In this document: one piece after another, positions 1-64,000 of the stretch
Position numbering within the stretch: the stretch's first letter is position 1
How the letters are laid out: every line of letters begins with the position of its first letter
Assembly (NCBI GenBank): GCA_029557915.1
Contig: JAKQHS010000019.1
Span: forward strand, 62,001-126,000
Direction: 5' to 3'
Origin: Bacteroidota bacterium
GTDB lineage: Bacteria; Bacteroidota; Bacteroidia; Chitinophagales; Saprospiraceae
DNA: 64,000 nucleotides
The notes under the pieces: generated by a model
Seen by the model: only the letters and a program-made list of their open reading frames with translations
Databases searched by the model: none
Told to the model about the DNA's origin: nothing
Position numbers and translations under genes: made by a program

Positions 1-792
1 ACCATCTTTTATGTTTCCATGATTACCGCCTTGGGCATTGGCCTCTTTTCTTTTACCCTGCCTAATACCCCGCCAACCATCAGCGGGCCGGTCAGTGTGG
101 GCCAGGTCATCGGAAAAGATTCGTTTGTGTTGTTTAAGGATCGTTCATTCCTGATCTTTTTCATTGCATCGATCCTCATCTGCATCCCCTTATCGTTTTA
201 TTATGCCCTGGGTAATCCGTCCATCACGGATTATTACAAGGCCGCCTTCATGGCCGCCAACCCGGGTCAGGCCCTGCCCCTGACCTTTTTTGTAGAAAAC
301 AAAATGTCCCTCGGGCAGGCCTCCGAAGTGCTATTTATGCTGCTTCTGCCCCTGGCTTACAGCCGTTTTGGCATTAAAAACATCCTGATCATTGCCCTGG
401 TTGCCTGGATCTTCCGGTTTGTATTTTTCGGCTATGGCAATGCGGGAAGCAATGAATGGATGCTGTACGCCGGCATCCTTCTGCACGGCATTTGTTTCGA
501 TTTCTTTTTTGTAAGCGGCATGATTTATACCGATAAGAAAGCAGGCGACAAAATCAAGTCCCAGGCCCAGGGCCTGATCTCCCTGGCCACCTATGGAGTG
601 GGCATGTTCATCGGTTCGGTCCTTTCCGGAGTGGTCAAGGATAAGTACACTACCGGCGCCGGGGCGGACGCGCTGACCAATTGGACCGGGGTATGGCTGG
701 TACCGGCAGGGATTGCGGCGGTGGTTTTGATTTTCTTCTTCCTGTTTTTTAAGGATAGGAATCCGGCGCCTGTGAAACAATTAGTCAGTTAA
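1..792 (+). CDS. Nucleoside:H+ symporter-like MFS transporter, 3' part
   Basis: The reading frame is open from base 1, so the gene starts before the window; at least 263 C-terminal residues are present. The visible part is an integral membrane protein with about six hydrophobic segments. The stretch LHGICFDFFFVSG resembles the corresponding segment of NupG/XapB nucleoside permeases (NHS family, MFS), which import nucleosides with protons across the inner membrane. Substrate is inferred from the family only. The last codons and the stop are made of the first units of the 8-bp tandem array that follows, so that array reaches into the gene end. Confidence 0.8.
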   Translation, partial: TIFYVSMITALGIGLFSFTLPNTPPTISGPVSVGQVIGKDSFVLFKDRSFLIFFIASILICIPLSFYYALGNPSITDYYKAAFMAANPGQALPLTFFVENKMSLGQASEVLFMLLLPLAYSRFGIKNILIIALVAWIFRFVFFGYGNAGSNEWMLYAGILLHGICFDFFFVSGMIYTDKKAGDKIKSQAQGLISLATYGVGMFIGSVLSGVVKDKYTTGAGADALTNWTGVWLVPAGIAAVVLIFFFLFFKDRNPAPVKQLVS

Positions 793-853
793 CCAGTTAA
801 CCAGTTAACCAGTTAACCAGTTAACCAGTTAGCTAGTTAGCTAGTTAGCTAGT
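786..853. repeat. 8-bp tandem array (AGTTAACC)
   Basis: At least six near-perfect head-to-tail copies of AGTTAACC change into AGTTAGCT copies and then into looser CAGTT-containing units up to about 920. The first unit supplies the stop codon of the transporter gene. The rest of the 793-1028 gap shows no gene. Confidence 0.85.
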
Positions 854-1028
854 TTACAAGTAAACCAGTTTGCAAATAAACCAGTTGGACAGTAAAGCAG
901 TTGGCCAGCTGGCCAGTTCGCTCGGTCAGGACAGTTTAACCACCATTTAACCCCGGTTTAACCCTACTTAACATTGACCTTCAGTCAAATTAGTACAGTT
1001 TGATTTTAAACCAATAAACCACTGTACC

Positions 1029-1745
1029 ATGAAAACCAGGATTTTTACCAGCTTTCTTTTTTCCCTCTTTACCGTAGCGATCGTTGCCGGTGACCTTGAT
1101 GGTTACTGGTACTGCGCAGACCACCATTCAAACATTGAAGTCATGTACACCACGAAGAGCATCAAGGTCAGGAATCCCGACCGGGAACCTGACCACTGGG
1201 AATTATACAACCGCTTTGAAAACAACCGGTACAGGGACAACCGGGGCAATGTATATTACTTTAACGGCTCAGGCCTGGAATGGAATGCTCCGGGCAGGGG
1301 GATTGCCCATCATTATACCCGGAACAGCAGTCCTTCCGGCGGGAATTGGAGGGATCCGGGGCGGAACGACCGGGGTTGGGGTGACCGTCCCGGAAATGCG
1401 GGAGGCGGATGGAATGAACGGGATAGGGGTGGCTGGACCAATGACCGGGATGGATGGAACGGGTTCTATAAACCTTATGAAGGCAAGTGGCACAATCATT
1501 CCACCGGCACCCATATCCATGTAGACCTGAGCCGGCGAAGCCTCCGGATTAAATTCCACGGCGAAAAATGGCATGAGGTTTTTGAACGAAACCGAGGTTT
1601 ATTTGTTGATCGCAAAGGAAATGAATTTATCTTCCGGGGAGAGGGCATCGAATACCGGGCCCATGAGGGCGACCTGATCATGAAATTTTACAATGACGAC
1701 CGTTGTTTCCACCGGGACGATTACCGGGCGGAATACTGGAGGTAA
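1029..1745 (+). CDS. Secreted protein with an internal duplication
   Basis: 238 residues with an N-terminal signal peptide (about residues 1-20, ending near VAIVAG), so probably exported. Two related segments of about 75 residues (roughly 22-98 and 149-230) share the pattern G-x-W, a W-x2-F/Y-x-R stretch, then GN-x3-F-x-G-x-G-(I/L)-E, which points to an ancient duplication. They are joined by a linker of about 45 residues very rich in Gly, Arg, Asp and Trp. I do not recognise the family. A strong terminator follows at once, so it is probably a single-gene transcript. No catalytic motif is visible. Confidence 0.75.
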   Translation: MKTRIFTSFLFSLFTVAIVAGDLDGYWYCADHHSNIEVMYTTKSIKVRNPDREPDHWELYNRFENNRYRDNRGNVYYFNGSGLEWNAPGRGIAHHYTRNSSPSGGNWRDPGRNDRGWGDRPGNAGGGWNERDRGGWTNDRDGWNGFYKPYEGKWHNHSTGTHIHVDLSRRSLRIKFHGEKWHEVFERNRGLFVDRKGNEFIFRGEGIEYRAHEGDLIMKFYNDDRCFHRDDYRAEYWR

Positions 1746-1767
1746 AACATAAGACTGCTCTAAATCC

Positions 1768-1804
1768 ATAGCCTGGACCGGTTTTCCGGTCCGGGCTATT
1801 TTCC
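1768..1804 (+). terminator. Rho-independent terminator
   Basis: A 14-bp stem (1768-1781 with 1786-1799, one G-T pair) has a TTTT loop and is followed by a short T-rich tail. It ends the transcript of the secreted protein gene. Confidence 0.85.
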
Positions 1805-1838
1805 TTGTACGGACATCAGGATGATATCCTGATCATGA

Positions 1839-2264
1839 CTATGGCCTGGAATCCCTGTGTTTCTTGAGGTAATAAAACAAACCTGACCGGATGCCTAACC
1901 AAATCCCGCCTTGTTGGTCCAACCCCAGGCTTTGATATGCAATCGCCCCATTGACCATAATATCCACGTATGATAAATTCCAGCGGTCATCCCGGTTCTT
2001 GGGATTGAACCGGATATAAACCGGGTAAAGGTCAAGGTCCTCAGTATTAATCTGTGGCTTATTAGGGTCATTGTAAGCGGCATGCAGAATATTTGCTCCA
2101 CTGCCCAGTTGGTATACTTTGGAAGCGTTACGCTCAAAGTCATCGTTACTGGTATCCAGGTAGAATTCGCGTCCACCCAGGCCGACATACACGTCGCCAT
2201 CGGTACCTGCTCCATCGAAGTCACCGGTGTGCAGGTTGATACTTAAAGTGCTGATCTGTGACAT
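1839..2264 (-). CDS. PLAT/LH2-like domain protein
   Basis: 141 residues without a clear signal peptide. The segment GTDGDVYVGLGGREFYLD followed by NDDFERNA resembles PLAT/LH2 beta-sandwich domains, which contain the pattern GTdadVyi.l.G......L....rdFerg. Such domains usually bind lipids or proteins. Here the domain makes up nearly the whole protein, so it is more likely an adaptor than an enzyme. The family call rests on motif memory. It converges with the secreted protein gene across the terminator at 1768-1804. The 234 bp upstream, to the cupin gene, hold nothing I can identify. Confidence 0.6.
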   Translation of the reverse strand: MSQISTLSINLHTGDFDGAGTDGDVYVGLGGREFYLDTSNDDFERNASKVYQLGSGANILHAAYNDPNKPQINTEDLDLYPVYIRFNPKNRDDRWNLSYVDIMVNGAIAYQSLGLDQQGGIWLGIRSGLFYYLKKHRDSRP

Positions 2265-2498
2265 AGTCTGAAGTTTTTAATGAGCTGATAGGATTTTTAA
2301 GGGTTATGAGCAAAAGGGTCAAAATAAGATGTAATACGCCCTTAAAAGGTCGGAGGCATCAACCCAAATTTTTTTACCTGACTTCAGATTGTCGTGAACT
2401 TATTTCTTTGAACCGGGCATTTATTATCGATCGACAGCCACCAATCGGCACACCCGGGAAAGGGTATTCGAACTGATTGTATAGGCTTATGGTGGCCG

Positions 2499-2858
2499 TT
2501 ATCCCAGTCGTTCCCCTTCGTACGACTGCCTTTCCTTTTCGACAAAATCCTCCCTTACCGGATAAAAACAATCCAGGAATAAGGCCTTCGTGAGGGCCTT
2601 TCCGGAATGAGGCACATTACCGGGTATGAAGGCGGACATTCCGGGTTTCATGTGGAGAATTTCCCCGCCGATATTGAACTCAAACTCCCCCTCGATGAGA
2701 TGGCTCCATTGTTCGTGCGGATGCTGGTGCGTGGGCAGCACGGCTCCGTCATCGATGGTGAAATATCCAAACAACAATTGGTCCGAATAGGCAATGGGTC
2801 CATTGATGCCCTCCCATATATTTAAGGGCGCCATGGATTTAAAATCGATAAAAGGCAT
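2499..2858 (-). CDS. Small cupin-domain protein
   Basis: 119 residues forming one cupin fold. Motif 1 is visible as LPTHQHPHEQWSHLIEGEFE (metal-binding His-x-His and a Glu) and motif 2 as GMSAFIPGNVPHSGKA (third His). Such single-domain cupins bind a metal and act as small dioxygenases, isomerases or sensors; the substrate cannot be read from sequence. It lies downstream of the tricorn-like protease gene in reverse orientation order, separated by an AT-rich spacer. Confidence 0.8.
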   Translation of the reverse strand: MPFIDFKSMAPLNIWEGINGPIAYSDQLLFGYFTIDDGAVLPTHQHPHEQWSHLIEGEFEFNIGGEILHMKPGMSAFIPGNVPHSGKALTKALFLDCFYPVREDFVEKERQSYEGERLG

Positions 2859-2963
2859 TTTTCAATTCAATTAAAAAATGAAAATAATTAAAATAATTAA
2901 GGAGGAGGCCCAGCCCCCGCCTTCTGCTTACCACCAAGCACCAACCACCAACCACCAATCACC

Positions 2964-5900
2964 TCAATCCTTAATCCCCTTCGCTGTCCGGTCCTCATAG
3001 GGCGGCCTGGATTGCATTTTCCGGGGATGGGTGGTGATCAGTTTCATGGTTTCCTCTACCGCGCGCAACAACTGGGGATCCTTTCCCCTGGCCAAGGCAG
3101 CAGGATCATCCCAGACTTCAACGGTCGGTTCGATGCCATGGCCTTCTGCGAACCATTTCCCATCGGTGCCAAACAACCTGGCGTCCGGCACGGTGATCGT
3201 GCCGTTGTCGATGAGTTGATGTGTCGTAGCAGGCCCCACCAAAATACCCAGGGTCCTTTCTCCCACAATGGGCCCCATTTTCAACTGCTGAAAACCCCAG
3301 GGAAAGGCATCCCCTCCCGACCCGGCCCAGCCGTTGATCAGCATCACCTTGGGGCCGTCGTTGGCTTTGGTGGGTATGGGCAGATCGTAACCGTTTCTCC
3401 AGCCAATATAATAAACGGTAGGCCGGTTGAGCATCTCCAGGAAGCGGTCTCCCAACTGGCCTCCCGCGTTAAACCGTTCATCAATGACAAATCCTTTTTT
3501 ATCCACCTGGGCATAAAACTGCCGAAGCAGTTCGGTTTGACCCTGAGTGGTGGTATTGGGCATATACATATAGCCGAGATTGCCGTTGGAAGCCAGGTCC
3601 ACGGCCTTACGGTTGGATTCGATCCATTCGAGATGGCGAAGGCGGCCCTCCTGCTGGGGATTCAGGGTTTCCACAATGACTTCTTTCGCTTCCGCCGCAT
3701 TGGCCGTTTTGCCGATCCGCAGGGAAACCACCCGCCCTGCGAGGCCTTCAAAGGCGGCGTAAGGATCCCTCGCGCGATCGATGGTTATGCCGTTAACCGA
3801 AAAAATATAATCGCCTGCCTTTACATCGATGCCCGGGCGGTCAAAGGGAGATCTCACCTCATTGTCCCAGGCTGCAGGACGGACAATCCTTTTTATTTTA
3901 TATGCACCCTGGTCCAGGGCCCAGTCAATACCGAGAAAGCCGGTAGGACGGAATTCCACTTGTTCCATGTCCCCTCCCCCGGCATAGGTATGCCCGGCGC
4001 TCAGTTCGGAGATCAGTTCAATGAGAATATTGGTCACATCCAGTCGCGTGATGGCATCCTGAAGGAGACTTCCATAGCGGGTTTTCATCGCGGGCCAGTC
4101 GACTTGTTGCATACCGGGATCATAAAAGAAATCCCGGTACCTTCTCCAGGTGTCGTTGAACAACTGGGTCCATTCTGCCTTAGGAACCAGGGACATGGTC
4201 ATTTCTGCGGTGCGCAAGGCTTTATCGATTTTCTGGTCCGGATTAATTTTAATGATGCCGATGCGGTCATTATCCTGGACGACCAGGTTGGATCCGGTAG
4301 GGGCGAGCACATATCGGTTGGCGTTGGCATAAATCGATTTTTCCTCTCTTTTTTCCAAATCGTAAAACTGTACCGGGGAAATGTTTCCGCCCGCACCGGT
4401 ATTGGGCCGGCGGTGGTAAATGATTTTTCCATCCACGGCATTGAGATTGCCCAGGTTTCCGGCCGGAACGGGCAGGATCACCAAACGGCTTTCTGCATTT
4501 TCGAGATCGATGATGAGGGAATCCCTGGTCTTGCCTGCCTCCGGTTTTTTAACCTGGGAGCTATCCGTCCCCGGTTTTTTCTCCTCGGTAATTTTGATTT
4601 CATCGTTTTTGGGTGCGAGGGGGCTCGAGGTGGCACTTTGCAGGCTCAATGCCGCGATCTGGGTGGTGTTTGGATAGATCCAGGTAGCGTCCAGGCTGCT
4701 GTAGGAGGGTTGGAAAGACCGGTCGGTGAAAAAATAGAGGTATTTCCCTTTTGGATCAAACACCGGTTCATAATCATTGTAATACCCGGAGGTCAGCTGG
4801 CTCACTTTTTTAGTTTCCAGGTTGTAGACAAAGATGGCAGGATTGGTATTGTCCGTAGCCTTATAATAGGTAATCCATTTATTGTCCGCGGACCAGTTGA
4901 TCCGGAATCCATTGAGATTCCCCCAGACCATGTTGCGGGTATGGTCTGCTATGGTCACTTCTTTCGTGGCCAGGTCAATGATTTTTATGGCCTGCATATA
5001 ATCAATGAGGGCGATTTTTTTGCTGTCGGGGGACCAGAAGAGCCGGAAGCCGTAACCTCCACCGAATTTACTGAGCGGTTCGTCCGCTGATTTTCCATCC
5101 ATGGCTTTCAGGTAGATTTCATTTTCTCCGGACCGGTCGCTCCAATAAGCCACATATTTTCCATCCGGGGACCAGGCGGGCATGCGTTCAAAGGATCCGC
5201 TGGCATTGGTGGTATTCTGAACGTAGCCGTGTTCTGAGGGTATATTAAAGAGTTCGCCCCGGGCTTCTATCATGACGCGTTTTCCGTCCGGCGAGGACTC
5301 AAAATTCCGGATCATATTGTTGACGCGGACCTGCCTCGGCATGGTGGAGGCCAGGTCGGCGACCACATTGATCTGGACTTCCCTTTGCCTGTGATTGTCA
5401 AGGTTCAGAAGGTACAGTTTCCCGCCGGCCTCAAAAACCAGTTCTTCAGGCCCTATGGACATGTGATTGATATCATAGTCGGTAAACTGCGTGATTTGTT
5501 GACGGGTCTGCCGGTCGGTATGGTAAACCCAGATGTTCCGCCTTTTTTGAGTGCCGGCATCCGATACGTAATAGATACTGTTTTTGTGCCAGGCCGGTTT
5601 GCCATCCGTGGCGCTGTTTTTGGTAATGTTCAGGGCGGTTTGATTTTTCAGGTCAAAGACCACTACATCGGAAGCCATGCCCCCCCGGTACCTTTTAAAG
5701 GGATAGTTTTCAGTGATCCGGGTGACATAAGCGATTTTCGAGCCGTCGGGAGAATAAGAACCCAGTTCCCCGTAAGGGATGGATAATTTATCGGGAAGAC
5801 CACCTATCACCGGCAGGGAATAGAACTGACGATAAGCCGGAGTGCCGCTTTCTTTGCTTGAAGCGATCAGGAGGGAACGGCCGTCCGGATGCCAGTCCAC

Positions 5901-6233
5901 CATGCGGTCAGGGAAACTGTTGTAGGTCAACCGGTCCACTCCGCCGCCTTGCAGGGACATGAGGTAAACATCGGTATTGCCGTCGTAATTGGCACTGTAT
6001 GCAAGCGATTTGCCATCCGGGGAAAATCGGGGAAAACTTTCTTCGCCCGGGGAGGAGGTGATCTTAAAGGCCAGGCCCCCTTCTTTGGGTACCAGCCAGA
6101 TATCCCCTCCGTAAACAAAAGCGATTTGTTTATCAGAGACATCCGGATACCGGAATAAGCGGGCATCCATCTGGGACCAGGCGGAGAAAGTGGATAAAAC
6201 AAGGAACAGAAGTAATGGGATCCTGATTTTCAT
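2964..6233 (-). CDS. Tricorn-like secreted S41 peptidase
   Basis: 1089 residues. An N-terminal signal peptide (to about ...SAWSQ) indicates export to the periplasm. Residues 20-300 and 310-530 form WD40-like/PD40 beta-propeller blades (repeated SPDGK motifs), a low-complexity charged spacer follows near 545-580, then a tricorn C1 region, a PDZ domain (about 765-860) and an S41 catalytic domain. The likely nucleophile is Ser972 in GWAGSGGDAF. Tricorn-family proteases degrade peptides processively. Length and order match bacterial tricorn homologues of about 1,050-1,100 residues. A hexanucleotide tandem array lies just upstream of its start. Confidence 0.93.
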   Translation of the reverse strand: MKIRIPLLLFLVLSTFSAWSQMDARLFRYPDVSDKQIAFVYGGDIWLVPKEGGLAFKITSSPGEESFPRFSPDGKSLAYSANYDGNTDVYLMSLQGGGVDRLTYNSFPDRMVDWHPDGRSLLIASSKESGTPAYRQFYSLPVIGGLPDKLSIPYGELGSYSPDGSKIAYVTRITENYPFKRYRGGMASDVVVFDLKNQTALNITKNSATDGKPAWHKNSIYYVSDAGTQKRRNIWVYHTDRQTRQQITQFTDYDINHMSIGPEELVFEAGGKLYLLNLDNHRQREVQINVVADLASTMPRQVRVNNMIRNFESSPDGKRVMIEARGELFNIPSEHGYVQNTTNASGSFERMPAWSPDGKYVAYWSDRSGENEIYLKAMDGKSADEPLSKFGGGYGFRLFWSPDSKKIALIDYMQAIKIIDLATKEVTIADHTRNMVWGNLNGFRINWSADNKWITYYKATDNTNPAIFVYNLETKKVSQLTSGYYNDYEPVFDPKGKYLYFFTDRSFQPSYSSLDATWIYPNTTQIAALSLQSATSSPLAPKNDEIKITEEKKPGTDSSQVKKPEAGKTRDSLIIDLENAESRLVILPVPAGNLGNLNAVDGKIIYHRRPNTGAGGNISPVQFYDLEKREEKSIYANANRYVLAPTGSNLVVQDNDRIGIIKINPDQKIDKALRTAEMTMSLVPKAEWTQLFNDTWRRYRDFFYDPGMQQVDWPAMKTRYGSLLQDAITRLDVTNILIELISELSAGHTYAGGGDMEQVEFRPTGFLGIDWALDQGAYKIKRIVRPAAWDNEVRSPFDRPGIDVKAGDYIFSVNGITIDRARDPYAAFEGLAGRVVSLRIGKTANAAEAKEVIVETLNPQQEGRLRHLEWIESNRKAVDLASNGNLGYMYMPNTTTQGQTELLRQFYAQVDKKGFVIDERFNAGGQLGDRFLEMLNRPTVYYIGWRNGYDLPIPTKANDGPKVMLINGWAGSGGDAFPWGFQQLKMGPIVGERTLGILVGPATTHQLIDNGTITVPDARLFGTDGKWFAEGHGIEPTVEVWDDPAALARGKDPQLLRAVEETMKLITTHPRKMQSRPPYEDRTAKGIKD

Positions 6234-6260
6234 GTGGATGATTGAGTTGTGGTGATATAA

Positions 6261-6363
6261 AGGTTGAGGTTGAGGTTGAGATTGAGGTTGAGATTGAGAT
6301 TGAGATTGAGGTTGAGGTTGAGGTTGAGGTTGAGGTTGAGGTTGAGGTTGAGGTTGAGGTTGG
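6261..6363. repeat. 6-bp tandem array (GGTTGA/GATTGA)
   Basis: About 17 head-to-tail hexamers of GGTTGA, with some GATTGA units, lie between the divergent protease and NTF2-like genes. The same unit recurs near 13196-13247 and, in both orientations, near 31946-32050. Confidence 0.95.
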
Positions 6364-6468
6364 AGCGGAAAGAAGAGGTTCCTTCCAATCCAACCTCATT
6401 TCAAGATAATAAGGGGTTTATACTCTAAAATAACCCACTCAGGGGGAAAGTTTTGCAATAAATTCGAC

Positions 6469-6476
6469 TAATTTCG
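6469..6476 (+). promoter_or_regulatory. Bacteroidota-type -7 box (TAATTTCG)
   Basis: TAATTTCG differs from TAnnTTTG at one position. It ends only 5 nt before the ATG of the NTF2-like gene, the same spacing as at dnaX and the his leader, suggesting a leaderless or nearly leaderless mRNA. Confidence 0.5.
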
Positions 6477-6481
6477 GCGCC

Positions 6482-7402
6482 ATGAAGCCAAACTGTCTGA
6501 TTCTATGGTTTTTCTTTGCCGGCACCTGCCTGGCCCAACAACCCTTGAAACCCAATAATCCATACACCGGCCCTGGGACTGCTCCGGTGCAACCAACCGT
6601 GGTTCAATCTGAGGAAGAAGCGGTCATCACGGTCATTTACCGATTGTTTGATGCCATGAAAGCGGCGGACTCGGCTGCAGCGAGGACCTTATTTACACCC
6701 GGCGCAAGGTTGTACACCCCGGTGACCAAGGCCTCCGGCGAGACGACCTTGCAGGAAGAAACGGTAGCTGCATTCCTCAAATCAATCGGTACCAAGCGGC
6801 CGGAAGCCATCGATGAACGTATACTGAAATACAAAATCGATATCGACGGCCCGCTGGCCCAGGTATGGGCCGACTATAATCTGTATGTCGGCACCAAATT
6901 TATACACTGCGGCATCGATGTTTTCCATTTATATAAAAGCAACGAAGGCTGGAAGATTTTTGAACTGGCCGATACCCGGCGCAAAACCGGTTGCCAACCC
7001 GATCCCCTGGATGAAGTTGCGGCCTTTCTCGATACCTGGCATGCCGCAGCTGCCAATGCGGACGCTGAAAAATACTTTGGAGCCATGACGCCGGACGGGG
7101 TCTTCCTGGGCACCGACGCCACCGAACGTTGGACCCGCGAAGAATTCCGGATCTGGGCCAAACCTCAGTTTGATTCCAAAAAGGGTTGGAACTTCAAGGC
7201 CACCAAGAGGAATGCCGCTTTCCTCGAAAACAATACCATCGCCTGGTTTGATGAGGATCTCAGCACCTGGATGGGGCCCTGCCGGGGCTCAGGCGTCCTG
7301 GTCAAAACCAGTGAAGGATGGAAGATCAAACAATACAATCTGACTATCCTGGTCCCGAATGAGAAGGTACAGGAGTATTTGAAGGTGATTGGGTTGAGGT
7401 AG
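6482..7402 (+). CDS. Secreted protein with two NTF2/SnoaL-like domains
   Basis: 306 residues. A signal peptide (about 1-18, ...GTCLAQ) is followed by two successive NTF2-like (SnoaL/DUF4440-type) cone-shaped domains, roughly residues 45-170 and 178-305. Each starts with a helix of the type FLDTWHAAAANADAEKYF and ends with a W-K-I strand. The fold serves as a binding pocket in many enzymes and carriers; no catalytic set is obvious, so no function is assigned. The ATG is chosen because it directly follows the signal-like -7 box and gives a complete signal peptide. Confidence 0.75.
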   Translation: MKPNCLILWFFFAGTCLAQQPLKPNNPYTGPGTAPVQPTVVQSEEEAVITVIYRLFDAMKAADSAAARTLFTPGARLYTPVTKASGETTLQEETVAAFLKSIGTKRPEAIDERILKYKIDIDGPLAQVWADYNLYVGTKFIHCGIDVFHLYKSNEGWKIFELADTRRKTGCQPDPLDEVAAFLDTWHAAAANADAEKYFGAMTPDGVFLGTDATERWTREEFRIWAKPQFDSKKGWNFKATKRNAAFLENNTIAWFDEDLSTWMGPCRGSGVLVKTSEGWKIKQYNLTILVPNEKVQEYLKVIGLR

Positions 7403-7457
7403 GTTTGAGGTTTGGGGTTTGAGGGGGTGAGGATTTATAAAAATCGAATATTCCTGA

Positions 7458-7742
7458 ATGGTTACTCTTCGTATAGAACACAAAATCGCCAGTATGGCGG
7501 GATGGAGAAAAGCGTTTGACAGCGACCCGTTAAACAGGAAGCAGGCAGGCGTGAAGCATTACCGCATTTTTCAGCCAAAGGAAGACCAAAACTTGGTCAT
7601 CATAGAGCTTGATTTTGATCATTTAGAGCAAGCCGAAGCCATGCGAAAAGCGCTGAACCAACTCTTTCCCAAAATTGAGGGGACATTAGTTTTTGGTGTC
7701 CAAGTAAAAATATTGGACCTGATCGAATCAACTGACCTTTAA
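7458..7742 (+). CDS. Small ferredoxin-like-fold protein, function unknown
   Basis: 94 residues. The beginning (VTLRIEHKIASMAGWRKAFD) and the later pattern of strand, helix with an EQAEAM stretch, and strand resemble dimeric alpha-beta barrel proteins such as small monooxygenases or cyclase-like proteins. No cofactor motif is visible. It lies 55 bp after the NTF2-like gene on the same strand and may share its transcript. The family assignment is tentative. Confidence 0.6.
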   Translation: MVTLRIEHKIASMAGWRKAFDSDPLNRKQAGVKHYRIFQPKEDQNLVIIELDFDHLEQAEAMRKALNQLFPKIEGTLVFGVQVKILDLIESTDL

Positions 7743-7803
7743 ACATCGTTGACGATCAACTTAGGAGATCTCCATTTACCACTCACCGTCCACCATCCAC
7801 CTT

Positions 7804-9093
7804 TCAGACCACCTCTTTCTTCTCCACCTTTGATTCATCCAGTTCGATCCCGAATCCGGGCAGCGTGGGCAAGGGCAAGATCCCATTGGCGGTCAATAAG
7901 GGATTTTTCTGGAAATTCAGCTTATACGGCATATGGTTGATCAGGTATTCCCCAAAGGGGCATACCCCCGGAGACTGGCTGGCTACCACGTGAAGCGCCG
8001 CATGGATATTGTGCCCGTGCGGAATGACTTTTGCTCCGAAAGCAGATGCGATATGACAAGTCTTGACCAGTTCGCTGACCCCGCCGCACCATTCCGGGTC
8101 GGACTGGACGACCTGGATGGCTCCGGCTTTTAAAAAATGAAGCGCTTCCCAACGGCTGTAGAAATGTTCACCGGTTGCCAGGGGGATGCTGCTGTGTTGG
8201 CTGAGTTGAACAAAACTTTCCAGACGGTCGGAGGGGAAGGCTTCCTCCAGGAAATAAGGACGGTATTTTTCCACCTCCCTGCACCAGGCATTGGCAAAAG
8301 GATAGTCCCAGCCCATGTAGGCATCGACCATGATCAGCGCCTCAGGTCCCAGGGAACCTCTTAGTTCTTCCATCAGGCCAACGCTGTGGTTGTAACCTTG
8401 TGGCCCGCTGCCCGGGCCATAAGCCATGAACCATTTCTGGTATTTAAAGCCTTCGTTAAACAACTGCCTGGCTTTGGGGCCCGCTTTACCGGACTCGACG
8501 GTAAAACTCAGGCAACTGCCGTATACCAGCACTTCCTTGCGGGTTGGTCCGCCCAGTAAGGCGTAAACGGGGGTATTGTAATACTTGCCACGGATATCCC
8601 AAAGGACATTGTCCACGGCGCTGAGCGCCATCATATAATGTCCGGCCCTGCCGTGCCGGTTGTTCCGGTACATTCCATCCCAGAGGGACTCGATAGCCAG
8701 GGCATTTTTCCCAAGCAAGAAGGGTTTAAGTTGCTGTAAAACAGGGGTTACACATTCGCCGTCGATGGCTCCATAGAACCCAGTGAGCCCGCCGCGGGTG
8801 CGTATTTGGAGATAGTACTGGCTGATGTTTGAGGTGGTTTCCCTGGAGTCCGTCCGGTCGCTGTAGAGGCCCGGTCGCCATTCGGGGTAGATATGGATTT
8901 GTTGTACCTGGTATTGCCGGTTGACCCCGGAAATGCTGGTATAGGGCCCGGTGATGCGGATGACCTCGACGGCATCGATGATGGTGTCGGCGGTATTATC
9001 CTCATCTGTCCATTTTGCCAGGGAGGGAAAGGGGAGGGCAGCCAGGCCGGCACCGGCTCCAAGTCCGGTGAGGAATTTTCTGCGGTTGAACAT
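7804..9093 (-). CDS. Mandelate racemase/muconate lactonizing enzyme family protein (Tat-exported)
   Basis: 429 residues. The N-terminus NRRKFLTGLGAGAGLAALP is a twin-arginine signal, so the folded enzyme is probably exported. The rest is an enolase-superfamily barrel: N-terminal capping domain (about 40-170), then metal ligands in IMVDAYMGWD, FLEEAFPSD and ATGEHFYS. The general chemistry is proton abstraction next to a carboxylate, most often dehydration of a sugar acid; the GEH-type third ligand favours a dehydratase such as galactonate dehydratase. The substrate is not provable here. KDPG aldolase is encoded about 3.4 kb away but not in the same operon. Confidence 0.85.
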   Translation of the reverse strand: MFNRRKFLTGLGAGAGLAALPFPSLAKWTDEDNTADTIIDAVEVIRITGPYTSISGVNRQYQVQQIHIYPEWRPGLYSDRTDSRETTSNISQYYLQIRTRGGLTGFYGAIDGECVTPVLQQLKPFLLGKNALAIESLWDGMYRNNRHGRAGHYMMALSAVDNVLWDIRGKYYNTPVYALLGGPTRKEVLVYGSCLSFTVESGKAGPKARQLFNEGFKYQKWFMAYGPGSGPQGYNHSVGLMEELRGSLGPEALIMVDAYMGWDYPFANAWCREVEKYRPYFLEEAFPSDRLESFVQLSQHSSIPLATGEHFYSRWEALHFLKAGAIQVVQSDPEWCGGVSELVKTCHIASAFGAKVIPHGHNIHAALHVVASQSPGVCPFGEYLINHMPYKLNFQKNPLLTANGILPLPTLPGFGIELDESKVEKKEVV

Positions 9094-9169
9094 AAATGGA
9101 AAATACGATTAATTCGAATTATGAAAAATCCGACCGCCCTACAATTTAACGATTCAGCAATTCAACGAT

Positions 9170-11275
9170 TCAACTCAGTACCTGGTAAGCCACCAGCGAA
9201 GCCAGGTAGGCCAGCCCGCACATAAAAAAGAACTGGATCAGGGGCCACTTCCATCCCCCGGTTTCCCTCCGGACAACCGCCATAGTGCTCATGCATTGCA
9301 TGGCAAAAACATAAAACAACAACAGAGATATGGCTACCGGCATGGTAAACCGGGGTTGCAGGGTTTCCGGGTCTTTTTCCGCGGCCAGGCGCTCGGTAAT
9401 GGTTGAATAATCCTCGGTACTGCCAAGACTGTATAAAGTGGACATGGTGGCGACGAATACTTCCCGCGCCGCAAAGGAAGTAAACAAGGCAATCCCTATT
9501 TTCCAGTCAAAGCCCAGGGGACGGATCATGGGCTCCATCCATTTGCCGATGGTGCCGGCATAGGAAGCTTCGAGTTTTTTATTTGCCAGCAGGGAAGCGG
9601 TTTCCTCCTCGGTCAGGTTTTTTTCGATCCGGATCTGCCCAACTTCTTGTTCACTGGCTTTCATCTTGGACTGAGGCCCGTAGCTGGACAAGACCCAGAG
9701 GACCATGGAGATGATCAGGATGATTTTTCCCGCCTCCACTACAAAAGACCAGGCTTTGGACAAAGCGGTTTGAAAGGCCACTTTAAAATCCGGCACTTTG
9801 TAATCCGGCAGTTCGATCATGAGGAAACTTCGGTCCTCGGATTTGATGATTTGTTTCAGGATCCAGCCGGCCAGCAAGGCGGTGATGATTCCCAGGAGGT
9901 ATAATCCCATAAACAGGACCCCCTGGGTATTGAAAGGGCCGGTGCGGTGCGAGGAACTCACCACAAATCCCACCAGGATCGTATAGACCGGGATGCGGGC
10001 GCTGCAGCTGATAAAAGGGGTGACCAGGGTGGTGATCAGCCTTTCTTTCTGGTTGCTGATGGTGCGAGCGCTCATGATGGCCGGGATGGCACACGCCCCA
10101 CCGGCCAGCAGGGAGACCAGCGACTTGCCATTGAGACCGAATTTGAGCAGGAGGCGGTCAAAGAGGTATACCGCCCTGGCCATGTAACCGAGGTCTTCGA
10201 GAACCGTGATGAGAAAAAAGAGGATGGCGATCTGGGGAATGAATACTATGATCCCCCCCAGGCCGGCCAGAATGCCGTCAGAGATGAAACTGCTCCATCC
10301 CGGGGAGGACACGACATTTTTTACCTGGGCTCCCGCCCAACCAAAGACCGTCTCAATCCAATCCATGGGATAGGATGCCCAGGTAAACATGGCCTGGAAA
10401 ATGAAAAAATTGACGATTACGAAAATAAGGATCCCCCACCAGCGGTGCGTGAGGACATCATCCGCTTTTTCGCTGAACCGGCTGACCTTGAAGGTGCCGG
10501 CCGAGGCCGACTTCCTGACCACGCTGGTAAAGAAATCATAGCGCTGCATGGTCTCCCGGATCTGGGAAGCAATGGAATTGAATCCGTGCCGGGTATTGAT
10601 CTGCCCGATCTGTTCGGACTGGCCGGGTTTAAGGTAGTTCAACTGCTGGTGATAGTGGGCGACCAGCAGGCTTTGATACGCATTGTTGGTCCGCACCACG
10701 TCATTGAGTTCATTGACCAGGGCCTGTTCCTGGTAGGACAGCTTATATTGCTGTTGGCTCAAAGGGGACGGCTTGGCCAGTTGACGGTCCATCTCCTGGA
10801 GAATGGCGGGCATGCTTTCCTGGTTGCGGGCATTGATGGCGAATATGGGAATGTCCCAGGTCGCCTTGAGCACGTTGAGGTCAATGGAAAACCGGTCTTT
10901 GTCGGCCAGGTCTTTCATGGTCAGCACCATGATCACGGGAAGACCGAGATCGATGAGTTGGGTGAACAGCAGCAATTGTTTTTCCAGGTGCATGATATCG
11001 GCCACATAAAGGACCAGGTCGGGAAAGTCTGCGTCGTCGGGATGGGTCAGGATGTTGGTGACGATAAACTCATCCTTGGAATTGGGGTGGAGGCTGTAAA
11101 CCCCCGGGAAATCGATCACATCGACCCATTGACCTGAAGGAAGGCGTACCGTTCCCTTTTTTTTCTCTACCGTGACGCCGGGAAAGTTTCCCACTTTGGC
11201 CGCCAACCCGGTGAGGCGGTTGAATACCGATGATTTGCCGCTGTTGGGATTACCCAGGATCGCAATTTTTTTCAT
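9170..11275 (-). CDS. feoB: Ferrous iron transport protein B
   Basis: 701 residues. The N-terminal G domain has the P-loop GNPNSGKSS (residues 8-16) and G3 DFPGVYSL; a membrane domain follows with the two Gate-like repeats (e.g. LLAGGACAIPAIMSAR and AAREVFVATM). FeoB is the inner-membrane Fe(II) importer controlled by its GTPase-like domain. The start overlaps the feoA stop by 4 bp (ATGA), so the two genes are translationally coupled. The length fits Bacteroidota FeoB, in which FeoA is a separate protein. Confidence 0.95.
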   Translation of the reverse strand: MKKIAILGNPNSGKSSVFNRLTGLAAKVGNFPGVTVEKKKGTVRLPSGQWVDVIDFPGVYSLHPNSKDEFIVTNILTHPDDADFPDLVLYVADIMHLEKQLLLFTQLIDLGLPVIMVLTMKDLADKDRFSIDLNVLKATWDIPIFAINARNQESMPAILQEMDRQLAKPSPLSQQQYKLSYQEQALVNELNDVVRTNNAYQSLLVAHYHQQLNYLKPGQSEQIGQINTRHGFNSIASQIRETMQRYDFFTSVVRKSASAGTFKVSRFSEKADDVLTHRWWGILIFVIVNFFIFQAMFTWASYPMDWIETVFGWAGAQVKNVVSSPGWSSFISDGILAGLGGIIVFIPQIAILFFLITVLEDLGYMARAVYLFDRLLLKFGLNGKSLVSLLAGGACAIPAIMSARTISNQKERLITTLVTPFISCSARIPVYTILVGFVVSSSHRTGPFNTQGVLFMGLYLLGIITALLAGWILKQIIKSEDRSFLMIELPDYKVPDFKVAFQTALSKAWSFVVEAGKIILIISMVLWVLSSYGPQSKMKASEQEVGQIRIEKNLTEEETASLLANKKLEASYAGTIGKWMEPMIRPLGFDWKIGIALFTSFAAREVFVATMSTLYSLGSTEDYSTITERLAAEKDPETLQPRFTMPVAISLLLFYVFAMQCMSTMAVVRRETGGWKWPLIQFFFMCGLAYLASLVAYQVLS

Positions 11276-11523
11276 GATGAAATTTGCGCCTCCGTTTCGG
11301 TTACCTGGATCACATCGAGCTCTTCTTTACGGAGGCCAAAGCGCAATCCGTCAATTTTCACATAATAGGTTTGGCCGAAAGGGGATTCCCTTACTAAGGT
11401 GGCCAGGCTTCCAATGATGATGCCTTTGGATATCAATAATTTTGATATCGATTCATCGGAAAAGCCGACGACTTTGCCATATTTGATCTCCCTGAGGTTT
11501 TTGGCCAGGATGGGTTTGAACAT
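11272..11523 (-). CDS. feoA: Ferrous iron transport protein A
   Basis: 83 residues with an SH3-like FeoA fold, a small cytoplasmic partner of FeoB. It is the first gene of a feoAB operon. A perfect TATCTTTG -7 box and an inverted repeat lie between promoter and start codon, so the operon is probably controlled by a metal-responsive repressor. Confidence 0.88.
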   Translation of the reverse strand: MFKPILAKNLREIKYGKVVGFSDESISKLLISKGIIIGSLATLVRESPFGQTYYVKIDGLRFGLRKEELDVIQVTETEAQISS

Positions 11524-11525
11524 TA

Positions 11526-11542
11526 TTTAGATTTTGTCTAAA
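11526..11542 (-). promoter_or_regulatory. Candidate metal-responsive operator of feoAB
   Basis: A perfect 6-5-6 inverted repeat, TTTAGA-N5-TCTAAA, lies directly downstream of the feoA -7 box, where a bound repressor would block initiation. The shape recalls DtxR/MntR-family sites, but the regulator is not encoded nearby. Confidence 0.5.
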
Positions 11543-11550
11543 CAAAGATA
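11543..11550 (-). promoter_or_regulatory. -7 box of feoAB (TATCTTTG)
   Basis: A perfect match to the Bacteroidota TAnnTTTG element, 19 nt upstream of the feoA ATG on the minus strand. Confidence 0.65.
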
Positions 11551-11632
11551 CTTTCTTCATTTTAATGCTAAAAATATATCAGGTTCAAAATATTCCAGCC
11601 CGGCTCGGGATAATAAAAAATGAATCTAAATA

Positions 11633-12088
11633 ATGAAAATCCTCATGGTTTGCCTTGGAAACATTTGCCGTTCCCCCATGGCTGAAGGGATAATGAAAAA
11701 AATGCTGGAGGAGCGGGCGAACGGGCCCTGGGAAGTGGATTCGGCCGCTGTTGGGGATTGGCATAGAGGCCAGTTGCCGGACAGCCGGGCGATAAAGACC
11801 GCCGCACGTTATGATATTGATATCACGGACCAAAGAGCACGCCAGATCAGCGCGGATGACCTGGACTATTTTGATCATGTATTGGTTATGGATGAAGAAA
11901 TCCTGGAATCCATCCTGGCCCTCAGTGAGCTTCCGGACCACCGGAAAAAGGTGCGCCTGATCCTGGATGAGGCCTATCCCGGGGAGGGCAGGATTGTTCC
12001 CGACCCCTACTATTCGGGTCGGTTTGAAGAGAGTTTCCGCTTGATCCGGACTGCCTGTGAAGCCTTTTTAGCCGGCCGCGGCATTTGA
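11633..12088 (+). CDS. Low-molecular-weight protein-tyrosine phosphatase
   Basis: 151 residues. The P-loop CLGNICRS begins at Cys7 (CX5R-S; Cys7 nucleophile, Arg13), and the late DPYY motif supplies the general-acid Asp. It hydrolyses phosphotyrosine in cytoplasmic proteins; in other bacteria the family often acts on tyrosine kinases of surface polysaccharide assembly, but none is encoded here. It is divergent from feoAB. The length is typical of the family. Confidence 0.93.
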   Translation: MKILMVCLGNICRSPMAEGIMKKMLEERANGPWEVDSAAVGDWHRGQLPDSRAIKTAARYDIDITDQRARQISADDLDYFDHVLVMDEEILESILALSELPDHRKKVRLILDEAYPGEGRIVPDPYYSGRFEESFRLIRTACEAFLAGRGI

Positions 12089-12186
12089 CCTTTCCGGGCA
12101 GAATTCTTTGTGAAAAATTTTCATCAAAGAACCCTGTCCGTGCAGGCCTTTCGTTTTTTCATGAAAGCCAGTTGATTTATTTTGAT

Positions 12187-12312
12187 TCAGTTGACGATCC
12201 TGGAGATGGTGGTCAGCAGGAAAGCCAGCATACAAATCAGCCAAAACCAAAAGCGGATATCCCGGGTCAGGTTGAGCGGATATCCATTTACGACCCATTT
12301 TCGTTTTTTCAT
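12187..12312 (-). CDS. Possible 41-residue single-span membrane protein
   Basis: A short open frame from ATG (12312) to TGA (12187). It starts with a basic MKKRKW, and the second half (FWFWLICMLAFLLTTI) is a clean transmembrane segment with aromatic edges, ending in SRIVN. That pattern is typical of real small membrane proteins and unlikely by chance, but there is no homology or clear ribosome-binding site to support it. It lies alone in the 407-bp gap between the phosphatase and the aldolase genes; the rest of the gap shows only a weak hairpin near 12420. Confidence 0.4.
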   Translation of the reverse strand: MKKRKWVVNGYPLNLTRDIRFWFWLICMLAFLLTTISRIVN

Positions 12313-12495
12313 TTCTAGCACAAGGTCAATTCAAGCCCGGGGGTGCTTTGAGCAGTTTTAATTGTAAAATTCAAGAACAGGGGTATCCTGTTAAGTTCAA
12401 AAGGCATGCCATAGCAAAAAGCCATAATATGTGGCTTGTGGCAAGGATTTAAGCCCCTTTTTTCGTATAAACGGAAAACAGAATGTATACGGGAA

Positions 12496-13176
12496 TCAAT
12501 CCAGCCGGGCTTCCGCTGCCCATCTCAGGCAATCCGCGAGGCTTTGCCCGAGGTCATCGAGTTGCTCTCCCCGGAGGACCGCGGGAGTGAAAAGTTTTGA
12601 ACCCAGGGCAAGGCTGGCCGCTCCCGCCTTGATCCAGGACTGGATGTTTTCTTTAACCGGTTCGACCCCCCCGCTGACCAGGATGCTGGTCCAGGGCATG
12701 GGGCCCAGCAGGTCCTTCACGAAACCCGGCCCGAAATGGTTGCCAGGGAACAATTTTACAAATTCACATCCCAGTTCCTCGGCCTTGCTGATTTCCGTGA
12801 CACTCCCGCAACCCGGGATGCAAAGGATTTTTCTTTTATTGCACAGGGAGATCACCTCCGGCTGCAGGCTGGGCATTACAATAAAGTCGGCTCCCGACTG
12901 AAGGTACATGGCGGCAGTGCCGGTGTCCGTGATGGTGCCCGCGCCAAAACGCAAGGCAGGAAAGTTATTTTTACAATAGGCGGAGAGTGGAGAGAACACC
13001 TCGTAAGCGAAAGCGGCCCGGTTGGTGAATTCAAGCACCCGCAATCCGGTTTCATAACAAACCTGCACCAGTTGTTTGGCTTTTTCCAGGTCTGCCTGGT
13101 AAAAGAGGGGCAGGAGGGCGGTTTGGTAAATATCGGCAGTGATTTCGTGACGATCGGCGGGATATCGTTTGAACAT
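12496..13176 (-). CDS. eda: 2-dehydro-3-deoxyphosphogluconate (KDPG/KHG) aldolase
   Basis: 226 residues from the ATG at 13176. Class I aldolase barrel: the Glu of VLEFTNR, the GAGT motif, and the Schiff-base Lys in CEFVKLFPG. It splits KDPG to pyruvate and glyceraldehyde-3-phosphate in the Entner-Doudoroff route, or acts on related keto-deoxy acids. The frame stays open 44 codons further upstream, but that extension is a run of Asn-Leu dipeptides read out of the hexamer array, so I reject it and start at MFKRYPADRH. Confidence 0.9.
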   Translation of the reverse strand: MFKRYPADRHEITADIYQTALLPLFYQADLEKAKQLVQVCYETGLRVLEFTNRAAFAYEVFSPLSAYCKNNFPALRFGAGTITDTGTAAMYLQSGADFIVMPSLQPEVISLCNKRKILCIPGCGSVTEISKAEELGCEFVKLFPGNHFGPGFVKDLLGPMPWTSILVSGGVEPVKENIQSWIKAGAASLALGSKLFTPAVLRGEQLDDLGQSLADCLRWAAEARLD

Positions 13177-13195
13177 TGGGTGAAGGTAGAAAATT

Positions 13196-13247
13196 AGGTT
13201 GAGGTTGAGGTTGAGGTTAAGGTTGAGGTTGAGGTTGAGGTTGAGGA
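13196..13247. repeat. 6-bp tandem array (GGTTGA)
   Basis: About eight hexamers of GGTTGA, with one GGTTAA variant, between the divergent aldolase and dnaX genes. It is the same unit and orientation as the array at 6261-6363. Confidence 0.93.
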
Positions 13248-13315
13248 TATAGCCTGAAAAACCTATAACGGGTGGAACCTTAAGCCTGCTCCTCGAAACC
13301 AAGCCCAAATCTTTT

Positions 13316-13323
13316 TATCTTCG
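13316..13323 (+). promoter_or_regulatory. -7-like box of dnaX (TATCTTCG)
   Basis: TATCTTCG differs from TAnnTTTG at one position and ends 5 nt before the dnaX ATG. Confidence 0.45.
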
Positions 13324-13328
13324 CGCAG

Positions 13329-15062
13329 ATGTCTGACTTCCTGGTCTCCGCCCGAAAATACCGGCCTCAGCGTTTTGCCGATGTGCTGGGACAGGAACAT
13401 GTGACCCGGACACTTAAAAACGCCTTGCTGCGCAACCAGATGGCCCATGCTTTCTTGTTCACCGGACCGAGGGGAGTAGGTAAAACCACTTGTGCGAGGA
13501 TCCTGGCCAAGGTGATCAATTGTGAAAATGCCCTGAAAAACCAAGATGCGGAACCCTGCAATGCCTGTGAATCCTGCCGGAAGTTTGATGAGCAGCTTAC
13601 CTTCAACATCATTGAAATCGACGCCGCATCCAACAATAGCGTGGAGGGTATGCGGAACCTGATCGAACAGGTCCGTTATCTTCCGCAGCAGGGCAAATAC
13701 AAGGTGTTTATCATCGATGAAGTGCATATGCTGAGCAATGCCGCCTTCAACGCCTTTCTCAAAACCCTGGAGGAACCTCCCGCCCATGCCATTTTTATCC
13801 TGGCCACCACCGAAAGACATAAAATCATCCCGACTATTCTTTCCCGCTGCCAGGTCTATGATTTCCGCAGGATCCAGCCTGAAGAGATCGTAAAACAACT
13901 GGAAGAAGTAGCCAAAGACCAGGAAATCAAAACCGAAGCCGAAGCCCTTCATATTATTGCCCACAAGGCAGAGGGTTCGATGCGGGACGCCCTTTCCATC
14001 TTTGACCGGATCGCCAGCTTTGGAGGCAAACAAGTCACCTACGCAGGTACGATCAGCAATCTGAACGTCCTGGACCATGAATATTTTTTCAATCTGGTTT
14101 ATGGAATGCTGCGGGAAGACAGCATGGGCATACTTAAGACCTTCAGGGATATTCACCAACTGGGTTTCGAAGGGAATCATTTCATGGATGGCCTGGCAGA
14201 CCATCTCCGCAACCTCCTGGTGAGCAAAGATCCCGGAGCTGCCCAACTGATCGAAGGCAGCCAGGACCTGAAGGCCAAATACCATGCCCAGGCCCAGGGC
14301 GCACCGGTTTCTTTTATCCTCGATGCGCTTGCCATCGCCAACGAATGCGACCTTCAATACGAGCGGGCCAGGAATAAACGATTGCATGTGGAATTGGCCC
14401 TGATCCGGATGTGTTATCTCCAACGTCTTTCCGACGCGATCCCAAGCTTTCCCCAGGAGGCTGAAAAAAAAAAGCCTGAACCCGGGCCAGCGCCTCCCCA
14501 GGTGATCATCAGTCCGCCACCTCCGGTTCACCTGGCCGTTTTTGATCAGGATCCGGTTGAATTCCAAAGGCCTGCGGCCCCCGCCGAACAAAAGTTGCCG
14601 AATCACTACGACACGCCCAAAATCCGCTCCCTGAAAGACATTCAGAAAAAAGCGGCGCAGAGCATCCAGGCCAATCCGGATTCGGCGGTGGAGCTGAAGA
14701 TAGAAACCTTTGAACAAGCCTGGAAGGAGTTTGTGGACACCGTCGAGGTCTTAAGTCTTAAAACCGTGCTCAGCCAGGTGGAATTGGCGCTGGAACAGAC
14801 GAAACTGCTGATCAAGGTGGGTTCTGCCCATGCCCGGAATATTATCCAGCTGGAAAGCTCTTTATTGGAAAAACTGCGGAATTCCGTGTCCGACAAAAGA
14901 CTGGAAATCGCGATCGTGATCGACCCCGAAAAAGCCAAACTCATGGAGAGCCAGGTGAAAAAGCCGGTTTCACTAAAAGAGAAATATGAACTTTTGGTAC
15001 AAGCCAATCCAAAAGTAGAAGATTTGATCCTGGCTTTAAAACTCCGGATCGACCATGGCTGA
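13329..15062 (+). CDS. dnaX: DNA polymerase III subunit tau (and probably gamma by frameshift)
   Basis: 577 residues. Clamp-loader ATPase: Walker A GPRGVGKTT, a four-Cys zinc module (C-x13-C-x2-C-x2-C, in CENA...CNACESC), Walker B VFIIDEVHML and sensor region TLEEPPAHA. The C-terminal 200 residues are the tau-specific part. It loads the beta clamp at the replication fork. At codons 379-382 a run of ten A contains A-AAA-AAG, with an AGGAGG 7 nt before the heptamer and an in-frame TGA one codon later in the -1 frame. This would give a 383-residue gamma form that ends just after the ATPase core. pyrD follows 24 bp downstream. Confidence 0.95.
   Translation: MSDFLVSARKYRPQRFADVLGQEHVTRTLKNALLRNQMAHAFLFTGPRGVGKTTCARILAKVINCENALKNQDAEPCNACESCRKFDEQLTFNIIEIDAASNNSVEGMRNLIEQVRYLPQQGKYKVFIIDEVHMLSNAAFNAFLKTLEEPPAHAIFILATTERHKIIPTILSRCQVYDFRRIQPEEIVKQLEEVAKDQEIKTEAEALHIIAHKAEGSMRDALSIFDRIASFGGKQVTYAGTISNLNVLDHEYFFNLVYGMLREDSMGILKTFRDIHQLGFEGNHFMDGLADHLRNLLVSKDPGAAQLIEGSQDLKAKYHAQAQGAPVSFILDALAIANECDLQYERARNKRLHVELALIRMCYLQRLSDAIPSFPQEAEKKKPEPGPAPPQVIISPPPPVHLAVFDQDPVEFQRPAAPAEQKLPNHYDTPKIRSLKDIQKKAAQSIQANPDSAVELKIETFEQAWKEFVDTVEVLSLKTVLSQVELALEQTKLLIKVGSAHARNIIQLESSLLEKLRNSVSDKRLEIAIVIDPEKAKLMESQVKKPVSLKEKYELLVQANPKVEDLILALKLRIDHG
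14455..14479 (+). promoter_or_regulatory. Candidate programmed -1 frameshift site in dnaX
   Basis: AGGAGG (14455-14460), then the slippery heptamer A-AAA-AAG (14468-14474) at the end of a ten-A run (14464-14473). In the -1 frame the next codons are GCC and TGA (14477-14479). A weak GGGC/GCCT hairpin may form downstream. This is the same set of elements as in Escherichia coli dnaX. Confidence 0.7.
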
Positions 15063-15086
15063 TCTCCGTACCCAATCCTTTTGTTT

Positions 15087-16133
15087 ATGTGGAAAGTTCT
15101 GATCAGGCCGGTTTTGTTTTTACTGGACGCGGAGACGGCCCATCATTTCACTCTTGGGCTGTTCAAATGGATTTGCCGCATCCCGGGCTGCAGAAGACTG
15201 ATTAAAGTATTATTTGCTTTGCCTGAACAGCAAGCCGTGGAAGTGTTTGGATTAAAGTTTAAAAACCCGGTGGGACTCGCGGCCGGCCTGGACAAAGACG
15301 GTAAATACCTCCATGAACTTTACCTGTTGGGATTTTCCCATATCGAGATCGGTACCGTGACCCCGAGGCCTCAAACTGGAAATCCAAGGCCCCGGCTGTT
15401 CCGCCTCCCCAAAGACCAGGCTTTAATCAACCGGATGGGTTTTAACAATCTCGGAGCGGATGCCATGGCACAAAGGTTGAGATCGCGGAATAAACCGCCA
15501 GACCTTATCCTCGGCATCAACATCGGCAAAAATAAAGACACCCCCCTGGAACAGGCCACTGCAGACTACCTGGCCTGCTTTGAAAAATTGCATCCCTATG
15601 CGGATTATTTTACGGTGAATATCAGTTCACCCAATACTCCCGGTTTGAGAGGCCTTCAGGATAAAGCCCCACTGAATGAATTGCTGGGGGCGATCATGAA
15701 AGCCAATAAAAATTTGGCCCAGCCCAAACCCGTTCTGGTCAAACTGGCCCCGGACCTTGACGATGCCCAACTTGCCGAAGCAAAGGAGATCATATTGTCC
15801 CATGGCATCGACGGGATCATCATGGGCAATACCACCCTGGACCGTTCCGGATTGAGGACGGAACCGGAGCGGATCGAAAAGATCGGGGCCGGCGGACTGA
15901 GCGGCCTGCCCCTCTTGAAAAAATCCAATGAAAGGCTCTCCGCCCTGACCGGCTTACCCGGTAAAATCCCGGTGATAGGAGTTGGCGGCATCATGAATGG
16001 AGCGGATGGGCGATCTAAGCTCCGGGAAGGGGCGGTGCTGGTCCAGGTGTACAGCGGATTTATATATGAAGGGCCCGGCCTGGTCCGTCAAATTTGTGCA
16101 GCCCTTAACCGCCAGACCGACGCCCCGGGTTAA
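15087..16133 (+). CDS. pyrD: Dihydroorotate dehydrogenase (quinone)
   Basis: 348 residues from ATG 15087 (a TTG two codons earlier is less likely). Class 2 features: an N-terminal hydrophobic/amphipathic extension before the barrel (WKVLIRPVLFLLDAETAHHF), the FMN-barrel start KNPVGLAAGLDKDG, and NISSPNTPGLR carrying the catalytic Ser. It oxidises dihydroorotate to orotate and passes electrons to quinone at the inner membrane, step four of pyrimidine synthesis. The length matches class 2 enzymes. Confidence 0.94.
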   Translation: MWKVLIRPVLFLLDAETAHHFTLGLFKWICRIPGCRRLIKVLFALPEQQAVEVFGLKFKNPVGLAAGLDKDGKYLHELYLLGFSHIEIGTVTPRPQTGNPRPRLFRLPKDQALINRMGFNNLGADAMAQRLRSRNKPPDLILGINIGKNKDTPLEQATADYLACFEKLHPYADYFTVNISSPNTPGLRGLQDKAPLNELLGAIMKANKNLAQPKPVLVKLAPDLDDAQLAEAKEIILSHGIDGIIMGNTTLDRSGLRTEPERIEKIGAGGLSGLPLLKKSNERLSALTGLPGKIPVIGVGGIMNGADGRSKLREGAVLVQVYSGFIYEGPGLVRQICAALNRQTDAPG

Positions 16134-16196
16134 TTTTCAATTACAAGTGGGCAAGACAGCCCTATTGTTTTCGTGAGGATAGGGGTAAATTGCAGG

Positions 16197-16637
16197 ATGA
16201 ATAAAAAAGGGTACCGCAGCAACGCCGGGGAGGGCGGCGCAATCCCTAAAGGCGGCAACGGCCACTACAGCATTGCCCTCATCGCCCATGATGGTAAAAA
16301 GCTGGATATGGCCTCCTTCATCTTCCGCCACCACGCCATGTTGAAAAACATGATCCTTTACGCTACCCACACCACCGGTACCTATATTGAAAAGGAAGGC
16401 ATTCCGGTCATTAAATTATTGTCCGGCCCCAGGGGTGGAGATGCACAGATCGCGGCCATGGTCGCCGAAGGAAAGCTGCACGCCGTGATTTTTTTCCGGG
16501 ACCCTCTGGACGCCCATCCGCATGAACCGGATGTGCAGATGCTGATGCGGGTCTGCGATGTGCATAATGTCCCGCTGGCGACCAATCCCGCCACGGCTAC
16601 GATGATTATAGATACCCTGGCTGTGAAGCAGCCTTAG
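16197..16637 (+). CDS. mgsA: Methylglyoxal synthase
   Basis: 146 residues from ATG 16197; a GTG eight codons upstream is possible but lacks support. Motifs: IALIAHDGKK (catalytic Asp region), ATHTTGTY, LLSGPRGGDAQI and FFRDPLDAHPHEPDV. It converts dihydroxyacetone phosphate to methylglyoxal and phosphate, a bypass that relieves sugar-phosphate build-up. The length matches the family (about 150). It is followed by a repeat-filled gap without genes. Confidence 0.93.
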   Translation: MNKKGYRSNAGEGGAIPKGGNGHYSIALIAHDGKKLDMASFIFRHHAMLKNMILYATHTTGTYIEKEGIPVIKLLSGPRGGDAQIAAMVAEGKLHAVIFFRDPLDAHPHEPDVQMLMRVCDVHNVPLATNPATATMIIDTLAVKQP

Positions 16638-16679
16638 CCCACAAGTTCCCGCCACGTTTTTTGCTCACGATGGCACAAA

Positions 16680-17260
16680 GACTTAAGATTCTTTTCTCCC
16701 ACAAAGGCCGCGAAGGCCACAAAGGATCAAAGGATTAGCAAATAGAATTTTTCTCCCTTCGCCGTTTACCTCCCGCGGCTGCGGAACTCCTTCTCCCACA
16801 AAGCCCGCGAAGGCCACAAAGCATCAAAGAATTAGCGAAAAGGATTTTGCTCCCTTCGCCTCCCGCGGTTGCGGGACACCTTTATCCATTCCTCCATTTC
16901 TCCAGTCTCCCTTCCTCCCACAAAGCCCACGGAGCCCACAAAGGATTAGCGAAAAGAATTTTGCTCCCTTAGTCGTTTACCCTTCGCCCTTCACCTTTAT
17001 CCATTCCTCCATTTCCCCTGTCTCCCTTCCTCCCGTCTCCCTTTCTCCCACAAAGTCCACAGAGCCCACAAAGAATTAGCGAAAAGAATTTCGCTTCCTT
17101 CGCCTTTTTCCCTTCGCCCTTCGCCTCCCGCTCCAGAACGACTCGGGATGCGGGACTCCTTTCTCCCCAAAGCCCGCGAAGGCCACAAAGAATTAGCGAA
17201 AAGGATTTTTCTCCCTTCGCCGTTTACCTTTCGCCTTTCACCTTTTTACATTCCTCCCTT
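16680..17260. repeat. Array of ~115-bp dispersed repeat, five degenerate copies
   Basis: The gap between mgsA and acn (16638-17358) holds no gene. It is filled with copies of a pyrimidine-rich unit: a CCCGCGGTTGCGGG hairpin, then CCCACAAAGCCCGCGAAGG, a CCACAAAG, an AAAGGATTAGCGAAAAG and a CTCCCTTCGCC block. The CCACAAAG core recurs near 16698, 16795, 16918, 17048 and 17166. The same unit fills 21616-22760. Confidence 0.9.
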
Positions 17261-17329
17261 CCTCCTGTTTCCTTTCCTCCAACTTACTAACTTACCAACT
17301 TGCTAACTAATAAACTGCCCACGATCCCT

Positions 17330-17337
17330 TATTTTTG
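17330..17337 (+). promoter_or_regulatory. -7 box of acn (TATTTTTG)
   Basis: A perfect match to TAnnTTTG, 21 nt before the acn ATG. No -33 TTG lies at the usual distance. Confidence 0.5.
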
Positions 17338-17358
17338 CCTCCTACAATTACTACAGTT

Positions 17359-19635
17359 ATGTCTACTCCTTTTGATCTTGAAATGATCCGTGCGGTTTAT
17401 GCAAGCTTTGGGGACAAAGTGAAAAATATCCGGCAGCAACTGGGTCGCCCCCTGACCCTGACTGAAAAAATCCTTTTCACCCACCTCCATGAGGATTCCC
17501 CCCTGAAGGATTACGAGCGGGGTGAGGATTATGTCTTTTTTGCCCCGGACCGGGTGGCCATGCAGGATGCCACTGCTCAGATGGCCCTGCTTCAGTTTAT
17601 GCAATGCGGCAGGGACAAGACCGCAGTGCCTACCACCGTACATTGTGACCATTTGATCCAGGCCAAATCCGGAGCGGACACCGATTTGAAAACCGCCCTG
17701 GATAAAAATTCCGAAGTATTTGCCTTCTTAAGTTCCATCTCCGACCGGTACGGCATCGGATTCTGGAAACCGGGCGCGGGGATTATCCACCAGATCGTAT
17801 TGGAAAACTATGCCTTCCCCGGAGGCATGATGATCGGGACCGACTCCCATACCCCCAATGCGGGTGGCCTGGGCATGATCGCGATCGGAGTAGGCGGCGC
17901 CGACGCCGTGGATGTCATGAGCGGGATGCCCTGGGAACTGAAAATGCCAAAACTGATCGGGGTAAAACTGACTGGCAAACTGAGTGGCTGGGCTTCCCCC
18001 AAGGACGTCATTCTTAAAGTTGCAGGAATATTGACCGTTGAAGGGGGCACCGGCGCAGTGGTTGAATATTTTGGCCCGGGCGCCCAGTCCATGTCCTGTA
18101 CGGGCAAAGGCACGATCTGCAATATGGGCGCTGAAATCGGCGCCACCACCTCCACCTTTGGATACGATGCCTCCATGGGCCGTTACCTCCGGGCGACGGG
18201 TAGGGCGGTGATCGCCGACCTTGCCGACGGCATAGCCCAGGAACTGACCGGTGACGAGGCCTGTTATAAAAACCCAGAGGAATACTTTGACCGCGTCATT
18301 GAGATTGACCTGAGCAAACTGGAACCGCACGTGAACGGGCCCTATACTCCGGACCTGGCCTGGCCGCTTTCGGAATTTGCGGCTGCCGTAAAAGAAAAGG
18401 GGTATCCCGCTAAACTCGAAGTCGGGCTCATCGGCTCCTGCACCAACTCCTCTTATGAAGACCTGGACCGCGCGGCTTTTGTAGCCAAACAGGCCAAAGA
18501 GAAAAAATTAAAGGTAAAATCGGAATTCACTATTACTCCCGGCTCGGAACAAATCAGGTATACCGTCGAAAGGGACGGCCAGCTCCAGGCTTTTGAGGAC
18601 ATCGGTGGGATCGTACTCGCCAATGCCTGCGGCCCCTGCATCGGCCAATGGGCCAGGCATACGGATGATCCCAACCGGAAAAACTCCATCCTCACCTCCT
18701 TCAACCGCAACTTTTCCAAACGCAACGACGGCAATGCCAATACCCATGCTTTTGTGGCTTCGCCTGAAATCGTTACGGCTCTCGCGATTGCAGGCACCCT
18801 CACTTTCAATCCGCTCACCGATACGCTGATCAACGAAGACGGCCAGTCCGTGAAGCTCGATCCGCCGCAGGGCGAGGAACTTCCCTCCAAAGGATTTGAT
18901 GTGGAAGATGCTGGCTACCAGGCCCCTTCCGCAGACGGGTCCTCCGTAAGGGTCGAAGTGAGGGAGGACAGCGACCGGCTTCAATTGCTCACCCCTTTTA
19001 AACCCATTACCCAGGAACAAGTCAAAGGAATGCGGATTCTGATCAAAGCAAAAGGTAAATGCACCACCGACCATATTTCCATGGCCGGCCCCTGGCTCAA
19101 ATACCGCGGCCATCTCGAAAACATATCCAACAATTGCCTCATCGGCGCCATAAATGATTTCAACGGGGAAGCGAATAAAGTGCTCAACCTGGTGACCAAT
19201 GAGTACATGGCCGTACCCGATTCGGCGAGGACCTACCAAAAGGCCGGCGTCGGAACGGTGGTCTTTGGTGAATTCAATTACGGGGAAGGCTCTTCCCGCG
19301 AACACGCGGCCATGGAACCCCGGTACCTGGGAGTCAAAGCGGTGATCGTAAAATCTTTTGCCCGCATCCACCAGACCAACCTTAAAAAACAAGGAATGCT
19401 GGCACTGACCTTCACCAATCCCGATGATTACGACCTGATCCGTCAGGATGATACGGTGGATATCGGAGGCTTCGAAGATTTTGCACCCGATGAAGCGCTT
19501 TATGTCGTCCTCCATCATGCGGACGGCACGATGGACCGGTTTGAAGTGGATCACAATTACAACGAACAACAAATAGAATGGGTAAAGGAAGGCAGCGCCT
19601 TAAATAAGATCCGTAAGGACCTTGGGGTTTCCTGA
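17359..19635 (+). CDS. acn: Aconitate hydratase
   Basis: 758 residues from ATG 17359; a TTG eight codons upstream is less likely. It is of the mitochondrial/AcnA-like monomeric type. The [4Fe-4S] cysteines are in [10 protein letters not shown] and ACGPCIGQW; the swivel domain carries [17 protein letters not shown]. It isomerises citrate to isocitrate in the TCA cycle. It stands alone behind its own -7 box, after the repeat array. Confidence 0.96.
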
Positions 19636-19669
19636 TCGAAGGCCCAATCTCCAAATAAAAATTTGAACC

Positions 19670-19835
19670 GCATAGCTCGTCTTGAATGCTAAGGAACCGT
19701 AGGGGAAAGGAGGAGTTCTTTCTTTGCGGATTTTCATTGCGGTCTCAGGGGCCTTGGCGATTAGAAAAGGATTATAAACCGCAATGAGCGCAAAGAGCGC
19801 GAAGATTTTGCAGAGAAATGAGAAGGGCATGCAGG
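19670..19835. repeat. Intergenic sequence with GCAAAGAGCGCGAAG-type repeat fragment
   Basis: The 277-bp gap between acn and the GMC oxidoreductase has no gene. Around 19776-19820 it contains ACCGCAATGAGCGCAAAG and related fragments that resemble the CACAAAG...GCGAAGG core of the larger arrays, so it is probably a related but more decayed copy. Confidence 0.4.
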
Positions 19836-19912
19836 ATTAGCGGCGGATTTGATTAATCCAACCCGGATCCCTCCCGGTTTTGTACTTTGAGAGGAATTTA
19901 TTGCTTTCAGGT

Positions 19913-21598
19913 ATGGAAACCTCCTACGATGCCATAGTGATCGGGTCCGGCATTTCCGGCGGCTGGGCGGCAAAAGAACTCTGTGAAAAAGGCTTAAAAA
20001 CCCTGGTGCTTGAACGGGGAAGGGATATCAAACACATCAAAGACTATCCCACGGCGACCATGGCCCCCTGGGATTTTCAATACCGGGGCAGGGTGAGCCG
20101 GGAGTACATCGAAAAAAACCCCCTGATCAGCAAAGCGGCCGGTTTCGGTGACGATACCAAACATTTTTTTATTCAGGATGCGGACCATCCCTATATCCAG
20201 GAAAAACCCTTTGACTGGATCCGGGGCTACCAGGTCGGAGGAAAATCGCTCATCTGGGGCCGCGCATGCCAGCGCTGGAGCCCATATGAGTTTACAGCCC
20301 CCGAACGCCAGGGCTATGGGATGAACTGGCCCATAAATTACCAGGACATAGCCCCCTGGTACAGCCATGTGGAAAAATTCGTTGGAGTATGCGGCAGCCG
20401 GGACGGCCTCGAAGCGATGCCGGACGGGGAGTTTTTACCTCCTTTTGGCCTGAATTGCGTAGAAACCCATATGCGGGATAAAATCAAAGCCACTTATCCG
20501 GACCGGCATATGGTCGACGCCCGCTGGGCGCAGATCACCAGGGCGGATGAAATCTATCTTCAGCAGGGGCGCGGAAAATGCCAGGCTAGGAATATGTGCA
20601 TGCGGGGTTGTCCCTTTGGCGGCTACTTCAGTTCGGTTTCGTCAACCCTGCCCTGGGCGGAGAAAACGGGTAATCTGACCCTCAGGCCCCATTCCGTCGT
20701 GCACTCCATCCTGTATAATGAAGGCACAAAAAAGGCAAGCGGAGTCAGGGTCATCGACGCGGTCAGCAAGGAGGAAATGACCTTTCATGCGAAAGTGATT
20801 TTCCTCAACGCCTCCGCCTTGAATTCCCTGCTGATCCTGCTCCATTCCAAATCCTCCCGGTTCCCCGAAGGCCTGGGCAATGAATACGACCTTCTTGGCC
20901 GCTATGTTGCTTTTCACAACTACCGGTCTTATACTTCGGGTCAACTCGACGGTTTTGAAGATAAATATTATTATGGCCGCAACCCGACCGAACCCATCAT
21001 AGCGAACTACCGGAACCTGGGAAAACAAACCATGGATTTTGCGGGAGGCTACACCATTTTCACCGGAGCTTACCGGTCGGGATTTGAAACTTATGAGGGC
21101 CCCCAATTCGGCCCGGAATTTAAGGAGCATATGACCCGGCCCGGACCCTGGAGGGTGTACATGTATATGCAGGGAGAAACCATACCCAAAGAAACCAACC
21201 GGGTGAGCCTGAGCGACTCGGAAAAGGATCCCTGGGGCATTCCCCTCCTGGTGACCGATGTGGGTTATGATGACAACGATGACCGGATGGTGAAAGACTT
21301 TATGCAGGAATCCGTGGATATGATGCATGCCGCCGGCTGTCGCGACATCAGCACCGGTGACAATCACCAGGCTCCAGGCCTGGATATCCATGAGATGGGT
21401 GGCTGCAGGATGGGCACAAACCCCAAAAACTCCATGCTCAACGCCTGGAACCAAATGCATCTCTGTAAAAATGTATTCGTCACCGACGGCGCCTGCATGA
21501 CCAGTACGGGCAATCAAAGCCCATCCATACTATATATGGCCCTCACCGCCCGCGCAGTGAGTCACGCCGTGGATGAGTTAAACAAACGCAATTTGTAG
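19913..21598 (+). CDS. GMC-family FAD-dependent oxidoreductase
   Basis: 561 residues from ATG 19913. An FAD-binding GSGISGGWAAKEL motif near the N-terminus; C-terminal GMC motifs HEMGGCRMG and TSTGNQSPSILYMALTARA, with the active-site His/Asn pair expected there. This subgroup (gluconate 2-dehydrogenase/sorbose dehydrogenase-like large subunits) oxidises sugars or polyols. There is no obvious signal peptide, and no small subunit or cytochrome partner is adjacent, so substrate and electron acceptor are open. A CxxxC-x3-C cluster (CQARNMCMRGC) is typical of this subgroup. Confidence 0.88.
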   Translation: METSYDAIVIGSGISGGWAAKELCEKGLKTLVLERGRDIKHIKDYPTATMAPWDFQYRGRVSREYIEKNPLISKAAGFGDDTKHFFIQDADHPYIQEKPFDWIRGYQVGGKSLIWGRACQRWSPYEFTAPERQGYGMNWPINYQDIAPWYSHVEKFVGVCGSRDGLEAMPDGEFLPPFGLNCVETHMRDKIKATYPDRHMVDARWAQITRADEIYLQQGRGKCQARNMCMRGCPFGGYFSSVSSTLPWAEKTGNLTLRPHSVVHSILYNEGTKKASGVRVIDAVSKEEMTFHAKVIFLNASALNSLLILLHSKSSRFPEGLGNEYDLLGRYVAFHNYRSYTSGQLDGFEDKYYYGRNPTEPIIANYRNLGKQTMDFAGGYTIFTGAYRSGFETYEGPQFGPEFKEHMTRPGPWRVYMYMQGETIPKETNRVSLSDSEKDPWGIPLLVTDVGYDDNDDRMVKDFMQESVDMMHAAGCRDISTGDNHQAPGLDIHEMGGCRMGTNPKNSMLNAWNQMHLCKNVFVTDGACMTSTGNQSPSILYMALTARAVSHAVDELNKRNL

Positions 21599-21615
21599 TC
21601 ACGGACCCTTTCTCC

Positions 21616-22760
21616 TCCCACGGTTGCGGGACCCCCTTTTCCCACAAAGCCCACCAGGCCCACAAACCAAACAAAGGATTAGCAAAAAGATTTTTGCTCC
21701 CTTCGCCTTTTTCCCACAAAGCCCGCGAAGGCCACAAAGCAAACAAAGGATTAGCAAAAAGAATTTTGCTCCCTTCGCCGTTCACCTTTCGCCCTTCGCC
21801 TCTTTCCCTTCGCCGTTTACCTTTCGCCCTTCGCCTTTATCCCACAAAGCCCACCAGGCCCACAAAGCAAACAAAGGATTAGCAAAAAGATTTTTGCTCC
21901 CTTCGCCTTTTTCCCTTCACCCTTCGCCTTTCGCTATTGCTGGACTCCTTTATCCCACAAAGCCCGCGAAGGCCACAAAGCAAAGCAAGGATTTGCAATT
22001 AGAATTTTGCTCCCTTCGCCGTTTACCTTTCGCCCTTCGCCTTTTTCCCACAAAGCCCACCAGGCCCACAAAGCAAACAAAGTATTTGCAAAAAGCATTT
22101 TGCTCCCTTCGCCGTTCACCTTTCGCCCTTCGCCTCTTTCCCTTCGCCGTTTACCTTTCGCCTTTCACCTATCACCTTTTTCCATTTCTCCTATCTCCCT
22201 TCCTCCCGTCTCCCTTTTTCCCACAAAGCCCGCGAAGGCCACAAAGGAAACCAAGGATTTGCAAAAAGCATTTTGCTCCTTTTGCCGTTTACCTTTCGCC
22301 CTTCGCCTTATTCCCTTCGCCGTTTACCCTTCGCCCTTCGCCTTTTTCCTTTCGTCTCCCGCGGTTGCGGGACTCCTTTTTCCCACAAAGCCCGCGAAGG
22401 CCACAAAGCAAACAAAGGATTAGCAAAAAGATTTTTGCTCCCTTCGCCGTTTACCTTTCGCCCTTCGCCTTTCGCTATTACGGGACTCCTTTTTCCCACA
22501 AAGCCCGCGAAGGCCACAAAGCAAAGCAAGGATTTGCAATTAGAATTTTGCTCCCTTCGCCGTTTACCTTTCGCCTTTCACCTTTTTCCATTTCTCCTGT
22601 CTCCCTTCCTCCCGTCTCCTTTTCTCCCACAAAGCCCACCAGGCCCACAAAGCAAAGCAAGGATTTGCGATTAGAATTTTGCTCCCTTCGCCTTTTACCC
22701 TTCGCCCTTCGCCTTTTACTTTTCGCCTCCCGTAGTTGCGGGACTCCCTTCCTCTTGTCT
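21616..22760. repeat. Array of ~115-bp dispersed repeat, nine copies
   Basis: The 1.2-kb gap between the GMC oxidoreductase and the hydrolase is almost wholly built of the repeat described at 16680-17260. CCCACAAAGC cores recur near 21641, 21713, 21841, 21952, 22047, 22219, 22381, 22494 and 22625. Two core versions alternate: CCCGCGAAGGCCACAAAG and CCCACCAGGCCCACAAAG. The array has few stops in several frames and therefore shows long meaningless Phe/Pro/Ser-rich frames on the plus strand; I do not call these genes. Confidence 0.95.
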
Positions 22761-22796
22761 CCTAAAATCCCTTATCTTGAAAAAAAATTCTTTCTC

Positions 22797-23645
22797 ATGG
22801 ATCAGCGAATCATCAACCTGTACGACGAATACATTCACAAGCCCCTGAACCGGCAGGACTTTCTCAACCGGTTGACCACCCTGGTGGGCAGTTCTGCGGC
22901 AGCCATGGCCATTCTTCCCCAGATTGAAGTGGATTTTACCCATGCCAACCGCACGCCGGATGCCGATTTATTTACGGAATACATTACCTATGCCGGAGTC
23001 CAGGGTACCATGAGGTGTTATGTGGCGCGGCCCAAGGAAGAAAAAAAGTACCCCACGGTGGTGATCATCCATGAAAACCGCGGGCTCAATGCACATATCG
23101 AAGATGTGGCCCGACGGGCGGCCCAGGCCGGTTATTTGGCTATCGCGCCGGATGCGCTCTCTCCCCTGGGACTGACTTTTGCAAACGAGGATGAGGCCAG
23201 GACCAAGTTCCGGGATTTGAAAGCAGAAGACAACAATGCCAACTTCATCCGGGTCTTCGAATACCTCAAGACCCGAAAAGACAGCAACGGCAATTATGGT
23301 TGTGTGGGCTTCTGCTGGGGAGGGGCCATGGCCAATACCCTTGCGGTGAACGTACCGGAATTGAAAGCCGCCGTGGCCTTCTATGGCCGTCAGCAACCTG
23401 CGGAAAACGTGCCCAAAATCAAAGCCGCCCTCCAGTTGCATTATGCCGAAATGGATGAAGGGGTCAACGCCGGGATCGTCGCCTATGAGGCCGCACTGAA
23501 AGCCAATAATATCCCCTATGAACTTTATATGTATGCAGGCGCCCAGCATGCTTTCCACAACGACACGGCCCCCTCGCGTTACCACGAAGCATCCGCCAAA
23601 CTCGCCTGGCAAAGAACCCTCGATTTTTGGGCGAAATATTTATAA
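22797..23645 (+). CDS. Dienelactone hydrolase family protein
   Basis: 282 residues from ATG 22797; the frame is open far upstream only because of the repeat array. Alpha/beta hydrolase with oxyanion/acid region VVIIHENRGLNAHI, nucleophile elbow GCVGFCWGGAM (Cys as nucleophile, as in dienelactone hydrolases), Asp in LHYAEMDEGV and His in GAQHAFHNDT. Residues 1-45 form a helical leader that may be a signal-like segment (LTTLVGSSAAAMAILP). It hydrolyses ester or lactone bonds; the substrate is unknown. Confidence 0.88.
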   Translation: MDQRIINLYDEYIHKPLNRQDFLNRLTTLVGSSAAAMAILPQIEVDFTHANRTPDADLFTEYITYAGVQGTMRCYVARPKEEKKYPTVVIIHENRGLNAHIEDVARRAAQAGYLAIAPDALSPLGLTFANEDEARTKFRDLKAEDNNANFIRVFEYLKTRKDSNGNYGCVGFCWGGAMANTLAVNVPELKAAVAFYGRQQPAENVPKIKAALQLHYAEMDEGVNAGIVAYEAALKANNIPYELYMYAGAQHAFHNDTAPSRYHEASAKLAWQRTLDFWAKYL

Positions 23646-23737
23646 TAATTCCCGAGGAAGATCCGGATTGGCACGGGACTTGTATTTTGAAATCACAAAA
23701 CCAAGCTATTTTTTGACCCGGATTGCGATAAAAATTT

Positions 23738-23745
23738 TAATTTTG
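23738..23745 (+). promoter_or_regulatory. -7 box of the his operon (TAATTTTG)
   Basis: A perfect TAnnTTTG match; a TTTG lies about 22 nt further upstream as a possible -33 element. It ends 5 nt before the leader-peptide ATG. Confidence 0.6.
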
Positions 23746-23750
23746 CAGCC

Positions 23751-23807
23751 ATGTTAATTCATCACGGACATCATCATCACCATCTTTTGCAGCATGCAAA
23801 CGGGTAA
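23751..23807 (+). CDS. hisL: His operon leader peptide (8 His in 18 residues)
   Basis: Short frame MLIHHGHHHHHLLQHANG, with eight His codons (cat/cac), five of them consecutive. It lies between a -7 box and a strong terminator in front of hisG. A ribosome stalled here for lack of charged tRNA-His would change leader folding and prevent termination. A small hairpin (CAAAC 23797-23801 with GTTTG 23810-23814) straddles the stop codon and could be the pause structure. Confidence 0.88.
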   Translation: MLIHHGHHHHHLLQHANG

Positions 23808-23842
23808 TGGTTTGTCCTGATTGAAAACATAAAATATAAATC

Positions 23843-23876
23843 AAAGGCTTGCCGGACCCGGTGAGCCTTTTTTATT
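23843..23876 (+). terminator. Attenuator terminator of the his operon
   Basis: AAAGGCT (23843-23849) pairs with AGCCTTT (23864-23870), with an inner CCGG/CCGG stem and an AC loop, followed by TTTATTTT. It lies between the leader peptide and hisG (ATG 23893). Confidence 0.9.
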
Positions 23877-23892
23877 TTAACCAAATGGGTAT

Positions 23893-24750
23893 ATGACCAG
23901 ACTAAATATAGCGATTCAAAAATCAGGCAGGATGCACGACGATTGTATGGTGCTCCTGCGGGACTGCGGGCTCAGGATTGAAACGGTCTCGGACCAGCTT
24001 AAAACCAGCGCGGGGGGATTCCCTCTGGATATTCTTTACCTGCGCAACGGCGACATTCCCGAATACCTTCAGGACGGGGTGGCCGACATTGCCATCCTCG
24101 GTGAAAATACGGTGATTGAAAAAGGCAGCCGGGTGACCGGCCTGCTTCCCCTCGGATTTTCCAAATGCCGCCTGTCTATCGCGGTCCCGCAAAAAAGCGG
24201 ATACGAAGACCTCCGTTTTTTCGAGGGCAAAAGAATCGCCACCTCCTATCCCCGCACCCTGGCAAAATATCTCCGGGATAAAGGGGTCACCGCGGAAATC
24301 CACCAGATCTCCGGCAGTGTGGAAATCGCTCCCCATATCGGCCTGGCTGATGGAATTTGCGACCTGGTTTCCTCCGGCAATACCTTATTTCAGAACAAGC
24401 TGGAAGAAAAAGAAGTCATCCTGCATTCGCAAGCCTGGGTCTATGCCAACAATGAGCTGGATGCAGACAAAAAAGCCCTGGTGGATCAGTTGCTTTTCCG
24501 GATCAAAGCCACCCTCGAAGCGCGTAAAAACAAATACATCCTGCTGAACGCCCCTAAGGCTTCGCTCGATAAAATCATCTCCATCCTGCCGGGTATCAAA
24601 AGCCCAACCATCCTGCCCCTGGCCATTGAAGGCTGGTGCTCGGTACATTCCGTAATCCCCGAAAAAGAATTCTGGGAAGTCATCGATGCCCTCAAACAGG
24701 CGGGGGCCGAAGGCATCCTGGTGATCCCGATCGAAAAAATGGTGAGCTGA
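23893..24750 (+). CDS. hisG: ATP phosphoribosyltransferase (long form)
   Basis: 285 residues: two periplasmic-binding-like catalytic domains followed by an ACT-like regulatory domain from about residue 210 (LLNAPKASLDKIISILPG...TILPLA). The long form works without HisZ and is normally inhibited by histidine. It carries out the first committed step, ATP plus PRPP to phosphoribosyl-ATP. It is the first structural gene after the attenuator and is followed by hisD after 2 bp. Confidence 0.96.
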   Translation: MTRLNIAIQKSGRMHDDCMVLLRDCGLRIETVSDQLKTSAGGFPLDILYLRNGDIPEYLQDGVADIAILGENTVIEKGSRVTGLLPLGFSKCRLSIAVPQKSGYEDLRFFEGKRIATSYPRTLAKYLRDKGVTAEIHQISGSVEIAPHIGLADGICDLVSSGNTLFQNKLEEKEVILHSQAWVYANNELDADKKALVDQLLFRIKATLEARKNKYILLNAPKASLDKIISILPGIKSPTILPLAIEGWCSVHSVIPEKEFWEVIDALKQAGAEGILVIPIEKMVS

Positions 24751-24752
24751 AT

Positions 24753-26042
24753 ATGAAAATATACCTTGAACCTCCCAGGGTGCAATGGGCCGAAATCACC
24801 CGTCGCCCATCCGGCCAGGACCTCAGCCAGGAATCCGTCGTGCAATCCATCCTTGACCGCGTTCGGCAGGAAGGCGATACGGCCCTCAAAAAGTATACGG
24901 AAAAATTCGATCAGGTCAGCCTCCAGTCCTTCGGGGTCAGCCAGGAGGAAATGGACCAGGCCGAAAAAAAACTGGACCAAAGACTGAAGGAAGCCATACA
25001 GATTGCCAAATCCAATATCGAAGCCTTTCACCGTTCCCAATGGCATGAACCCGGGATCGTGGAAACCATGACCGGGGTGAAATGCTGGCAAAAAACCGTC
25101 CCCATTGAAAAAGTAGGTTTATACATCCCGGGTGGTACAGCCCCCCTGTTTTCCACCGTCCTGATGCTGGCAACACCGGCCGGGATAGCGGGCTGTAGGG
25201 AAATCTTGTTGTGCAGCCCACCGGACAAATTCGGTTCCGTACATCCGGCCATCTTGTATTCGGCCAGGCTTTGCGGGGTGACCCGCATCTTCAAGGTTGG
25301 GGGCGCCCAGGCCATCGCAGCCATGGCTTACGGCACGAAAGAAATCCCCGCGGTACACAAAATATTCGGGCCTGGAAATTCTTTTGTGACCCTGGCAAAA
25401 ATGAAGGTGCAGCAGGAGGGGATTGCCATTGACCTGCCCGCCGGTCCTTCCGAAGTCCTGGTGCTGGCGGATGAGTCCGCCGACCCCTCTTGGGTGGCCA
25501 GTGATTTGTTGTCGCAGGCGGAACACGGCCTGGACAGCCAGGTGGTGCTGGTAGCGGATTCGGAAGATTTTGTCCGCCAGGTTGGCCTGGAAATGGAAAG
25601 CCAGCTCCAGGAACTTCCCAGGAAAAAATACGCCACCGGCTCCCTGGCGCATAGTCACGCCCTGGTCCTGAAAGACCGGAAAGATCAACTGGATTTTATA
25701 AATGAATATGCCCCTGAACACCTGATCCTCAACCACAGGGACGCGGACGCCATCTCCAATGAAGTGATCAATGCCGGATCGGTTTTCATCGGGCCCTATT
25801 CCCCGGAATCGGTAGGAGACTATGCTTCTGGCACCAATCACACGCTTCCGACCAGCGCCTATGCCAAAGCATACAGCGGGGTCAACCTCGACGCATTCAC
25901 CAAAAAAATAACCTTTCAGAAACTTGACCCCGAAGGCCTTCAGGCCATAGGCCCTTATGTGGAGCTCATGGCCCAGGCCGAACAACTTACCGCCCATCAA
26001 CGGGCCGTATCCAAACGATTAAACAAACTGAACCGTCCATGA
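24753..26042 (+). CDS. hisD: Histidinol dehydrogenase
   Basis: 429 residues from ATG 24753, two bases after the hisG stop. Typical motifs: [48 protein letters not shown] and [11 protein letters not shown] (zinc and catalytic Glu/His). It catalyses the last two oxidations to histidine with NAD+. The stop overlaps the hisC start by 4 bp. Confidence 0.97.
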
Positions 26043-27085
26043 CCATCGAATCCCTCATCCGGCCCAATATTTTAAAACTGAAGCCCTATGCCTCGGCCAG
26101 GCATGAATTCACCGGCAAGGGAGAGGTGTTCCTGGACGCCAACGAGAATCCCTTTGATACCGGGGTCAACCGTTATCCCGATCCTTTGCAGGAAAAGCTT
26201 AAATCGGCCATCGGCCGGCTAAAAAACATCCCTACGGACCAAATTTTCCTTGGCAATGGGAGCGATGAGGCCATCGACCTGATCTTGCGCATTTTTTGTG
26301 TGCCCGGCCGGGACGAAATCATGGTCCTGCCGCCTACCTATGGCATGTACCAGGTGAGCGCCGACATCGCCGATGTCCAGGTTAAAAAGGTCCTGCTTCA
26401 AGCCGATTTCCAGCCGGACCTCCCATCCATAAGGAATAACCTCGGGCCCCATGCCAAGGTGATCTTTATTTGCAGCCCAAACAATCCCACCGGCAACCTG
26501 ATCCGCCGGGAGGCCATCGAAGAGATCCTTGAATTTTTCGGGGGAATCGTGGTGGTGGATGAGGCCTATACGGATTTTTGCCCTGAGGCCACGCTGCTGC
26601 CTTTATTGGAAAAATACGAAAACCTGATCGTGATGCAGACCCTGTCCAAGGCTTGGGGCATGGCCGCGATCCGCCTGGGAATGGCTTTTGCCTCCCCCCT
26701 GCTGATTTCTTATTTCAATAAAGTGAAGGCGCCTTACAATATCAATATCCTGACCCAGCGCTTTGCCCTGGAACGGCTTTCGAAAGAAGGCGAAATGAAG
26801 GCCCAGGTGCAATCCATCCGGCAGCAAAAAACATGGCTGACCCGCGAACTGGAATCCCTGAACGAGGTGCTGCAGGTCTATCCTTCGGACAGTAATTTTT
26901 TATTGGTCAAAGTCAGGCATGCGGAGGCCCTTTACGGTTATTTGTCGGCCCAGGGGGTCGTGGTGCGCAACCGGTCCAGGGAACCCCTCTGCGAAAATTG
27001 CCTCCGGATCACCATTGGCACGGAAACGGAAAACAGGACTTTACTGGAAAAAATGAATTTGTTTCAAAACCAAGCCCCGGTATGA
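26039..27085 (+). CDS. hisC: Histidinol-phosphate aminotransferase
   Basis: 348 residues, fold-type I PLP enzyme. Substrate-binding NENPFD near the N-terminus; PLP contacts CSPNNPTGN and VVDEAYTDF; Schiff-base Lys in TLSKAWGMAAIRLG. It transaminates imidazole acetol phosphate with glutamate. It overlaps both neighbours by 4 bp (hisD and hisB), so translation is coupled. Confidence 0.96.
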   Translation: MTIESLIRPNILKLKPYASARHEFTGKGEVFLDANENPFDTGVNRYPDPLQEKLKSAIGRLKNIPTDQIFLGNGSDEAIDLILRIFCVPGRDEIMVLPPTYGMYQVSADIADVQVKKVLLQADFQPDLPSIRNNLGPHAKVIFICSPNNPTGNLIRREAIEEILEFFGGIVVVDEAYTDFCPEATLLPLLEKYENLIVMQTLSKAWGMAAIRLGMAFASPLLISYFNKVKAPYNINILTQRFALERLSKEGEMKAQVQSIRQQKTWLTRELESLNEVLQVYPSDSNFLLVKVRHAEALYGYLSAQGVVVRNRSREPLCENCLRITIGTETENRTLLEKMNLFQNQAPV

Positions 27086-28191
27086 ATATGCAGAAAGTTT
27101 TGTTTATCGATCGCGACGGCACCCTGATCGTGGAGCCCCAGGACAATTTTCAGATCGATTCGCTGGAAAAACTGGAGTTTATACCCGGGGTCTTCACCTG
27201 GTTGGGTAAAATTGCCAGCCAGTTGGATTATACCCTGGTCATGGTGACCAACCAGGATGGATTGGGGACTCCTTCTTTGCCCGAAACAGATTTCTGGCCG
27301 GCCCAGAATAAAATGATGACCGCCTTTAAAAATGAAGGGATCCATTTCGCTGCCGTGCACATCGACCGCTCCTTTGAACATGAACATAAGGAAACCCGTA
27401 AACCCGGGACCGGTATGCTTAAAGAATACCTGACCGGTTCCTACAACCTCCCGGAAAGTTTTGTGATTGGCGACCGGCTCACGGATGTGCAACTGGCCGC
27501 TAATTTGGGTTGCCAGGCTATTCTATTTAACGACGATTTGGACTCGGCGGCGCTTGCGGTGGCACATCAGAGCCGTTCCTGGAAATCGGTTTATGAATTC
27601 CTCCGCCTCCGTTCCAGGGTCGTCCACCATCAAAGGCATACCAGGGAAACACAGATCGATATCCGGCTGGACCTCGACGGCACCGGTAAAAGCAGCATAT
27701 CCACCGGCCTTGGCTTTTTTGACCATATGCTCGAACAGATCGCCCGGCATGGGGAATGCGACATGGAAGTCCGCTGCAAAGGGGACCTGCACATCGACGA
27801 ACATCACAGCATTGAGGATACGGGCATCGCGCTTGGGGAAGCTTTTCTTAAAGCCCTGGGGGATAAAAAAGGCATGGAACGGTACGCTTTCCATTTACCC
27901 ATGGATGAAGCGGATGCCGAAGTGCTGCTCGATTTTGGAGGCAGAGCCTGGCTGGTATGGGAAGCCGAATTCAAAAGGGAAAAAATCGGGGAAATGCCGA
28001 CCGAGATGTTTTACCATTTTTTTAAATCCTTCTGCGACGCGGCTAAATGCAATCTGCAGGTTCGGGTCCGGGGTGAAAACGAACATCACAAGATCGAAGC
28101 CGTCTTCAAGGCCTTTGCCAAATGCATCCGCCAGGCAAAACGGCGTGACCCGGCATCGGACCTCCTGCCTTCCACTAAAGGGGTTTTATAA
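27082..28191 (+). CDS. hisB: Bifunctional histidinol-phosphatase/imidazoleglycerol-phosphate dehydratase
   Basis: 369 residues from ATG 27082 (overlaps hisC by 4 bp). N-terminal HAD phosphatase domain (residues 1-165) with FIDRDGTLI; C-terminal IGPD domain (about 175-369) with the manganese-binding HHQRHTRET, FFDHMLEQIARH and DEHHSIEDTG stretches. It carries out steps six and eight of histidine synthesis. The fused form is the same arrangement as in enterobacteria and many Bacteroidota. Confidence 0.96.
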   Translation: MNMQKVLFIDRDGTLIVEPQDNFQIDSLEKLEFIPGVFTWLGKIASQLDYTLVMVTNQDGLGTPSLPETDFWPAQNKMMTAFKNEGIHFAAVHIDRSFEHEHKETRKPGTGMLKEYLTGSYNLPESFVIGDRLTDVQLAANLGCQAILFNDDLDSAALAVAHQSRSWKSVYEFLRLRSRVVHHQRHTRETQIDIRLDLDGTGKSSISTGLGFFDHMLEQIARHGECDMEVRCKGDLHIDEHHSIEDTGIALGEAFLKALGDKKGMERYAFHLPMDEADAEVLLDFGGRAWLVWEAEFKREKIGEMPTEMFYHFFKSFCDAAKCNLQVRVRGENEHHKIEAVFKAFAKCIRQAKRRDPASDLLPSTKGVL

Positions 28192-28206
28192 GGAAAGCCA
28201 AAAAAC

Positions 28207-28803
28207 ATGAAGCAGAAAATTGCAGTGATCGATTACAATGCAGGCAATGTGCAGTCGGTGCTCTTTGCCCTCGAACGGTTTGACGTGGCGGCGGTGCTTA
28301 CCCGTGACCCGGACGAGATCCGAAAAGCGGACAAAGTACTCTTCCCAGGGGTGGGAGAGGCATCCACGACGATGGGCTTTCTCCGTGCCCGGGGATTTGA
28401 CCAATTGATCCCCGGCCTGACCCAGCCCGTTCTGGGCATCTGCCTGGGCCTCCAGTTGCTCTGCGAACATTCGGAAGAAAACGATACGGCCTGCCTGGGC
28501 ATTCTTCCCGTAAAGGTCAAACGGTTTGTGGCTACCTCTCACGAATTCAAAATCCCGCACATGGGATGGAACCAGCTGGAGCTTAACCAGCAGGATTGGC
28601 TGGCCCCTTCCATGGACCGGCAGTACGTGTATTTTGTCCACAGTTATTATGCGGAGCTCAATCCCTATACGGTAGCTTCCTGCACCTATTGCCAGCCCTT
28701 CAGTGCCGTGATTCACAAGGACAATTTTTATGCTACCCAGTTCCACGTGGAAAAATCAGGGCCGGTGGGGCTTAAGATCCTGGAAACGTTTTTGGACCTG
28801 TAA
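28207..28803 (+). CDS. hisH: Imidazole glycerol phosphate synthase, glutaminase subunit
   Basis: 198 residues, class I glutamine amidotransferase. Oxyanion strand LFPGVGEASTTM, nucleophile elbow LGICLGLQLL (catalytic Cys), and a C-terminal His-x-Glu in QFHVEKSG. It supplies ammonia to HisF. It lies 15 bp after hisB. Confidence 0.96.
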   Translation: MKQKIAVIDYNAGNVQSVLFALERFDVAAVLTRDPDEIRKADKVLFPGVGEASTTMGFLRARGFDQLIPGLTQPVLGICLGLQLLCEHSEENDTACLGILPVKVKRFVATSHEFKIPHMGWNQLELNQQDWLAPSMDRQYVYFVHSYYAELNPYTVASCTYCQPFSAVIHKDNFYATQFHVEKSGPVGLKILETFLDL

Positions 28804-28817
28804 ACGCTAAGTCAAAT

Positions 28818-29540
28818 ATGATCGTCTTTCCCGCAATCGACCTCATCGGAGGAAAATGTGTCCGACTCACCGAAGGGGATTTTGAACGCCTTACGGATTA
28901 CCAGGCGGACCCGGTGGATACGGCAAAAAAATACGAGGATGCAGGCCTCAGCCACCTGCATCTCGTGGACCTCGACGGTGCCAGGAACAAAAAAGTGACC
29001 CAGTATAAGATCCTTGAAAAAATCTGCAGCAAGACCAATCTCAAAGTTGATTTTGGCGGGGGTATAAAGACGGACGATGACCTGCGCATCGTATTTGAAA
29101 GCGGCGGGGCACAGGCCAATGTGGGCAGCCTGGCCGTCTCCGAGCCTGAAATTTTCGAAGCCTGGATGGTCGAATATGGCTCTGACCGCATCATCCTGGC
29201 TGCGGATGTCCGGGATATGAAGGTGGCGGCCCATGCCTGGAAGGAAACCAGCCCAATCTCGATTTTCGACCTGCTCGACCGCTTTGAACCTCGCGGACTG
29301 ATATACCTTACCTGCACCGATATTTCCCGGGATGGAAAACTCACCGGGGTAAACCATGAATTGTACAAGACCCTGATGGAAAAATATCCTGCCCTCCGGG
29401 TGACCGCCAGTGGCGGAGTGCATCATGTGAAGGATCTGCAGGGACTGTTGGAGATGCAATGTTTTGGCGTGATTGTCGGGAAGGCCATTTACGAAAACAA
29501 AATCCGGCTGGAGGAATTGGTTTCCTTCCAGTTGAACTAA
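28818..29540 (+). CDS. hisA: ProFAR isomerase
   Basis: 240 residues, half-barrel duplicated TIM barrel. N-terminal [14 protein letters not shown] contains the catalytic Asp; [11 protein letters not shown] and [11 protein letters not shown] bind the two phosphates. It performs the Amadori rearrangement of ProFAR. Same operon, 14 bp after hisH. Confidence 0.96.
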
Positions 29541-29550
29541 AAAACATTTC

Positions 29551-30327
29551 ATGTTAGCGAAAAGGATCATAGCCTGCCTGGACATCAAGGATGGCCGCAC
29601 GGTGAAAGGCATCAATTTTCTCGGGCTCCGGGATGCCGGTGATCCCGTGGAACTGGGCAGGCTGTATAGTGATCAGGGCATCGACGAGTTGGTGTTTTTG
29701 GATATCACCGCCACCCATGAAAAAAGGAAAACCTTGAGCGCCCTGGCCCGGGCGGTAGCCAAAAACATAAACATCCCTTTCACCATCGGGGGAGGAGTAA
29801 CTTCCGTGGAGGATGCCTCCGCCCTGCTGGAATCCGGGGCCGATAAAGTCTCGATCAATTCGGCTGCGGTGAGGGAACCCGATTTGATCAGGCGACTCGC
29901 CCTTGAATTTGGAAGCCAGTTTGTGGTCCTGGCGGTGGACGGAAGGCTGACCGAAAACGGTTGGGAAGTTTATATACAAGGGGGCCGGTTATCAACAGGC
30001 CTGCCCATGTACGATTGGATCAGGAAGGGGGTTGACCTGGGAGCCGGGGAAATCCTGTTTACTTCTATGAATCACGACGGAATGAAATCCGGCTTTGCGG
30101 TGGAAGCCACCCGTATGGTTTCCGAATCGGTATCGGTGCCGGTGATTGCCAGCGGAGGAGCGGGCACCATGGAGCATTTCGCCGATGTCTTCCGGGAGGG
30201 CAAGGCCGATGCCGCCCTGGCCGCCAGCATTTTTCATTACCGGGAAATCGGGATACCCGAATTGAAAGACTTTCTGCGTACCAGAAATATAGCTGTCAGA
30301 AATCAGCCATCAGAAGTCAGCCTATAG
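29551..30327 (+). CDS. hisF: Imidazole glycerol phosphate synthase, cyclase subunit
   Basis: 258 residues, TIM barrel homologous to his[17 protein letters not shown] starts the barrel; the catalytic Asps are those in CLDIKDG and in [21 protein letters not shown] binds phosphate. With HisH it makes IGP and AICAR. It ends the uninterrupted hisGDCBHAF run; the next 107 bp are a short repeat tract. Confidence 0.96.
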
Positions 30328-30397
30328 CCATCAGCTATCAGCCCATAGCTATCAGCTGAAAGCTGACTTCTGAAAGCTGACATCTGAAAGCTGATTG
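30295..30397. repeat. Short degenerate repeat tract (CAGCTATCAGC/GAAAGCTGAC)
   Basis: Overlapping copies of ATCAGCTATCAGCCCATAGC-like and CTGAAAGCTGACTTC-like units, many of them inverted copies of each other (TCAGC and GCTGA), fill the gap between hisF and the MHS transporter. They can form several small hairpins. Confidence 0.75.
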
Positions 30398-30434
30398 CTC
30401 TTTCTTATCTTTCCCGGATAAAACTCTCGAACCA

Positions 30435-31949
30435 TTGAACAAGGGTATAGCGAAAATCATAGGGGCCTCTTCCGTAGGCACGCTCATCGAATGGTATGAT
30501 TTTTACATCTTCGGCAGCCTGGCCGTGTTGATTGGTAAAAAATTGTTTCCGCCGGATGCAGGCGCCTCCGCCCTGATCAATACCTTGGCGATTTTCGCCG
30601 CGGGCTTTATTGTGAGGCCTTTTGGAGCCCTTTTCTTTGGCCGCATCGGGGACCTGGTGGGGCGCAAATACACTTTTATGCTCACCCTGGTCCTGATGGG
30701 GGTTTCCACCTTCCTGATCGGGCTGATCCCGGGATTCGATTCCTGGGGATATGCCGCCCCGCTGGCCGTGCTGGTCCTTCGCTTGCTCCAGGGATTGGCC
30801 CTGGGCGGGGAATATGGAGGTGCCGCGACTTATGTTGCCGAACATGCCCCGCCAACGCATCGGGGAATATACACCAGCTGGATTCAAACGACCGCCACTC
30901 TGGGCCTCTTTTTATCGCTTGGTGTGATTGTCTATACCCGTTACCTCATAGGTACCGAAGCATTTAATGACTGGGGCTGGCGGGTACCCTTCCTGGTCTC
31001 CATCTTCCTGGTCGGGGTTTCGGTCTATATCCGCATTCGTATGCGCGAATCGCCTTCCTTTGCCCGGATCAAGGCCGAAGGCAAAATTTCCGTCAATCCG
31101 ATCAAGGAGAGTTTCAGCCACAAGGCCAATTTTAAAATGGTCCTGCTCGCCCTTTTCGGGGCGGTCATGGGCCAGGGTGTAATCTGGTACACCGGTCAGT
31201 TCTACGCCCAGTCTTTCCTTGAAAACACCTGCAAGATCGAATTCAACCAAAGCAGGTACATTCTGTTGATCGCGATCGCTTTCGCCACCCCCTTCTTTAT
31301 TTTTTGGGGATGGCTGAGTGATAAAATCGGCAGGAAATGGATCATGATCGCCGGGATGGTGCTCGGGGTACTGACCTATCGGCCCATTTACCGTTATTTC
31401 TACGAAAAAACCAACAGCGTGGTCCTCGAGCGGTCTGAACCGGTCAAATCGACCCCCCTGCCCCTGATCCGCATGAAAAACGACGACGGGGATTCGGTGT
31501 TTGTCAATCAGCGGATCCAAACCCTGGCCAACGGGATCAGTTTCAAGCAGGCAAGGGTGGATATCCTTTTCAGGGATCCGGAGAAGGCGGACCGTGCCCT
31601 GGGACAATTTGCGATCATCGACAAGACCCTGCCCCCCGGTCTGTTTTGGATATTCGTATTTCTTGTTTTTATCCAGATCCTGTATGTAACCATGGTCTAT
31701 GGCCCGATTGCCGCCTTCCTGGTTGAACTGTTTCCGACGCGGATCCGGTACACTTCGATGTCCCTGCCTTACCATATCGGCAACGGGGTTTTCGGAGGCC
31801 TGGTGCCATTTATTGCTACTCTGATCAGCAGTTTCCCGGGAAGCAATTATCTGTCGGGCCTGTGGTACCCGATTGGGGTGGCCCTGGTCTGTGCCATCAT
31901 CGGCAGTCTTTACCTGGAGAACAAGATAAACGTGGAAAACCGGGACTAA
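30435..31949 (+). CDS. MHS-family MFS transporter with a large central loop
   Basis: 504 residues from a TTG start; no ATG fits the conserved N-terminus IIGASSVGTLIEWYDF. Twelve-span MFS protein of the metabolite:H+ symporter family (ProP/ShiA/KgtP type) with the loop 2-3 motif GRIGDLVGRKYTF. Between about residues 318 and 400 a hydrophilic insert of roughly 80 residues (ERSEPVKSTPLPLIRMKNDD...) separates TM8 from TM9. Substrate unknown. It lies on the same strand inside the his cluster, between hisF and hisIE, without a clear terminator before it. Confidence 0.85.
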   Translation: MNKGIAKIIGASSVGTLIEWYDFYIFGSLAVLIGKKLFPPDAGASALINTLAIFAAGFIVRPFGALFFGRIGDLVGRKYTFMLTLVLMGVSTFLIGLIPGFDSWGYAAPLAVLVLRLLQGLALGGEYGGAATYVAEHAPPTHRGIYTSWIQTTATLGLFLSLGVIVYTRYLIGTEAFNDWGWRVPFLVSIFLVGVSVYIRIRMRESPSFARIKAEGKISVNPIKESFSHKANFKMVLLALFGAVMGQGVIWYTGQFYAQSFLENTCKIEFNQSRYILLIAIAFATPFFIFWGWLSDKIGRKWIMIAGMVLGVLTYRPIYRYFYEKTNSVVLERSEPVKSTPLPLIRMKNDDGDSVFVNQRIQTLANGISFKQARVDILFRDPEKADRALGQFAIIDKTLPPGLFWIFVFLVFIQILYVTMVYGPIAAFLVELFPTRIRYTSMSLPYHIGNGVFGGLVPFIATLISSFPGSNYLSGLWYPIGVALVCAIIGSLYLENKINVENRD

Positions 31950-32050
31950 GGCTAAGGTTAAGGTTAAGGCTAAGGTTAAGGCTTAACCTCAACCTCAACC
32001 TCAGCCTTAACCTTAACCTCAGCCTTAATCTCAGCCTCAACCTCAGCCTT
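31946..32050. repeat. 6-bp array in inverted arrangement (AAGGTT / AACCTC)
   Basis: Units of GGCTAA/GGTTAA on the left switch near 31983 to AACCTC/CCTTAA units on the right, so the two halves are roughly inverted copies and can fold into a long hairpin after the transporter gene. It belongs to the same hexamer family as 6261-6363 and 13196-13247. Confidence 0.9.
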
Positions 32051-32108
32051 CTCCAAACCCGGTTTCGTCTTTTTCCCCTAAGTTTACACTTCCATTAATC
32101 GCGTGAAT

Positions 32109-32447
32109 ATGTTACTGACATCCACCAATACCATTGAAGGGCATAAGATCCGGCATTACCTGGGCCTGGTGACCGGGGATACCATTATCGGCGCAAACCT
32201 GGTGAAGGATTTTTTCGCCTCCATCACGGATATCGTTGGTGGCCGGTCCGGGGCTTACGAAAAGGTGCTGAAGGAAGCCAAGTCTTTGGCGGAGGCCGAG
32301 ATGGTCAACAAAGCCCTGTCCATGGGCGCCAATGCGGTGATCGGGATTGATTTTGATTACGAAGTCCTGGGCAGGGGCAGCATGCTGATGGTTTCCATGA
32401 CCGGGACTGCCGTGATTTACGATGAGTTTGCAAAAAAGGAAGCATGA
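32109..32447 (+). CDS. YbjQ/UPF0145-family protein
   Basis: 112 residues from ATG 32109 (GTG 32103 also possible). Pattern TTNTIEGHKI, GLVTGDTIIGANLVKDFFA, then REA-type helix and ANAVIGIDFDYE, as in YbjQ proteins that form ring-shaped oligomers of unknown role. The stop overlaps the hisIE start by 4 bp, so it is co-translated with histidine biosynthesis, although no link of the family to histidine is known to me. Confidence 0.88.
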   Translation: MLLTSTNTIEGHKIRHYLGLVTGDTIIGANLVKDFFASITDIVGGRSGAYEKVLKEAKSLAEAEMVNKALSMGANAVIGIDFDYEVLGRGSMLMVSMTGTAVIYDEFAKKEA

Positions 32448-33055
32448 AAACAGACCTCAGCCAGATCCGGTACGATGCGGGCACAGGGCTCATTCCCGCC
32501 GTGATCCAGGATGAAATGACCGGGAAGGTATTGATGCTTGGGTATATGAACCGGGAAGCTTTGGAAAAAACCCGGTCCACGGGCAAGGTGACTTTTTTCA
32601 GCAGGAGCAAACAAAGGCTTTGGACCAAGGGAGAGACCAGCGGCCATTTCCTCCATCTCAGGTCTATAGCCACCGACTGTGATGACGATACTCTTTTGAT
32701 CAAGGTCCGTCCCGAAGGCCCTGTCTGCCATGAAGGATTTGACACCTGTTTTCGTGAAATCAACCTGTCCGCTGATTTTATCCAGGAGCTTGAAAACATC
32801 ATCAGGGACAGGAAAGCCAATCCCAAAGCGGGTTCTTATACCAATTCCCTTTTTGATTCCGGCGTTCAGAAAATAGCCCAGAAAGTGGGGGAGGAATCTG
32901 TGGAAACCATCCTGGAAGCCCAGGCTCCCGGAAAAGAAGCACTGGTCTACGAAGCCAGCGACCTGGTCTATCACCTGCTAGTCCTGCTTCAGGCCAAAGA
33001 TTCGTCCTGGGGGGAGGTGATCGATCAACTCAAATTAAAACACGGTGCCCGGTGA
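32444..33055 (+). CDS. hisI: Phosphoribosyl-AMP cyclohydrolase/phosphoribosyl-ATP pyrophosphatase
   Basis: 203 residues, HisIE fusion. HisI domain (1-105) with metal-binding DCDDDTLLIKV and GPVCHEGFDTCF; HisE domain (about 115-200) with GEESVETILEA. It carries out steps two and three of histidine synthesis, completing the pathway set in this window. It is separated from hisF by about 2.1 kb but on the same strand and coupled to the YbjQ gene. Confidence 0.95.
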   Translation: MKTDLSQIRYDAGTGLIPAVIQDEMTGKVLMLGYMNREALEKTRSTGKVTFFSRSKQRLWTKGETSGHFLHLRSIATDCDDDTLLIKVRPEGPVCHEGFDTCFREINLSADFIQELENIIRDRKANPKAGSYTNSLFDSGVQKIAQKVGEESVETILEAQAPGKEALVYEASDLVYHLLVLLQAKDSSWGEVIDQLKLKHGAR

Positions 33056-33548
33056 ACATCCATACCAGGCTTATTTATTTTCCCCGATAGGATATATCTA
33101 TCTGGCTCGCTCTGAAATGGGACTGACCCACGTTCACCTGAGCCGGAAGGAGCCCGGCGATGATTTTTCCCAGGGACAGGACGACCTGCTTTTGGAAGCT
33201 AAAAAACAACTGGCTTCCTATTTCAGCGGATCTCTTCAGCGTTTTGATCTTCCGCTTGATTTCGGTAAAGCGCCTGAATTCAGCCAGGCGGTGTGGCGGT
33301 TGTTGCTGCAAATCCCCTATGGCCATACTCGGTCATACGGAGCCCTGGCGCGGGACTTGGGAGATATCCGCAAATCGAGGGCCGTAGGCCATGCCAATGC
33401 GGTAAACCCAATGGCCATCATAGTACCCTGCCACCGGGTGATCGGTTCTACCGGCGCCCTGACCGGTTACGCTTATGGAATGGATGCCAAGGAATTTTTA
33501 CTGGCTTTGGAAAATCCAAACCGGGGTAAACAGACCGAACTGTTTTAG
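33045..33548 (+). CDS. Methylated-DNA-protein-cysteine methyltransferase-like protein
   Basis: 167 residues from a GTG that overlaps the hisIE end by 11 bp. The active-site loop IVPCHRVIG (acceptor Cys), the helix-turn-helix RSYGALARDLGDIRKSRAVGHANA, and a short N-terminal domain match O6-alkylguanine-DNA alkyltransferases (Ogt/AdaC type). It repairs alkylated guanine by suicide transfer. GTG is chosen because the conserved strand YLFSPIGYIYLA begins right after it. Confidence 0.9.
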   Translation: MPGEHPYQAYLFSPIGYIYLARSEMGLTHVHLSRKEPGDDFSQGQDDLLLEAKKQLASYFSGSLQRFDLPLDFGKAPEFSQAVWRLLLQIPYGHTRSYGALARDLGDIRKSRAVGHANAVNPMAIIVPCHRVIGSTGALTGYAYGMDAKEFLLALENPNRGKQTELF

Positions 33549-33579
33549 CTTTGCAATTAAATAATTAAAATAATTAATG

Positions 33580-33620
33580 AATTAAAAATTAAGGGCAGAC
33601 CATTCTTAATTATTAATTCC
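33580..33620. terminator. Bidirectional terminator-like hairpin
   Basis: A 15-bp stem (33580-33594 with 33606-33620, one mismatch), AT-rich with A- and T-rich flanks, between the convergent ogt-like and sigma factor genes. Confidence 0.65.
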
Positions 33621-33638
33621 TTAATTTTTTAATTACTA

Positions 33639-34187
33639 CTAGCTTGCCATCTTCAATTCCCTTTCCTTCAACCCCAGGGTATTGCCATAACGGTTCACGA
33701 TCTTGCTTTTCAGGTCCTGGCGGGCGAAGAAAATCCGGCTTTTGACGGTGCCCAGGGGAAGTTGCATGTCGTCGGCGATCTCCTGGTATTTGTACCCTTC
33801 GTAATGTTTCACGAATGGATAGCGGATGGATTCGTCCAGTTCATCCACCATATGAGTAAGTTCATCCATGAGGATATTGGACTCGCCCTGGTTTCCTGTG
33901 GAATTGGATCCTGAATTCAGGAAAAACAGGTTGTCGGTGGAATCAAAGAGGACCCGGGTCTTGGCTTTCTTCCTGTAATTGTTTATAAACAGGTTCCGCA
34001 TGATCGTGAGCAGCCAGGCTTTGAGGTTGGTCCCTTCCTGGAATTTCTCCCGGTTGGTGAGGGCGCGAAAATAGGTTTCCTGGAGCAGGTCCTTCGCATC
34101 ATCCTGGTTACGGGTGAGGTTGAAGGCAAAGCGGAGTAATCTATCTTTGTGCAGGTCCAGGGCGGAAAGAAAACTGGGCTGGGTCAT
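33639..34187 (-). CDS. ECF-type RNA polymerase sigma factor
   Basis: 182 residues: sigma2 region with DAKDLLQETYFRALTNREKF, a Gln/Asn-rich linker around 95-110, and sigma4 with YQEIADDMQLPLGTVKSRIF. It directs RNA polymerase to a specific promoter set. No anti-sigma gene is adjacent, so its signal is unknown. A perfect TAACTTTG -7 box and a 13-bp inverted repeat lie upstream. Confidence 0.93.
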   Translation of the reverse strand: MTQPSFLSALDLHKDRLLRFAFNLTRNQDDAKDLLQETYFRALTNREKFQEGTNLKAWLLTIMRNLFINNYRKKAKTRVLFDSTDNLFFLNSGSNSTGNQGESNILMDELTHMVDELDESIRYPFVKHYEGYKYQEIADDMQLPLGTVKSRIFFARQDLKSKIVNRYGNTLGLKERELKMAS

Positions 34188-34188
34188 C

Positions 34189-34260
34189 TTGTTTAATTTT
34201 TATGATTCAAAGTTAAACAAAAAATCCACTGTTTAGACTTTTTAAGAAAAAATTAAACAA
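34189..34260 (-). promoter_or_regulatory. Promoter region of the sigma factor gene with 13-bp inverted repeat
   Basis: The -7 box TAACTTTG (34208-34215, minus strand) is flanked by a perfect inverted repeat, TTGTTTAATTTTT (34189-34201) and its complement (34248-34260). A third TTAAACAAAAAA copy lies at about 34213-34224. Confidence 0.45.
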
Positions 34261-34266
34261 AAAAAA

Positions 34267-35364
34267 TTACTGTTGGGCTTTTCTGACCAGGCGATAGGCT
34301 ATAATTGCAAATATAATATTAGGCAACCAGATACCCAAGACAGAAGGTATATTAGGGCTTCTTGAAAATACGATTGAAAATTTTGAAATAAATACAAAAA
34401 CCGATCCAAGGGCAATGCCCAGGGCGAGATGCAGACCCAAACCTCCCCTGACTTTCCGCCCTGCGATGGCTACGCCGATGACGGTAAGGATGAGGATCGT
34501 AAACGGATCGGCCGTTCTGCGCTGGATTTCATTGATATAAACCTTGACCGGATTGAGCCCCCTGGAACGTTCCTTGTCCACCAGGGCCTGTAGTTCTGGA
34601 GTGGTCATCAGGTCTTTTTTCTTGGAATAAAACTCAAAGTCAGAAGGCAGGATATTGAGGGCCGTATCGATTTGCTGGTTTGGATGGAGGGTGATCGTTT
34701 CTACGGAGTCCTCGTAGGTCCGGATCTCATAATCCCTGATTTTCCAACTGTTCCGGGTTTCTTTGTTCCATTCCAGGAACTGGGCTTTGAGCATGTAAAT
34801 CAGGGTGGTGCCCCTGAATTTTTCCAGCCGGAAGGAATAACCCAGGCTGTCCGCGGCCGAATAACTTCTCAGGTATACTTTGGTATCCGGGGAGATGAAA
34901 AAATGCATATTTGTTCCGGTGGTAAGCCGGTCGCTGGACCTTTTGATAAACCTCCTTTCAAATTCCAGTTTTGGTTTATTGGCTATCGGAATGATAAAAT
35001 GATTGGCGATCAAAAGGATGACCGTCAGCAAAGAAGCCGCCACCAGGTAGGGGCGAAGGAGCCTGGGGAAACTGACGCCTGCGTTGAGTATGGAAATGAT
35101 TTCCGAATTATAGGCCAGCCGGCTGGTGAAAAAGATCACGGCGATCAGCGAAAAAAGGGGCCAGAGCAGGCCATTGATGAAAGGGATGTAATTGAGGTGA
35201 TACTGCCCCAGGATTTCCCCCAGGCTGAGCACCTTGGACGCATCCACGAATTTTTCTGCCTTTTCACTGAAATCAATGACCATGGCGATCAGGGTGAATA
35301 AAAAGGCCGTGAAGAAAAAACTTCCGAGGTATTTCCGGATGATATACCAGTCCAGGATTTTCAA
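34267..35364 (-). CDS. LptF/LptG-family lipopolysaccharide export permease
   Basis: 365 residues. Three N-terminal TM helices (WYIIRKYLGSFFFTAFLFTL...), a periplasmic beta-jellyroll region (about 130-260), then three C-terminal TM helices. This is the YjgP/YjgQ topology of the LptB2FG ABC transporter that extracts LPS from the inner membrane. LptF and LptG cannot be told apart here. Its start overlaps the tgt stop by 4 bp. Confidence 0.9.
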   Translation of the reverse strand: MKILDWYIIRKYLGSFFFTAFLFTLIAMVIDFSEKAEKFVDASKVLSLGEILGQYHLNYIPFINGLLWPLFSLIAVIFFTSRLAYNSEIISILNAGVSFPRLLRPYLVAASLLTVILLIANHFIIPIANKPKLEFERRFIKRSSDRLTTGTNMHFFISPDTKVYLRSYSAADSLGYSFRLEKFRGTTLIYMLKAQFLEWNKETRNSWKIRDYEIRTYEDSVETITLHPNQQIDTALNILPSDFEFYSKKKDLMTTPELQALVDKERSRGLNPVKVYINEIQRRTADPFTILILTVIGVAIAGRKVRGGLGLHLALGIALGSVFVFISKFSIVFSRSPNIPSVLGIWLPNIIFAIIAYRLVRKAQQ

Positions 35365-36500
35365 TTCAACCGGGTTTTGATTTTTTCCAACATCTGGTTT
35401 TTCCAGGGGGTAAAGATACCTTCTTCGATTTTTTGCCTCGCGGTATCCACCAGGTAGAGGTAAAAACTCAGGTTTTGGATGCTGGCGATGCGGGCGCCGA
35501 GCAATTCATTGCTCTGGACCAGGTGCCTCAGGTAGGATTTTGAAAAAGGCTGGCTATAGGTTTCCGGCAGGCCGGGATCAATGGGGCTTTGGTCAAATTT
35601 CCACCTTTGGTTTTTGATGTTCAGGATGCCTTCCGTGGTATAGATCAGCCCGTGGCGGGCATTGCGGGTGGGCAGCACGCAGTCAAAAAAATCGATGCCC
35701 AGGGCGATGGACTCCAGGATATTTTCAGGGGTGCCCACGCCCATGAGGTAACGCCCTCTGGATGCGGGCAAATATTGATTGACCAGGCGGATCATTTCGT
35801 ACATGTCCTGGTTTTTTTCTCCCACGGACAAACCGCCTATGGCATAAACCGGGGCCTCAAAGCCGGAGATGAACTTCGCCGATTCGGTCCGCAGGTCTTG
35901 ATACACGGAACCCTGGCAAATGGGCAGCAGGGCCGGCTGATAATCGTAAGGAAGGCTCGCCTGGTTAAAATAACTGAAGCAACGCTCCAGCCAGCGATGA
36001 GTCAGTCCCATCGACTGTTTGGCATAGGGGTATTCGCAGGGGTAAGGCGGGCATTCATCAAAGGCCATGATCAGGTCGGCTCCGATCTGGAGTTGAATTT
36101 CCATTACGGCTTCCGGGGTGAATAAATGCCTTGACCCGTCGATATGGGAAGAAAAGGATACCCCTTCTTCCCTGATCTTTCTCAATTTGCTCAGGGAATA
36201 GACCTGGTAGCCGCCGCTGTCGGTCAGGACCGGCCCGGGCCATTGCATAAAACGGTGAATGCCGCCCGCAGCCTGCAATACGCCGGTGCCGGGGCGGAGA
36301 TAAAGATGATAGGTATTGCTCAGGATGATCCGGGCATGCACGGGTTTTTTTAATTCCTCGGGACTGACCCCTTTGACGGAAGCCGCCGTACCGACAGGCA
36401 TAAACACCGGGGTGGGCACCTCGCCGTGATCCGTGCGCAGGATACCGCTGCGCGCTCCGCCGGCCGGGTCAGTGGCTTTTAACTCAAAGGATACCCCCAT
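35361..36500 (-). CDS. tgt: Queuine tRNA-ribosyltransferase
   Basis: 379 residues from ATG 36500. Catalytic Asp in LTDSGGYQVYSL, FDECPPYPCEY, the VGEKNQDMYEM region, and nucleophile Asp in FFDCVLPTRNARHG. It exchanges guanine 34 for a queuosine precursor in tRNAs with GUN anticodons. Odd: the zinc site of the classical enzyme (CxCxxC before a YSRAYL-like stretch) reads LPETYS before FSKSYLRHL, so all three cysteines are absent. From memory, other Bacteroidota Tgt proteins look similar. It is coupled to the LptF/G gene by a 4-bp overlap. Confidence 0.94.
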   Translation of the reverse strand: MGVSFELKATDPAGGARSGILRTDHGEVPTPVFMPVGTAASVKGVSPEELKKPVHARIILSNTYHLYLRPGTGVLQAAGGIHRFMQWPGPVLTDSGGYQVYSLSKLRKIREEGVSFSSHIDGSRHLFTPEAVMEIQLQIGADLIMAFDECPPYPCEYPYAKQSMGLTHRWLERCFSYFNQASLPYDYQPALLPICQGSVYQDLRTESAKFISGFEAPVYAIGGLSVGEKNQDMYEMIRLVNQYLPASRGRYLMGVGTPENILESIALGIDFFDCVLPTRNARHGLIYTTEGILNIKNQRWKFDQSPIDPGLPETYSQPFSKSYLRHLVQSNELLGARIASIQNLSFYLYLVDTARQKIEEGIFTPWKNQMLEKIKTRLN

Positions 36501-36504
36501 ACCC

Positions 36505-37920
36505 TCATACAAAATGCCTGGAACTGTCCAGCCTCAACAACACGGCGGTCATCAGGGAAAATACGATGCAGGAAGAGCCCCCGTAACTGATAAAGGGGAG
36601 GGGTATGCCCATGATGGGAACCAGGCCCATGGTCATACCGATATTGATAAAAAAGTGGACGAGGATAAAACCCAGGAAGCTGTAGGCATAGACGCGGGTG
36701 AAGGTATTCCTGGCCCTCTCCCCGATGGCGATGGCCCTTAACATCAGCAGTACAAACAAACCGATGATGGCTATGATGCCCAGGAAGCCCTGTTCTTCCC
36801 CGATGGTGCTGAAAATAAAATCGGTGCTCTGTTCCGGTACGTAATTCAACTTGGTAAGGGTGCCCTCCAGAAAACCTTTGCCCGAAAAGTTGCCCGAACT
36901 GATGGCCAGTTTGGATTGCAGTACGTGGTACAGGTTACCCCGCGGATCGCACATTTCCGGCCTGAGCCAGACGTTGATCCGTTCACGCTGGTGCGGTTTC
37001 AGAAAATTATCGACCGTATACTGGGATACTTTCGTGAAAGCGGCTCCTGCAAGGATGGAGGGAACGAGGATGATGAGCAGGCGCTGTAAACGTTGCTGGT
37101 ATCCCTGATAAATAAAAAAAGCAAGACCGGTTCCGAGTAAGCCCAATACTGCCATGATCGGAACTTTTGACCAATAAGAAGCCATGATCAGTCCCCAGCT
37201 GGCCAGTACTATAAACAGTTGTTGGTTGTTTTTCCGCAGTTGGCTGTAGATCAGGGTGGATCCTATGGCAAGGATATAAGCGATGACATAAAGGGGATCG
37301 AATTTGAGCGCCAGGATAAAGAGCGCCAGCAGCGCCAGCCCGATGATATACCACACCGGGTTAAATCCTTCCCGGAACAGGAGGACAAAAAATGAACCGA
37401 AAGTGATGGCCGACCCCGCATCCGGCTGCATCAAGATCAGGCCGATGGGGACCGCAAAAAGCATCATGGCGATCAGCCTCGACTTGAATTGTTTGAGGTT
37501 GGTCTTGAAATAGGACAAATAGGCCGCCATGGCAAGCATGGTCCCGAATTTGGCGAACTCGGAGGGCTGGAACGAAAAGCCGCCCAGGTTGAACCAGGAG
37601 GTCGAGCCTTTGATTTTTTGTCCAAAAAACAGGACCGCGACCAGGAAAAGCAGCCCCAGCAGGTAGATCGGGTAGGAGAGCGAACTCCAAAACTTAAAAT
37701 CGGTGATAAACACCAGCAGAAACAAAAAGGCTGAAATGATGATGGCAATCAATTGTTTGCCTGCATTGGTCCTGAAAAAAGGGGTGGTGGACTCGGTCAG
37801 TTCTGAATAACCGGACGCATAGATCATCATCCAGCCGATCACCACCAGGCTGATATAGGTGGCCAGGGTGATCCAATCCACTTTGGCAAATTCCTTGTTC
37901 CTGCTGATGATGGAGCTCAT
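36505..37920 (-). CDS. rodA: Rod-shape-determining SEDS glycosyltransferase RodA
   Basis: 471 residues, ten or more TM segments. SEDS signatures: GQKIKGSTSWFNLGGFSFQPSEFAK, the PVGLILMQPDAGSA stretch with the catalytic Asp, and GIPLPFISYGGSS near the C-terminus. It polymerises glycan strands of peptidoglycan in the elongasome. About 100 residues longer than the E. coli protein because of extra TM segments in the middle (about 185-280). It overlaps the SPOR gene by 4 bp. Confidence 0.94.
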   Translation of the reverse strand: MSSIISRNKEFAKVDWITLATYISLVVIGWMMIYASGYSELTESTTPFFRTNAGKQLIAIIISAFLFLLVFITDFKFWSSLSYPIYLLGLLFLVAVLFFGQKIKGSTSWFNLGGFSFQPSEFAKFGTMLAMAAYLSYFKTNLKQFKSRLIAMMLFAVPIGLILMQPDAGSAITFGSFFVLLFREGFNPVWYIIGLALLALFILALKFDPLYVIAYILAIGSTLIYSQLRKNNQQLFIVLASWGLIMASYWSKVPIMAVLGLLGTGLAFFIYQGYQQRLQRLLIILVPSILAGAAFTKVSQYTVDNFLKPHQRERINVWLRPEMCDPRGNLYHVLQSKLAISSGNFSGKGFLEGTLTKLNYVPEQSTDFIFSTIGEEQGFLGIIAIIGLFVLLMLRAIAIGERARNTFTRVYAYSFLGFILVHFFINIGMTMGLVPIMGIPLPFISYGGSSCIVFSLMTAVLLRLDSSRHFV

Positions 37921-38318
37921 AAATTCAGGACTTCCTCCCTGCGGATGCGATCGGACACCAGGGTGGCCGAGCGAAAGGTTTTGCGGATTTCATTCAGGCT
38001 GCGCATGGCTTCGGAATATTCGGTGAACACCCCGACACGGATCTGGTAATAAGGATCGTTGAGCAGCCATTTGGAACTGTATTGGGGAAAGCGGCTCCGG
38101 AAATTGGACAGGGCGGACTCCATTTCCCTCCGGTCGGTGGAGGCAAAGACCTGGATCCTCCATCCGGGGAAATCCGCACGTTTCAGGTTGTACTGAATAA
38201 AATAGTCGTTGAGCCTGGTGATGGCTGGGCTTTCGATCACCTGCAAGCGTCCGGTCTGCGCCTGGCCAAGGCCATAAGCAAAACAAAGCATCAGCATCAA
38301 CTTCATGGATAATCTCAT
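37917..38318 (-). CDS. Exported SPOR-domain protein
   Basis: 133 residues from ATG 38318; an earlier start would overlap secA. Signal peptide MRLSMKLMLMLCFAYGLGQAQ, then a single SPOR-like domain (about 50-125: GWRIQVFASTDRREMESAL and YYQIRVGVFTEYSEA). SPOR domains bind denuded peptidoglycan strands. The 4-bp overlap with rodA suggests a shared role in cell-wall elongation or division. Confidence 0.88.
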   Translation of the reverse strand: MRLSMKLMLMLCFAYGLGQAQTGRLQVIESPAITRLNDYFIQYNLKRADFPGWRIQVFASTDRREMESALSNFRSRFPQYSSKWLLNDPYYQIRVGVFTEYSEAMRSLNEIRKTFRSATLVSDRIRREEVLNL

Positions 38319-38341
38319 ATTCAGACTAAATATACTTTTTA

Positions 38342-41300
38342 TCAGGCATTGGCCCCATGGCACTGCTTATATTTCTTACCGCTGCCGCAGGGACAGGGAT
38401 CGTTTCGTCCGATCTTTTTGTCCGCCCGGCGTATGGTTTCCACTTTCTGGGGCTCTCCTGCGGATTGCATGGCGGCCCGGCGCCGGTTTTGTTCCTCTTC
38501 GGCTGCCCGGTTGGTGGACACCCTGGAAAGATCGGTTTTCCTTTCCTTGGCCTCCTGGGGCGCCCGGTCTGCCTGGATCATGAGCTGTCCGTCCATGAGG
38601 TAAGAAGCCACTTCCCGGTTGACCTTGCCTACCAGTCCCTCAAACAAACCATAAGCTTCCATTTTATAGATGACCAGCGGGTCTTTTTGTTCGAAACTGG
38701 CTCCCTGGACGGAATCTTTCAGTTCGTCCATATTACGGAGATGTTCTTTCCAGCTGTCATCGATCAGCGCGAGGTTGACCGCTTTTTCAATGTCCAGCAT
38801 GATGCTCTTGCCATTGGTTTTGACCGCCAGCTCGATGTCGGCGGAGATCGGGAGCATCCTGGAGCGGCCGTCGGTGAAGGGAATGGAGATCCTTCGGTAC
38901 CGCTGCCCTTCGCGCTGGTGCACCTGGCGGATGATGGGCAACAGGACTTCTGTGATCTGTTCCTTTTTGCGGTCGTATTTGCCCCTCACCATGCCCAGGT
39001 ACCTGTCCAGGACTTCTCCGGCATTTCCTTCCTTAAAATCGGCGGCGTCCATTTCGGGGTCCAGGCCCAGGGTGCGCATGGATTCCTCGCGGAAACCGTC
39101 AAAATCCCCGGCGCTTTTATAGGATTCCACCAGACTTTCGGCGACGGTCAGGAAGATGCGGTTGAGGTCAACGGCCAGCCGCTCACCGGATAAGGCGTTC
39201 CTGCGTTTGGTGTAGATGGCTTCCCGCTGGATATTCATCACGTCATCGTATTCCAGCAACCGCTTGCGGATGCCGAAATTATTTTCTTCCACTTTTTTCT
39301 GTGCCCTTTCGATGGATTTGGATACCATGCTGTGCTGGATCACTTCGCCTTCCTTGTGGCCCAGGCGGTCCATCCAGGCGGCCATTCTTTCCGTGGCAAA
39401 AAGTCGCATCAGGCTGTCTTCGAGGGAGACGTAAAACTGGGAGGTTCCGGGGTCGCCCTGCCGTCCCGCCCGTCCGCGCAACTGACGGTCCACCCGCCTG
39501 GATTCGTGCCGCTCGGTGCCCACGATGGCGAGACCGCCCAGGGCCTTGATTTCGTCGGAGATCTTGATGTCCGTTCCCCGGCCGGCCATGTTGGTGGCAA
39601 TGGTGACATTTCCCCTCTTCCCGGCTTCGGCCACGATTTCGGCTTCCCGCTGGTGCTGTTTGGCGTTGAGCACATTGTGTTTGATGCCCCGGAGCTGCAG
39701 CATGCGGCTCAGTTTTTCGGAGATCTCCACGGAAGTGGTGCCCACCAGCACGGGCCTTCCCGCGGTGGATAAAGCGACAATCTCATCAATGACCGCGTTG
39801 AATTTTTCCCTCGCGGTTTTAAAGACCAGGTCCTCCCGGTCATCCCGCACGCAGGGTTTATTGGTCGGGATCACGACCACATCCAGCTTGTAGATGTCCC
39901 AGAGTTCTTTGGCCTCCGTCTCGGCGGTACCCGTCATCCCGGCGAGCTTGTGGTACATCCTGAAATAATTCTGGAGGGTGACGGTCGCATAGGTCTGGGT
40001 GATGTCGCCCACTTTTACGTTTTCCTTGGCTTCGATGGCCTGGTGGAGCCCGTCCGAATAGCGGCGGCCCTCCATCATACGCCCGGTTTGTTCATCCACG
40101 ATTTTCACCTGGCCGTCCATCACGACGTATTCCTCGTCCCGTTCAAAAAGGGTATAGGCTTTGAGCAACTGGTTGACGGAATGCAGGCGTCTGGATTTGA
40201 TGGCGTAATCCTGGATGATTTTTTCTTTGGACTCCCTGCGGCCGGCCTCATCCAGGTCCGCATCCTTTTCGATGTCGGTAAGACTGGTGGCAATATCGGG
40301 AAGGATAAAAAAACCAGGGTCCTCGTTGCCCTGGGAAAGATATTCCCCGCCCTTGTCGGTCAGTTCAACATTGCGGTTTTTTTCATCAATGGTAAAGTAC
40401 AGAGGAGCATCCGCCTTATGCATGTTTTTGGACTGCTCCTGCATGTAATAGTTTTCGGTTTTTTGAAGGATCACCTTCATGCCTTCTTCGCTGAGGAATT
40501 TGATCAGGGCCCTGTTTTTGGGCAGGGCGCGGTAGGAACGAAAGAGGGACAGTCCTCCTTCGCCTTCTTCATTGCCTGTCTTCCCTTCGGCAATCAGCCG
40601 GCGCGCTTCGGTCAGAAACTGGGTGGCCAGTCTCTTTTGGGCTTCGATGACCCGCTCCACCTTTGGTTTGAGGTCGAGGTATTCCTGTTCTTCCTGACCC
40701 TGGGAGGCGGGGCCGGATATGATGAGGGGGGTCCTGGCGTCGTCGATCAGGACCGAATCCACTTCGTCCACCATGGCAAAATGGTGCTTGCCCTGGACGA
40801 GTTCATCCGGGGAGACCACCATATTATCCCGGAGGTAATCGAAACCGAATTCGCTGTTGGTACCGTATATGATATCGCAGGCATAAGCTTTTTTCCTTGC
40901 CGTGCTGTTGGGCTGGTATTTGTCGATGCAATCCACGGTTAACTGGAGGAATTCGTGGATGGGTCCGACCCATTCGCTGTCCCGGCGCGCCAGGTAGTCG
41001 TTGACCGTCACGATATGTACTCCCAGACCGCTGAGGCCATTGAGATAGGCGGGCAGGACGGAGACCAGGGTTTTTCCTTCCCCGGTGGCCATTTCCGCGA
41101 TTTTGCCTTCATGCAAGGCGGTGGCCCCGATGAGCTGGACGTCGTAGGGCACCATATTCCATTTGATGGCCCCTCCGGCGGCGACCCATTCATTGGCCCA
41201 GAGAGCCTCGTCGCCTTCGATCGTGACATAAGCTTTTTGGGCGGCGATGTTCCGGTCGTGTTCGGTGGCGGTCACCCGGATTTGGTTGTTTTGGGTAAAA

Positions 41301-41671
41301 CGCCGGCAGGTTTCTTTGACCACGGCGAAAGCCTGGGGGAGGAGTTCCAGAAGGATCTCTTCCAGGAGTTTGTCCCTTTCTTTCCCGAGCCGGTCGACTT
41401 CTTTAAACAGTTCTTCTTTTTGTTCGGGGTCGGCTTCCTCGTTGGCCTGTTGGCGGGTTTCGTTGATCTGGGCGTTGATCTCAGCCAGCCCTTCTTCGAT
41501 GGTTTGGCGGAACCGGCGGGTATGGTCCCTCAAGTCGTCGTTGGAGATTTCCTGCAGGGTGGAGTAGTAGGCAAGCGCCTGGTCTACAAGGGGTTGATAT
41601 CTGGCCAGGTCCTTATCCTGTTTTGAGCCTCCGAAAATTTTTTTGAGGCCGCTTTTCAATAAATCAAACAT
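38342..41671 (-). CDS. secA: Preprotein translocase motor subunit SecA
   Basis: 1109 residues. Walker A in [38 protein letters not shown], the second helicase domain [11 protein letters not shown] with [14 protein letters not shown], and a C-terminal SEC-C zinc motif ([14 protein letters not shown]). It is the ATPase that drives secretory proteins through SecYEG. It is about 200 residues longer than E. coli SecA because of inserts around 330-420 and in the C-terminal third, as common in Bacteroidota. A perfect TACCTTTG -7 box lies upstream. Confidence 0.97.
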
Positions 41672-41696
41672 AGTGGAATGTGTATGCTAAGCCGGG

Positions 41697-41704
41697 CAAA
41701 GGTA
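41697..41704 (-). promoter_or_regulatory. -7 box of secA (TACCTTTG)
   Basis: A perfect match to TAnnTTTG on the minus strand, 25 nt before the secA ATG. Confidence 0.6.
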
Positions 41705-41731
41705 CAGGAAATAGGGGAGTGTAAAACCCGC

Positions 41732-42406
41732 TCAGGACCTCTTTAGTTTTTCTCTCGCCTCACTGGCGAGACTATGGACTCCGTACCAGGTCACCCCCCG
41801 GAAAACAAGGTCGGAAAGGATGAGCAGGACCGAGGCGGTAATGAAGGTCGTATTGCGGGCGGAGAAGGCCAGGCTCGTCCATTCGGGCCGGAAGGGATCG
41901 ATATAAAAGGTTTGTACTGAAATGATGAGGATCGACAGGAAGTACAGGAAGATGGACAGCCCCTGGAGCACGTGCAGGTAAGCCGGTTTGACCTGCAGCC
42001 GGTTTTTGATCAGGAAGAGGCGATAGGTATTTTCGCCGGGGTTCATTTTGATCAGTTCGGAAAGGATGTGGTCGCTTTTGGTAAATTCCTGGAGATGATA
42101 TAGGGAGGCCGCTTTCTGGAACAGGGTTTTTTCATAAATGTCCTCGCCCCGGTAGACCTTCAGGTTGTTGATGATGGCGGCTTCGATGATCACATCCGAC
42201 ATGTCGGCGTGTTTCTGGTAGGCCCCGGCCTCGAACAGGGACCGGACATAGGCCGTCATGATCTCAAAATACTCTTCAAAGTCCAGGGATTTGATGATGA
42301 AGGCGTGCTCTTCAAAAAACCGGATGATGGTATGATAGGCCTGGGGGTCTATTTCCCTGAACTGCCTGAAGCAGGCGGAGAAGGTCTCTGTTTTTTGCGG
42401 ATACAC
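41732..42406 (-). CDS. Membrane protein of unknown function
   Basis: 224 residues from a GTG start. The first 130 residues are alpha-helical and tetratricopeptide-like in character (AGAYQKHADMSDVIIEAAII, FQKAASLYHLQEFTKSDHIL). Two TM segments follow (about 145-165 and 187-207), with a short basic C-terminal tail. I do not recognise the family. It is the last chromosomal gene before the tRNA-Val 3' end and the mobile region. Confidence 0.7.
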   Translation of the reverse strand: MYPQKTETFSACFRQFREIDPQAYHTIIRFFEEHAFIIKSLDFEEYFEIMTAYVRSLFEAGAYQKHADMSDVIIEAAIINNLKVYRGEDIYEKTLFQKAASLYHLQEFTKSDHILSELIKMNPGENTYRLFLIKNRLQVKPAYLHVLQGLSIFLYFLSILIISVQTFYIDPFRPEWTSLAFSARNTTFITASVLLILSDLVFRGVTWYGVHSLASEAREKLKRS

Positions 42407-42523
42407 GACCTGATAAAATTAAGTCGTTTGGGAAAATGGTTCAAGGGAAATTAGAAGGTTGCATGATTAGGATGAAATTTAACATCTCCGCGAATCACGC
42501 AACAGGACACCGACCTTATCCTC

Positions 42524-42557
42524 AAAAAAAAAGCCCCGAATCAGAAGGATCGAGGCT
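42524..42557 (-). terminator. Terminator of the tRNA-Val gene (chromosomal side)
   Basis: On the minus strand AGCCTCG (42557-42551) pairs with CGGGGCT (42538-42532), followed by a run of nine T. It directly follows the tRNA-Val 3' end and so marks the original chromosome side of the integration site. Confidence 0.85.
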
Positions 42558-42605
42558 TCAGTGGGAGTTGACGGGATCGAACCGCCGACCCTCTGCTTGT
42601 AAGGC
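42558..42605. repeat. att direct repeat, left copy (tRNA-Val 3' end)
   Basis: 48 bp identical to 55680-55727. On the minus strand this is the 3' part of a tRNA-Val(TAC): anticodon loop CTTACAA, T-arm with TTCGATC and acceptor strand AACTCCC plus discriminator A at 42562. The 5' half is missing; beyond 42608 the sequence is unrelated. It is the chromosome-element 1 junction. Confidence 0.9.
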
Positions 42606-42721
42606 AGAATTTTTGCATTTTTGATCTTCAGTATTTTATCTCGGTTTCCTTACTGCCACGCTGGAAGTGCCTAATTTTACAGTATCTCCAGGCTTTTGAT
42701 ATTTATTGAATATCTATCGAC

Positions 42722-42774
42722 TTTTTGGCAAATTTTTTGGCAAATCGTCAAGAAGCTCCGTAATTTGCCAAAAA
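42722..42774. repeat. Arm-type integrase sites, left end of element 1
   Basis: Direct repeats TTTTTGGCAAA at 42722-42732 and 42734-42744 and an inverted copy at 42764-42774. Two near copies lie at the other end (55616-55637). They overlap the region just before the integrase start, as expected for autoregulated phage-type integrases. Confidence 0.7.
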
Positions 42775-42786
42775 AGCATAAAGGAC

Positions 42787-44049
42787 ATGAACGAATCCCG
42801 GCCGAAGGTCTACCTTACTTTAGACAGGAGGAGGCCAAAAAATGACGGTACATTTCCCGTTAAACTTTATATCTACGATCCAGCTACAACCCGATCAAAA
42901 CGGTATTCTACAACCCTTTCCTTTGCCCCAGAAGAGTTTAAAAGTATTTGGCAGACTACCAGGCCCAGGGCGACCTACCTCGCCATCAGGGAGGATCTGA
43001 GGGCCATTATTTCAAAAGCCGAAAAAGACCTGGAAGGAATTCACCCATTCAGTTTTGAAGCCTATGAGGCAAAATTATTCAGGCCATCAGCGGAGGGGCA
43101 AAACGCATTGTGGCACTACGACGAACGCATCCGGAGCCTGAAAGAGCTAAAACAAATAGGCACCGCATCCTGGTATAAATGTTCAAAAAAATCCCTGCAA
43201 CAGTTCCTGGAGCATCAGAAGGACCGGAATATCGACAGGTTGAACTTTGACAAGATCACGCCTAAATGGCTGCGGCAATACGACTTTTTCATGCAAGAGT
43301 CCGGCAAATCAAAAACCACGATTGCCATGTATCTAAGGGCCCTCCGCGCTGTCTTCGTTGACGCGATCAAGTCGGGATATATTGACCGATCCCAGCATCC
43401 TTTCGGGGAGGGGAAATACGAACTGAAAGAGGGGGGGAGGGTTAAAAAGGCGCTTTCAAGGGAGGAACTGAAACTGTTATACATCAGCGAACCCGCCAAC
43501 CCGGAACAGCAAAAGGCAAAAGACTTTTGGTTTTTCTCCTACCTCTGCAATGGAATGAATGTAAAGGATATTATCAATTTCCGATATGGACAGATCGGCA
43601 AAGACAGTTTTGTATTTGAAAGAATCAAGACCAAGAACACCAACAGGCAGAGCCAGCCGATCCAGGTATTTCTTAATGAACACGTCCGGTATGTAATTCA
43701 GGAATACGGCAACCAGTCAACCGGCCGTCCCAATCAACTGGTTTTCCCTATTCTTTCGGATACTGACAGCGCGGAGCGGCAACACATGAAGACCCAGGCA
43801 TTCACCCGGTTCATCAACCAGCACATCAAAAAACTGGCAATGGCCAACGGGATCACCGGAGAGATAAGCACCTATTTTGCCCGGCACAGTTTCGCCACCG
43901 GATTAATCCGCAACGGCAAACCCATTGCATTTGTTCAGGAGGCCCTGGGCCATGCCTCCAGCAAGACCACCCAAAACTATATCGCCGGTTTTCTCAATGA
44001 TGAAAAGAAGGAAGCGGCCGAAGCCACTTACCAGGATTTGATTTCTTAA
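42787..44049 (+). CDS. int: Tyrosine recombinase/integrase of element 1
   Basis: 420 residues from ATG 42787; the frame is open 27 codons further up, but that part only translates the arm-type repeats. N-terminal arm-binding domain (about 5-85), SAM-like core-binding domain (110-215), catalytic domain (225-410). Catalytic residues visible: Arg366 (in FARHSFAT), His389 (GHA), Tyr398 (QNYIAG). The position of the first Arg reads NGMN (255-258), so it is missing as in IntDOT-type recombinases, and the His three before Arg366 is Tyr. It integrates the element into tRNA-Val. Confidence 0.92.
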   Translation: MNESRPKVYLTLDRRRPKNDGTFPVKLYIYDPATTRSKRYSTTLSFAPEEFKSIWQTTRPRATYLAIREDLRAIISKAEKDLEGIHPFSFEAYEAKLFRPSAEGQNALWHYDERIRSLKELKQIGTASWYKCSKKSLQQFLEHQKDRNIDRLNFDKITPKWLRQYDFFMQESGKSKTTIAMYLRALRAVFVDAIKSGYIDRSQHPFGEGKYELKEGGRVKKALSREELKLLYISEPANPEQQKAKDFWFFSYLCNGMNVKDIINFRYGQIGKDSFVFERIKTKNTNRQSQPIQVFLNEHVRYVIQEYGNQSTGRPNQLVFPILSDTDSAERQHMKTQAFTRFINQHIKKLAMANGITGEISTYFARHSFATGLIRNGKPIAFVQEALGHASSKTTQNYIAGFLNDEKKEAAEATYQDLIS

Positions 44050-44072
44050 CTTTAGGGGAAAGCATAAAGTAC

Positions 44073-44957
44073 ATGGAAACCGACAAGAAGGCAAGGCTAA
44101 TATTTGAAATACCTAAAGTAGATGGTTACTTTGTCAACCCAAATTTTTTCAAAAGCAATGAGCTAATTAAAACCAACATAAACAGGCCAACAGTAGAAGA
44201 AGCCCATTGGACAGTAATTCATAATGGCAAAAAATATAAGGTCTTTGTAGCCGAACTGTATGCAATTCTTAGTGAAATGGCTATTCCATTACCGGACGGA
44301 AACACATTCAATGGAAGAAAATTTATTAAAGACTATGCAACTGGATTTAATAAGGGGACAGATTATTTTAATTCTGAATTTGCTTTAAAAATAGACACCC
44401 TCTATAGTAGTGGATCATCCGGATATGTGGATAATTTGAAATCTTGTTATTTTAAAAAGGCACCTGATATTCAACATGGATGGATTTACTGGGCAAGTAC
44501 ATATCCTTTGATTATTAATCCAACAGTAATTGAGGAATACGGATTTTACGCTGGCATCATTAATGCTGTGAATAGCCTAAGGATTAAGCATCAGACATTA
44601 TTTAAAGATTTTGAATCCAATGAATCAAAGTCGAATATTAAGGAAGGCCCAAAACCACGGGGAAAAGCATTTGCAATACACTATGTATTGGCCTACATTT
44701 ATGATTGCATAGTGACCGGAGTTGCTTTACCAGTAGCAAGCGAAAAGAAAAGGTTGGAGCAAATATGCGCTGACAGGGAAATAGACCTTGCCGGGGATAC
44801 ATTTTATAGAAAATACAGAGAAGCAAGACGCATCGACTTAAATTCTAAAAAAGCCCTCACAAAAAAAGCGGGGAAGAATTGGGGAGAAATGGTAATATAT
44901 CTTTCTAAAAATCCCGATGAAGTATATAAACACTTGAAAGACAAGAAGCTGGTATAG
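44073..44957 (+). CDS. Hypothetical protein of element 1
   Basis: 294 residues, soluble. I do not recognise it. The C-terminal third (from about 200, KAFAIHYVLAYIYDCIV...) is helical and ends with a conserved-looking stretch around YRKYREARRIDLNSKKALTK that resembles a DNA-binding helical domain, but this is only an impression. It lies 23 bp after the integrase and upstream of the HTH/replication genes, a position often used by regulators in satellites. It is more AT-rich than the integrase gene. Confidence 0.65.
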   Translation: METDKKARLIFEIPKVDGYFVNPNFFKSNELIKTNINRPTVEEAHWTVIHNGKKYKVFVAELYAILSEMAIPLPDGNTFNGRKFIKDYATGFNKGTDYFNSEFALKIDTLYSSGSSGYVDNLKSCYFKKAPDIQHGWIYWASTYPLIINPTVIEEYGFYAGIINAVNSLRIKHQTLFKDFESNESKSNIKEGPKPRGKAFAIHYVLAYIYDCIVTGVALPVASEKKRLEQICADREIDLAGDTFYRKYREARRIDLNSKKALTKKAGKNWGEMVIYLSKNPDEVYKHLKDKKLV

Positions 44958-45022
44958 GGGCAAAAAAAGGACAAAATCCCCAAAATTCCCCGCGTAGGAT
45001 TGTTACATAAATTTTTAAAATT

Positions 45023-45376
45023 ATGTCTACAATTCTAAGCCCAAACGTCATTCTAAGCACAATCGATCCAGACTATCTGATCGAAACAATTTCTACCCGC
45101 GTCACGGAAAAACTTTCTCTATACCTTCCAGCGACGGCAAATGATCGACAAACCGATCCCAAAAAGCCACTCCGGCACTCTGCGGCCGCATCCTATCTTG
45201 GAATAGCCACTCAAACGTTGTACCAGTACATCAGCGAGGGCAAGATCAAGCCGCACAAACCCGGCAAGCACAATTTATTCTATAAGGATGATCTCGATGC
45301 GTTCATTCGAGGAGAGCAGCCGGTACAACCAGACGGAAGCCAATTTTTGAAACGCAATAAAAAAGCCCGGATATGA
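45023..45376 (+). CDS. Helix-turn-helix (excisionase-like) protein
   Basis: 117 residues. Residues about 50-95 form a MerR/excisionase-type winged HTH: SAAASYLGIATQTLYQYISE followed by GKIKPHKPGKHNLFYKDDLDAFI. Such proteins direct excision or regulate early genes. The stop overlaps the start of the ATPase gene by 4 bp (ATGA), so the two are translated together. Confidence 0.82.
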   Translation: MSTILSPNVILSTIDPDYLIETISTRVTEKLSLYLPATANDRQTDPKKPLRHSAAASYLGIATQTLYQYISEGKIKPHKPGKHNLFYKDDLDAFIRGEQPVQPDGSQFLKRNKKARI

Positions 45377-46500
45377 GTCATTACCCAGATTCCGAGCTGC
45401 ATAAAGAACTCCCGCAAGATAACGGAATTCCGGGAAATCCTGAAGCGCGCAAGGCCGAAGCAGCCCGACTTCAAGCGGGCATCGCCACTCTGGAAAATGA
45501 GTATAAATCTAAGCATCCTGAGACGACCGAACCGCCGCGAATCGAAAAACACATCGGGCTATTTACGATCAACACCGCATCCGGATGGGTGACTGAAGCA
45601 ATGAACCGATCGGTCCCTGGAATGCTGTTTGACACATTTTGGTATGAGGGTGAATTATGCATTTTATATGCAACTACTGGAGTTGGTAAATCTGTCCTTG
45701 CTGTCCAAATTGCAGACTCAATAAGTCGAGGGCTTGCGATCCCAGGATTTGAACTTGGAGTTACCGAGCAGCCTGTATTGTATATAGATTACGAACTCTC
45801 AGATATACAATTCGCCAAGAGATACGTAAATGCGGCAACCGGGAGCAAATACGATTTCAGCCCTAATCTATATCGATTAGAAATAAACCCAGAAGCAGAC
45901 ATCGCATCCGGGTTTCTCGAAATGGAATTCATGAATTCCATTAAGCAGGCTGTAACGCAAACCAATGCAAAAATTGTGATTGTCGACAACCTTACCTATT
46001 TGAAATCCGGGACGGAAAAGGCAGCCGAAGCCCTGCCATTAATGAAGACGCTAAACTCTTTAAAGAAAAAACTTAAACTATCAATCCTTTGCCTCGCCCA
46101 CACGCCAAAACGCGATAAATCGAGACCGATCACCGAAAATGATTTACAAGGATCCAAGATGCTATCCAATCATTGCGATTGTTTATTTGCGATAGGTGAA
46201 AGTTCTCGCGACTCGGGGATGAGATATTTAAAACAGATCAAAACCAGAAACACAGAGAAGGTTTACGACTGGGATAACGTGGTACTCTGCACTCTTGAGA
46301 AACCGGACAATTTTTTGGGCTTTCGATTCTTGGATTATGGAACAGAGGGCGAACATCTCCGGGTAGAAATGGATGCCGACAGGGATGAGCTGAAGCAAAA
46401 AATTAAGAAAATGGCTGAGCTGAAAATGACCCAGCGTGATATTAGCAAGGAGTTGGGTATCAGTTTGGGCAAGGTGAATAAAATGCTAAAACCCGACTAA
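45373..46500 (+). CDS. RepA-like AAA ATPase (replication helicase)
   Basis: 375 residues. RecA-fold core with Walker A YATTGVGKSVLAVQ (P-loop residues 100-107), Walker B near KIVIVDNLTYL, and LCLAHTPKRD, as in the hexameric RepA/AAA_25 helicases of plasmids, phages and satellites. The C-terminus (about 345-375) carries a small HTH (TQRDISKELGISLGKVNKML) that may contact DNA. Immediately downstream lies a dyad of 9-bp-spaced GTTCA/TGAAC repeats, so an autonomous replication module is likely. Confidence 0.88.
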   Translation: MSHYPDSELHKELPQDNGIPGNPEARKAEAARLQAGIATLENEYKSKHPETTEPPRIEKHIGLFTINTASGWVTEAMNRSVPGMLFDTFWYEGELCILYATTGVGKSVLAVQIADSISRGLAIPGFELGVTEQPVLYIDYELSDIQFAKRYVNAATGSKYDFSPNLYRLEINPEADIASGFLEMEFMNSIKQAVTQTNAKIVIVDNLTYLKSGTEKAAEALPLMKTLNSLKKKLKLSILCLAHTPKRDKSRPITENDLQGSKMLSNHCDCLFAIGESSRDSGMRYLKQIKTRNTEKVYDWDNVVLCTLEKPDNFLGFRFLDYGTEGEHLRVEMDADRDELKQKIKKMAELKMTQRDISKELGISLGKVNKMLKPD

Positions 46501-46509
46501 AATATTCCT

Positions 46510-46560
46510 GTTCACGCTGTTCACGCTGTTCATGCCATGAACAAAATGAACAAAATGAAC
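46510..46560. repeat. Iteron-like dyad (3 x GTTCA, 3 x TGAAC, 9-bp period)
   Basis: GTTCA starts at 46510, 46519 and 46528; the inverted TGAAC starts at 46538, 46547 and 46556. The two innermost form the perfect 7-1-7 palindrome GTTCATG-C-CATGAAC. It is placed right after the RepA-like gene: a candidate replication origin or operator; it may also act as a terminator hairpin. Confidence 0.8.
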
Positions 46561-46567
46561 ACACACT

Positions 46568-47089
46568 ATGAAAATCCACCTTCCTTCACTTCCGCGCGTT
46601 GAGTATCCACCAGGTTTTAAGGAAATCTGGCAGAAATACCGGGAGCGGGCAGAACAGATGCCACCGCACATATTTACCGGACAACCTCCGGCTGGTCCCC
46701 TCCGGCCGGAGAACTCCGGGATTCCTGAACCAGAACCCGAAACCACACCCACCATCACCGACTTGGAACGCCTCCGACGTACCCAGGCGATCATTAACAA
46801 GGGCATCGAAGACCGGATCATGCAGGCCGAAGTTGACCAGGACAGCCTGTCACCCCCCCTCCCCTGTATTGACGACTGGCAGGACATGGAGCGGTATTTC
46901 ACATCCGCAACCATCCCACCCGAACCGTTCAGAATTGGCTGCGTTACCGTGAATGACCCAATTGAAGCCATCCGATACCATCTTTCAGGCTTAAAGGCAG
47001 CACCACCAGAAAGCCTGGTAGCTAAAGCGGACGTTTACCATCTTAGGGTAATAAAAGCTGCCCTGGAAGCCCTGGAACCGCCTCCATAG
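46568..47089 (+). CDS. Hypothetical protein of element 1
   Basis: 173 residues. A Pro-rich, probably disordered first half (e.g. PEPEPETTPTITD) is followed by a compact C-terminal part (about 95-170) with DDWQDMERYF, then a strand and helices (DPIEAIRYHLSGL, YHLRVIKAALEAL). This part recalls small domains found beside Bacteroidota phage genes, but I cannot name the family with confidence. It lies between the iteron dyad and the terminase gene. Confidence 0.6.
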   Translation: MKIHLPSLPRVEYPPGFKEIWQKYRERAEQMPPHIFTGQPPAGPLRPENSGIPEPEPETTPTITDLERLRRTQAIINKGIEDRIMQAEVDQDSLSPPLPCIDDWQDMERYFTSATIPPEPFRIGCVTVNDPIEAIRYHLSGLKAAPPESLVAKADVYHLRVIKAALEALEPPP

Positions 47090-47160
47090 GGGGAGGGGCC
47101 ATTCATTCCTTGGATGAACCGTCCCCGAAGAGCACGCTTGGGATCGTACACGTGCGCTGT

Positions 47161-47174
47161 CAAGTTTAAACTTG
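47161..47174. promoter_or_regulatory. Palindrome upstream of the small terminase gene
   Basis: CAAGTTTAAACTTG is a perfect 14-bp palindrome 27 nt before the terminase start, followed by an AT-rich stretch. It is a candidate operator for late satellite genes. Confidence 0.4.
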
Positions 47175-47201
47175 TAATTTTATCATTTAAAAGCACACTC
47201 A

Positions 47202-47666
47202 ATGCGAACTACAAAACCCGTGCCCGCGAAACTGAAAGTTTTAAGGGGCACATACCGCAAAGACCGGGACGGAAAAGGATTAAAAGTACCACCCGGCCAG
47301 GAGATCCCGGAACCACCCGACCGCTTTAATAAGGATCAGAAAGCCCTCTGGCAGACCGTTTGCACCACCTTAAGGTCCGTGGATTTGTTGCAGCCGGTCG
47401 GAATCCCGCTGTTAATTATTTATTGCGACCAATCTAGGCTATACCAGGAAGCCTTTGACGAAGTAAAGAGAAGTGGAATGATCACAACCACAGTAACCAA
47501 ATATGGAACGGTCATGAAAAAAAATCCGGCTCTGGAGGTGATGAATGGAGCTATTAAGATCATGCTCGCAATTTCCGACCAATTCGGTTTTACCCCATTG
47601 GCACAAAGCAAGATCAAGGGGGTGGCCAGGCAGGAACAGGAGTATAATGATGGTTATGATTTTTAA
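47202..47666 (+). CDS. P27-family phage terminase small subunit
   Basis: 154 residues. The start KPVPAKLKVLRGTYRKDR, the EIPEPPDRFNKDQKALW block, LLQPVGIPLLIIYC, the KKNPAL stretch and the final FGFTPLAQSKIKG follow the P27 (Terminase_4) pattern along the whole length. Small terminases recognise packaging sites; in phage satellites such as SaPIs the satellite's own TerS redirects helper packaging. No large terminase, portal or capsid gene follows, which favours a satellite over a prophage. Confidence 0.88.
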   Translation: MRTTKPVPAKLKVLRGTYRKDRDGKGLKVPPGQEIPEPPDRFNKDQKALWQTVCTTLRSVDLLQPVGIPLLIIYCDQSRLYQEAFDEVKRSGMITTTVTKYGTVMKKNPALEVMNGAIKIMLAISDQFGFTPLAQSKIKGVARQEQEYNDGYDF

Positions 47667-47744
47667 ATTGGCCGATTTTAGTCCAAAACTATCCCCCAGC
47701 CAGTTGCAAATTTTTCTTATGCTTTATTTTCAATATGGAGCTAA

Positions 47745-47987
47745 AGATTTGACCTTGCCGACTATTTAATAAAGTTCAATTACAAGGATTTTGCCTTACC
47801 TAAACTCGAAGCTACCGAACCAACCCCAGCCGTTCAAGCATGGGTTGAGGAGAAAGTGTTGGAGCAGCTCGAACCCGTTTACTATTTCAATAAGCCCGAA
47901 CAGTCAAAGCCTGAAAGCTGGGAACAGGATATTGCCCGTAAAGCTGAACCCATACAGCACGGTAACAAATGTTTCTCTATTCATTGA
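47745..47987 (+). pseudogene. Coding-like fragment without start
   Basis: An open frame of 80 codons (DYLIKFNYKDFALPKLEATE, then EEKVLEQLEPVYYFNKPEQS and SWEQDIARK) has natural codon usage and composition but no start codon, with a stop just upstream. It is probably the remnant of a gene cut by a rearrangement. No family recognised. Confidence 0.35.
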
Positions 47988-47989
47988 AA

Positions 47990-48427
47990 GCCAAAATAAA
48001 TTTAAGATACCAAAGCCGAACTCTTTCCCGACCTTGTATGATGACCTAAAAACTGTCAGCATTTCTTGTTACAGCCCCTTCCAATTTAGGTAAAGGGGTT
48101 GTTTGGTATTTCGTATGCCCTTATACTGGTAAGCGTTGCCGAAAGTTATATTTAGCCAACACCTATTTTTATCACCGTTCAGCGTTCAGGGGCTGTATGT
48201 ACGAAAAGCAAACACAAAGTAAAAAGTATAGAGATTTAGATAAAACGCTGGGTGTATATTTCCGGACCGACAAACTTTTTGAACAACTTTACAAAAAGCA
48301 GTTTAAAAAACAGTATGCGGGCAAGGCTACAAAAAAGTATTTGAAACTTATGCAGCAAATACAAAAAGCCCAAAGCATAAGTTACAAAGAACTTGAAAGA
48401 GCATTGATATGCTCTTCTGGGAGGTAG
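47990..48427 (+). pseudogene. Frameshifted hypothetical gene (zinc-ribbon-like)
   Basis: The last part (48050-48427) reads FLVTAPSNLGKGVVWYFVCP, then TGKRCRKLYL, GCMYEKQTQSKKYRDLD and a Lys-rich helical tail. This resembles a hypothetical family common in Bacteroidota with paired cysteines (CPYTGKRC). There is no start codon before 48197. The missing N-terminal part (FKIPKPNSFPTLYDDLKTVS) is found just upstream in another frame, so one frameshift near 48060 split the gene. Confidence 0.5.
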
Positions 48428-48535
48428 AAAGTAATTTTTAATATATTCGTGTATGTAAAAATCTTAAAATTAAGAACCTTTGACTTACCAAAGGCTTTAA
48501 ATGCAACAGTTGCTTACATTTAACAAATTGTATCG

Positions 48536-48623
48536 AAAATGCTAGGACACCGGGAAGATTTATGCCAAAATAATTGACCAGCGCAAACGGGAAACCTCCG
48601 AAAAAATTGAATTAGAGCTATGA
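48536..48623 (+). pseudogene. Relic of a tyrosine integrase C-terminus
   Basis: KMLGHR (frame starting near 48535) and, in another frame, KIYAKIIDQRKRETSEKIEL up to a TGA at 48621-48623 are the box III GH motif and the catalytic-Tyr region of XerC/D-like recombinases, with the segment between them deleted. The TGA overlaps the ATG of the ISP enzyme, so the two genes were once coupled. Confidence 0.55.
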
Positions 48624-51600
48624 CTTTCGGCAAAGTATTAGACAAATACCGCAAATATTCCTTTTCAGAACAAGACAAAGGAGAAAGGTTTGAGCGCTTA
48701 ATGAAAGCCTACCTGCTTACAGACCCCAAATATGCCTATAAATTCAAAAAGGTTTGGCTATGGAGTGAGTTTCCCGGAAAGGTTGATTTGGGAGGCTGGG
48801 ACACCGGCATTGACTTAGTAGCCCTGACCATTGAGGGCGACTATTGGGCTATACAATGTAAATGTTATTCAGAGAGCGCTATAATTGGCAAACCGGAGGT
48901 AGATTCATTCCTGGCCACCAGCAGCCGCAAGTTCAAAGGGGAGGATTTGAAAACAACAGGTTTTGCCCACCGCCTTTGGATTTCCACCACAAACAACTGG
49001 GGGACGAACGCTCAGGAGGCCATAAAGAACCAGCACCCCCCGGTATCAAGAATTAACCTCTTTGATCTGACCAGCGCCCCGGTTGATTGGGAAAAATTGG
49101 AGGCCAATATAAGCGGGGAAGATGCCCGATCCACCCGTAAAAGTTTGAGGCCGCACCAAATCTTAGCCCTCACGAAAACGCACGAACACTTTAAAACCCG
49201 TGCCAGGGGCAAATTAATAATGGCTTGCGGAACAGGCAAAACATTCAACAGCCTCCGCATAGCCGAACACGAAACCAACGGGAATGGCTTTATATTATTT
49301 TTAGTGCCCTCTATTTCTTTATTAGGACAGACGTTAAACGAATGGAGCGCCGATGCCTTAGAGCCTATTAATGCTATATGTATTTGCAGCGACCCGGAAG
49401 TATCAAAAAAGCGAACGCAATTAGAGGATATTGATACTTCCTCCGTAATTGACTTAGCCTATCCCGCCTCCACCAATGTAAAAGACATACTGCACCAATT
49501 CCAATATTTAGATAAGAAACGCAATAAAGGCTTAACGGTAGTTTTCAGCACTTACCAAAGTATTGAGGTAATTGCCAAAGCTCAAAAGCAATTACAAAAA
49601 GAGCAGCCGGAGTTTGGCGAATTTGATTTGATTATATGCGATGAAGCCCACCGTACCACGGGCGTATCATTGGCCGGGGAGGACGAAAGTGCATTTACCA
49701 AAGTACATAACAACGATTTTCTAAAGGCCCAAAAGCGCCTTTACATGACCGCCACCCCCCGCCTTTACGATGATAACAGCAAAAGCAAAGCAGCCCAGGC
49801 CGAAGCCATACTTTGCAGTATGGACGATGTGGAATTATACGGGGAAGAGATGTACCGTATAGGCTTTGGAGAGGCAGTAGAAAAAGACCTGCTAACCGAT
49901 TACAAAGTATTAATTCTTACCCTGAATGAGCACGATGTACCCCCAGCCGTACAAAAAATGATAGCCGATAAGGAAAGTGAAATAAATACGGACGATGCCT
50001 CCAAACTTATCGGCTGTATCAATGCCCTTTCTAAACAAGTATTGGGGGATGAGGGCATAATAAAGGAAACCGATCCCGAACCCATGCGCCGGGCGGTTGC
50101 CTTTTGCCAAAGTATAGCCGCCTCTAAAAAAATTACGGCCACATTTAACATTGCTACCGATAGTTATATAACGGAACTGCCCGCCGATAAGAAAGAGGAA
50201 ATGCAGCGGGTACAGTCACAGCATATTGACGGCACAATGGATGCCACTAAGCGTAATGAATTGTTATCTTGGCTAAAGGAAGAACCCAAAGAAAGAGAGT
50301 GTAGAGTACTGACTAATGTCCGTTGTTTAAGCGAGGGAGTGGATGTGCCCAGCTTAGATGCGGTTATGTTTTTGAGCGCCCGCAACAGCCAGGTTGACGT
50401 AGTGCAAAGTGTGGGGCGGGTCATGCGCAAAGCGCCCGACAAAAAATACGGCTACATAATTATTCCGGTAGTTGTTCCCTCCAATGTGGAGGCCGACAAA
50501 GCCCTGGACGATAACGAACGCTATCGGGTAGTATGGACAGTATTAAACGCCCTCCGTGCCCACGATGACCGCTTTAACGCCACCGTAAACAAAATTGAAT
50601 TGAACCGCAATAAGCCCAATAATATTTTAGTGGGCAGGCCGGAAATTACCTTTGACGAACACGGAAACCCAATATACGGCGACGATTACGATGAGAACAG
50701 CGTACAAAGCGCCAAAAACATATCGGAACAATTGGCCTTGCAATTTCAGGAACTGCAAAGCGTGGTATTTGCCCGTATGGTGGAAAAAGTTGGTGACCGG
50801 CGCTATTGGGAACAATGGGCAAAAAGTGTAGCGGAAATTGCCACCCGCCAAACCGCCCGGATTACCAAACTGATAAACGAAGATGCTAAACACCAAAAAG
50901 CGTTCGATACGTTTCTGAAAGGCTTACATAAAAATATAAACCCCAGCATATCCCAAACAGAGGCTATTGAAATGCTTAGCCAGCACATTATAACCAAACC
51001 CGTATTTGATGCCTTATTTGAGGGCTATTCGTTTGTTAAGAACAACCCAATGAGCCTTTCAATGCAAAAGATGCTGGACTTGCTGGAGGAACAGAGTTTG
51101 GAAAAAGATGCCGAAACCCTCCAAAAGTTTTACGATAGTGTAAAAACCCGTGCCAGCGGCATTGATAACGCAGAAGGTAAGCAGCGTATCATTAATGAAT
51201 TGTACGACAAGTTCTTTAAAACCGCTTTCCCTAAAATGGTGGAAAAGCTGGGCATAGTTTATACCCCGGTGGAGGTGGTGGACTTTATCGTACATAGTGT
51301 GGCCGATATATTGCAAAAGGAATTTGGCCGGAGCATAAGCGATGAAAATATACACATACTCGACCCATTTACAGGAACAGGGACATTCATTACCCGGCTG
51401 CTGCAAAGCGGAGTAATTGATAAAAAGGATTTAGCCCGGAAATACGCCAACGAAATACACGCCAACGAAATTGTACTGCTGGCCTATTATATAGCGGCGG
51501 TAAACATTGAAAATGCCTACCACGACTTATTGGCCGACTTACACAGCCCGGACGACAACAGCCAGGTTATTGCCCTTATTGAAAGCGACCTGTCAATGGC

Positions 51601-53548
51601 CGCCGAACCCCAAAGCCCATACGGAAACCAACAAGCCTACAAGTCATTTGAGGGTATTTGCCTGACAGATACATTTCAATTGGGGGAAACGACGGACGGG
51701 GAAAAGCTGTTTAGCGAAATGTTTCCACAAAACAGCAAGCGGGTACAAAGGCAAAAGAAAGCCCCACTCCGAGTTATTATGGGCAACCCGCCCTATTCCA
51801 TTGGGCAAAAAAGCGCCAATGATAATGCCCAAAACCAAGCCTATCCGATATTGGATGGACGTATTGCAAATACATACGCCAGGCTTTCCGATGCTGGCCT
51901 TAACAAATCCCTTTACGATGCCTATGTAAAAGCCTTTAGGTGGAGTACCGACCGTTTAGATAAAACCGGAGGTATTGTTTGTTTTGTAAGTAATGGGGCA
52001 TGGTTAGACGGCAATAGTACAGACGGATTCCGTAAAAGCATTGAAAAGGAATTTAGCTCCATTTATGTTTTCAATTTGAGGGGGAATGCCCGCACACAGG
52101 GCGAATTAAGAAGAAAAGAGGCAGGCAACGTATTTGGTGGAGGGTCACGAACGCCCATAGCTATAACCTTATTGGTTATAAACCCGGCGGTTAAGACCGA
52201 AAAAGCAACCATACATTACCACGATATTGGCGACTATTTAGACCGGGAAGAAAAGCTAAAAATCATTAAAGGCTTAAAATCATTTTCTAACCCGGCATTA
52301 CCATTACAACAACTGCACCCCAACGAACATGGCGACTGGATTAGTATGCGCAATAATATATTTGAAAGCTTCATTCCATTAGAGCCGGAAAAAAAGTTTG
52401 ATTTAAAAACAAAGTCAATTTTTAATACATATTCAAATGGGATGGTAACAAGTAGGGATGCTTGGCTATATAGTTTCTCTAAGAATATTTTGAGCACAGT
52501 TATATCACAAATGATAGACAACTATAATTTTGAACGAAAAAGAACAAATAAAATTGAAGAAATTAATATTGAATCAAACAAAATTAGCTGGTCGGTTAAT
52601 TTAAAAAACGACCTAAAAAACAATGTTAACCACAACTTTAATGAAAGAAATATAATAGATAGCCTTTATAGGCCATTCGTAAAAAACAAGATATACTTTG
52701 ACAGAAAGTTTATAGAAAGACCCGGTTTTAATGATAAGTTTTTTAGTTCAAAAGCAAAAAATTATGCTATTGGCATATCAGGCATCGGAGCAAGTAAAGA
52801 TTTTTCTGTTATTATCACAAATACCCCTTTCGATTTCCAAACCCTTATGAATGGTCTCATATTTCCTCTTTATTACTATGAAGAAAACACCTCCTCACAA
52901 AAGAGTTTGTTTGATAAAGGCGAAACGCAAGATTACGTTCGCAGAGATGGCATAAGCGATTTTATTTTAGAGCGGGCACAAAAGCAATACGGAAAAACCG
53001 TAACCAAGGAAGATTTATTTTACTATGTGTATGGCTTTTTGCACAGCCCCGAATACCGCCTAACCTTTGCCAATGACTTAAAGAAAATGCTCCCCCGCCT
53101 GCCTTTCGTGGAGGTGGTAAGGGACTTTTGGGCTTTCAGCAAGGCAGGTCGCCAATTAGCCGAACTGCATTTGAATTACGAGAGTGTAGCCCCCCACCCG
53201 GATGTAAAAGTAACCGGGGACAGAGGGAGCAACTACCATGTAGAGAAAATGTACTTCCCGAAAAAGGGCCAAACCAACATAATAAAATATAACAGTCAAA
53301 TTACCATTGAAAACATACCCTCCAAAGCGTATGAGTATGTAGTGAACGGGAAAAGTGCTATTGAATGGATAATGGAACGCTACCGAATAAACACCCATAA
53401 GGAAAGCGGAATTACCAACGACCCGAACGATTGGGCAAAAGAGCAGGGCAAACCCCGCTATATCCTGGACTTGCTGCTAAGCATTATAAACGTAAGCACC
53501 CAAACGGTTGACATTGTAAACAGATTGCCTAAACTGAAATTTGAGTAG
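48620..53548 (+). CDS. Type ISP restriction-modification enzyme (nuclease-helicase-methyltransferase)
   Basis: 1642 residues in one chain. N-terminal Mrr-like nuclease (GIDLVAL, then QCK: Asp65, Gln79, Lys81); superfamily 2 helicase/translocase with Walker A ACGTGKT (202-208), DEAH (341-344) and motif VI VQSVGRVMRK; a helical coupler (about 700-850); N6-adenine methyltransferase with DPFTGTGTF (915-923) and NPPY (1056-1059); a C-terminal target-recognition region (about 1250-1640). Order and size match the single-polypeptide type ISP enzymes LlaGI/LlaBIII. It needs no partner and would cut unmethylated phage DNA. Cargo of element 1. Confidence 0.9.
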   Translation: MTFGKVLDKYRKYSFSEQDKGERFERLMKAYLLTDPKYAYKFKKVWLWSEFPGKVDLGGWDTGIDLVALTIEGDYWAIQCKCYSESAIIGKPEVDSFLATSSRKFKGEDLKTTGFAHRLWISTTNNWGTNAQEAIKNQHPPVSRINLFDLTSAPVDWEKLEANISGEDARSTRKSLRPHQILALTKTHEHFKTRARGKLIMACGTGKTFNSLRIAEHETNGNGFILFLVPSISLLGQTLNEWSADALEPINAICICSDPEVSKKRTQLEDIDTSSVIDLAYPASTNVKDILHQFQYLDKKRNKGLTVVFSTYQSIEVIAKAQKQLQKEQPEFGEFDLIICDEAHRTTGVSLAGEDESAFTKVHNNDFLKAQKRLYMTATPRLYDDNSKSKAAQAEAILCSMDDVELYGEEMYRIGFGEAVEKDLLTDYKVLILTLNEHDVPPAVQKMIADKESEINTDDASKLIGCINALSKQVLGDEGIIKETDPEPMRRAVAFCQSIAASKKITATFNIATDSYITELPADKKEEMQRVQSQHIDGTMDATKRNELLSWLKEEPKERECRVLTNVRCLSEGVDVPSLDAVMFLSARNSQVDVVQSVGRVMRKAPDKKYGYIIIPVVVPSNVEADKALDDNERYRVVWTVLNALRAHDDRFNATVNKIELNRNKPNNILVGRPEITFDEHGNPIYGDDYDENSVQSAKNISEQLALQFQELQSVVFARMVEKVGDRRYWEQWAKSVAEIATRQTARITKLINEDAKHQKAFDTFLKGLHKNINPSISQTEAIEMLSQHIITKPVFDALFEGYSFVKNNPMSLSMQKMLDLLEEQSLEKDAETLQKFYDSVKTRASGIDNAEGKQRIINELYDKFFKTAFPKMVEKLGIVYTPVEVVDFIVHSVADILQKEFGRSISDENIHILDPFTGTGTFITRLLQSGVIDKKDLARKYANEIHANEIVLLAYYIAAVNIENAYHDLLADLHSPDDNSQVIALIESDLSMAAEPQSPYGNQQAYKSFEGICLTDTFQLGETTDGEKLFSEMFPQNSKRVQRQKKAPLRVIMGNPPYSIGQKSANDNAQNQAYPILDGRIANTYARLSDAGLNKSLYDAYVKAFRWSTDRLDKTGGIVCFVSNGAWLDGNSTDGFRKSIEKEFSSIYVFNLRGNARTQGELRRKEAGNVFGGGSRTPIAITLLVINPAVKTEKATIHYHDIGDYLDREEKLKIIKGLKSFSNPALPLQQLHPNEHGDWISMRNNIFESFIPLEPEKKFDLKTKSIFNTYSNGMVTSRDAWLYSFSKNILSTVISQMIDNYNFERKRTNKIEEINIESNKISWSVNLKNDLKNNVNHNFNERNIIDSLYRPFVKNKIYFDRKFIERPGFNDKFFSSKAKNYAIGISGIGASKDFSVIITNTPFDFQTLMNGLIFPLYYYEENTSSQKSLFDKGETQDYVRRDGISDFILERAQKQYGKTVTKEDLFYYVYGFLHSPEYRLTFANDLKKMLPRLPFVEVVRDFWAFSKAGRQLAELHLNYESVAPHPDVKVTGDRGSNYHVEKMYFPKKGQTNIIKYNSQITIENIPSKAYEYVVNGKSAIEWIMERYRINTHKESGITNDPNDWAKEQGKPRYILDLLLSIINVSTQTVDIVNRLPKLKFE

Positions 53549-53631
53549 GTGAATTTTTATCATCAAATAGGGAGTGTCAAATATTCTGATATTCTTATGA
53601 ACCAAGCAAAGAAATCTTTTGTTGTCCTCTA

Positions 53632-54186
53632 ATGGACTATTTTGATTACAAAGTGTCAATTTATTTTGACGATAGTGTTTACTATAATGGAAGTGAAGTA
53701 ATTTACCCTTTTAACGGAGCCTATTTGCTTGCGGTCAAGCATCGAATTAAGCCAACCGAAAATTATTCAACGAGTTGGGAACCAATGGATATTAATATAA
53801 AACCTATCCTTACTATTTCAAGAATTGGCTACAATTTTAGGGAAGATAAATTCAATGAAATAATAAAGACACTGGGTGAGTTTATACACTATCAGTGTTT
53901 CGTATCGGCTGAAATTGAACTTACTACTTTTAAAGGAGATACTTTTTTTGCGACATTTCAGCCTTCTTTATATCATGAATATGATGGCAAAATACCGTAT
54001 AAGGCTCTTTTGATTTCCACTTTTCATCATTCTGCTGAGTCAGAAATCCAATTTTACAAGGAAATATTAATTGATGGTTTAAAAGAGATTAAAGTAGATA
54101 TTTCAGATTATTTCGATAATCACTTTTTAATATCAAAAAAAGGAACTTCAATAGCTGAAGCTGAAATTGATCTGGACCAATTATAA
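53632..54186 (+). CDS. Hypothetical protein, first of a two-gene pair
   Basis: 184 residues, soluble and rich in aromatic residues (DYFDYKVSIYFDDSVYYNG, FATFQPSLYHEYDG), predicted mostly beta in the first two thirds with a helical C-terminus. No family recognised. It lies 83 bp after the ISP gene and 8 bp before the next gene, so it forms a pair with it. AT-rich, like its partner and unlike the chromosome. Confidence 0.7.
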   Translation: MDYFDYKVSIYFDDSVYYNGSEVIYPFNGAYLLAVKHRIKPTENYSTSWEPMDINIKPILTISRIGYNFREDKFNEIIKTLGEFIHYQCFVSAEIELTTFKGDTFFATFQPSLYHEYDGKIPYKALLISTFHHSAESEIQFYKEILIDGLKEIKVDISDYFDNHFLISKKGTSIAEAEIDLDQL

Positions 54187-54194
54187 ATAAAATC

Positions 54195-55337
54195 ATGGAA
54201 AATTCTGAATCGACTTTAATTGGTAATTGTGATTGTAAACTATGCTGTACAGGTAGTTTACCGGGAAAAGGGTCTCACATATTTTCTGACTTTTTAATTC
54301 GAGAAGTAGTATATAAGGATGGCAAAGCTGGGGTAGATAGAAATTTTGGAAATTCTTATGAATTGATGTTCTCTATTAAACCATTTCAAATGATGGATCT
54401 CTATTTTAGAGGTGGATCAACTCAAGAAGCTTTAGACTTTCTAAACAAAGAAAAATTCAGTGACGAAGAAGTTGCGGCGCTTCCAAAGACAGGTCCGTTA
54501 GTTGACTATGATTTAGTTTGTACGAATTGCGAAGATCTGTTCAATACCTTAGAAACAGAGTTTAACAAATTATATCTAAAAGTAATTAATTTTCCAAAGT
54601 CTTCAGACTTTTATCCATTGGATAATTATTCGCAGATTATCGTTAAGATATTTATTCTTCTAAATATTTGGAGAGCAGGAGCATCCGAAAAAATAAAATG
54701 GAATCCAAGTTCAACTTCAATGCAAGGCTTAACTCATTTACTATGGGTATTTTTAATAGATCAGAATATTTTATCGGATAGATCGAAACTTGTTGAAGCT
54801 TATACTGAGATTATAAATTCAAATTCTGACATTAAAGGCTTTCTAAATACGTTTCAAGTCATCACTTTCATTAATAATGACGAAATTGATCCTCAATATC
54901 ATTCAAAATCCAATTTCATATCATGTTATTATAGCACCGAACCTTATTGTATTATAATAAATCGCTTGTGCATACTATTTTCAGAAAGAAGGTTTGATGA
55001 CTCAGGTAATCCAAAGATATTTAAAAATTTATCCCCTATTTTAGATAAACTTGCTGATAGGGATATCAGAATATATCTGATGAGCACTGAGGATTTGAAA
55101 AAAATAAATTATAATGTTGTCAATGAACAAATAGACTTAACAATATCGTTAATTTCTGAGCTTTTTGATATAGCGTATAAAAAAATACACTTTGAACCTC
55201 CAGCCCCACATTTATTCGCCGGACTTTTCCCCTTTGTTTATCCTACTGTGATGGAAGGATTGAAACATGGCAATTTTTCTAACGTTGTGATTGAAAAGAT
55301 AATTCAATATGCAAATGAATCACATCCAAATCTTTAA
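54195..55337 (+). CDS. Hypothetical protein with CxxC...SH...CxxCE zinc-type motif
   Basis: 380 residues. The N-terminus has Cys14-x2-Cys17, then Ser27-His28, and Cys109-x2-Cys112-Glu. The layout CxLC...SHI...CxxCE occurs in uncharacterised proteins, often in mobile or defence regions, and resembles an HNH/treble-clef zinc site, but the nuclease residues are not complete enough to claim activity. The remaining 250 residues are helical, without a recognised domain. It follows the 184-residue gene by 8 bp and ends element 1's coding part. Confidence 0.7.
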   Translation: MENSESTLIGNCDCKLCCTGSLPGKGSHIFSDFLIREVVYKDGKAGVDRNFGNSYELMFSIKPFQMMDLYFRGGSTQEALDFLNKEKFSDEEVAALPKTGPLVDYDLVCTNCEDLFNTLETEFNKLYLKVINFPKSSDFYPLDNYSQIIVKIFILLNIWRAGASEKIKWNPSSTSMQGLTHLLWVFLIDQNILSDRSKLVEAYTEIINSNSDIKGFLNTFQVITFINNDEIDPQYHSKSNFISCYYSTEPYCIIINRLCILFSERRFDDSGNPKIFKNLSPILDKLADRDIRIYLMSTEDLKKINYNVVNEQIDLTISLISELFDIAYKKIHFEPPAPHLFAGLFPFVYPTVMEGLKHGNFSNVVIEKIIQYANESHPNL

Positions 55338-55615
55338 AAAAGTACTTTTCATTGGGTGATAGTTAGTATTTTTCGTTATTTTTTACATTTCAATTGGGTC
55401 GGGCACTCCTTTTTCTTTGGGTCGAGGATTAGGACAATAGATAGGTTTGTGTATCAAGTCGCTATGGTTGAAGAGGAACCAAAATTAGGATGAAATTTAA
55501 GATGGGGTCAAGATACCTCTTAGCTAACCCCATGGGTGAATTTTAAAAGTCTAAGCCTTCGGTTAAAATCCTTTAAGACAAAATCTTCTTTGGAAGTCAC
55601 CCCCCAAAGGGTCAC

Positions 55616-55637
55616 TTTTGGCAAATTTTTTGGTAAA
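55616..55637. repeat. Arm-type integrase sites, right end of element 1
   Basis: TTTTGGCAAA (55616-55625) and TTTTTGGTAAA (55627-55637) match the two direct repeats at 42722-42744 with the same spacing, so both ends carry binding sites for one integrase. Confidence 0.65.
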
Positions 55638-55641
55638 TAAA

Positions 55642-55674
55642 AAAGAGTTACACCAGAAACTGATATAACTCTTT
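55642..55674 (-). terminator. tRNA terminator carried by element 1
   Basis: A perfect 9-bp stem (55642-55650 with 55666-55674); on the minus strand it is followed by TTTTTTATTT. It lies directly behind the tRNA-Val 3' fragment, so the element brings its own terminator for the tRNA gene it restores. Confidence 0.75.
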
Positions 55675-55679
55675 GATAA

Positions 55680-55727
55680 TCAGTGGGAGTTGACGGGATC
55701 GAACCGCCGACCCTCTGCTTGTAAGGC
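55680..55727. repeat. att direct repeat, right copy (tRNA-Val 3' end)
   Basis: 48 bp identical to 42558-42605. The tRNA 3' end would be at 55684 (minus strand). The 5' half of the tRNA is again absent: beyond 55730 the sequence is element 2. It is the element 1-element 2 junction; the complete tRNA gene is expected to the right of the window. Confidence 0.9.
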
Positions 55728-55822
55728 GGAGGGCATAACTTATTCATTCTTGATCATTATTAATTATTACTCTGTATTTTAACTTGTTATATGCTATATC
55801 GATTATTATTCATTTGCTTTAA

Positions 55823-55862
55823 TGTTTGCAATTAGCTATTTTTGTTTGCAAATTGTTTGCAA
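55823..55862. repeat. Arm-type integrase sites of element 2
   Basis: TGTTTGCAA occurs at 55823-55831, 55843-55851 and 55854-55862, just before the integrase start. The last two are 11 bp apart, like the 12-bp-spaced sites of element 1, but the sequence differs. Confidence 0.65.
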
Positions 55863-55865
55863 CAA

Positions 55866-57107
55866 GTGAAAAGTATACCAAGGGCAGGTGTTTATCTGGA
55901 TACCAGGAGGAAATACCAAAATGGGAAGTATCCTGTTAAAATCAGAGTATCCTTTAGGAGAATAACTCATAATTATAAGACAGGAATTTCATTGACTGAG
56001 GATGCCTTCAAGAAGTCGTTTGAGGCAAAATCTCCACATGGTCAAGCCTATCTCATGAAAGAAGAGATTCAAGGACACCTAAAGAAAGCAGAAGTGATTA
56101 TTAAGGGGTTGAATACCTTCTCGTTTGGAGAATTTGAGAGAGCATTCTACGATGTTCGTCACGCTGATCAAGACCTCTTCAGTTTGTATGATCAAGTTAT
56201 AGAGGAAAATAAAGCCAAGGGAAGCTTTTCCAATTCAGAATTTTATAGACTATCAAAAGCTAAGCTAATCCATTATTTCGCTGGGAGCCAATCTGTCCCA
56301 TTTGATCGTATTGATTCAGGAGAACTGGCCAAGATTGATAAATGGCTAAGAAATAAAGGGTTAGGTAATACTTCCATTTCTATATATTTCAGGTGTTTAA
56401 AGCACATTTATTATATTGCTTTGAAAAAAGGTTTTATTGGCCAAAATCAGAATCCATTCAATTCCCAGGCCATTAATCCTTATCGCATACCATCGTCTCG
56501 AAATGTAAAAAGGCCGTTGAATGTAGAGCAGCTTAAAAGCTTGCTTGCTTACAATCCAATCTCTGGAAGCCCAAAAGAAGAAGCCAGAGATTTTTGGTTG
56601 TTGAGTTTATATTGTAATGGCATGAATATCAATGATTTACTTCAACTTAAAAACAATAGTTATAGAGATTCAAAGATCATCTTCACCAGGGGAAAAACAA
56701 TGTCTAAAACCAGTCATACATTAAAAATAAATGTTTCAGTAGTCCAACATGCCGCTCAATTGATCGAAAAATACAGGAATGAAGACCATTCCCCGGAAGC
56801 CTACTTGTTTCCTGTCCTGGAGGGTGTTTCAAATGATGAAGAACAAAGGAAAAGGATCAAAAACTTTACCAAGAAGATCAATCAACATATGAAAAAGATT
56901 GCTCAGGAAATTGGTTTACCTACAGGAATTTCAACCTATTGGGCAAGATATACTTTTACAAACCTGGCTAAAAACAGAGGAGCCAGTACAGAATTTATCC
57001 AGGAGTCCGTTGGACATACGTCCAAACGCACAACAGAAATTTACCTTGATTCATTTGAAGATAGCATTCGGGAGGAAACGACTTTGAAGATCTTCGAAGG
57101 ACTTTGA
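55866..57107 (+). CDS. int: Tyrosine recombinase/integrase of element 2
   Basis: 413 residues from GTG 55866; TTG codons upstream would read through the arm repeats, and the alignment-like start KSIPRAGVYLDTRRKYQNGK fits this position. Arm-binding, SAM-like and catalytic domains as in the element 1 integrase. Visible: Arg in YWARYTF, His in SVGHTSK, Tyr in EIYLDSF. The first Arg is again replaced (CNGMNINDL). The two integrases share this architecture but are clearly diverged, so element 2 is not a copy of element 1. Confidence 0.9.
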   Translation: MKSIPRAGVYLDTRRKYQNGKYPVKIRVSFRRITHNYKTGISLTEDAFKKSFEAKSPHGQAYLMKEEIQGHLKKAEVIIKGLNTFSFGEFERAFYDVRHADQDLFSLYDQVIEENKAKGSFSNSEFYRLSKAKLIHYFAGSQSVPFDRIDSGELAKIDKWLRNKGLGNTSISIYFRCLKHIYYIALKKGFIGQNQNPFNSQAINPYRIPSSRNVKRPLNVEQLKSLLAYNPISGSPKEEARDFWLLSLYCNGMNINDLLQLKNNSYRDSKIIFTRGKTMSKTSHTLKINVSVVQHAAQLIEKYRNEDHSPEAYLFPVLEGVSNDEEQRKRIKNFTKKINQHMKKIAQEIGLPTGISTYWARYTFTNLAKNRGASTEFIQESVGHTSKRTTEIYLDSFEDSIREETTLKIFEGL

Positions 57108-57220
57108 CAAAAAAACCCACTTCTGAACAACCCTCCCCTGAAACCGCCATAGAATCTTTTAGGGAAAGGCAGGATGCGGAGCAAAGGTTTCCCCTTATCA
57201 AGGCGGAAATCGTCGATTGA
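57104..57220 (+). CDS. Possible 38-residue protein coupled to the integrase
   Basis: A TTG overlapping the integrase stop (TTGA) opens a 38-codon frame with a charged, helix-like composition (ETAIESFRERQDAEQRF). It could be a recombination directionality factor or chance; no homology is visible. Confidence 0.22.
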   Translation: MTKKPTSEQPSPETAIESFRERQDAEQRFPLIKAEIVD

Positions 57221-57340
57221 AGGCAATTTTCAGGCTTTTAAGGCTATTACGGCTATTCTAAGGTAGATCATTTCCTTCAGATGAGATTTACCAATATATC
57301 TACGAACCGACTGCCTTTAAAATACCGTGCAATCATCCTT

Positions 57341-59398
57341 TTAAAATGTGAAATCATTTGGTTTTGTGTTCACTAACCAACCCCGAACTTGCTTATCTCC
57401 AATTCTACGCCGTGTGCTTTCAAAACCTAATTGCTTCAATTGGTGGGCGATCTTACCAGGGATAAGTTGGACACTTGTATGAGATTTTAAAATCCCTAAT
57501 ATCTTAGCTGTGCTCATAAATTCATTGCCAGGTTCAAAGTATTGTAAAATTACTTCTCGTTCCAAGTTGACTGTTTGGTAATCCGTAGAATGATCAGCTA
57601 AGAGAAGACATTCTTCACTGCTAAGCCTTATCGATTCCTTTCCTTTCATTTTATACTCATGAACCAATGCAGACATCAATTTACATTTGTCGATGCAATT
57701 GAATAGATCTTGATCAATGCCAGAAATTTCAATTGGAATTATTCGAGTATTATTTGTAGTATGATCGTTTATAATAGCAAACTTATTGCTTGTTCCAGAA
57801 AGTATGGCTTTCCTCCGCATTTTAATAGTGGACCTTCCATATGGAGGTCTTTCATAAAAATGTTCGGCACTTGCTAAAAATTTAAAATGTTCCCATTCAT
57901 TCAATGTCATTAGCCCACCAAATTCATCATTGTTAACCAATAACTTTTCACCCATAAGAATTAAGCTATCCTTTTCCCTATTAAGCGCAGATTCTGCATA
58001 ATAGCTTTTAAGTTCTTCTGGTAAAAAATGCCTAAACAAATGTGTTTTACCAATATTGGATTCCCCAATAAGTACAAGCATTAGTCTGGGAATTTCGTCA
58101 TCAAGTACAACTGCGGGGATTTGCAATAACCACTTCAAGATCAATGACTTAATCGATTTTTCATGCTCACTATCTTTTGAATGAATTTTAAAACAAGCTA
58201 AAAACCTATCTAATTCATCAGAATACTCCAATTTCTCACAATATGCAAGGAAGTCTTTTAGCGGATTGTATGAAGGAATAAAATCACTTTTCACTAATGA
58301 ATGAATGTAATCCTGGCTCACTGACATACCAATTTGCTGTAGTTCAGCATATATAGAATTTAGAGTTCTATCCGAAAATTCATCACCATTCTTTAACTCA
58401 ACCTTGTTAGTAAATTCATTATATCTTATTCCTTTGCTTTTTAAGAATTCCATGACAAAATCAAATTTTGCCGCAGTTTTTTGGTCTCCAATTTTTGCTG
58501 TGATACCGTATGTGGAACACATATCAAAAAATTGCTTTAAACTTGATTTGGAATCCTTCGGAGTTGCAGTTAAAAGTGAAGTATACTTATCCTCACACTC
58601 TTGGAAGTCATAGGATGGATAAAATTGGCTTATTCTATGAAAGAATGATCTTCCGTTTTTGGAAAAAGTATTGACTAAGGCAAAGCCAATTTTCACCCAA
58701 TCATTATAAGAGGATGTAATGTCAATTTTTCGACCTTCAAGTTGCTGAATACATGCTTCAACTGCGGAATACAAACCGTTCCTTTCGCTGTAATTGATAT
58801 CCGTTGATAATTCAATATCGTCACTACTCGGTACAGGGCTGCTTTTAAAAACGCTTTTGCAGGCTACAAACAACTCATTTCTTTCTTGAGGGGATAGTTC
58901 TTGTAATTCGTCAAAACCTCCTTGTAAAAGGACATATCCCGAACTTGGAGAAATCACAAAGTACCCACCCTTGCCTCTGGTTTCCACGATAGGTCTACCA
59001 ATGCTGTTTCTAACCAAGATTTGATTGGGTTGAACTTCAGAACATCTGTATATAAGATGTCCGCCCCCAGAAGGAGTAGTTTGAATAATCAATTTTGAAT
59101 AAATTGCATTAGGAATTTTACTACGAATACCCTCTAAAATGGATTCCAATTTATGTGGATCAGAATCAATCTCAATATTCTTGGTATCCAGATCAATACA
59201 TTCAACATTTCGAACCCCACCCAACATAGCAATCTTGGTTTCTGGCTTGTCTAAATGAATACGAAGTTCGGTTTCCGATAATGGATTAATTTGGCATTGC
59301 TTCCAAGTTATCAATGCCTTTTTGTTCTGATCCACAGGAATAAGTGAATACCCCATTTGTATTAAGGGGACGATCTCATCAAGCTCTTTCATTCTCAT
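57341..59398 (-). CDS. PrimPol-VapE/VirE-type replication protein
   Basis: 685 residues. N-terminal primase-polymerase domain (about 1-170: SLIPVDQNKKALITWKQ, NVECIDLDTKN with the metal-binding D-x-D, TPSGGGHLIYR), a middle linker, then a VapE/VirE-family superfamily 3-like ATPase (about 400-600) with P-loop IGESNIGKTHLF (near 443-451), LLVNNDEFGGL and GTSNKF. The pairing primes and unwinds an element-specific origin and is typical of phages, PICIs and plasmids. Converges with the integrase. Confidence 0.88.
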   Translation of the reverse strand: MRMKELDEIVPLIQMGYSLIPVDQNKKALITWKQCQINPLSETELRIHLDKPETKIAMLGGVRNVECIDLDTKNIEIDSDPHKLESILEGIRSKIPNAIYSKLIIQTTPSGGGHLIYRCSEVQPNQILVRNSIGRPIVETRGKGGYFVISPSSGYVLLQGGFDELQELSPQERNELFVACKSVFKSSPVPSSDDIELSTDINYSERNGLYSAVEACIQQLEGRKIDITSSYNDWVKIGFALVNTFSKNGRSFFHRISQFYPSYDFQECEDKYTSLLTATPKDSKSSLKQFFDMCSTYGITAKIGDQKTAAKFDFVMEFLKSKGIRYNEFTNKVELKNGDEFSDRTLNSIYAELQQIGMSVSQDYIHSLVKSDFIPSYNPLKDFLAYCEKLEYSDELDRFLACFKIHSKDSEHEKSIKSLILKWLLQIPAVVLDDEIPRLMLVLIGESNIGKTHLFRHFLPEELKSYYAESALNREKDSLILMGEKLLVNNDEFGGLMTLNEWEHFKFLASAEHFYERPPYGRSTIKMRRKAILSGTSNKFAIINDHTTNNTRIIPIEISGIDQDLFNCIDKCKLMSALVHEYKMKGKESIRLSSEECLLLADHSTDYQTVNLEREVILQYFEPGNEFMSTAKILGILKSHTSVQLIPGKIAHQLKQLGFESTRRRIGDKQVRGWLVNTKPNDFTF

Positions 59399-59600
59399 AA
59401 CTTTTATTTGTTTTATACAATCCTTCTTCTATCGTAGGCACCCGATGATCCATAATCCATTTTTCAATATCTTCAGAATGGAATAGGAGTCGATGCCCGC
59501 TTTTGATATAAGGAATCTTTCTTTCGGCAACCCATCTATATATTGTAGATGGGTGACATTGCATTAATGCTGCAACGGTTTTTAAATTAAAAATTTTCAT
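59379..59600 (-). CDS. AlpA/excisionase-like HTH protein
   Basis: 73 residues: an MerR-like winged HTH over most of its length (NLKTVAALMQCHPSTIYRWV, then ERKIPYIKSGHRLLFHSEDI). It overlaps the start of the replication gene by about 20 bp. Likely directs excision and early gene expression of element 2. Confidence 0.85.
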   Translation of the reverse strand: MKIFNLKTVAALMQCHPSTIYRWVAERKIPYIKSGHRLLFHSEDIEKWIMDHRVPTIEEGLYKTNKSYENERA

Positions 59601-59643
59601 TTTATTCTTATTTATACCCCAAATATATACAGTGACTTAGCTG

Positions 59644-59660
59644 GGAATTCCGGATTCCCA
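59644..59660. promoter_or_regulatory. Small palindrome upstream of the HTH gene
   Basis: GGGAAT-N5-ATTCCC, 44 bp before the HTH start; a candidate operator for autoregulation. Confidence 0.35.
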
Positions 59661-59718
59661 CCGATTCCTAGATCAGGTGTGATAAACAGTGATGAAAAAT
59701 ATTTACAATTAAGAATTC

Positions 59719-60810
59719 TTAGAGATGAATTCCTAAATACTCATTAGGATCAGCCAGAAAAAGCTTATACGCCCTTTGGAAACTTGGACTTGTTTTGAAG
59801 GACTTATGACTACAAATTGATTTAATAGTCTCAAATCTTTTATTTAATGGAATTTTTGTCCCTATAAAATTGAACCTCTTCGTCGATTTGAAATATTTCA
59901 TTATTGTAGCCTCTTGAATTGGCTTTGACTTTTTTCTACAAATTGATTCTAAATATTCTAATTGACTCATGTCGAATTCAATAGATTTATAAAATTCTAG
60001 ATTATGTAGAGCATCTGACTCCCTGTTTCTAAAGAAATATCGACTAACAATCTGGGCGAATAAGTCAGATTCTCGATCATTTCTACCGGAAATCGATATT
60101 CCTTTTGACTTACAAATCATATAAAAAATACAAGCGATATAGTTAGCATCTATTATCCTTCCTGACGGTGGCTCATTCACAATGTTACTTTTTTGACTGG
60201 ATACCAAGTCTATTATTTCACCTTCTTCTCCATCCTTTACTTTAAGACCGATTTTTATGAAGCCTGTCTCTTTATCAAGTGGCTTGATAAATTCAGGGGT
60301 AATCTCAATCTGCTTGTAATCGAACTTTTCAATTTTGAATCTATGCGTTACAATTGATTTTCTTAATTCTTTAAGGTGATTCCATTGTTCCTTATAAGTT
60401 ATTTTGTCTATTCTATAATTGGAAATGGTTTTATCCCGACCTTCTCTAAGCTCATCCAATAAATAATCGATTCTGTGGTGCAAATTTGTTACCACTTGGT
60501 CAATAAAACCCTGTTCTTTATCAGCGCATATTATAAGTTTATTCAATAATATATCTAGTATTCCAGTTATTTCAACAAAAGACTCTCCATATAGCATTGA
60601 ACAGCCATATTCAGACTTAGGATCAAATTCTTTATGATAAGTGATATTATCGATTCTGTTTTGACCTTCATAGAATCTAAAATCACCCTGGACCCCTATC
60701 ATTCCATCGGGGATAAGTTTTTTAACTTTGAGCCATTGGAAAGCCTCTTTGGTTATCTCAGAAATGGTATTATAATCTAAACATCTTACCTTGGTTCGTT
60801 TTGCTGGCAT
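59719..60810 (-). CDS. Hypothetical protein of element 2
   Basis: 363 residues, soluble, basic at the N-terminus (MPAKRTKVRC). Largely helical, with no motif I can name (e.g. QEATIMKYFKSTKRFNFIG near the end). It is transcribed towards the HTH and replication genes and may be the first gene of that leftward group. The 581 bp between it and the hsdM remnant hold a terminator and promoter-like AT-rich DNA but no convincing gene. Confidence 0.65.
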   Translation of the reverse strand: MPAKRTKVRCLDYNTISEITKEAFQWLKVKKLIPDGMIGVQGDFRFYEGQNRIDNITYHKEFDPKSEYGCSMLYGESFVEITGILDILLNKLIICADKEQGFIDQVVTNLHHRIDYLLDELREGRDKTISNYRIDKITYKEQWNHLKELRKSIVTHRFKIEKFDYKQIEITPEFIKPLDKETGFIKIGLKVKDGEEGEIIDLVSSQKSNIVNEPPSGRIIDANYIACIFYMICKSKGISISGRNDRESDLFAQIVSRYFFRNRESDALHNLEFYKSIEFDMSQLEYLESICRKKSKPIQEATIMKYFKSTKRFNFIGTKIPLNKRFETIKSICSHKSFKTSPSFQRAYKLFLADPNEYLGIHL

Positions 60811-61281
60811 GATTTCTGTTTTTCCCGGTTAAAACTGAGTATTTCCAGTCATGTGAAAATAAGGCTTTGAATAAGCAATTTGGATGTTTCTTAGCTCTTT
60901 ATTAAGCTAGAAAATGTCCTAGAATTGAAAGGAAATCAAATTTATGCCCCAGGACCGAAGCAGTGGAAGATTTCGCCTTTTCCTCTCAAAAAAGTCCTGG
61001 AAATGCGGATTCTGAGTCGATTATACCCCTTCCCTATTTCCCCGATTGTGAAGGAACCATAAGAATTGATTTGGTTCATTGGGGTAAAAGTTAACCCTGT
61101 AAACAAGTATAATTGGCAAAATTATTGCTTTAGAATGTCCAGGAACGACGATCTCCGTCAGATTGATACTAACCAGCCATTTGGATTAAAGATCGCTCAG
61201 AATGGCTGTAATGAAGTTATAGTAGCTTTTATTGAGTATTTAAGAATTTATTAACACTTTACTAACTGCCTGGGTTAGTCC

Positions 61282-61307
61282 AAAAACCTTCATTTTGGCA
61301 GGTTTTT
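61282..61307. terminator. Bidirectional terminator
   Basis: Perfect 8-bp arms AAAAACCT and AGGTTTTT with a 10-nt loop, in the gap upstream of the hsdM remnant. Confidence 0.6.
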
Positions 61308-61391
61308 ATCCTCATTTACCTGGATGGATAGTAAAATGTCCAACGGCCAAATTTCATATCTTCGGAACTCAATTTAACTAAGAATATTTTA

Positions 61392-61708
61392 ATGTTTGAA
61401 CAAACTTTCAAAAATATCGATGATATCCTGCATAAAGACGCAGGATGTAGTAGCGAATTGGACTATGTGGAACAGACCTCCTGGGTTTTGTTCCTGAAAT
61501 ACCTGGATGACCTGGAGAAAGACAAAAACCACTGCCGCCCAACTGACAGGGAAGACTTAAAAAAACATCGTTTCGCCAGAATGGTCTAAATGGGTAATGC
61601 CAAAGGCTAAAACGGGTAAACTGGATCATCACAAAGCCTTGACTGGGGACGACCTAAAAGGACTTTGATGACCACAAGCTTTTACTAAGGCTAAAAAATC
61701 AATTCTAA
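61392..61708 (+). pseudogene. hsdM: Truncated, frameshifted hsdM (type I methyltransferase) remnant
   Basis: FEQTFKNIDDILHKDAGCSS followed by ELDYVEQTSWVLFLKYLDDL is the N-terminal helical domain of HsdM. The frame closes at 61589, but PEWSKWVMPKAKTGKLDHHK and then DFDDHKLLLRLKNQF continue the HsdM pattern in other frames, showing at least two frameshifts. The catalytic domain is missing, so the gene is dead. It points to an earlier type I system at this place. Confidence 0.75.
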
Positions 61709-61718
61709 TTATTGCAAA

Positions 61719-62000
61719 ATGAAAAATATTAACTCAAAGGAGAGGCTATATCGAATAATAGTCTGGGGCATTTTGACGCTTATCTTTTATCTATCAGGCA
61801 TTAAAATACTCTGGTTTATAGCGATAATTACTACACTTCCAGGATTTCTATATGAGGCAATATTTAAGTACATTTTTTGGCTTATAAGTCAAGACAGTCC
61901 AAAACTTGGAGCCTTAGACGAAGATGATCTAATGAAGATCTTTATATTAATTTATTATAGCGTTATACTAATCCCAGGGTTAATAAAACTACTTTTTTAG
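61719..62000 (+). CDS. Small membrane protein
   Basis: 93 residues with three hydrophobic segments (about 12-28, 30-55 and 72-92) and a short acidic loop (GALDEDDLMK) before the last. No family recognised. It lies between the hsdM remnant and the ISP gene and is transcribed in the same direction; small membrane proteins in defence loci can be effectors, but nothing here shows that. Confidence 0.55.
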   Translation: MKNINSKERLYRIIVWGILTLIFYLSGIKILWFIAIITTLPGFLYEAIFKYIFWLISQDSPKLGALDEDDLMKIFILIYYSVILIPGLIKLLF

Positions 62001-62060
62001 GCATTTTCTTTTCTAAATTGTATATTCGGTCCACTACTGTGTAAATTCCTGTCATGTTTT

Positions 62061-64000
62061 ATGCTATTAAAGAACCAACTTAAAAGGATCACTTCTTGGC
62101 AGCAATTTTTAAATGTTTCCAACAAATTATCTAACCATGAAAAAGGTGAACTTTTTGAAATCCTTTCTAAGCATATTCTACTCACTCGACCTGAATACAA
62201 ATCCATTCTTAAAAAGGTATGGCGTGTCAAAGATAATATCCCTAAACAAGTCAGGGATTTTATTAATCTCCCAAATCAGGATGAGGGTATTGACCTGATC
62301 GCAGAGACTAAAACAGGTGAATTTTGGGCTATACAATGCAAATTTAAAGGACAGAACCAAAATCCTACCTACAAGGAAATATCCACTTTTACTAGCTTGG
62401 TTAATGCACATTGCAAAAATGTGTCATTAGCCTTACTAATTCATTCCGCGGAGAAAGGCATTAAGAAACGATACTTGTTAGGCAATAACTATTGTGAATT
62501 GGGTCTGGAATTCTGGTTAAATCTTAATGACGAGGACTGGAGAAGTATTCACTACCACATTCAAGGAATGGCAATTACTCCAAAACCCAGAGAGCCCAGA
62601 CCGCATCAGGTTAATGCCATTAGAGAAGCAGTATCTTATTACTTCAAAGGAAATGCCCGTCGTGGCAAACTAATTATGCCCTGTGGCACAGGTAAAAGCC
62701 TTACAGCTTATTGGATTGCAGAGGCTTTAAAAGCCAGAAATGTAGTTGTTGCAGTGCCAAGCCTTTCTCTCATCAAACAAAGCCTGGAGGACTGGACCAG
62801 GGAGTTTATTGCTATAGGCTTGAACCCTTTACCTGAATGGCTGGTCGTTTGCAGCGATGAAACCACAGGCCAGATAGAAAAGGATGAATTTGTCTCTGAG
62901 ACATATTCTTTGGGGATCCCAACCACCACAGATCCCAATAGAATTAAAAAGTTTTTGATGAGAAAAAGTAGTTCAAAAAAAGTAATTTTTATAACATATC
63001 AAAGTAGCCCAAAGCTGGCAGAAGTATCAAAAAAAATAAAATTCAAATTTGATCTCTCAATACTGGATGAGGCACATAAGACTGTAGGGTTGAAATCTAA
63101 AATCTTTGCCACCCTTCTTTCTGATAAAAACATTTCTATTACCAGGAGGATTTTCATGACAGCTACCGAACGTGTTTTGAAAGACAAAAATGATGAGGTC
63201 AATAATATGAACGATGAGGCCATTTATGGCAAAGTGTTTTATCAGCTCTCTTTCAAAGAGGCAATACATTCAAAGCCACAAATAATCTGTGACTATAAGA
63301 TCCTGACCATTGTTGTCTCCAATACAGAAATCATAGATGTGGTAAGAACGAACAAGTTGGTATCTGACCCTAAGAGGAAAATTGAGGAGCAGGAGGCCGC
63401 CTCCATAGCTGCAGCTATTTCTTTAAGAAAAGCTTATCGGGAATATGGGATTAATCATGCCATATCATTTCACAGGAGCATAAAAGCAGCTGATGATTTT
63501 AGAATACTAAATGAAAAATTGAATCTGCATGACCGACACAACAAACTAAATGCATTTCACATATCCAGTAAAAAAACTGCTGGGGAGAGGGCCAGATTGA
63601 TGATGGAGTTCGAGGCAAATAAGTCAGCACTAATGACTAATGCAAGGTGCTTGACAGAAGGTATAGATGTGCCAATCATTGACTGCGTATTGTTTGCAGA
63701 TCCAAAGCAAAGTACTGTGGATATTGTTCAGTCAGCCGGAAGGGCCTTACGGCCAAGCAAAAAGAAAAAGTTTGGGTATATCCTGCTGCCTTTAATAATT
63801 CCAGATGGTATGTCTCTGGATGAATTTTCAGATTTCACTACTTTCCGTCAAGTAATAAGAATTATAACAGCATTATCAACACAAGATGAACGTATAGCAG
63901 AAGAAATGAATTTTTCAGACTCAATGGGCAAAAAGCGAGTTGGGCGCATTATCATAGATACCAAATTATCAGTAGGCTTGAGTATGGATATCTCTGCATT
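62061..64000 (+). CDS. Second type ISP-like restriction enzyme, 5' part
   Basis: Open from ATG 62061 to the window end (646 codons seen). Mrr-like nuclease first (DEGIDLIAE, then QCK: Asp78, Gln92, Lys94), then a superfamily 2 helicase with Walker A MPCGTGKS (near 207-213), DEAH (SILDEAHKT), FMTATER and VQSAGRALRPSKKK. Same order and motif wording as the 1642-residue enzyme of element 1 but clearly different in sequence. The methyltransferase and target-recognition parts should lie beyond the window. A TATATTCG -7-like box is 33 nt upstream of the ATG. Confidence 0.85.
   Translation, partial: MLLKNQLKRITSWQQFLNVSNKLSNHEKGELFEILSKHILLTRPEYKSILKKVWRVKDNIPKQVRDFINLPNQDEGIDLIAETKTGEFWAIQCKFKGQNQNPTYKEISTFTSLVNAHCKNVSLALLIHSAEKGIKKRYLLGNNYCELGLEFWLNLNDEDWRSIHYHIQGMAITPKPREPRPHQVNAIREAVSYYFKGNARRGKLIMPCGTGKSLTAYWIAEALKARNVVVAVPSLSLIKQSLEDWTREFIAIGLNPLPEWLVVCSDETTGQIEKDEFVSETYSLGIPTTTDPNRIKKFLMRKSSSKKVIFITYQSSPKLAEVSKKIKFKFDLSILDEAHKTVGLKSKIFATLLSDKNISITRRIFMTATERVLKDKNDEVNNMNDEAIYGKVFYQLSFKEAIHSKPQIICDYKILTIVVSNTEIIDVVRTNKLVSDPKRKIEEQEAASIAAAISLRKAYREYGINHAISFHRSIKAADDFRILNEKLNLHDRHNKLNAFHISSKKTAGERARLMMEFEANKSALMTNARCLTEGIDVPIIDCVLFADPKQSTVDIVQSAGRALRPSKKKKFGYILLPLIIPDGMSLDEFSDFTTFRQVIRIITALSTQDERIAEEMNFSDSMGKKRVGRIIIDTKLSVGLSMDISA

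Follow-up and report, generated by a model that had tools for sequence, protein, structure and literature searches.

Two independent integrative elements, here called A and B, have very probably accumulated in tandem in one tRNA-Val(TAC) gene. The DNA analysed (the window, 64,000 nucleotides) holds all of element A and the left part of element B. The array would read, from left to right, chromosome, att1, A, att2, B, att3 (within an intact tRNA-Val) and chromosome. Its landmarks in the window are as follows.

42558..42605, minus strand: att1, tRNA-Val(TAC) 3' end, left array boundary
42606..55679, plus strand: element A, 13,122 bp att to att, G+C 41.5%
55636..55684, minus strand: terminator-like hairpin and T-run at the right end of A, predicted to serve the rebuilt tRNA
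55680..55727, minus strand: att2, second tRNA-Val 3' end, A/B junction
55728..64000, plus strand: element B, left part, G+C 34.0%

att1 and att2 are identical in 48 of 48 bases, with a mismatch directly beyond, and their starts are 13,122 bp apart, which confirms the 48-bp repeat at 13.1 kb spacing described in the earlier note. On the minus strand, the repeat gives the 3' half of tRNA-Val, the anticodon being TAC. ARAGORN detected no tRNA across the 64-kb window, in agreement with the claim that both copies lack the 5' half. The intact gene had been expected to the right of the window, and ARAGORN places a tRNA-Val(TAC) about 6 kb past its right end (window-equivalent 69973-70048, corresponding to L004:16974-17049 and to contig C143:131973-132048). 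The third att copy, predicted on the same side, is found inside this gene (att3, window-equivalent 69972-70017) and shares 46 of the 48 bases, the first two being different. The outcomes named beforehand as contradicting a tandem insertion, an intact tRNA-Val beside either copy or a missing downstream att, were looked for, and neither occurred. When up to three mismatches are allowed, the 42-mer core has three copies in the 5.04-Mb genome (backwards control: 0).

Direct att repeats surround each element, and the intact target gene is found at one end of the array only. Element B as a whole comprises 14,290 bp att to att and ends at att3, beyond the window. A terminator-like hairpin is present at the right end of each of the two elements, and the hairpin at 42516-42562, adjoining att1, is taken as the tRNA's own. 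The left flank is considered to be chromosome, based on its context and this terminator; the neighbouring gene there codes for a 1109-aa protein which, read by eye, is presumably SecA. The flanks have a G+C content of 49-52%, higher than that of either element. Because the assembly is a draft (209 contigs), a misassembly, or a duplication of the segment that holds the tRNA end, was considered, but it is highly improbable: the repeats are only 48 bp long, the flanks of the three copies differ, with matched arms and terminators, and in a congener another element is laid out in the same way. On the evidence of flanks, arms and terminators, duplication and artefact were rejected.

Each att copy in the window is followed by its own integrase gene, and putative arm-type repeats are found at the ends of the elements.

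42706..44049, plus strand: integrase A, 447 aa from the mechanical start, Phage_int_SAM_5 and Phage_integrase domains
42722..42745, plus strand: A left arm-type repeats, TTTTTGGCAAAT twice, 12 bp apart (42724/42736)
55615..55638, plus strand: A right arm-type repeats, CTTTTGGCAAAT/TTTTTGGTAAAT, 12 bp apart (55617/55629)
55842..55864, plus strand: B left arm-type repeats, TTGTTTGCAA twice, 11 bp apart (55844/55855)
55842..57107, plus strand: integrase B, 421 aa from the mechanical start, Phage_int_SAM_5 and Phage_integrase domains
window-equivalent 69902-69925: B right arm-repeat partners (69904/69915)

The integrase ORFs start 100-115 bp after att1 and att2, respectively. The arm repeats and the mechanical TTG starts overlap, so that the true starts are probably slightly further in. 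An Arm-DNA-bind_5 domain scores 21.3 bits in integrase A (cut-off 22.6), and none was reported for integrase B. By motif reading, box I of both integrases appears to be GMN, devoid of the arginine; across 44 aligned integrases, the position reads G-M/I/L-N, with N in all 44. Integrases A and B share 29% sequence identity. In a tree of the 44 sequences, integrase A is sister to the integrase of the congener G001 (100/100), and a split supported at 100/98 sets B and five others apart from A. A single integrase serving both att pairs is unlikely, given the 29% identity and this well-supported split. In A, in B and in the congener element alike, the predicted arm repeats at one end match those at the other, and their sequence differs between elements. 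The assertion that each att copy is followed by a clearly different integrase with its own arm repeats is thus borne out, and three att copies, two integrases and the G+C contrast together uphold two integrative elements in one tRNA-Val gene.

The same tRNA is used in related genomes. A tRNA-Val(TAC) fragment lies upstream of 13 of the 44 integrases, A and B counted. Among 396 searched genomes of the order, 67 contain the tRNA-Val end, and three copies at element spacing occur only here. In the congener, this tRNA holds yet another element, distinct from both A and B, with a 62%-identical integrase; because its left-flank neighbours are others, an orthologous empty site was not found. Elements bounded by a tRNA-Val end and an intact tRNA-Val were found elsewhere (L066, L030, L032, G454, G463, G397 and G231). 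In the first three of these, A-type relatives (not the same element) occupy tRNA-Val alone. A B-like relative is alone at tRNA-Val in L115, whose own integrase has integrase B as its best match; this is the one such case with both ends.

These lone relatives bear on an alternative, namely that a single composite island of 27.4 kb brought in both A and B, or moves them today, with integrase B working on the outermost att sites while A is a passenger. A core common to att1 and att3 would permit this, decay of A would fit it, and whole-composite transfer is named as a possible scenario in a review on integrative and mobilizable elements (IMEs) (PMC5704250). We nevertheless consider it improbable: the integrase ORF of A has no internal stop, the two ends of A carry matching arm repeats of their own, the G+C contents of A and B are 7.5 points apart, and relatives of each integrase type are found in tRNA-Val elsewhere without the other.

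Under tandem accretion, A and B would each target the anticodon-loop/3' half of tRNA-Val(TAC) by their own IntDOT-like tyrosine integrase. The right end of an element would supply a terminator and another 3' half of the tRNA, so that the tRNA would be rebuilt at the right and the old 3' half left behind at the left. The second element would have reused the same target sequence. The insertion of A probably came before that of B, which would have used the intact tRNA; this order is weakly inferred. With three like sites, excision could, by inference, release A, B or A+B as circles, and the anatomy would likewise allow the joint or nested excision and the cargo exchange suggested in the earlier note.

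The remaining genes of element A are listed below.

44073..44957, plus strand: 294-aa protein, no family
45023..45376, plus strand: HTH_17 protein, excisionase/AlpA-like
45373..46500, plus strand: AAA_25/DnaB_C helicase-like replication protein
46568..47089, plus strand: 173-aa protein, DUF6965 C-terminal part only, truncated compared with relatives
47202..47666, plus strand: small terminase subunit (TerS), P27 family (TIGR01558, PF05119, phrog_83)
48007..48409, plus strand: backbone gene, broken into two parts that lie in different frames
48620..53548, plus strand: type ISP restriction-modification enzyme, 1642 aa
53632..54186, plus strand: 184-aa protein, no family
54195..55337, plus strand: 380-aa protein, no family

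Integrase, excisionase, helicase, a lone TerS and restriction cargo make element A look satellite-like or de-mobilized. The TerS assignment is based on a TIGR01558 score of 68 bits (cut-off 45.6); a search of solved structures with its sequence returned designed proteins only. The type ISP enzyme has Mrr_cat_2, ResIII, Helicase_C, ISP_coupler and Type_ISP_C domains, and a weak N6_Mtase match (21.4 bits vs 20.4). Homologs of the 294-aa protein lie between the integrase and the HTH gene in L066 and in the viral contig L132. From its gene content, element A is partly decayed. The truncated protein is a full-length Zn-ribbon/DUF6371/DUF6965 protein in relatives, and the broken gene matches two stretches of a 195-aa protein that is intact in L130, a viral contig; one part is 83% identical across 115 aa, the other 65% across 20 aa.

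Two readings of A, neither of which reaches even odds in our view, are given the same weight. A may be a satellite resembling phage-inducible chromosomal islands (PICIs), whose P27 TerS would redirect the packaging of a helper phage to A DNA. Its gene set is in line with this: an integrase at one end, an HTH_17/AlpA-like regulator, a replication helicase, a lone TerS and restriction cargo, with no phage structural gene matched among the 10 A proteins scanned. A TerS is also found in the helicase-bearing viral contigs L128 and L132 (there of the Terminase_2 type) and after a DUF6371 gene in L059. Exact terminal repeats of 96-127 bp, circle-like, occur in five of nine small helicase-bearing viral contigs. 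L132 encodes an HK97-type capsid and a protease of its own, on an apparent 8.7-kb circle. The replication genes of A are, however, partly lost, and no helper was seen: PF03354 (TerL_ATPase), the one TerL family searched, had no match in its own genome (the control matched three of 14 genomes). L059 may be a prophage, as the contig ends directly after the TerS, which also counts against a satellite. So do scans of viral contigs with integrase A, the TerS of A and the primase of B, which yielded no relative, and a search for the TerS of A in 150 genomes of the family, which found it in one, its own.

Equally, A could be a Bacteroides-type element, once mobilizable by conjugation, whose relaxase was lost and whose TerS is an inherited passenger. 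The circular record CP103138.1 (with cfxA), which we take to be of the Bacteroides mobilizable transposon Tn4555 kind, is colinear with A in the order integrase, one gene, excisionase, AAA ATPase, with 42% identity over 313 aa for the AAA protein and 43% over 56 aa for the excisionase. The gene at the position of the 294-aa protein (annotated as transposase) had no significant match to it. The excisionase-helicase module of A recurs in small viral contigs as well as in mobilizable elements of Bacteroides; since the module with DUF6371 accompanies a mobilization gene on a circular Bacteroides record, it is not specific to satellites. Mobilization protein and module also occur together in L135. 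Against a mobilizable origin, the CP103138.1 mobilization protein was unmatched in A or B (E<=1) and was found, with this one query, in one of 34 helicase loci; the TerS looks whole despite the decay of other genes. With no relaxase family detected among the 20 A and B proteins scanned with Pfam, and no match to that mobilization protein, a conjugative element was rejected.

It is tempting to guess that A spreads inside phage particles. We tentatively propose, as a rather unlikely extension, that A belongs to a little-described group of Bacteroidota phage satellites on an integrase-excisionase-AAA-DUF6371 chassis, with TerS replacing the mobilization gene, and that tRNA-Val(TAC) would serve such satellites and VapE-primase elements as a common insertion site, at which they accumulate and bring along restriction systems directed against rival phages. 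In relatives, a 107-aa protein and similar small proteins encoded after the primase-like gene seemed TerS-like by eye; Pfam and PHROGs did not support this, and these proteins were left out of the TerS count.

Element B, as far as its genes can be read, looks like a Prim-Pol/VapE element with a nuclease-helicase.

57341..59398, minus strand: Prim-Pol, PriCT_2 and VapE-like primase-helicase, 685 aa
59379..59600, minus strand: HTH_17 protein, excisionase/AlpA-like, 73 aa
59719..60810, minus strand: 363-aa protein, no family
61392..61589, plus strand: HsdM N-terminal fragment, 65 aa (Pfam 23.8 bits, cut-off 24.5)
62061..64000, continuing to window-equivalent 65210, plus strand: Mrr_cat_2, ResIII/DEAD, Helicase_C and repeat (INT_rpt) protein, 1049 aa

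The 73-aa protein has weak matches to PHROG small terminases (3.7e-4 and 0.022), attributed to the shared HTH. These aside, no clear TerS was detected in B (10 proteins searched with Pfam, three with PHROGs). A first impression of the 363-aa protein as RteC-like had no family support.

The array is clean and well bounded: it has three att copies, and its two integrases are distant relatives. Matched arm repeats are available for three elements, the congener's counted. If A and its relatives are phage satellites on an IME chassis, conjugative mobilization would have been swapped for phage packaging while the same excision and replication genes were kept. Compared with CP103138.1, A lacks the mobilization protein, and the DUF6371 protein is cut to a DUF6965 remnant, followed by the P27 TerS.

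According to a paper on the IntCTnDOT subgroup (PMC8138268), its members have SAM_5 and catalytic domains, as do integrases A and B, and arm-type sites, which are predicted for A and B, and the box I arginine is weakly conserved, being missing or displaced in part of the subgroup, which the two integrases resemble in its absence. They differ in targeting the tRNA-Val anticodon loop and in the G-M/I/L-N reading of box I. Tandem accretion of integrative and conjugative elements, IMEs and prophages at one att site is already described (PMC5704250, with the ICESt1/CIME cases in its reference list). Shared with the array are att repeats, an intact target at one end only, and distantly related integrases of like specificity, the newcomer probably using the resident att. 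The array differs in its target, tRNA-Val(TAC), in having no relaxase recognised in A or B, and in the small terminase in A.

In the PICI paper (PMC6092414), whose text has no word beginning with "Bacteroid", PICIs share with A a left-end integrase, an AlpA-like regulator, a replication gene, TerS and accessory cargo; A has a different replication protein, and its induction and packaging would be hypothetical. As to PICI traits, A has an integrase, HTH_17 and an AAA_25 helicase, its primase-like part being lost, and B has an integrase, HTH_17 and Prim-Pol/VapE. No satellite of A's kind in this phylum was found in the literature, as covered by open-licence papers. Tandem insertion itself is already known; the lone phage-packaging gene in A may point to a type of phage satellite that has been little described.

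The 42-mer core of the tRNA-Val(TAC) 3'-end repeat occurs three times in the genome (5.04 Mb, 209 contigs; up to three mismatches), while its backwards control has no match in the same search. Two copies are in the window, and the claim that they are identical over 48 bp (42558-42605, att1; 55680-55727, att2) holds, with a mismatch directly thereafter. The earlier note had expected an intact tRNA-Val with a further att copy to the right of the window, and none adjoining either window copy. Indeed, no ARAGORN tRNA call falls in the window (C143:62001-126000), and the third 42-mer copy (C143:131974-132015; att3) lies within an intact tRNA-Val(TAC) called by ARAGORN, 2.5 kb from the contig end, with 46 of the 48 repeat bases present. 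Directly 5' of this tRNA are three 85-bp tandem repeats (L004:17060-17314; 70059-70313 when window numbering is run on past its right end, "window-equivalent"). Each opens like the tRNA-Val 5' half, with the anticodon arm replaced, and by itself folds into a single long hairpin (-31.8 to -35.2 kcal/mol). Their arm motif is confined to that place in the genome (within one mismatch).

The att copies delimit two elements, A (att1 to att2, 13,122 bp) and B (att2 to att3, 14,290 bp). G+C is 51.9% in window 1-42557, 41.5% in A, 34.0% in B and 49.2% over the 2.5 kb to the right of the tRNA. As had been proposed, each element has its own arm-type repeats; these form sequence-matched pairs at both ends. 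An element of G001, a congener, is listed with them.

42724/42736 and 55617/55629: arm-type repeats of A, TTTGG(C/T)AAA, pairs, 12 bp apart
55844/55855 and window-equivalent 69904/69915: arm-type repeats of B, GTTTGCAA, pairs, 11 bp apart
both ends of the G001 element: arm-type repeats TTTGCAAGC, pairs, 12 bp apart

The pairing of the arm repeats by sequence places A and B next to each other rather than nested. Overall, the observation is confirmed and its interpretation as two tandem elements is supported. The element boundaries, the gene content and the divergence of the integrases are shown directly; the order of entry, and any excision, we can only infer. At every right end (A, B and the G001 element), directly outside the tRNA 3' end, there is a hairpin whose T-run lies on the tRNA strand (-17.0, -16.3 and -17.6 kcal/mol, respectively; -15.2 kcal/mol left of att1), so that each integration seems to re-supply a new terminator. 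The 17-mer ATTAGGATGAAATTTAA is found left of att1 (42466-42482) and near A's right end (55484-55500), and nowhere else in the genome with up to one mismatch. The pair matches at 19 of 20 bases (score 35; best among 200 shuffles, 27) and may be a relic of the right end of an earlier element. A short array of AACCTCAGCCTT-kind repeats, spaced by 12-18 bases, is present at 31967-32050 of the window.

The two integrases, IntA and IntB, had been called clearly different, which agrees with their 29% identity and with a maximum-likelihood tree of 44 rows (both plus 42 distinct relatives). There, IntB and five others split from the other 38 rows (support 100/98), and IntA is sister to the G001 integrase (100/100). 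All 13 named integrase relatives have titles or tree labels that indicate Bacteroidota, by which the genome under study would also belong to this phylum. Upstream of the integrase, 13 of the 44 rows (IntA and IntB counted) have a 3' fragment of a TAC-anticodon tRNA and 13 another tRNA fragment, the label of one row (L078) being assigned by hand; in 18 rows, the search patterns used reveal none. The tRNA-Val users are scattered over three or more parts of the tree, so that a recent Val-specific ancestor common to A and B is not required.

G001, the sole other genome of the genus in the comparison, has the 42-mer twice. One copy lacks the tRNA 5' half, and the integrase that follows it shares 62% identity with IntA; the other is inside an intact tRNA-Val. 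They are on two contigs, with part of an integrase gene at an end of each. Because only its integrase and HTH protein match those of A (phmmer), the G001 element is probably an independent insertion.

Across the order, 67 of 396 genomes have the 42-mer (up to three mismatches). By our reading of the hits, ten of these have, within a single contig, same-strand copies separated by 0.6-29 kb; among the 67, only the genome under study has three at such spacing. In G397, a third copy is distant and on the opposite strand. Three tRNA-Val 3' ends, 168 bp apart, at G314:C12:39065-39442 probably mark tRNA genes in tandem, not elements. Among the other nine genomes with spaced copies, all five inspected (G358, G454, G463, G397, G231) have an intact tRNA-Val, and in the four examined for it (all but G358) an integrase adjoins the other att. 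IntA-like integrases occur in 4 of 150 family genomes (1e-60) and 10 of 396 order genomes (1e-70), IntB-like ones in 5 of 150 (1e-60) and 28 of 396 (1e-50), own genome included. Given divergent tRNA ends and broken contigs, the counts in this paragraph are lower bounds.

A codes for an integrase, a 294-aa unknown, HTH_17, an AAA_25 helicase, a DUF6965 remnant, a small terminase subunit (TerS; 68 bits, NCBI curated P27 cut-off 45.6), a broken gene, a type ISP enzyme and two unknowns. B codes for an integrase, a Prim-Pol/PriCT_2/VapE primase, HTH_17, a 363-aa unknown, an HsdM fragment (below the family cut-off), an Mrr_cat_2-DEAD-helicase with repeats, DUF805 and TPR. Scans of ten A proteins (Pfam, PHROGs) and ten B proteins (Pfam; PHROGs for three of them) gave neither a relaxase nor a capsid, portal or large terminase. 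The 73-aa HTH protein of B has its better matches in excisionase families, and weak ones to two small-terminase PHROGs (3.7e-4, 0.022); we read the latter as due to the HTH common to both. Both elements have a long protein that begins with Mrr_cat_2 and a DEAD helicase (A 48620-53548, the type ISP enzyme; B L004:9062-12211, ending in repeats), and two PADLOC restriction models match the one as well as the other; a defence role would be putative. A's protein has lost its Zn-ribbon/DUF6371 part, leaving the DUF6965 remnant, and a 195-aa gene that is whole in L130 (83% identity over 115 aa) occurs in two pieces, so that A may be unable to replicate alone by now.

A's helicase has relatives at 1e-40: they occur in 26 viral contigs and, with this genome counted, in 15 of 298 genomes from the order. 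One relative, L066 (6.7 kb), has both att sites in the same tRNA-Val target and the order integrase, 294-like, HTH, helicase, Zn-ribbon/DUF6371/DUF6965, small genes. Nine small viral contigs were checked for terminal repeats. Five (L125, L127, L130, L131, L132) carry exact ones, 96-127 bp long, as is usual in circular assemblies; the ends of L128 recur near the opposite ends but form no exact repeat at the termini, and L124, L126 and L134 have no terminal repeat. Terminase_2 is present in L132 and L128. L132 (IMG/VR 3300012942_000311; 8,791 bases, 123-bp terminal repeat) also codes for a prohead protease and an HK97-type capsid, with no portal, large terminase or tail among the scan matches listed, and is a candidate capsid-bearing satellite. 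Its further genes are an integrase, an excisionase-like, a helicase and a DUF6371-type gene. In 50 hand-picked ORFs (at least 70 aa) of six such contigs, the matches listed (25 of 27 Pfam families, 25 of 81 PHROGs) include one capsid, one protease and two TerS among the Pfam matches. Besides A, TerS is found in 3 of 34 helicase loci (L059, L128, L132; two queries, L059 itself being one) and a mobilization protein in 1 of 34 (one query), where some loci are the same place twice (e.g. L025/L057) and many are short.

In the named collections, matches to the helicase come from 8 of 72,556 plasmid records (six Bacteroides, Butyricimonas, Phocaeicola) and from 2 of 50,697 phage records (both faecal "Bacteriophage sp."). 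A 10-kb circular B. fragilis record, L149 (CP103138.1), has the same module with a mobilization protein, integrase and excisionase. L149 and L150 (CP103131.1) are Bacteroides records deposited as plasmids and have cfxA; the gene set of L149 (integrase, excisionase, AAA, DUF6371, mobilization protein) is like that of an excised mobilizable element. The module's presence in viral contigs with TerS and in a mobilizable circle suggests that the chassis serves elements of both transfer styles; for A itself, phage packaging is putative.

Tandem accretion is already known (reviewed in PMC5704250); what is added is the matched arms and terminators and, on the chassis of an IME, a lone TerS. Features of PICIs (PMC6092414, in part) and PICMIs (PMC10803314, in part) are described. 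The sections consulted of PMC12946183 and PMC12324425 contain no description of such elements, nor do the open-licence papers listed on satellites and Bacteroidetes/Bacteroidota describe this group in their titles and abstract starts. At box I, the integrases resemble part of the IntCTnDOT subgroup, whose members likewise lack the arginine there (PMC8138268): the position read as box I is N, not arginine, in all 44 rows.
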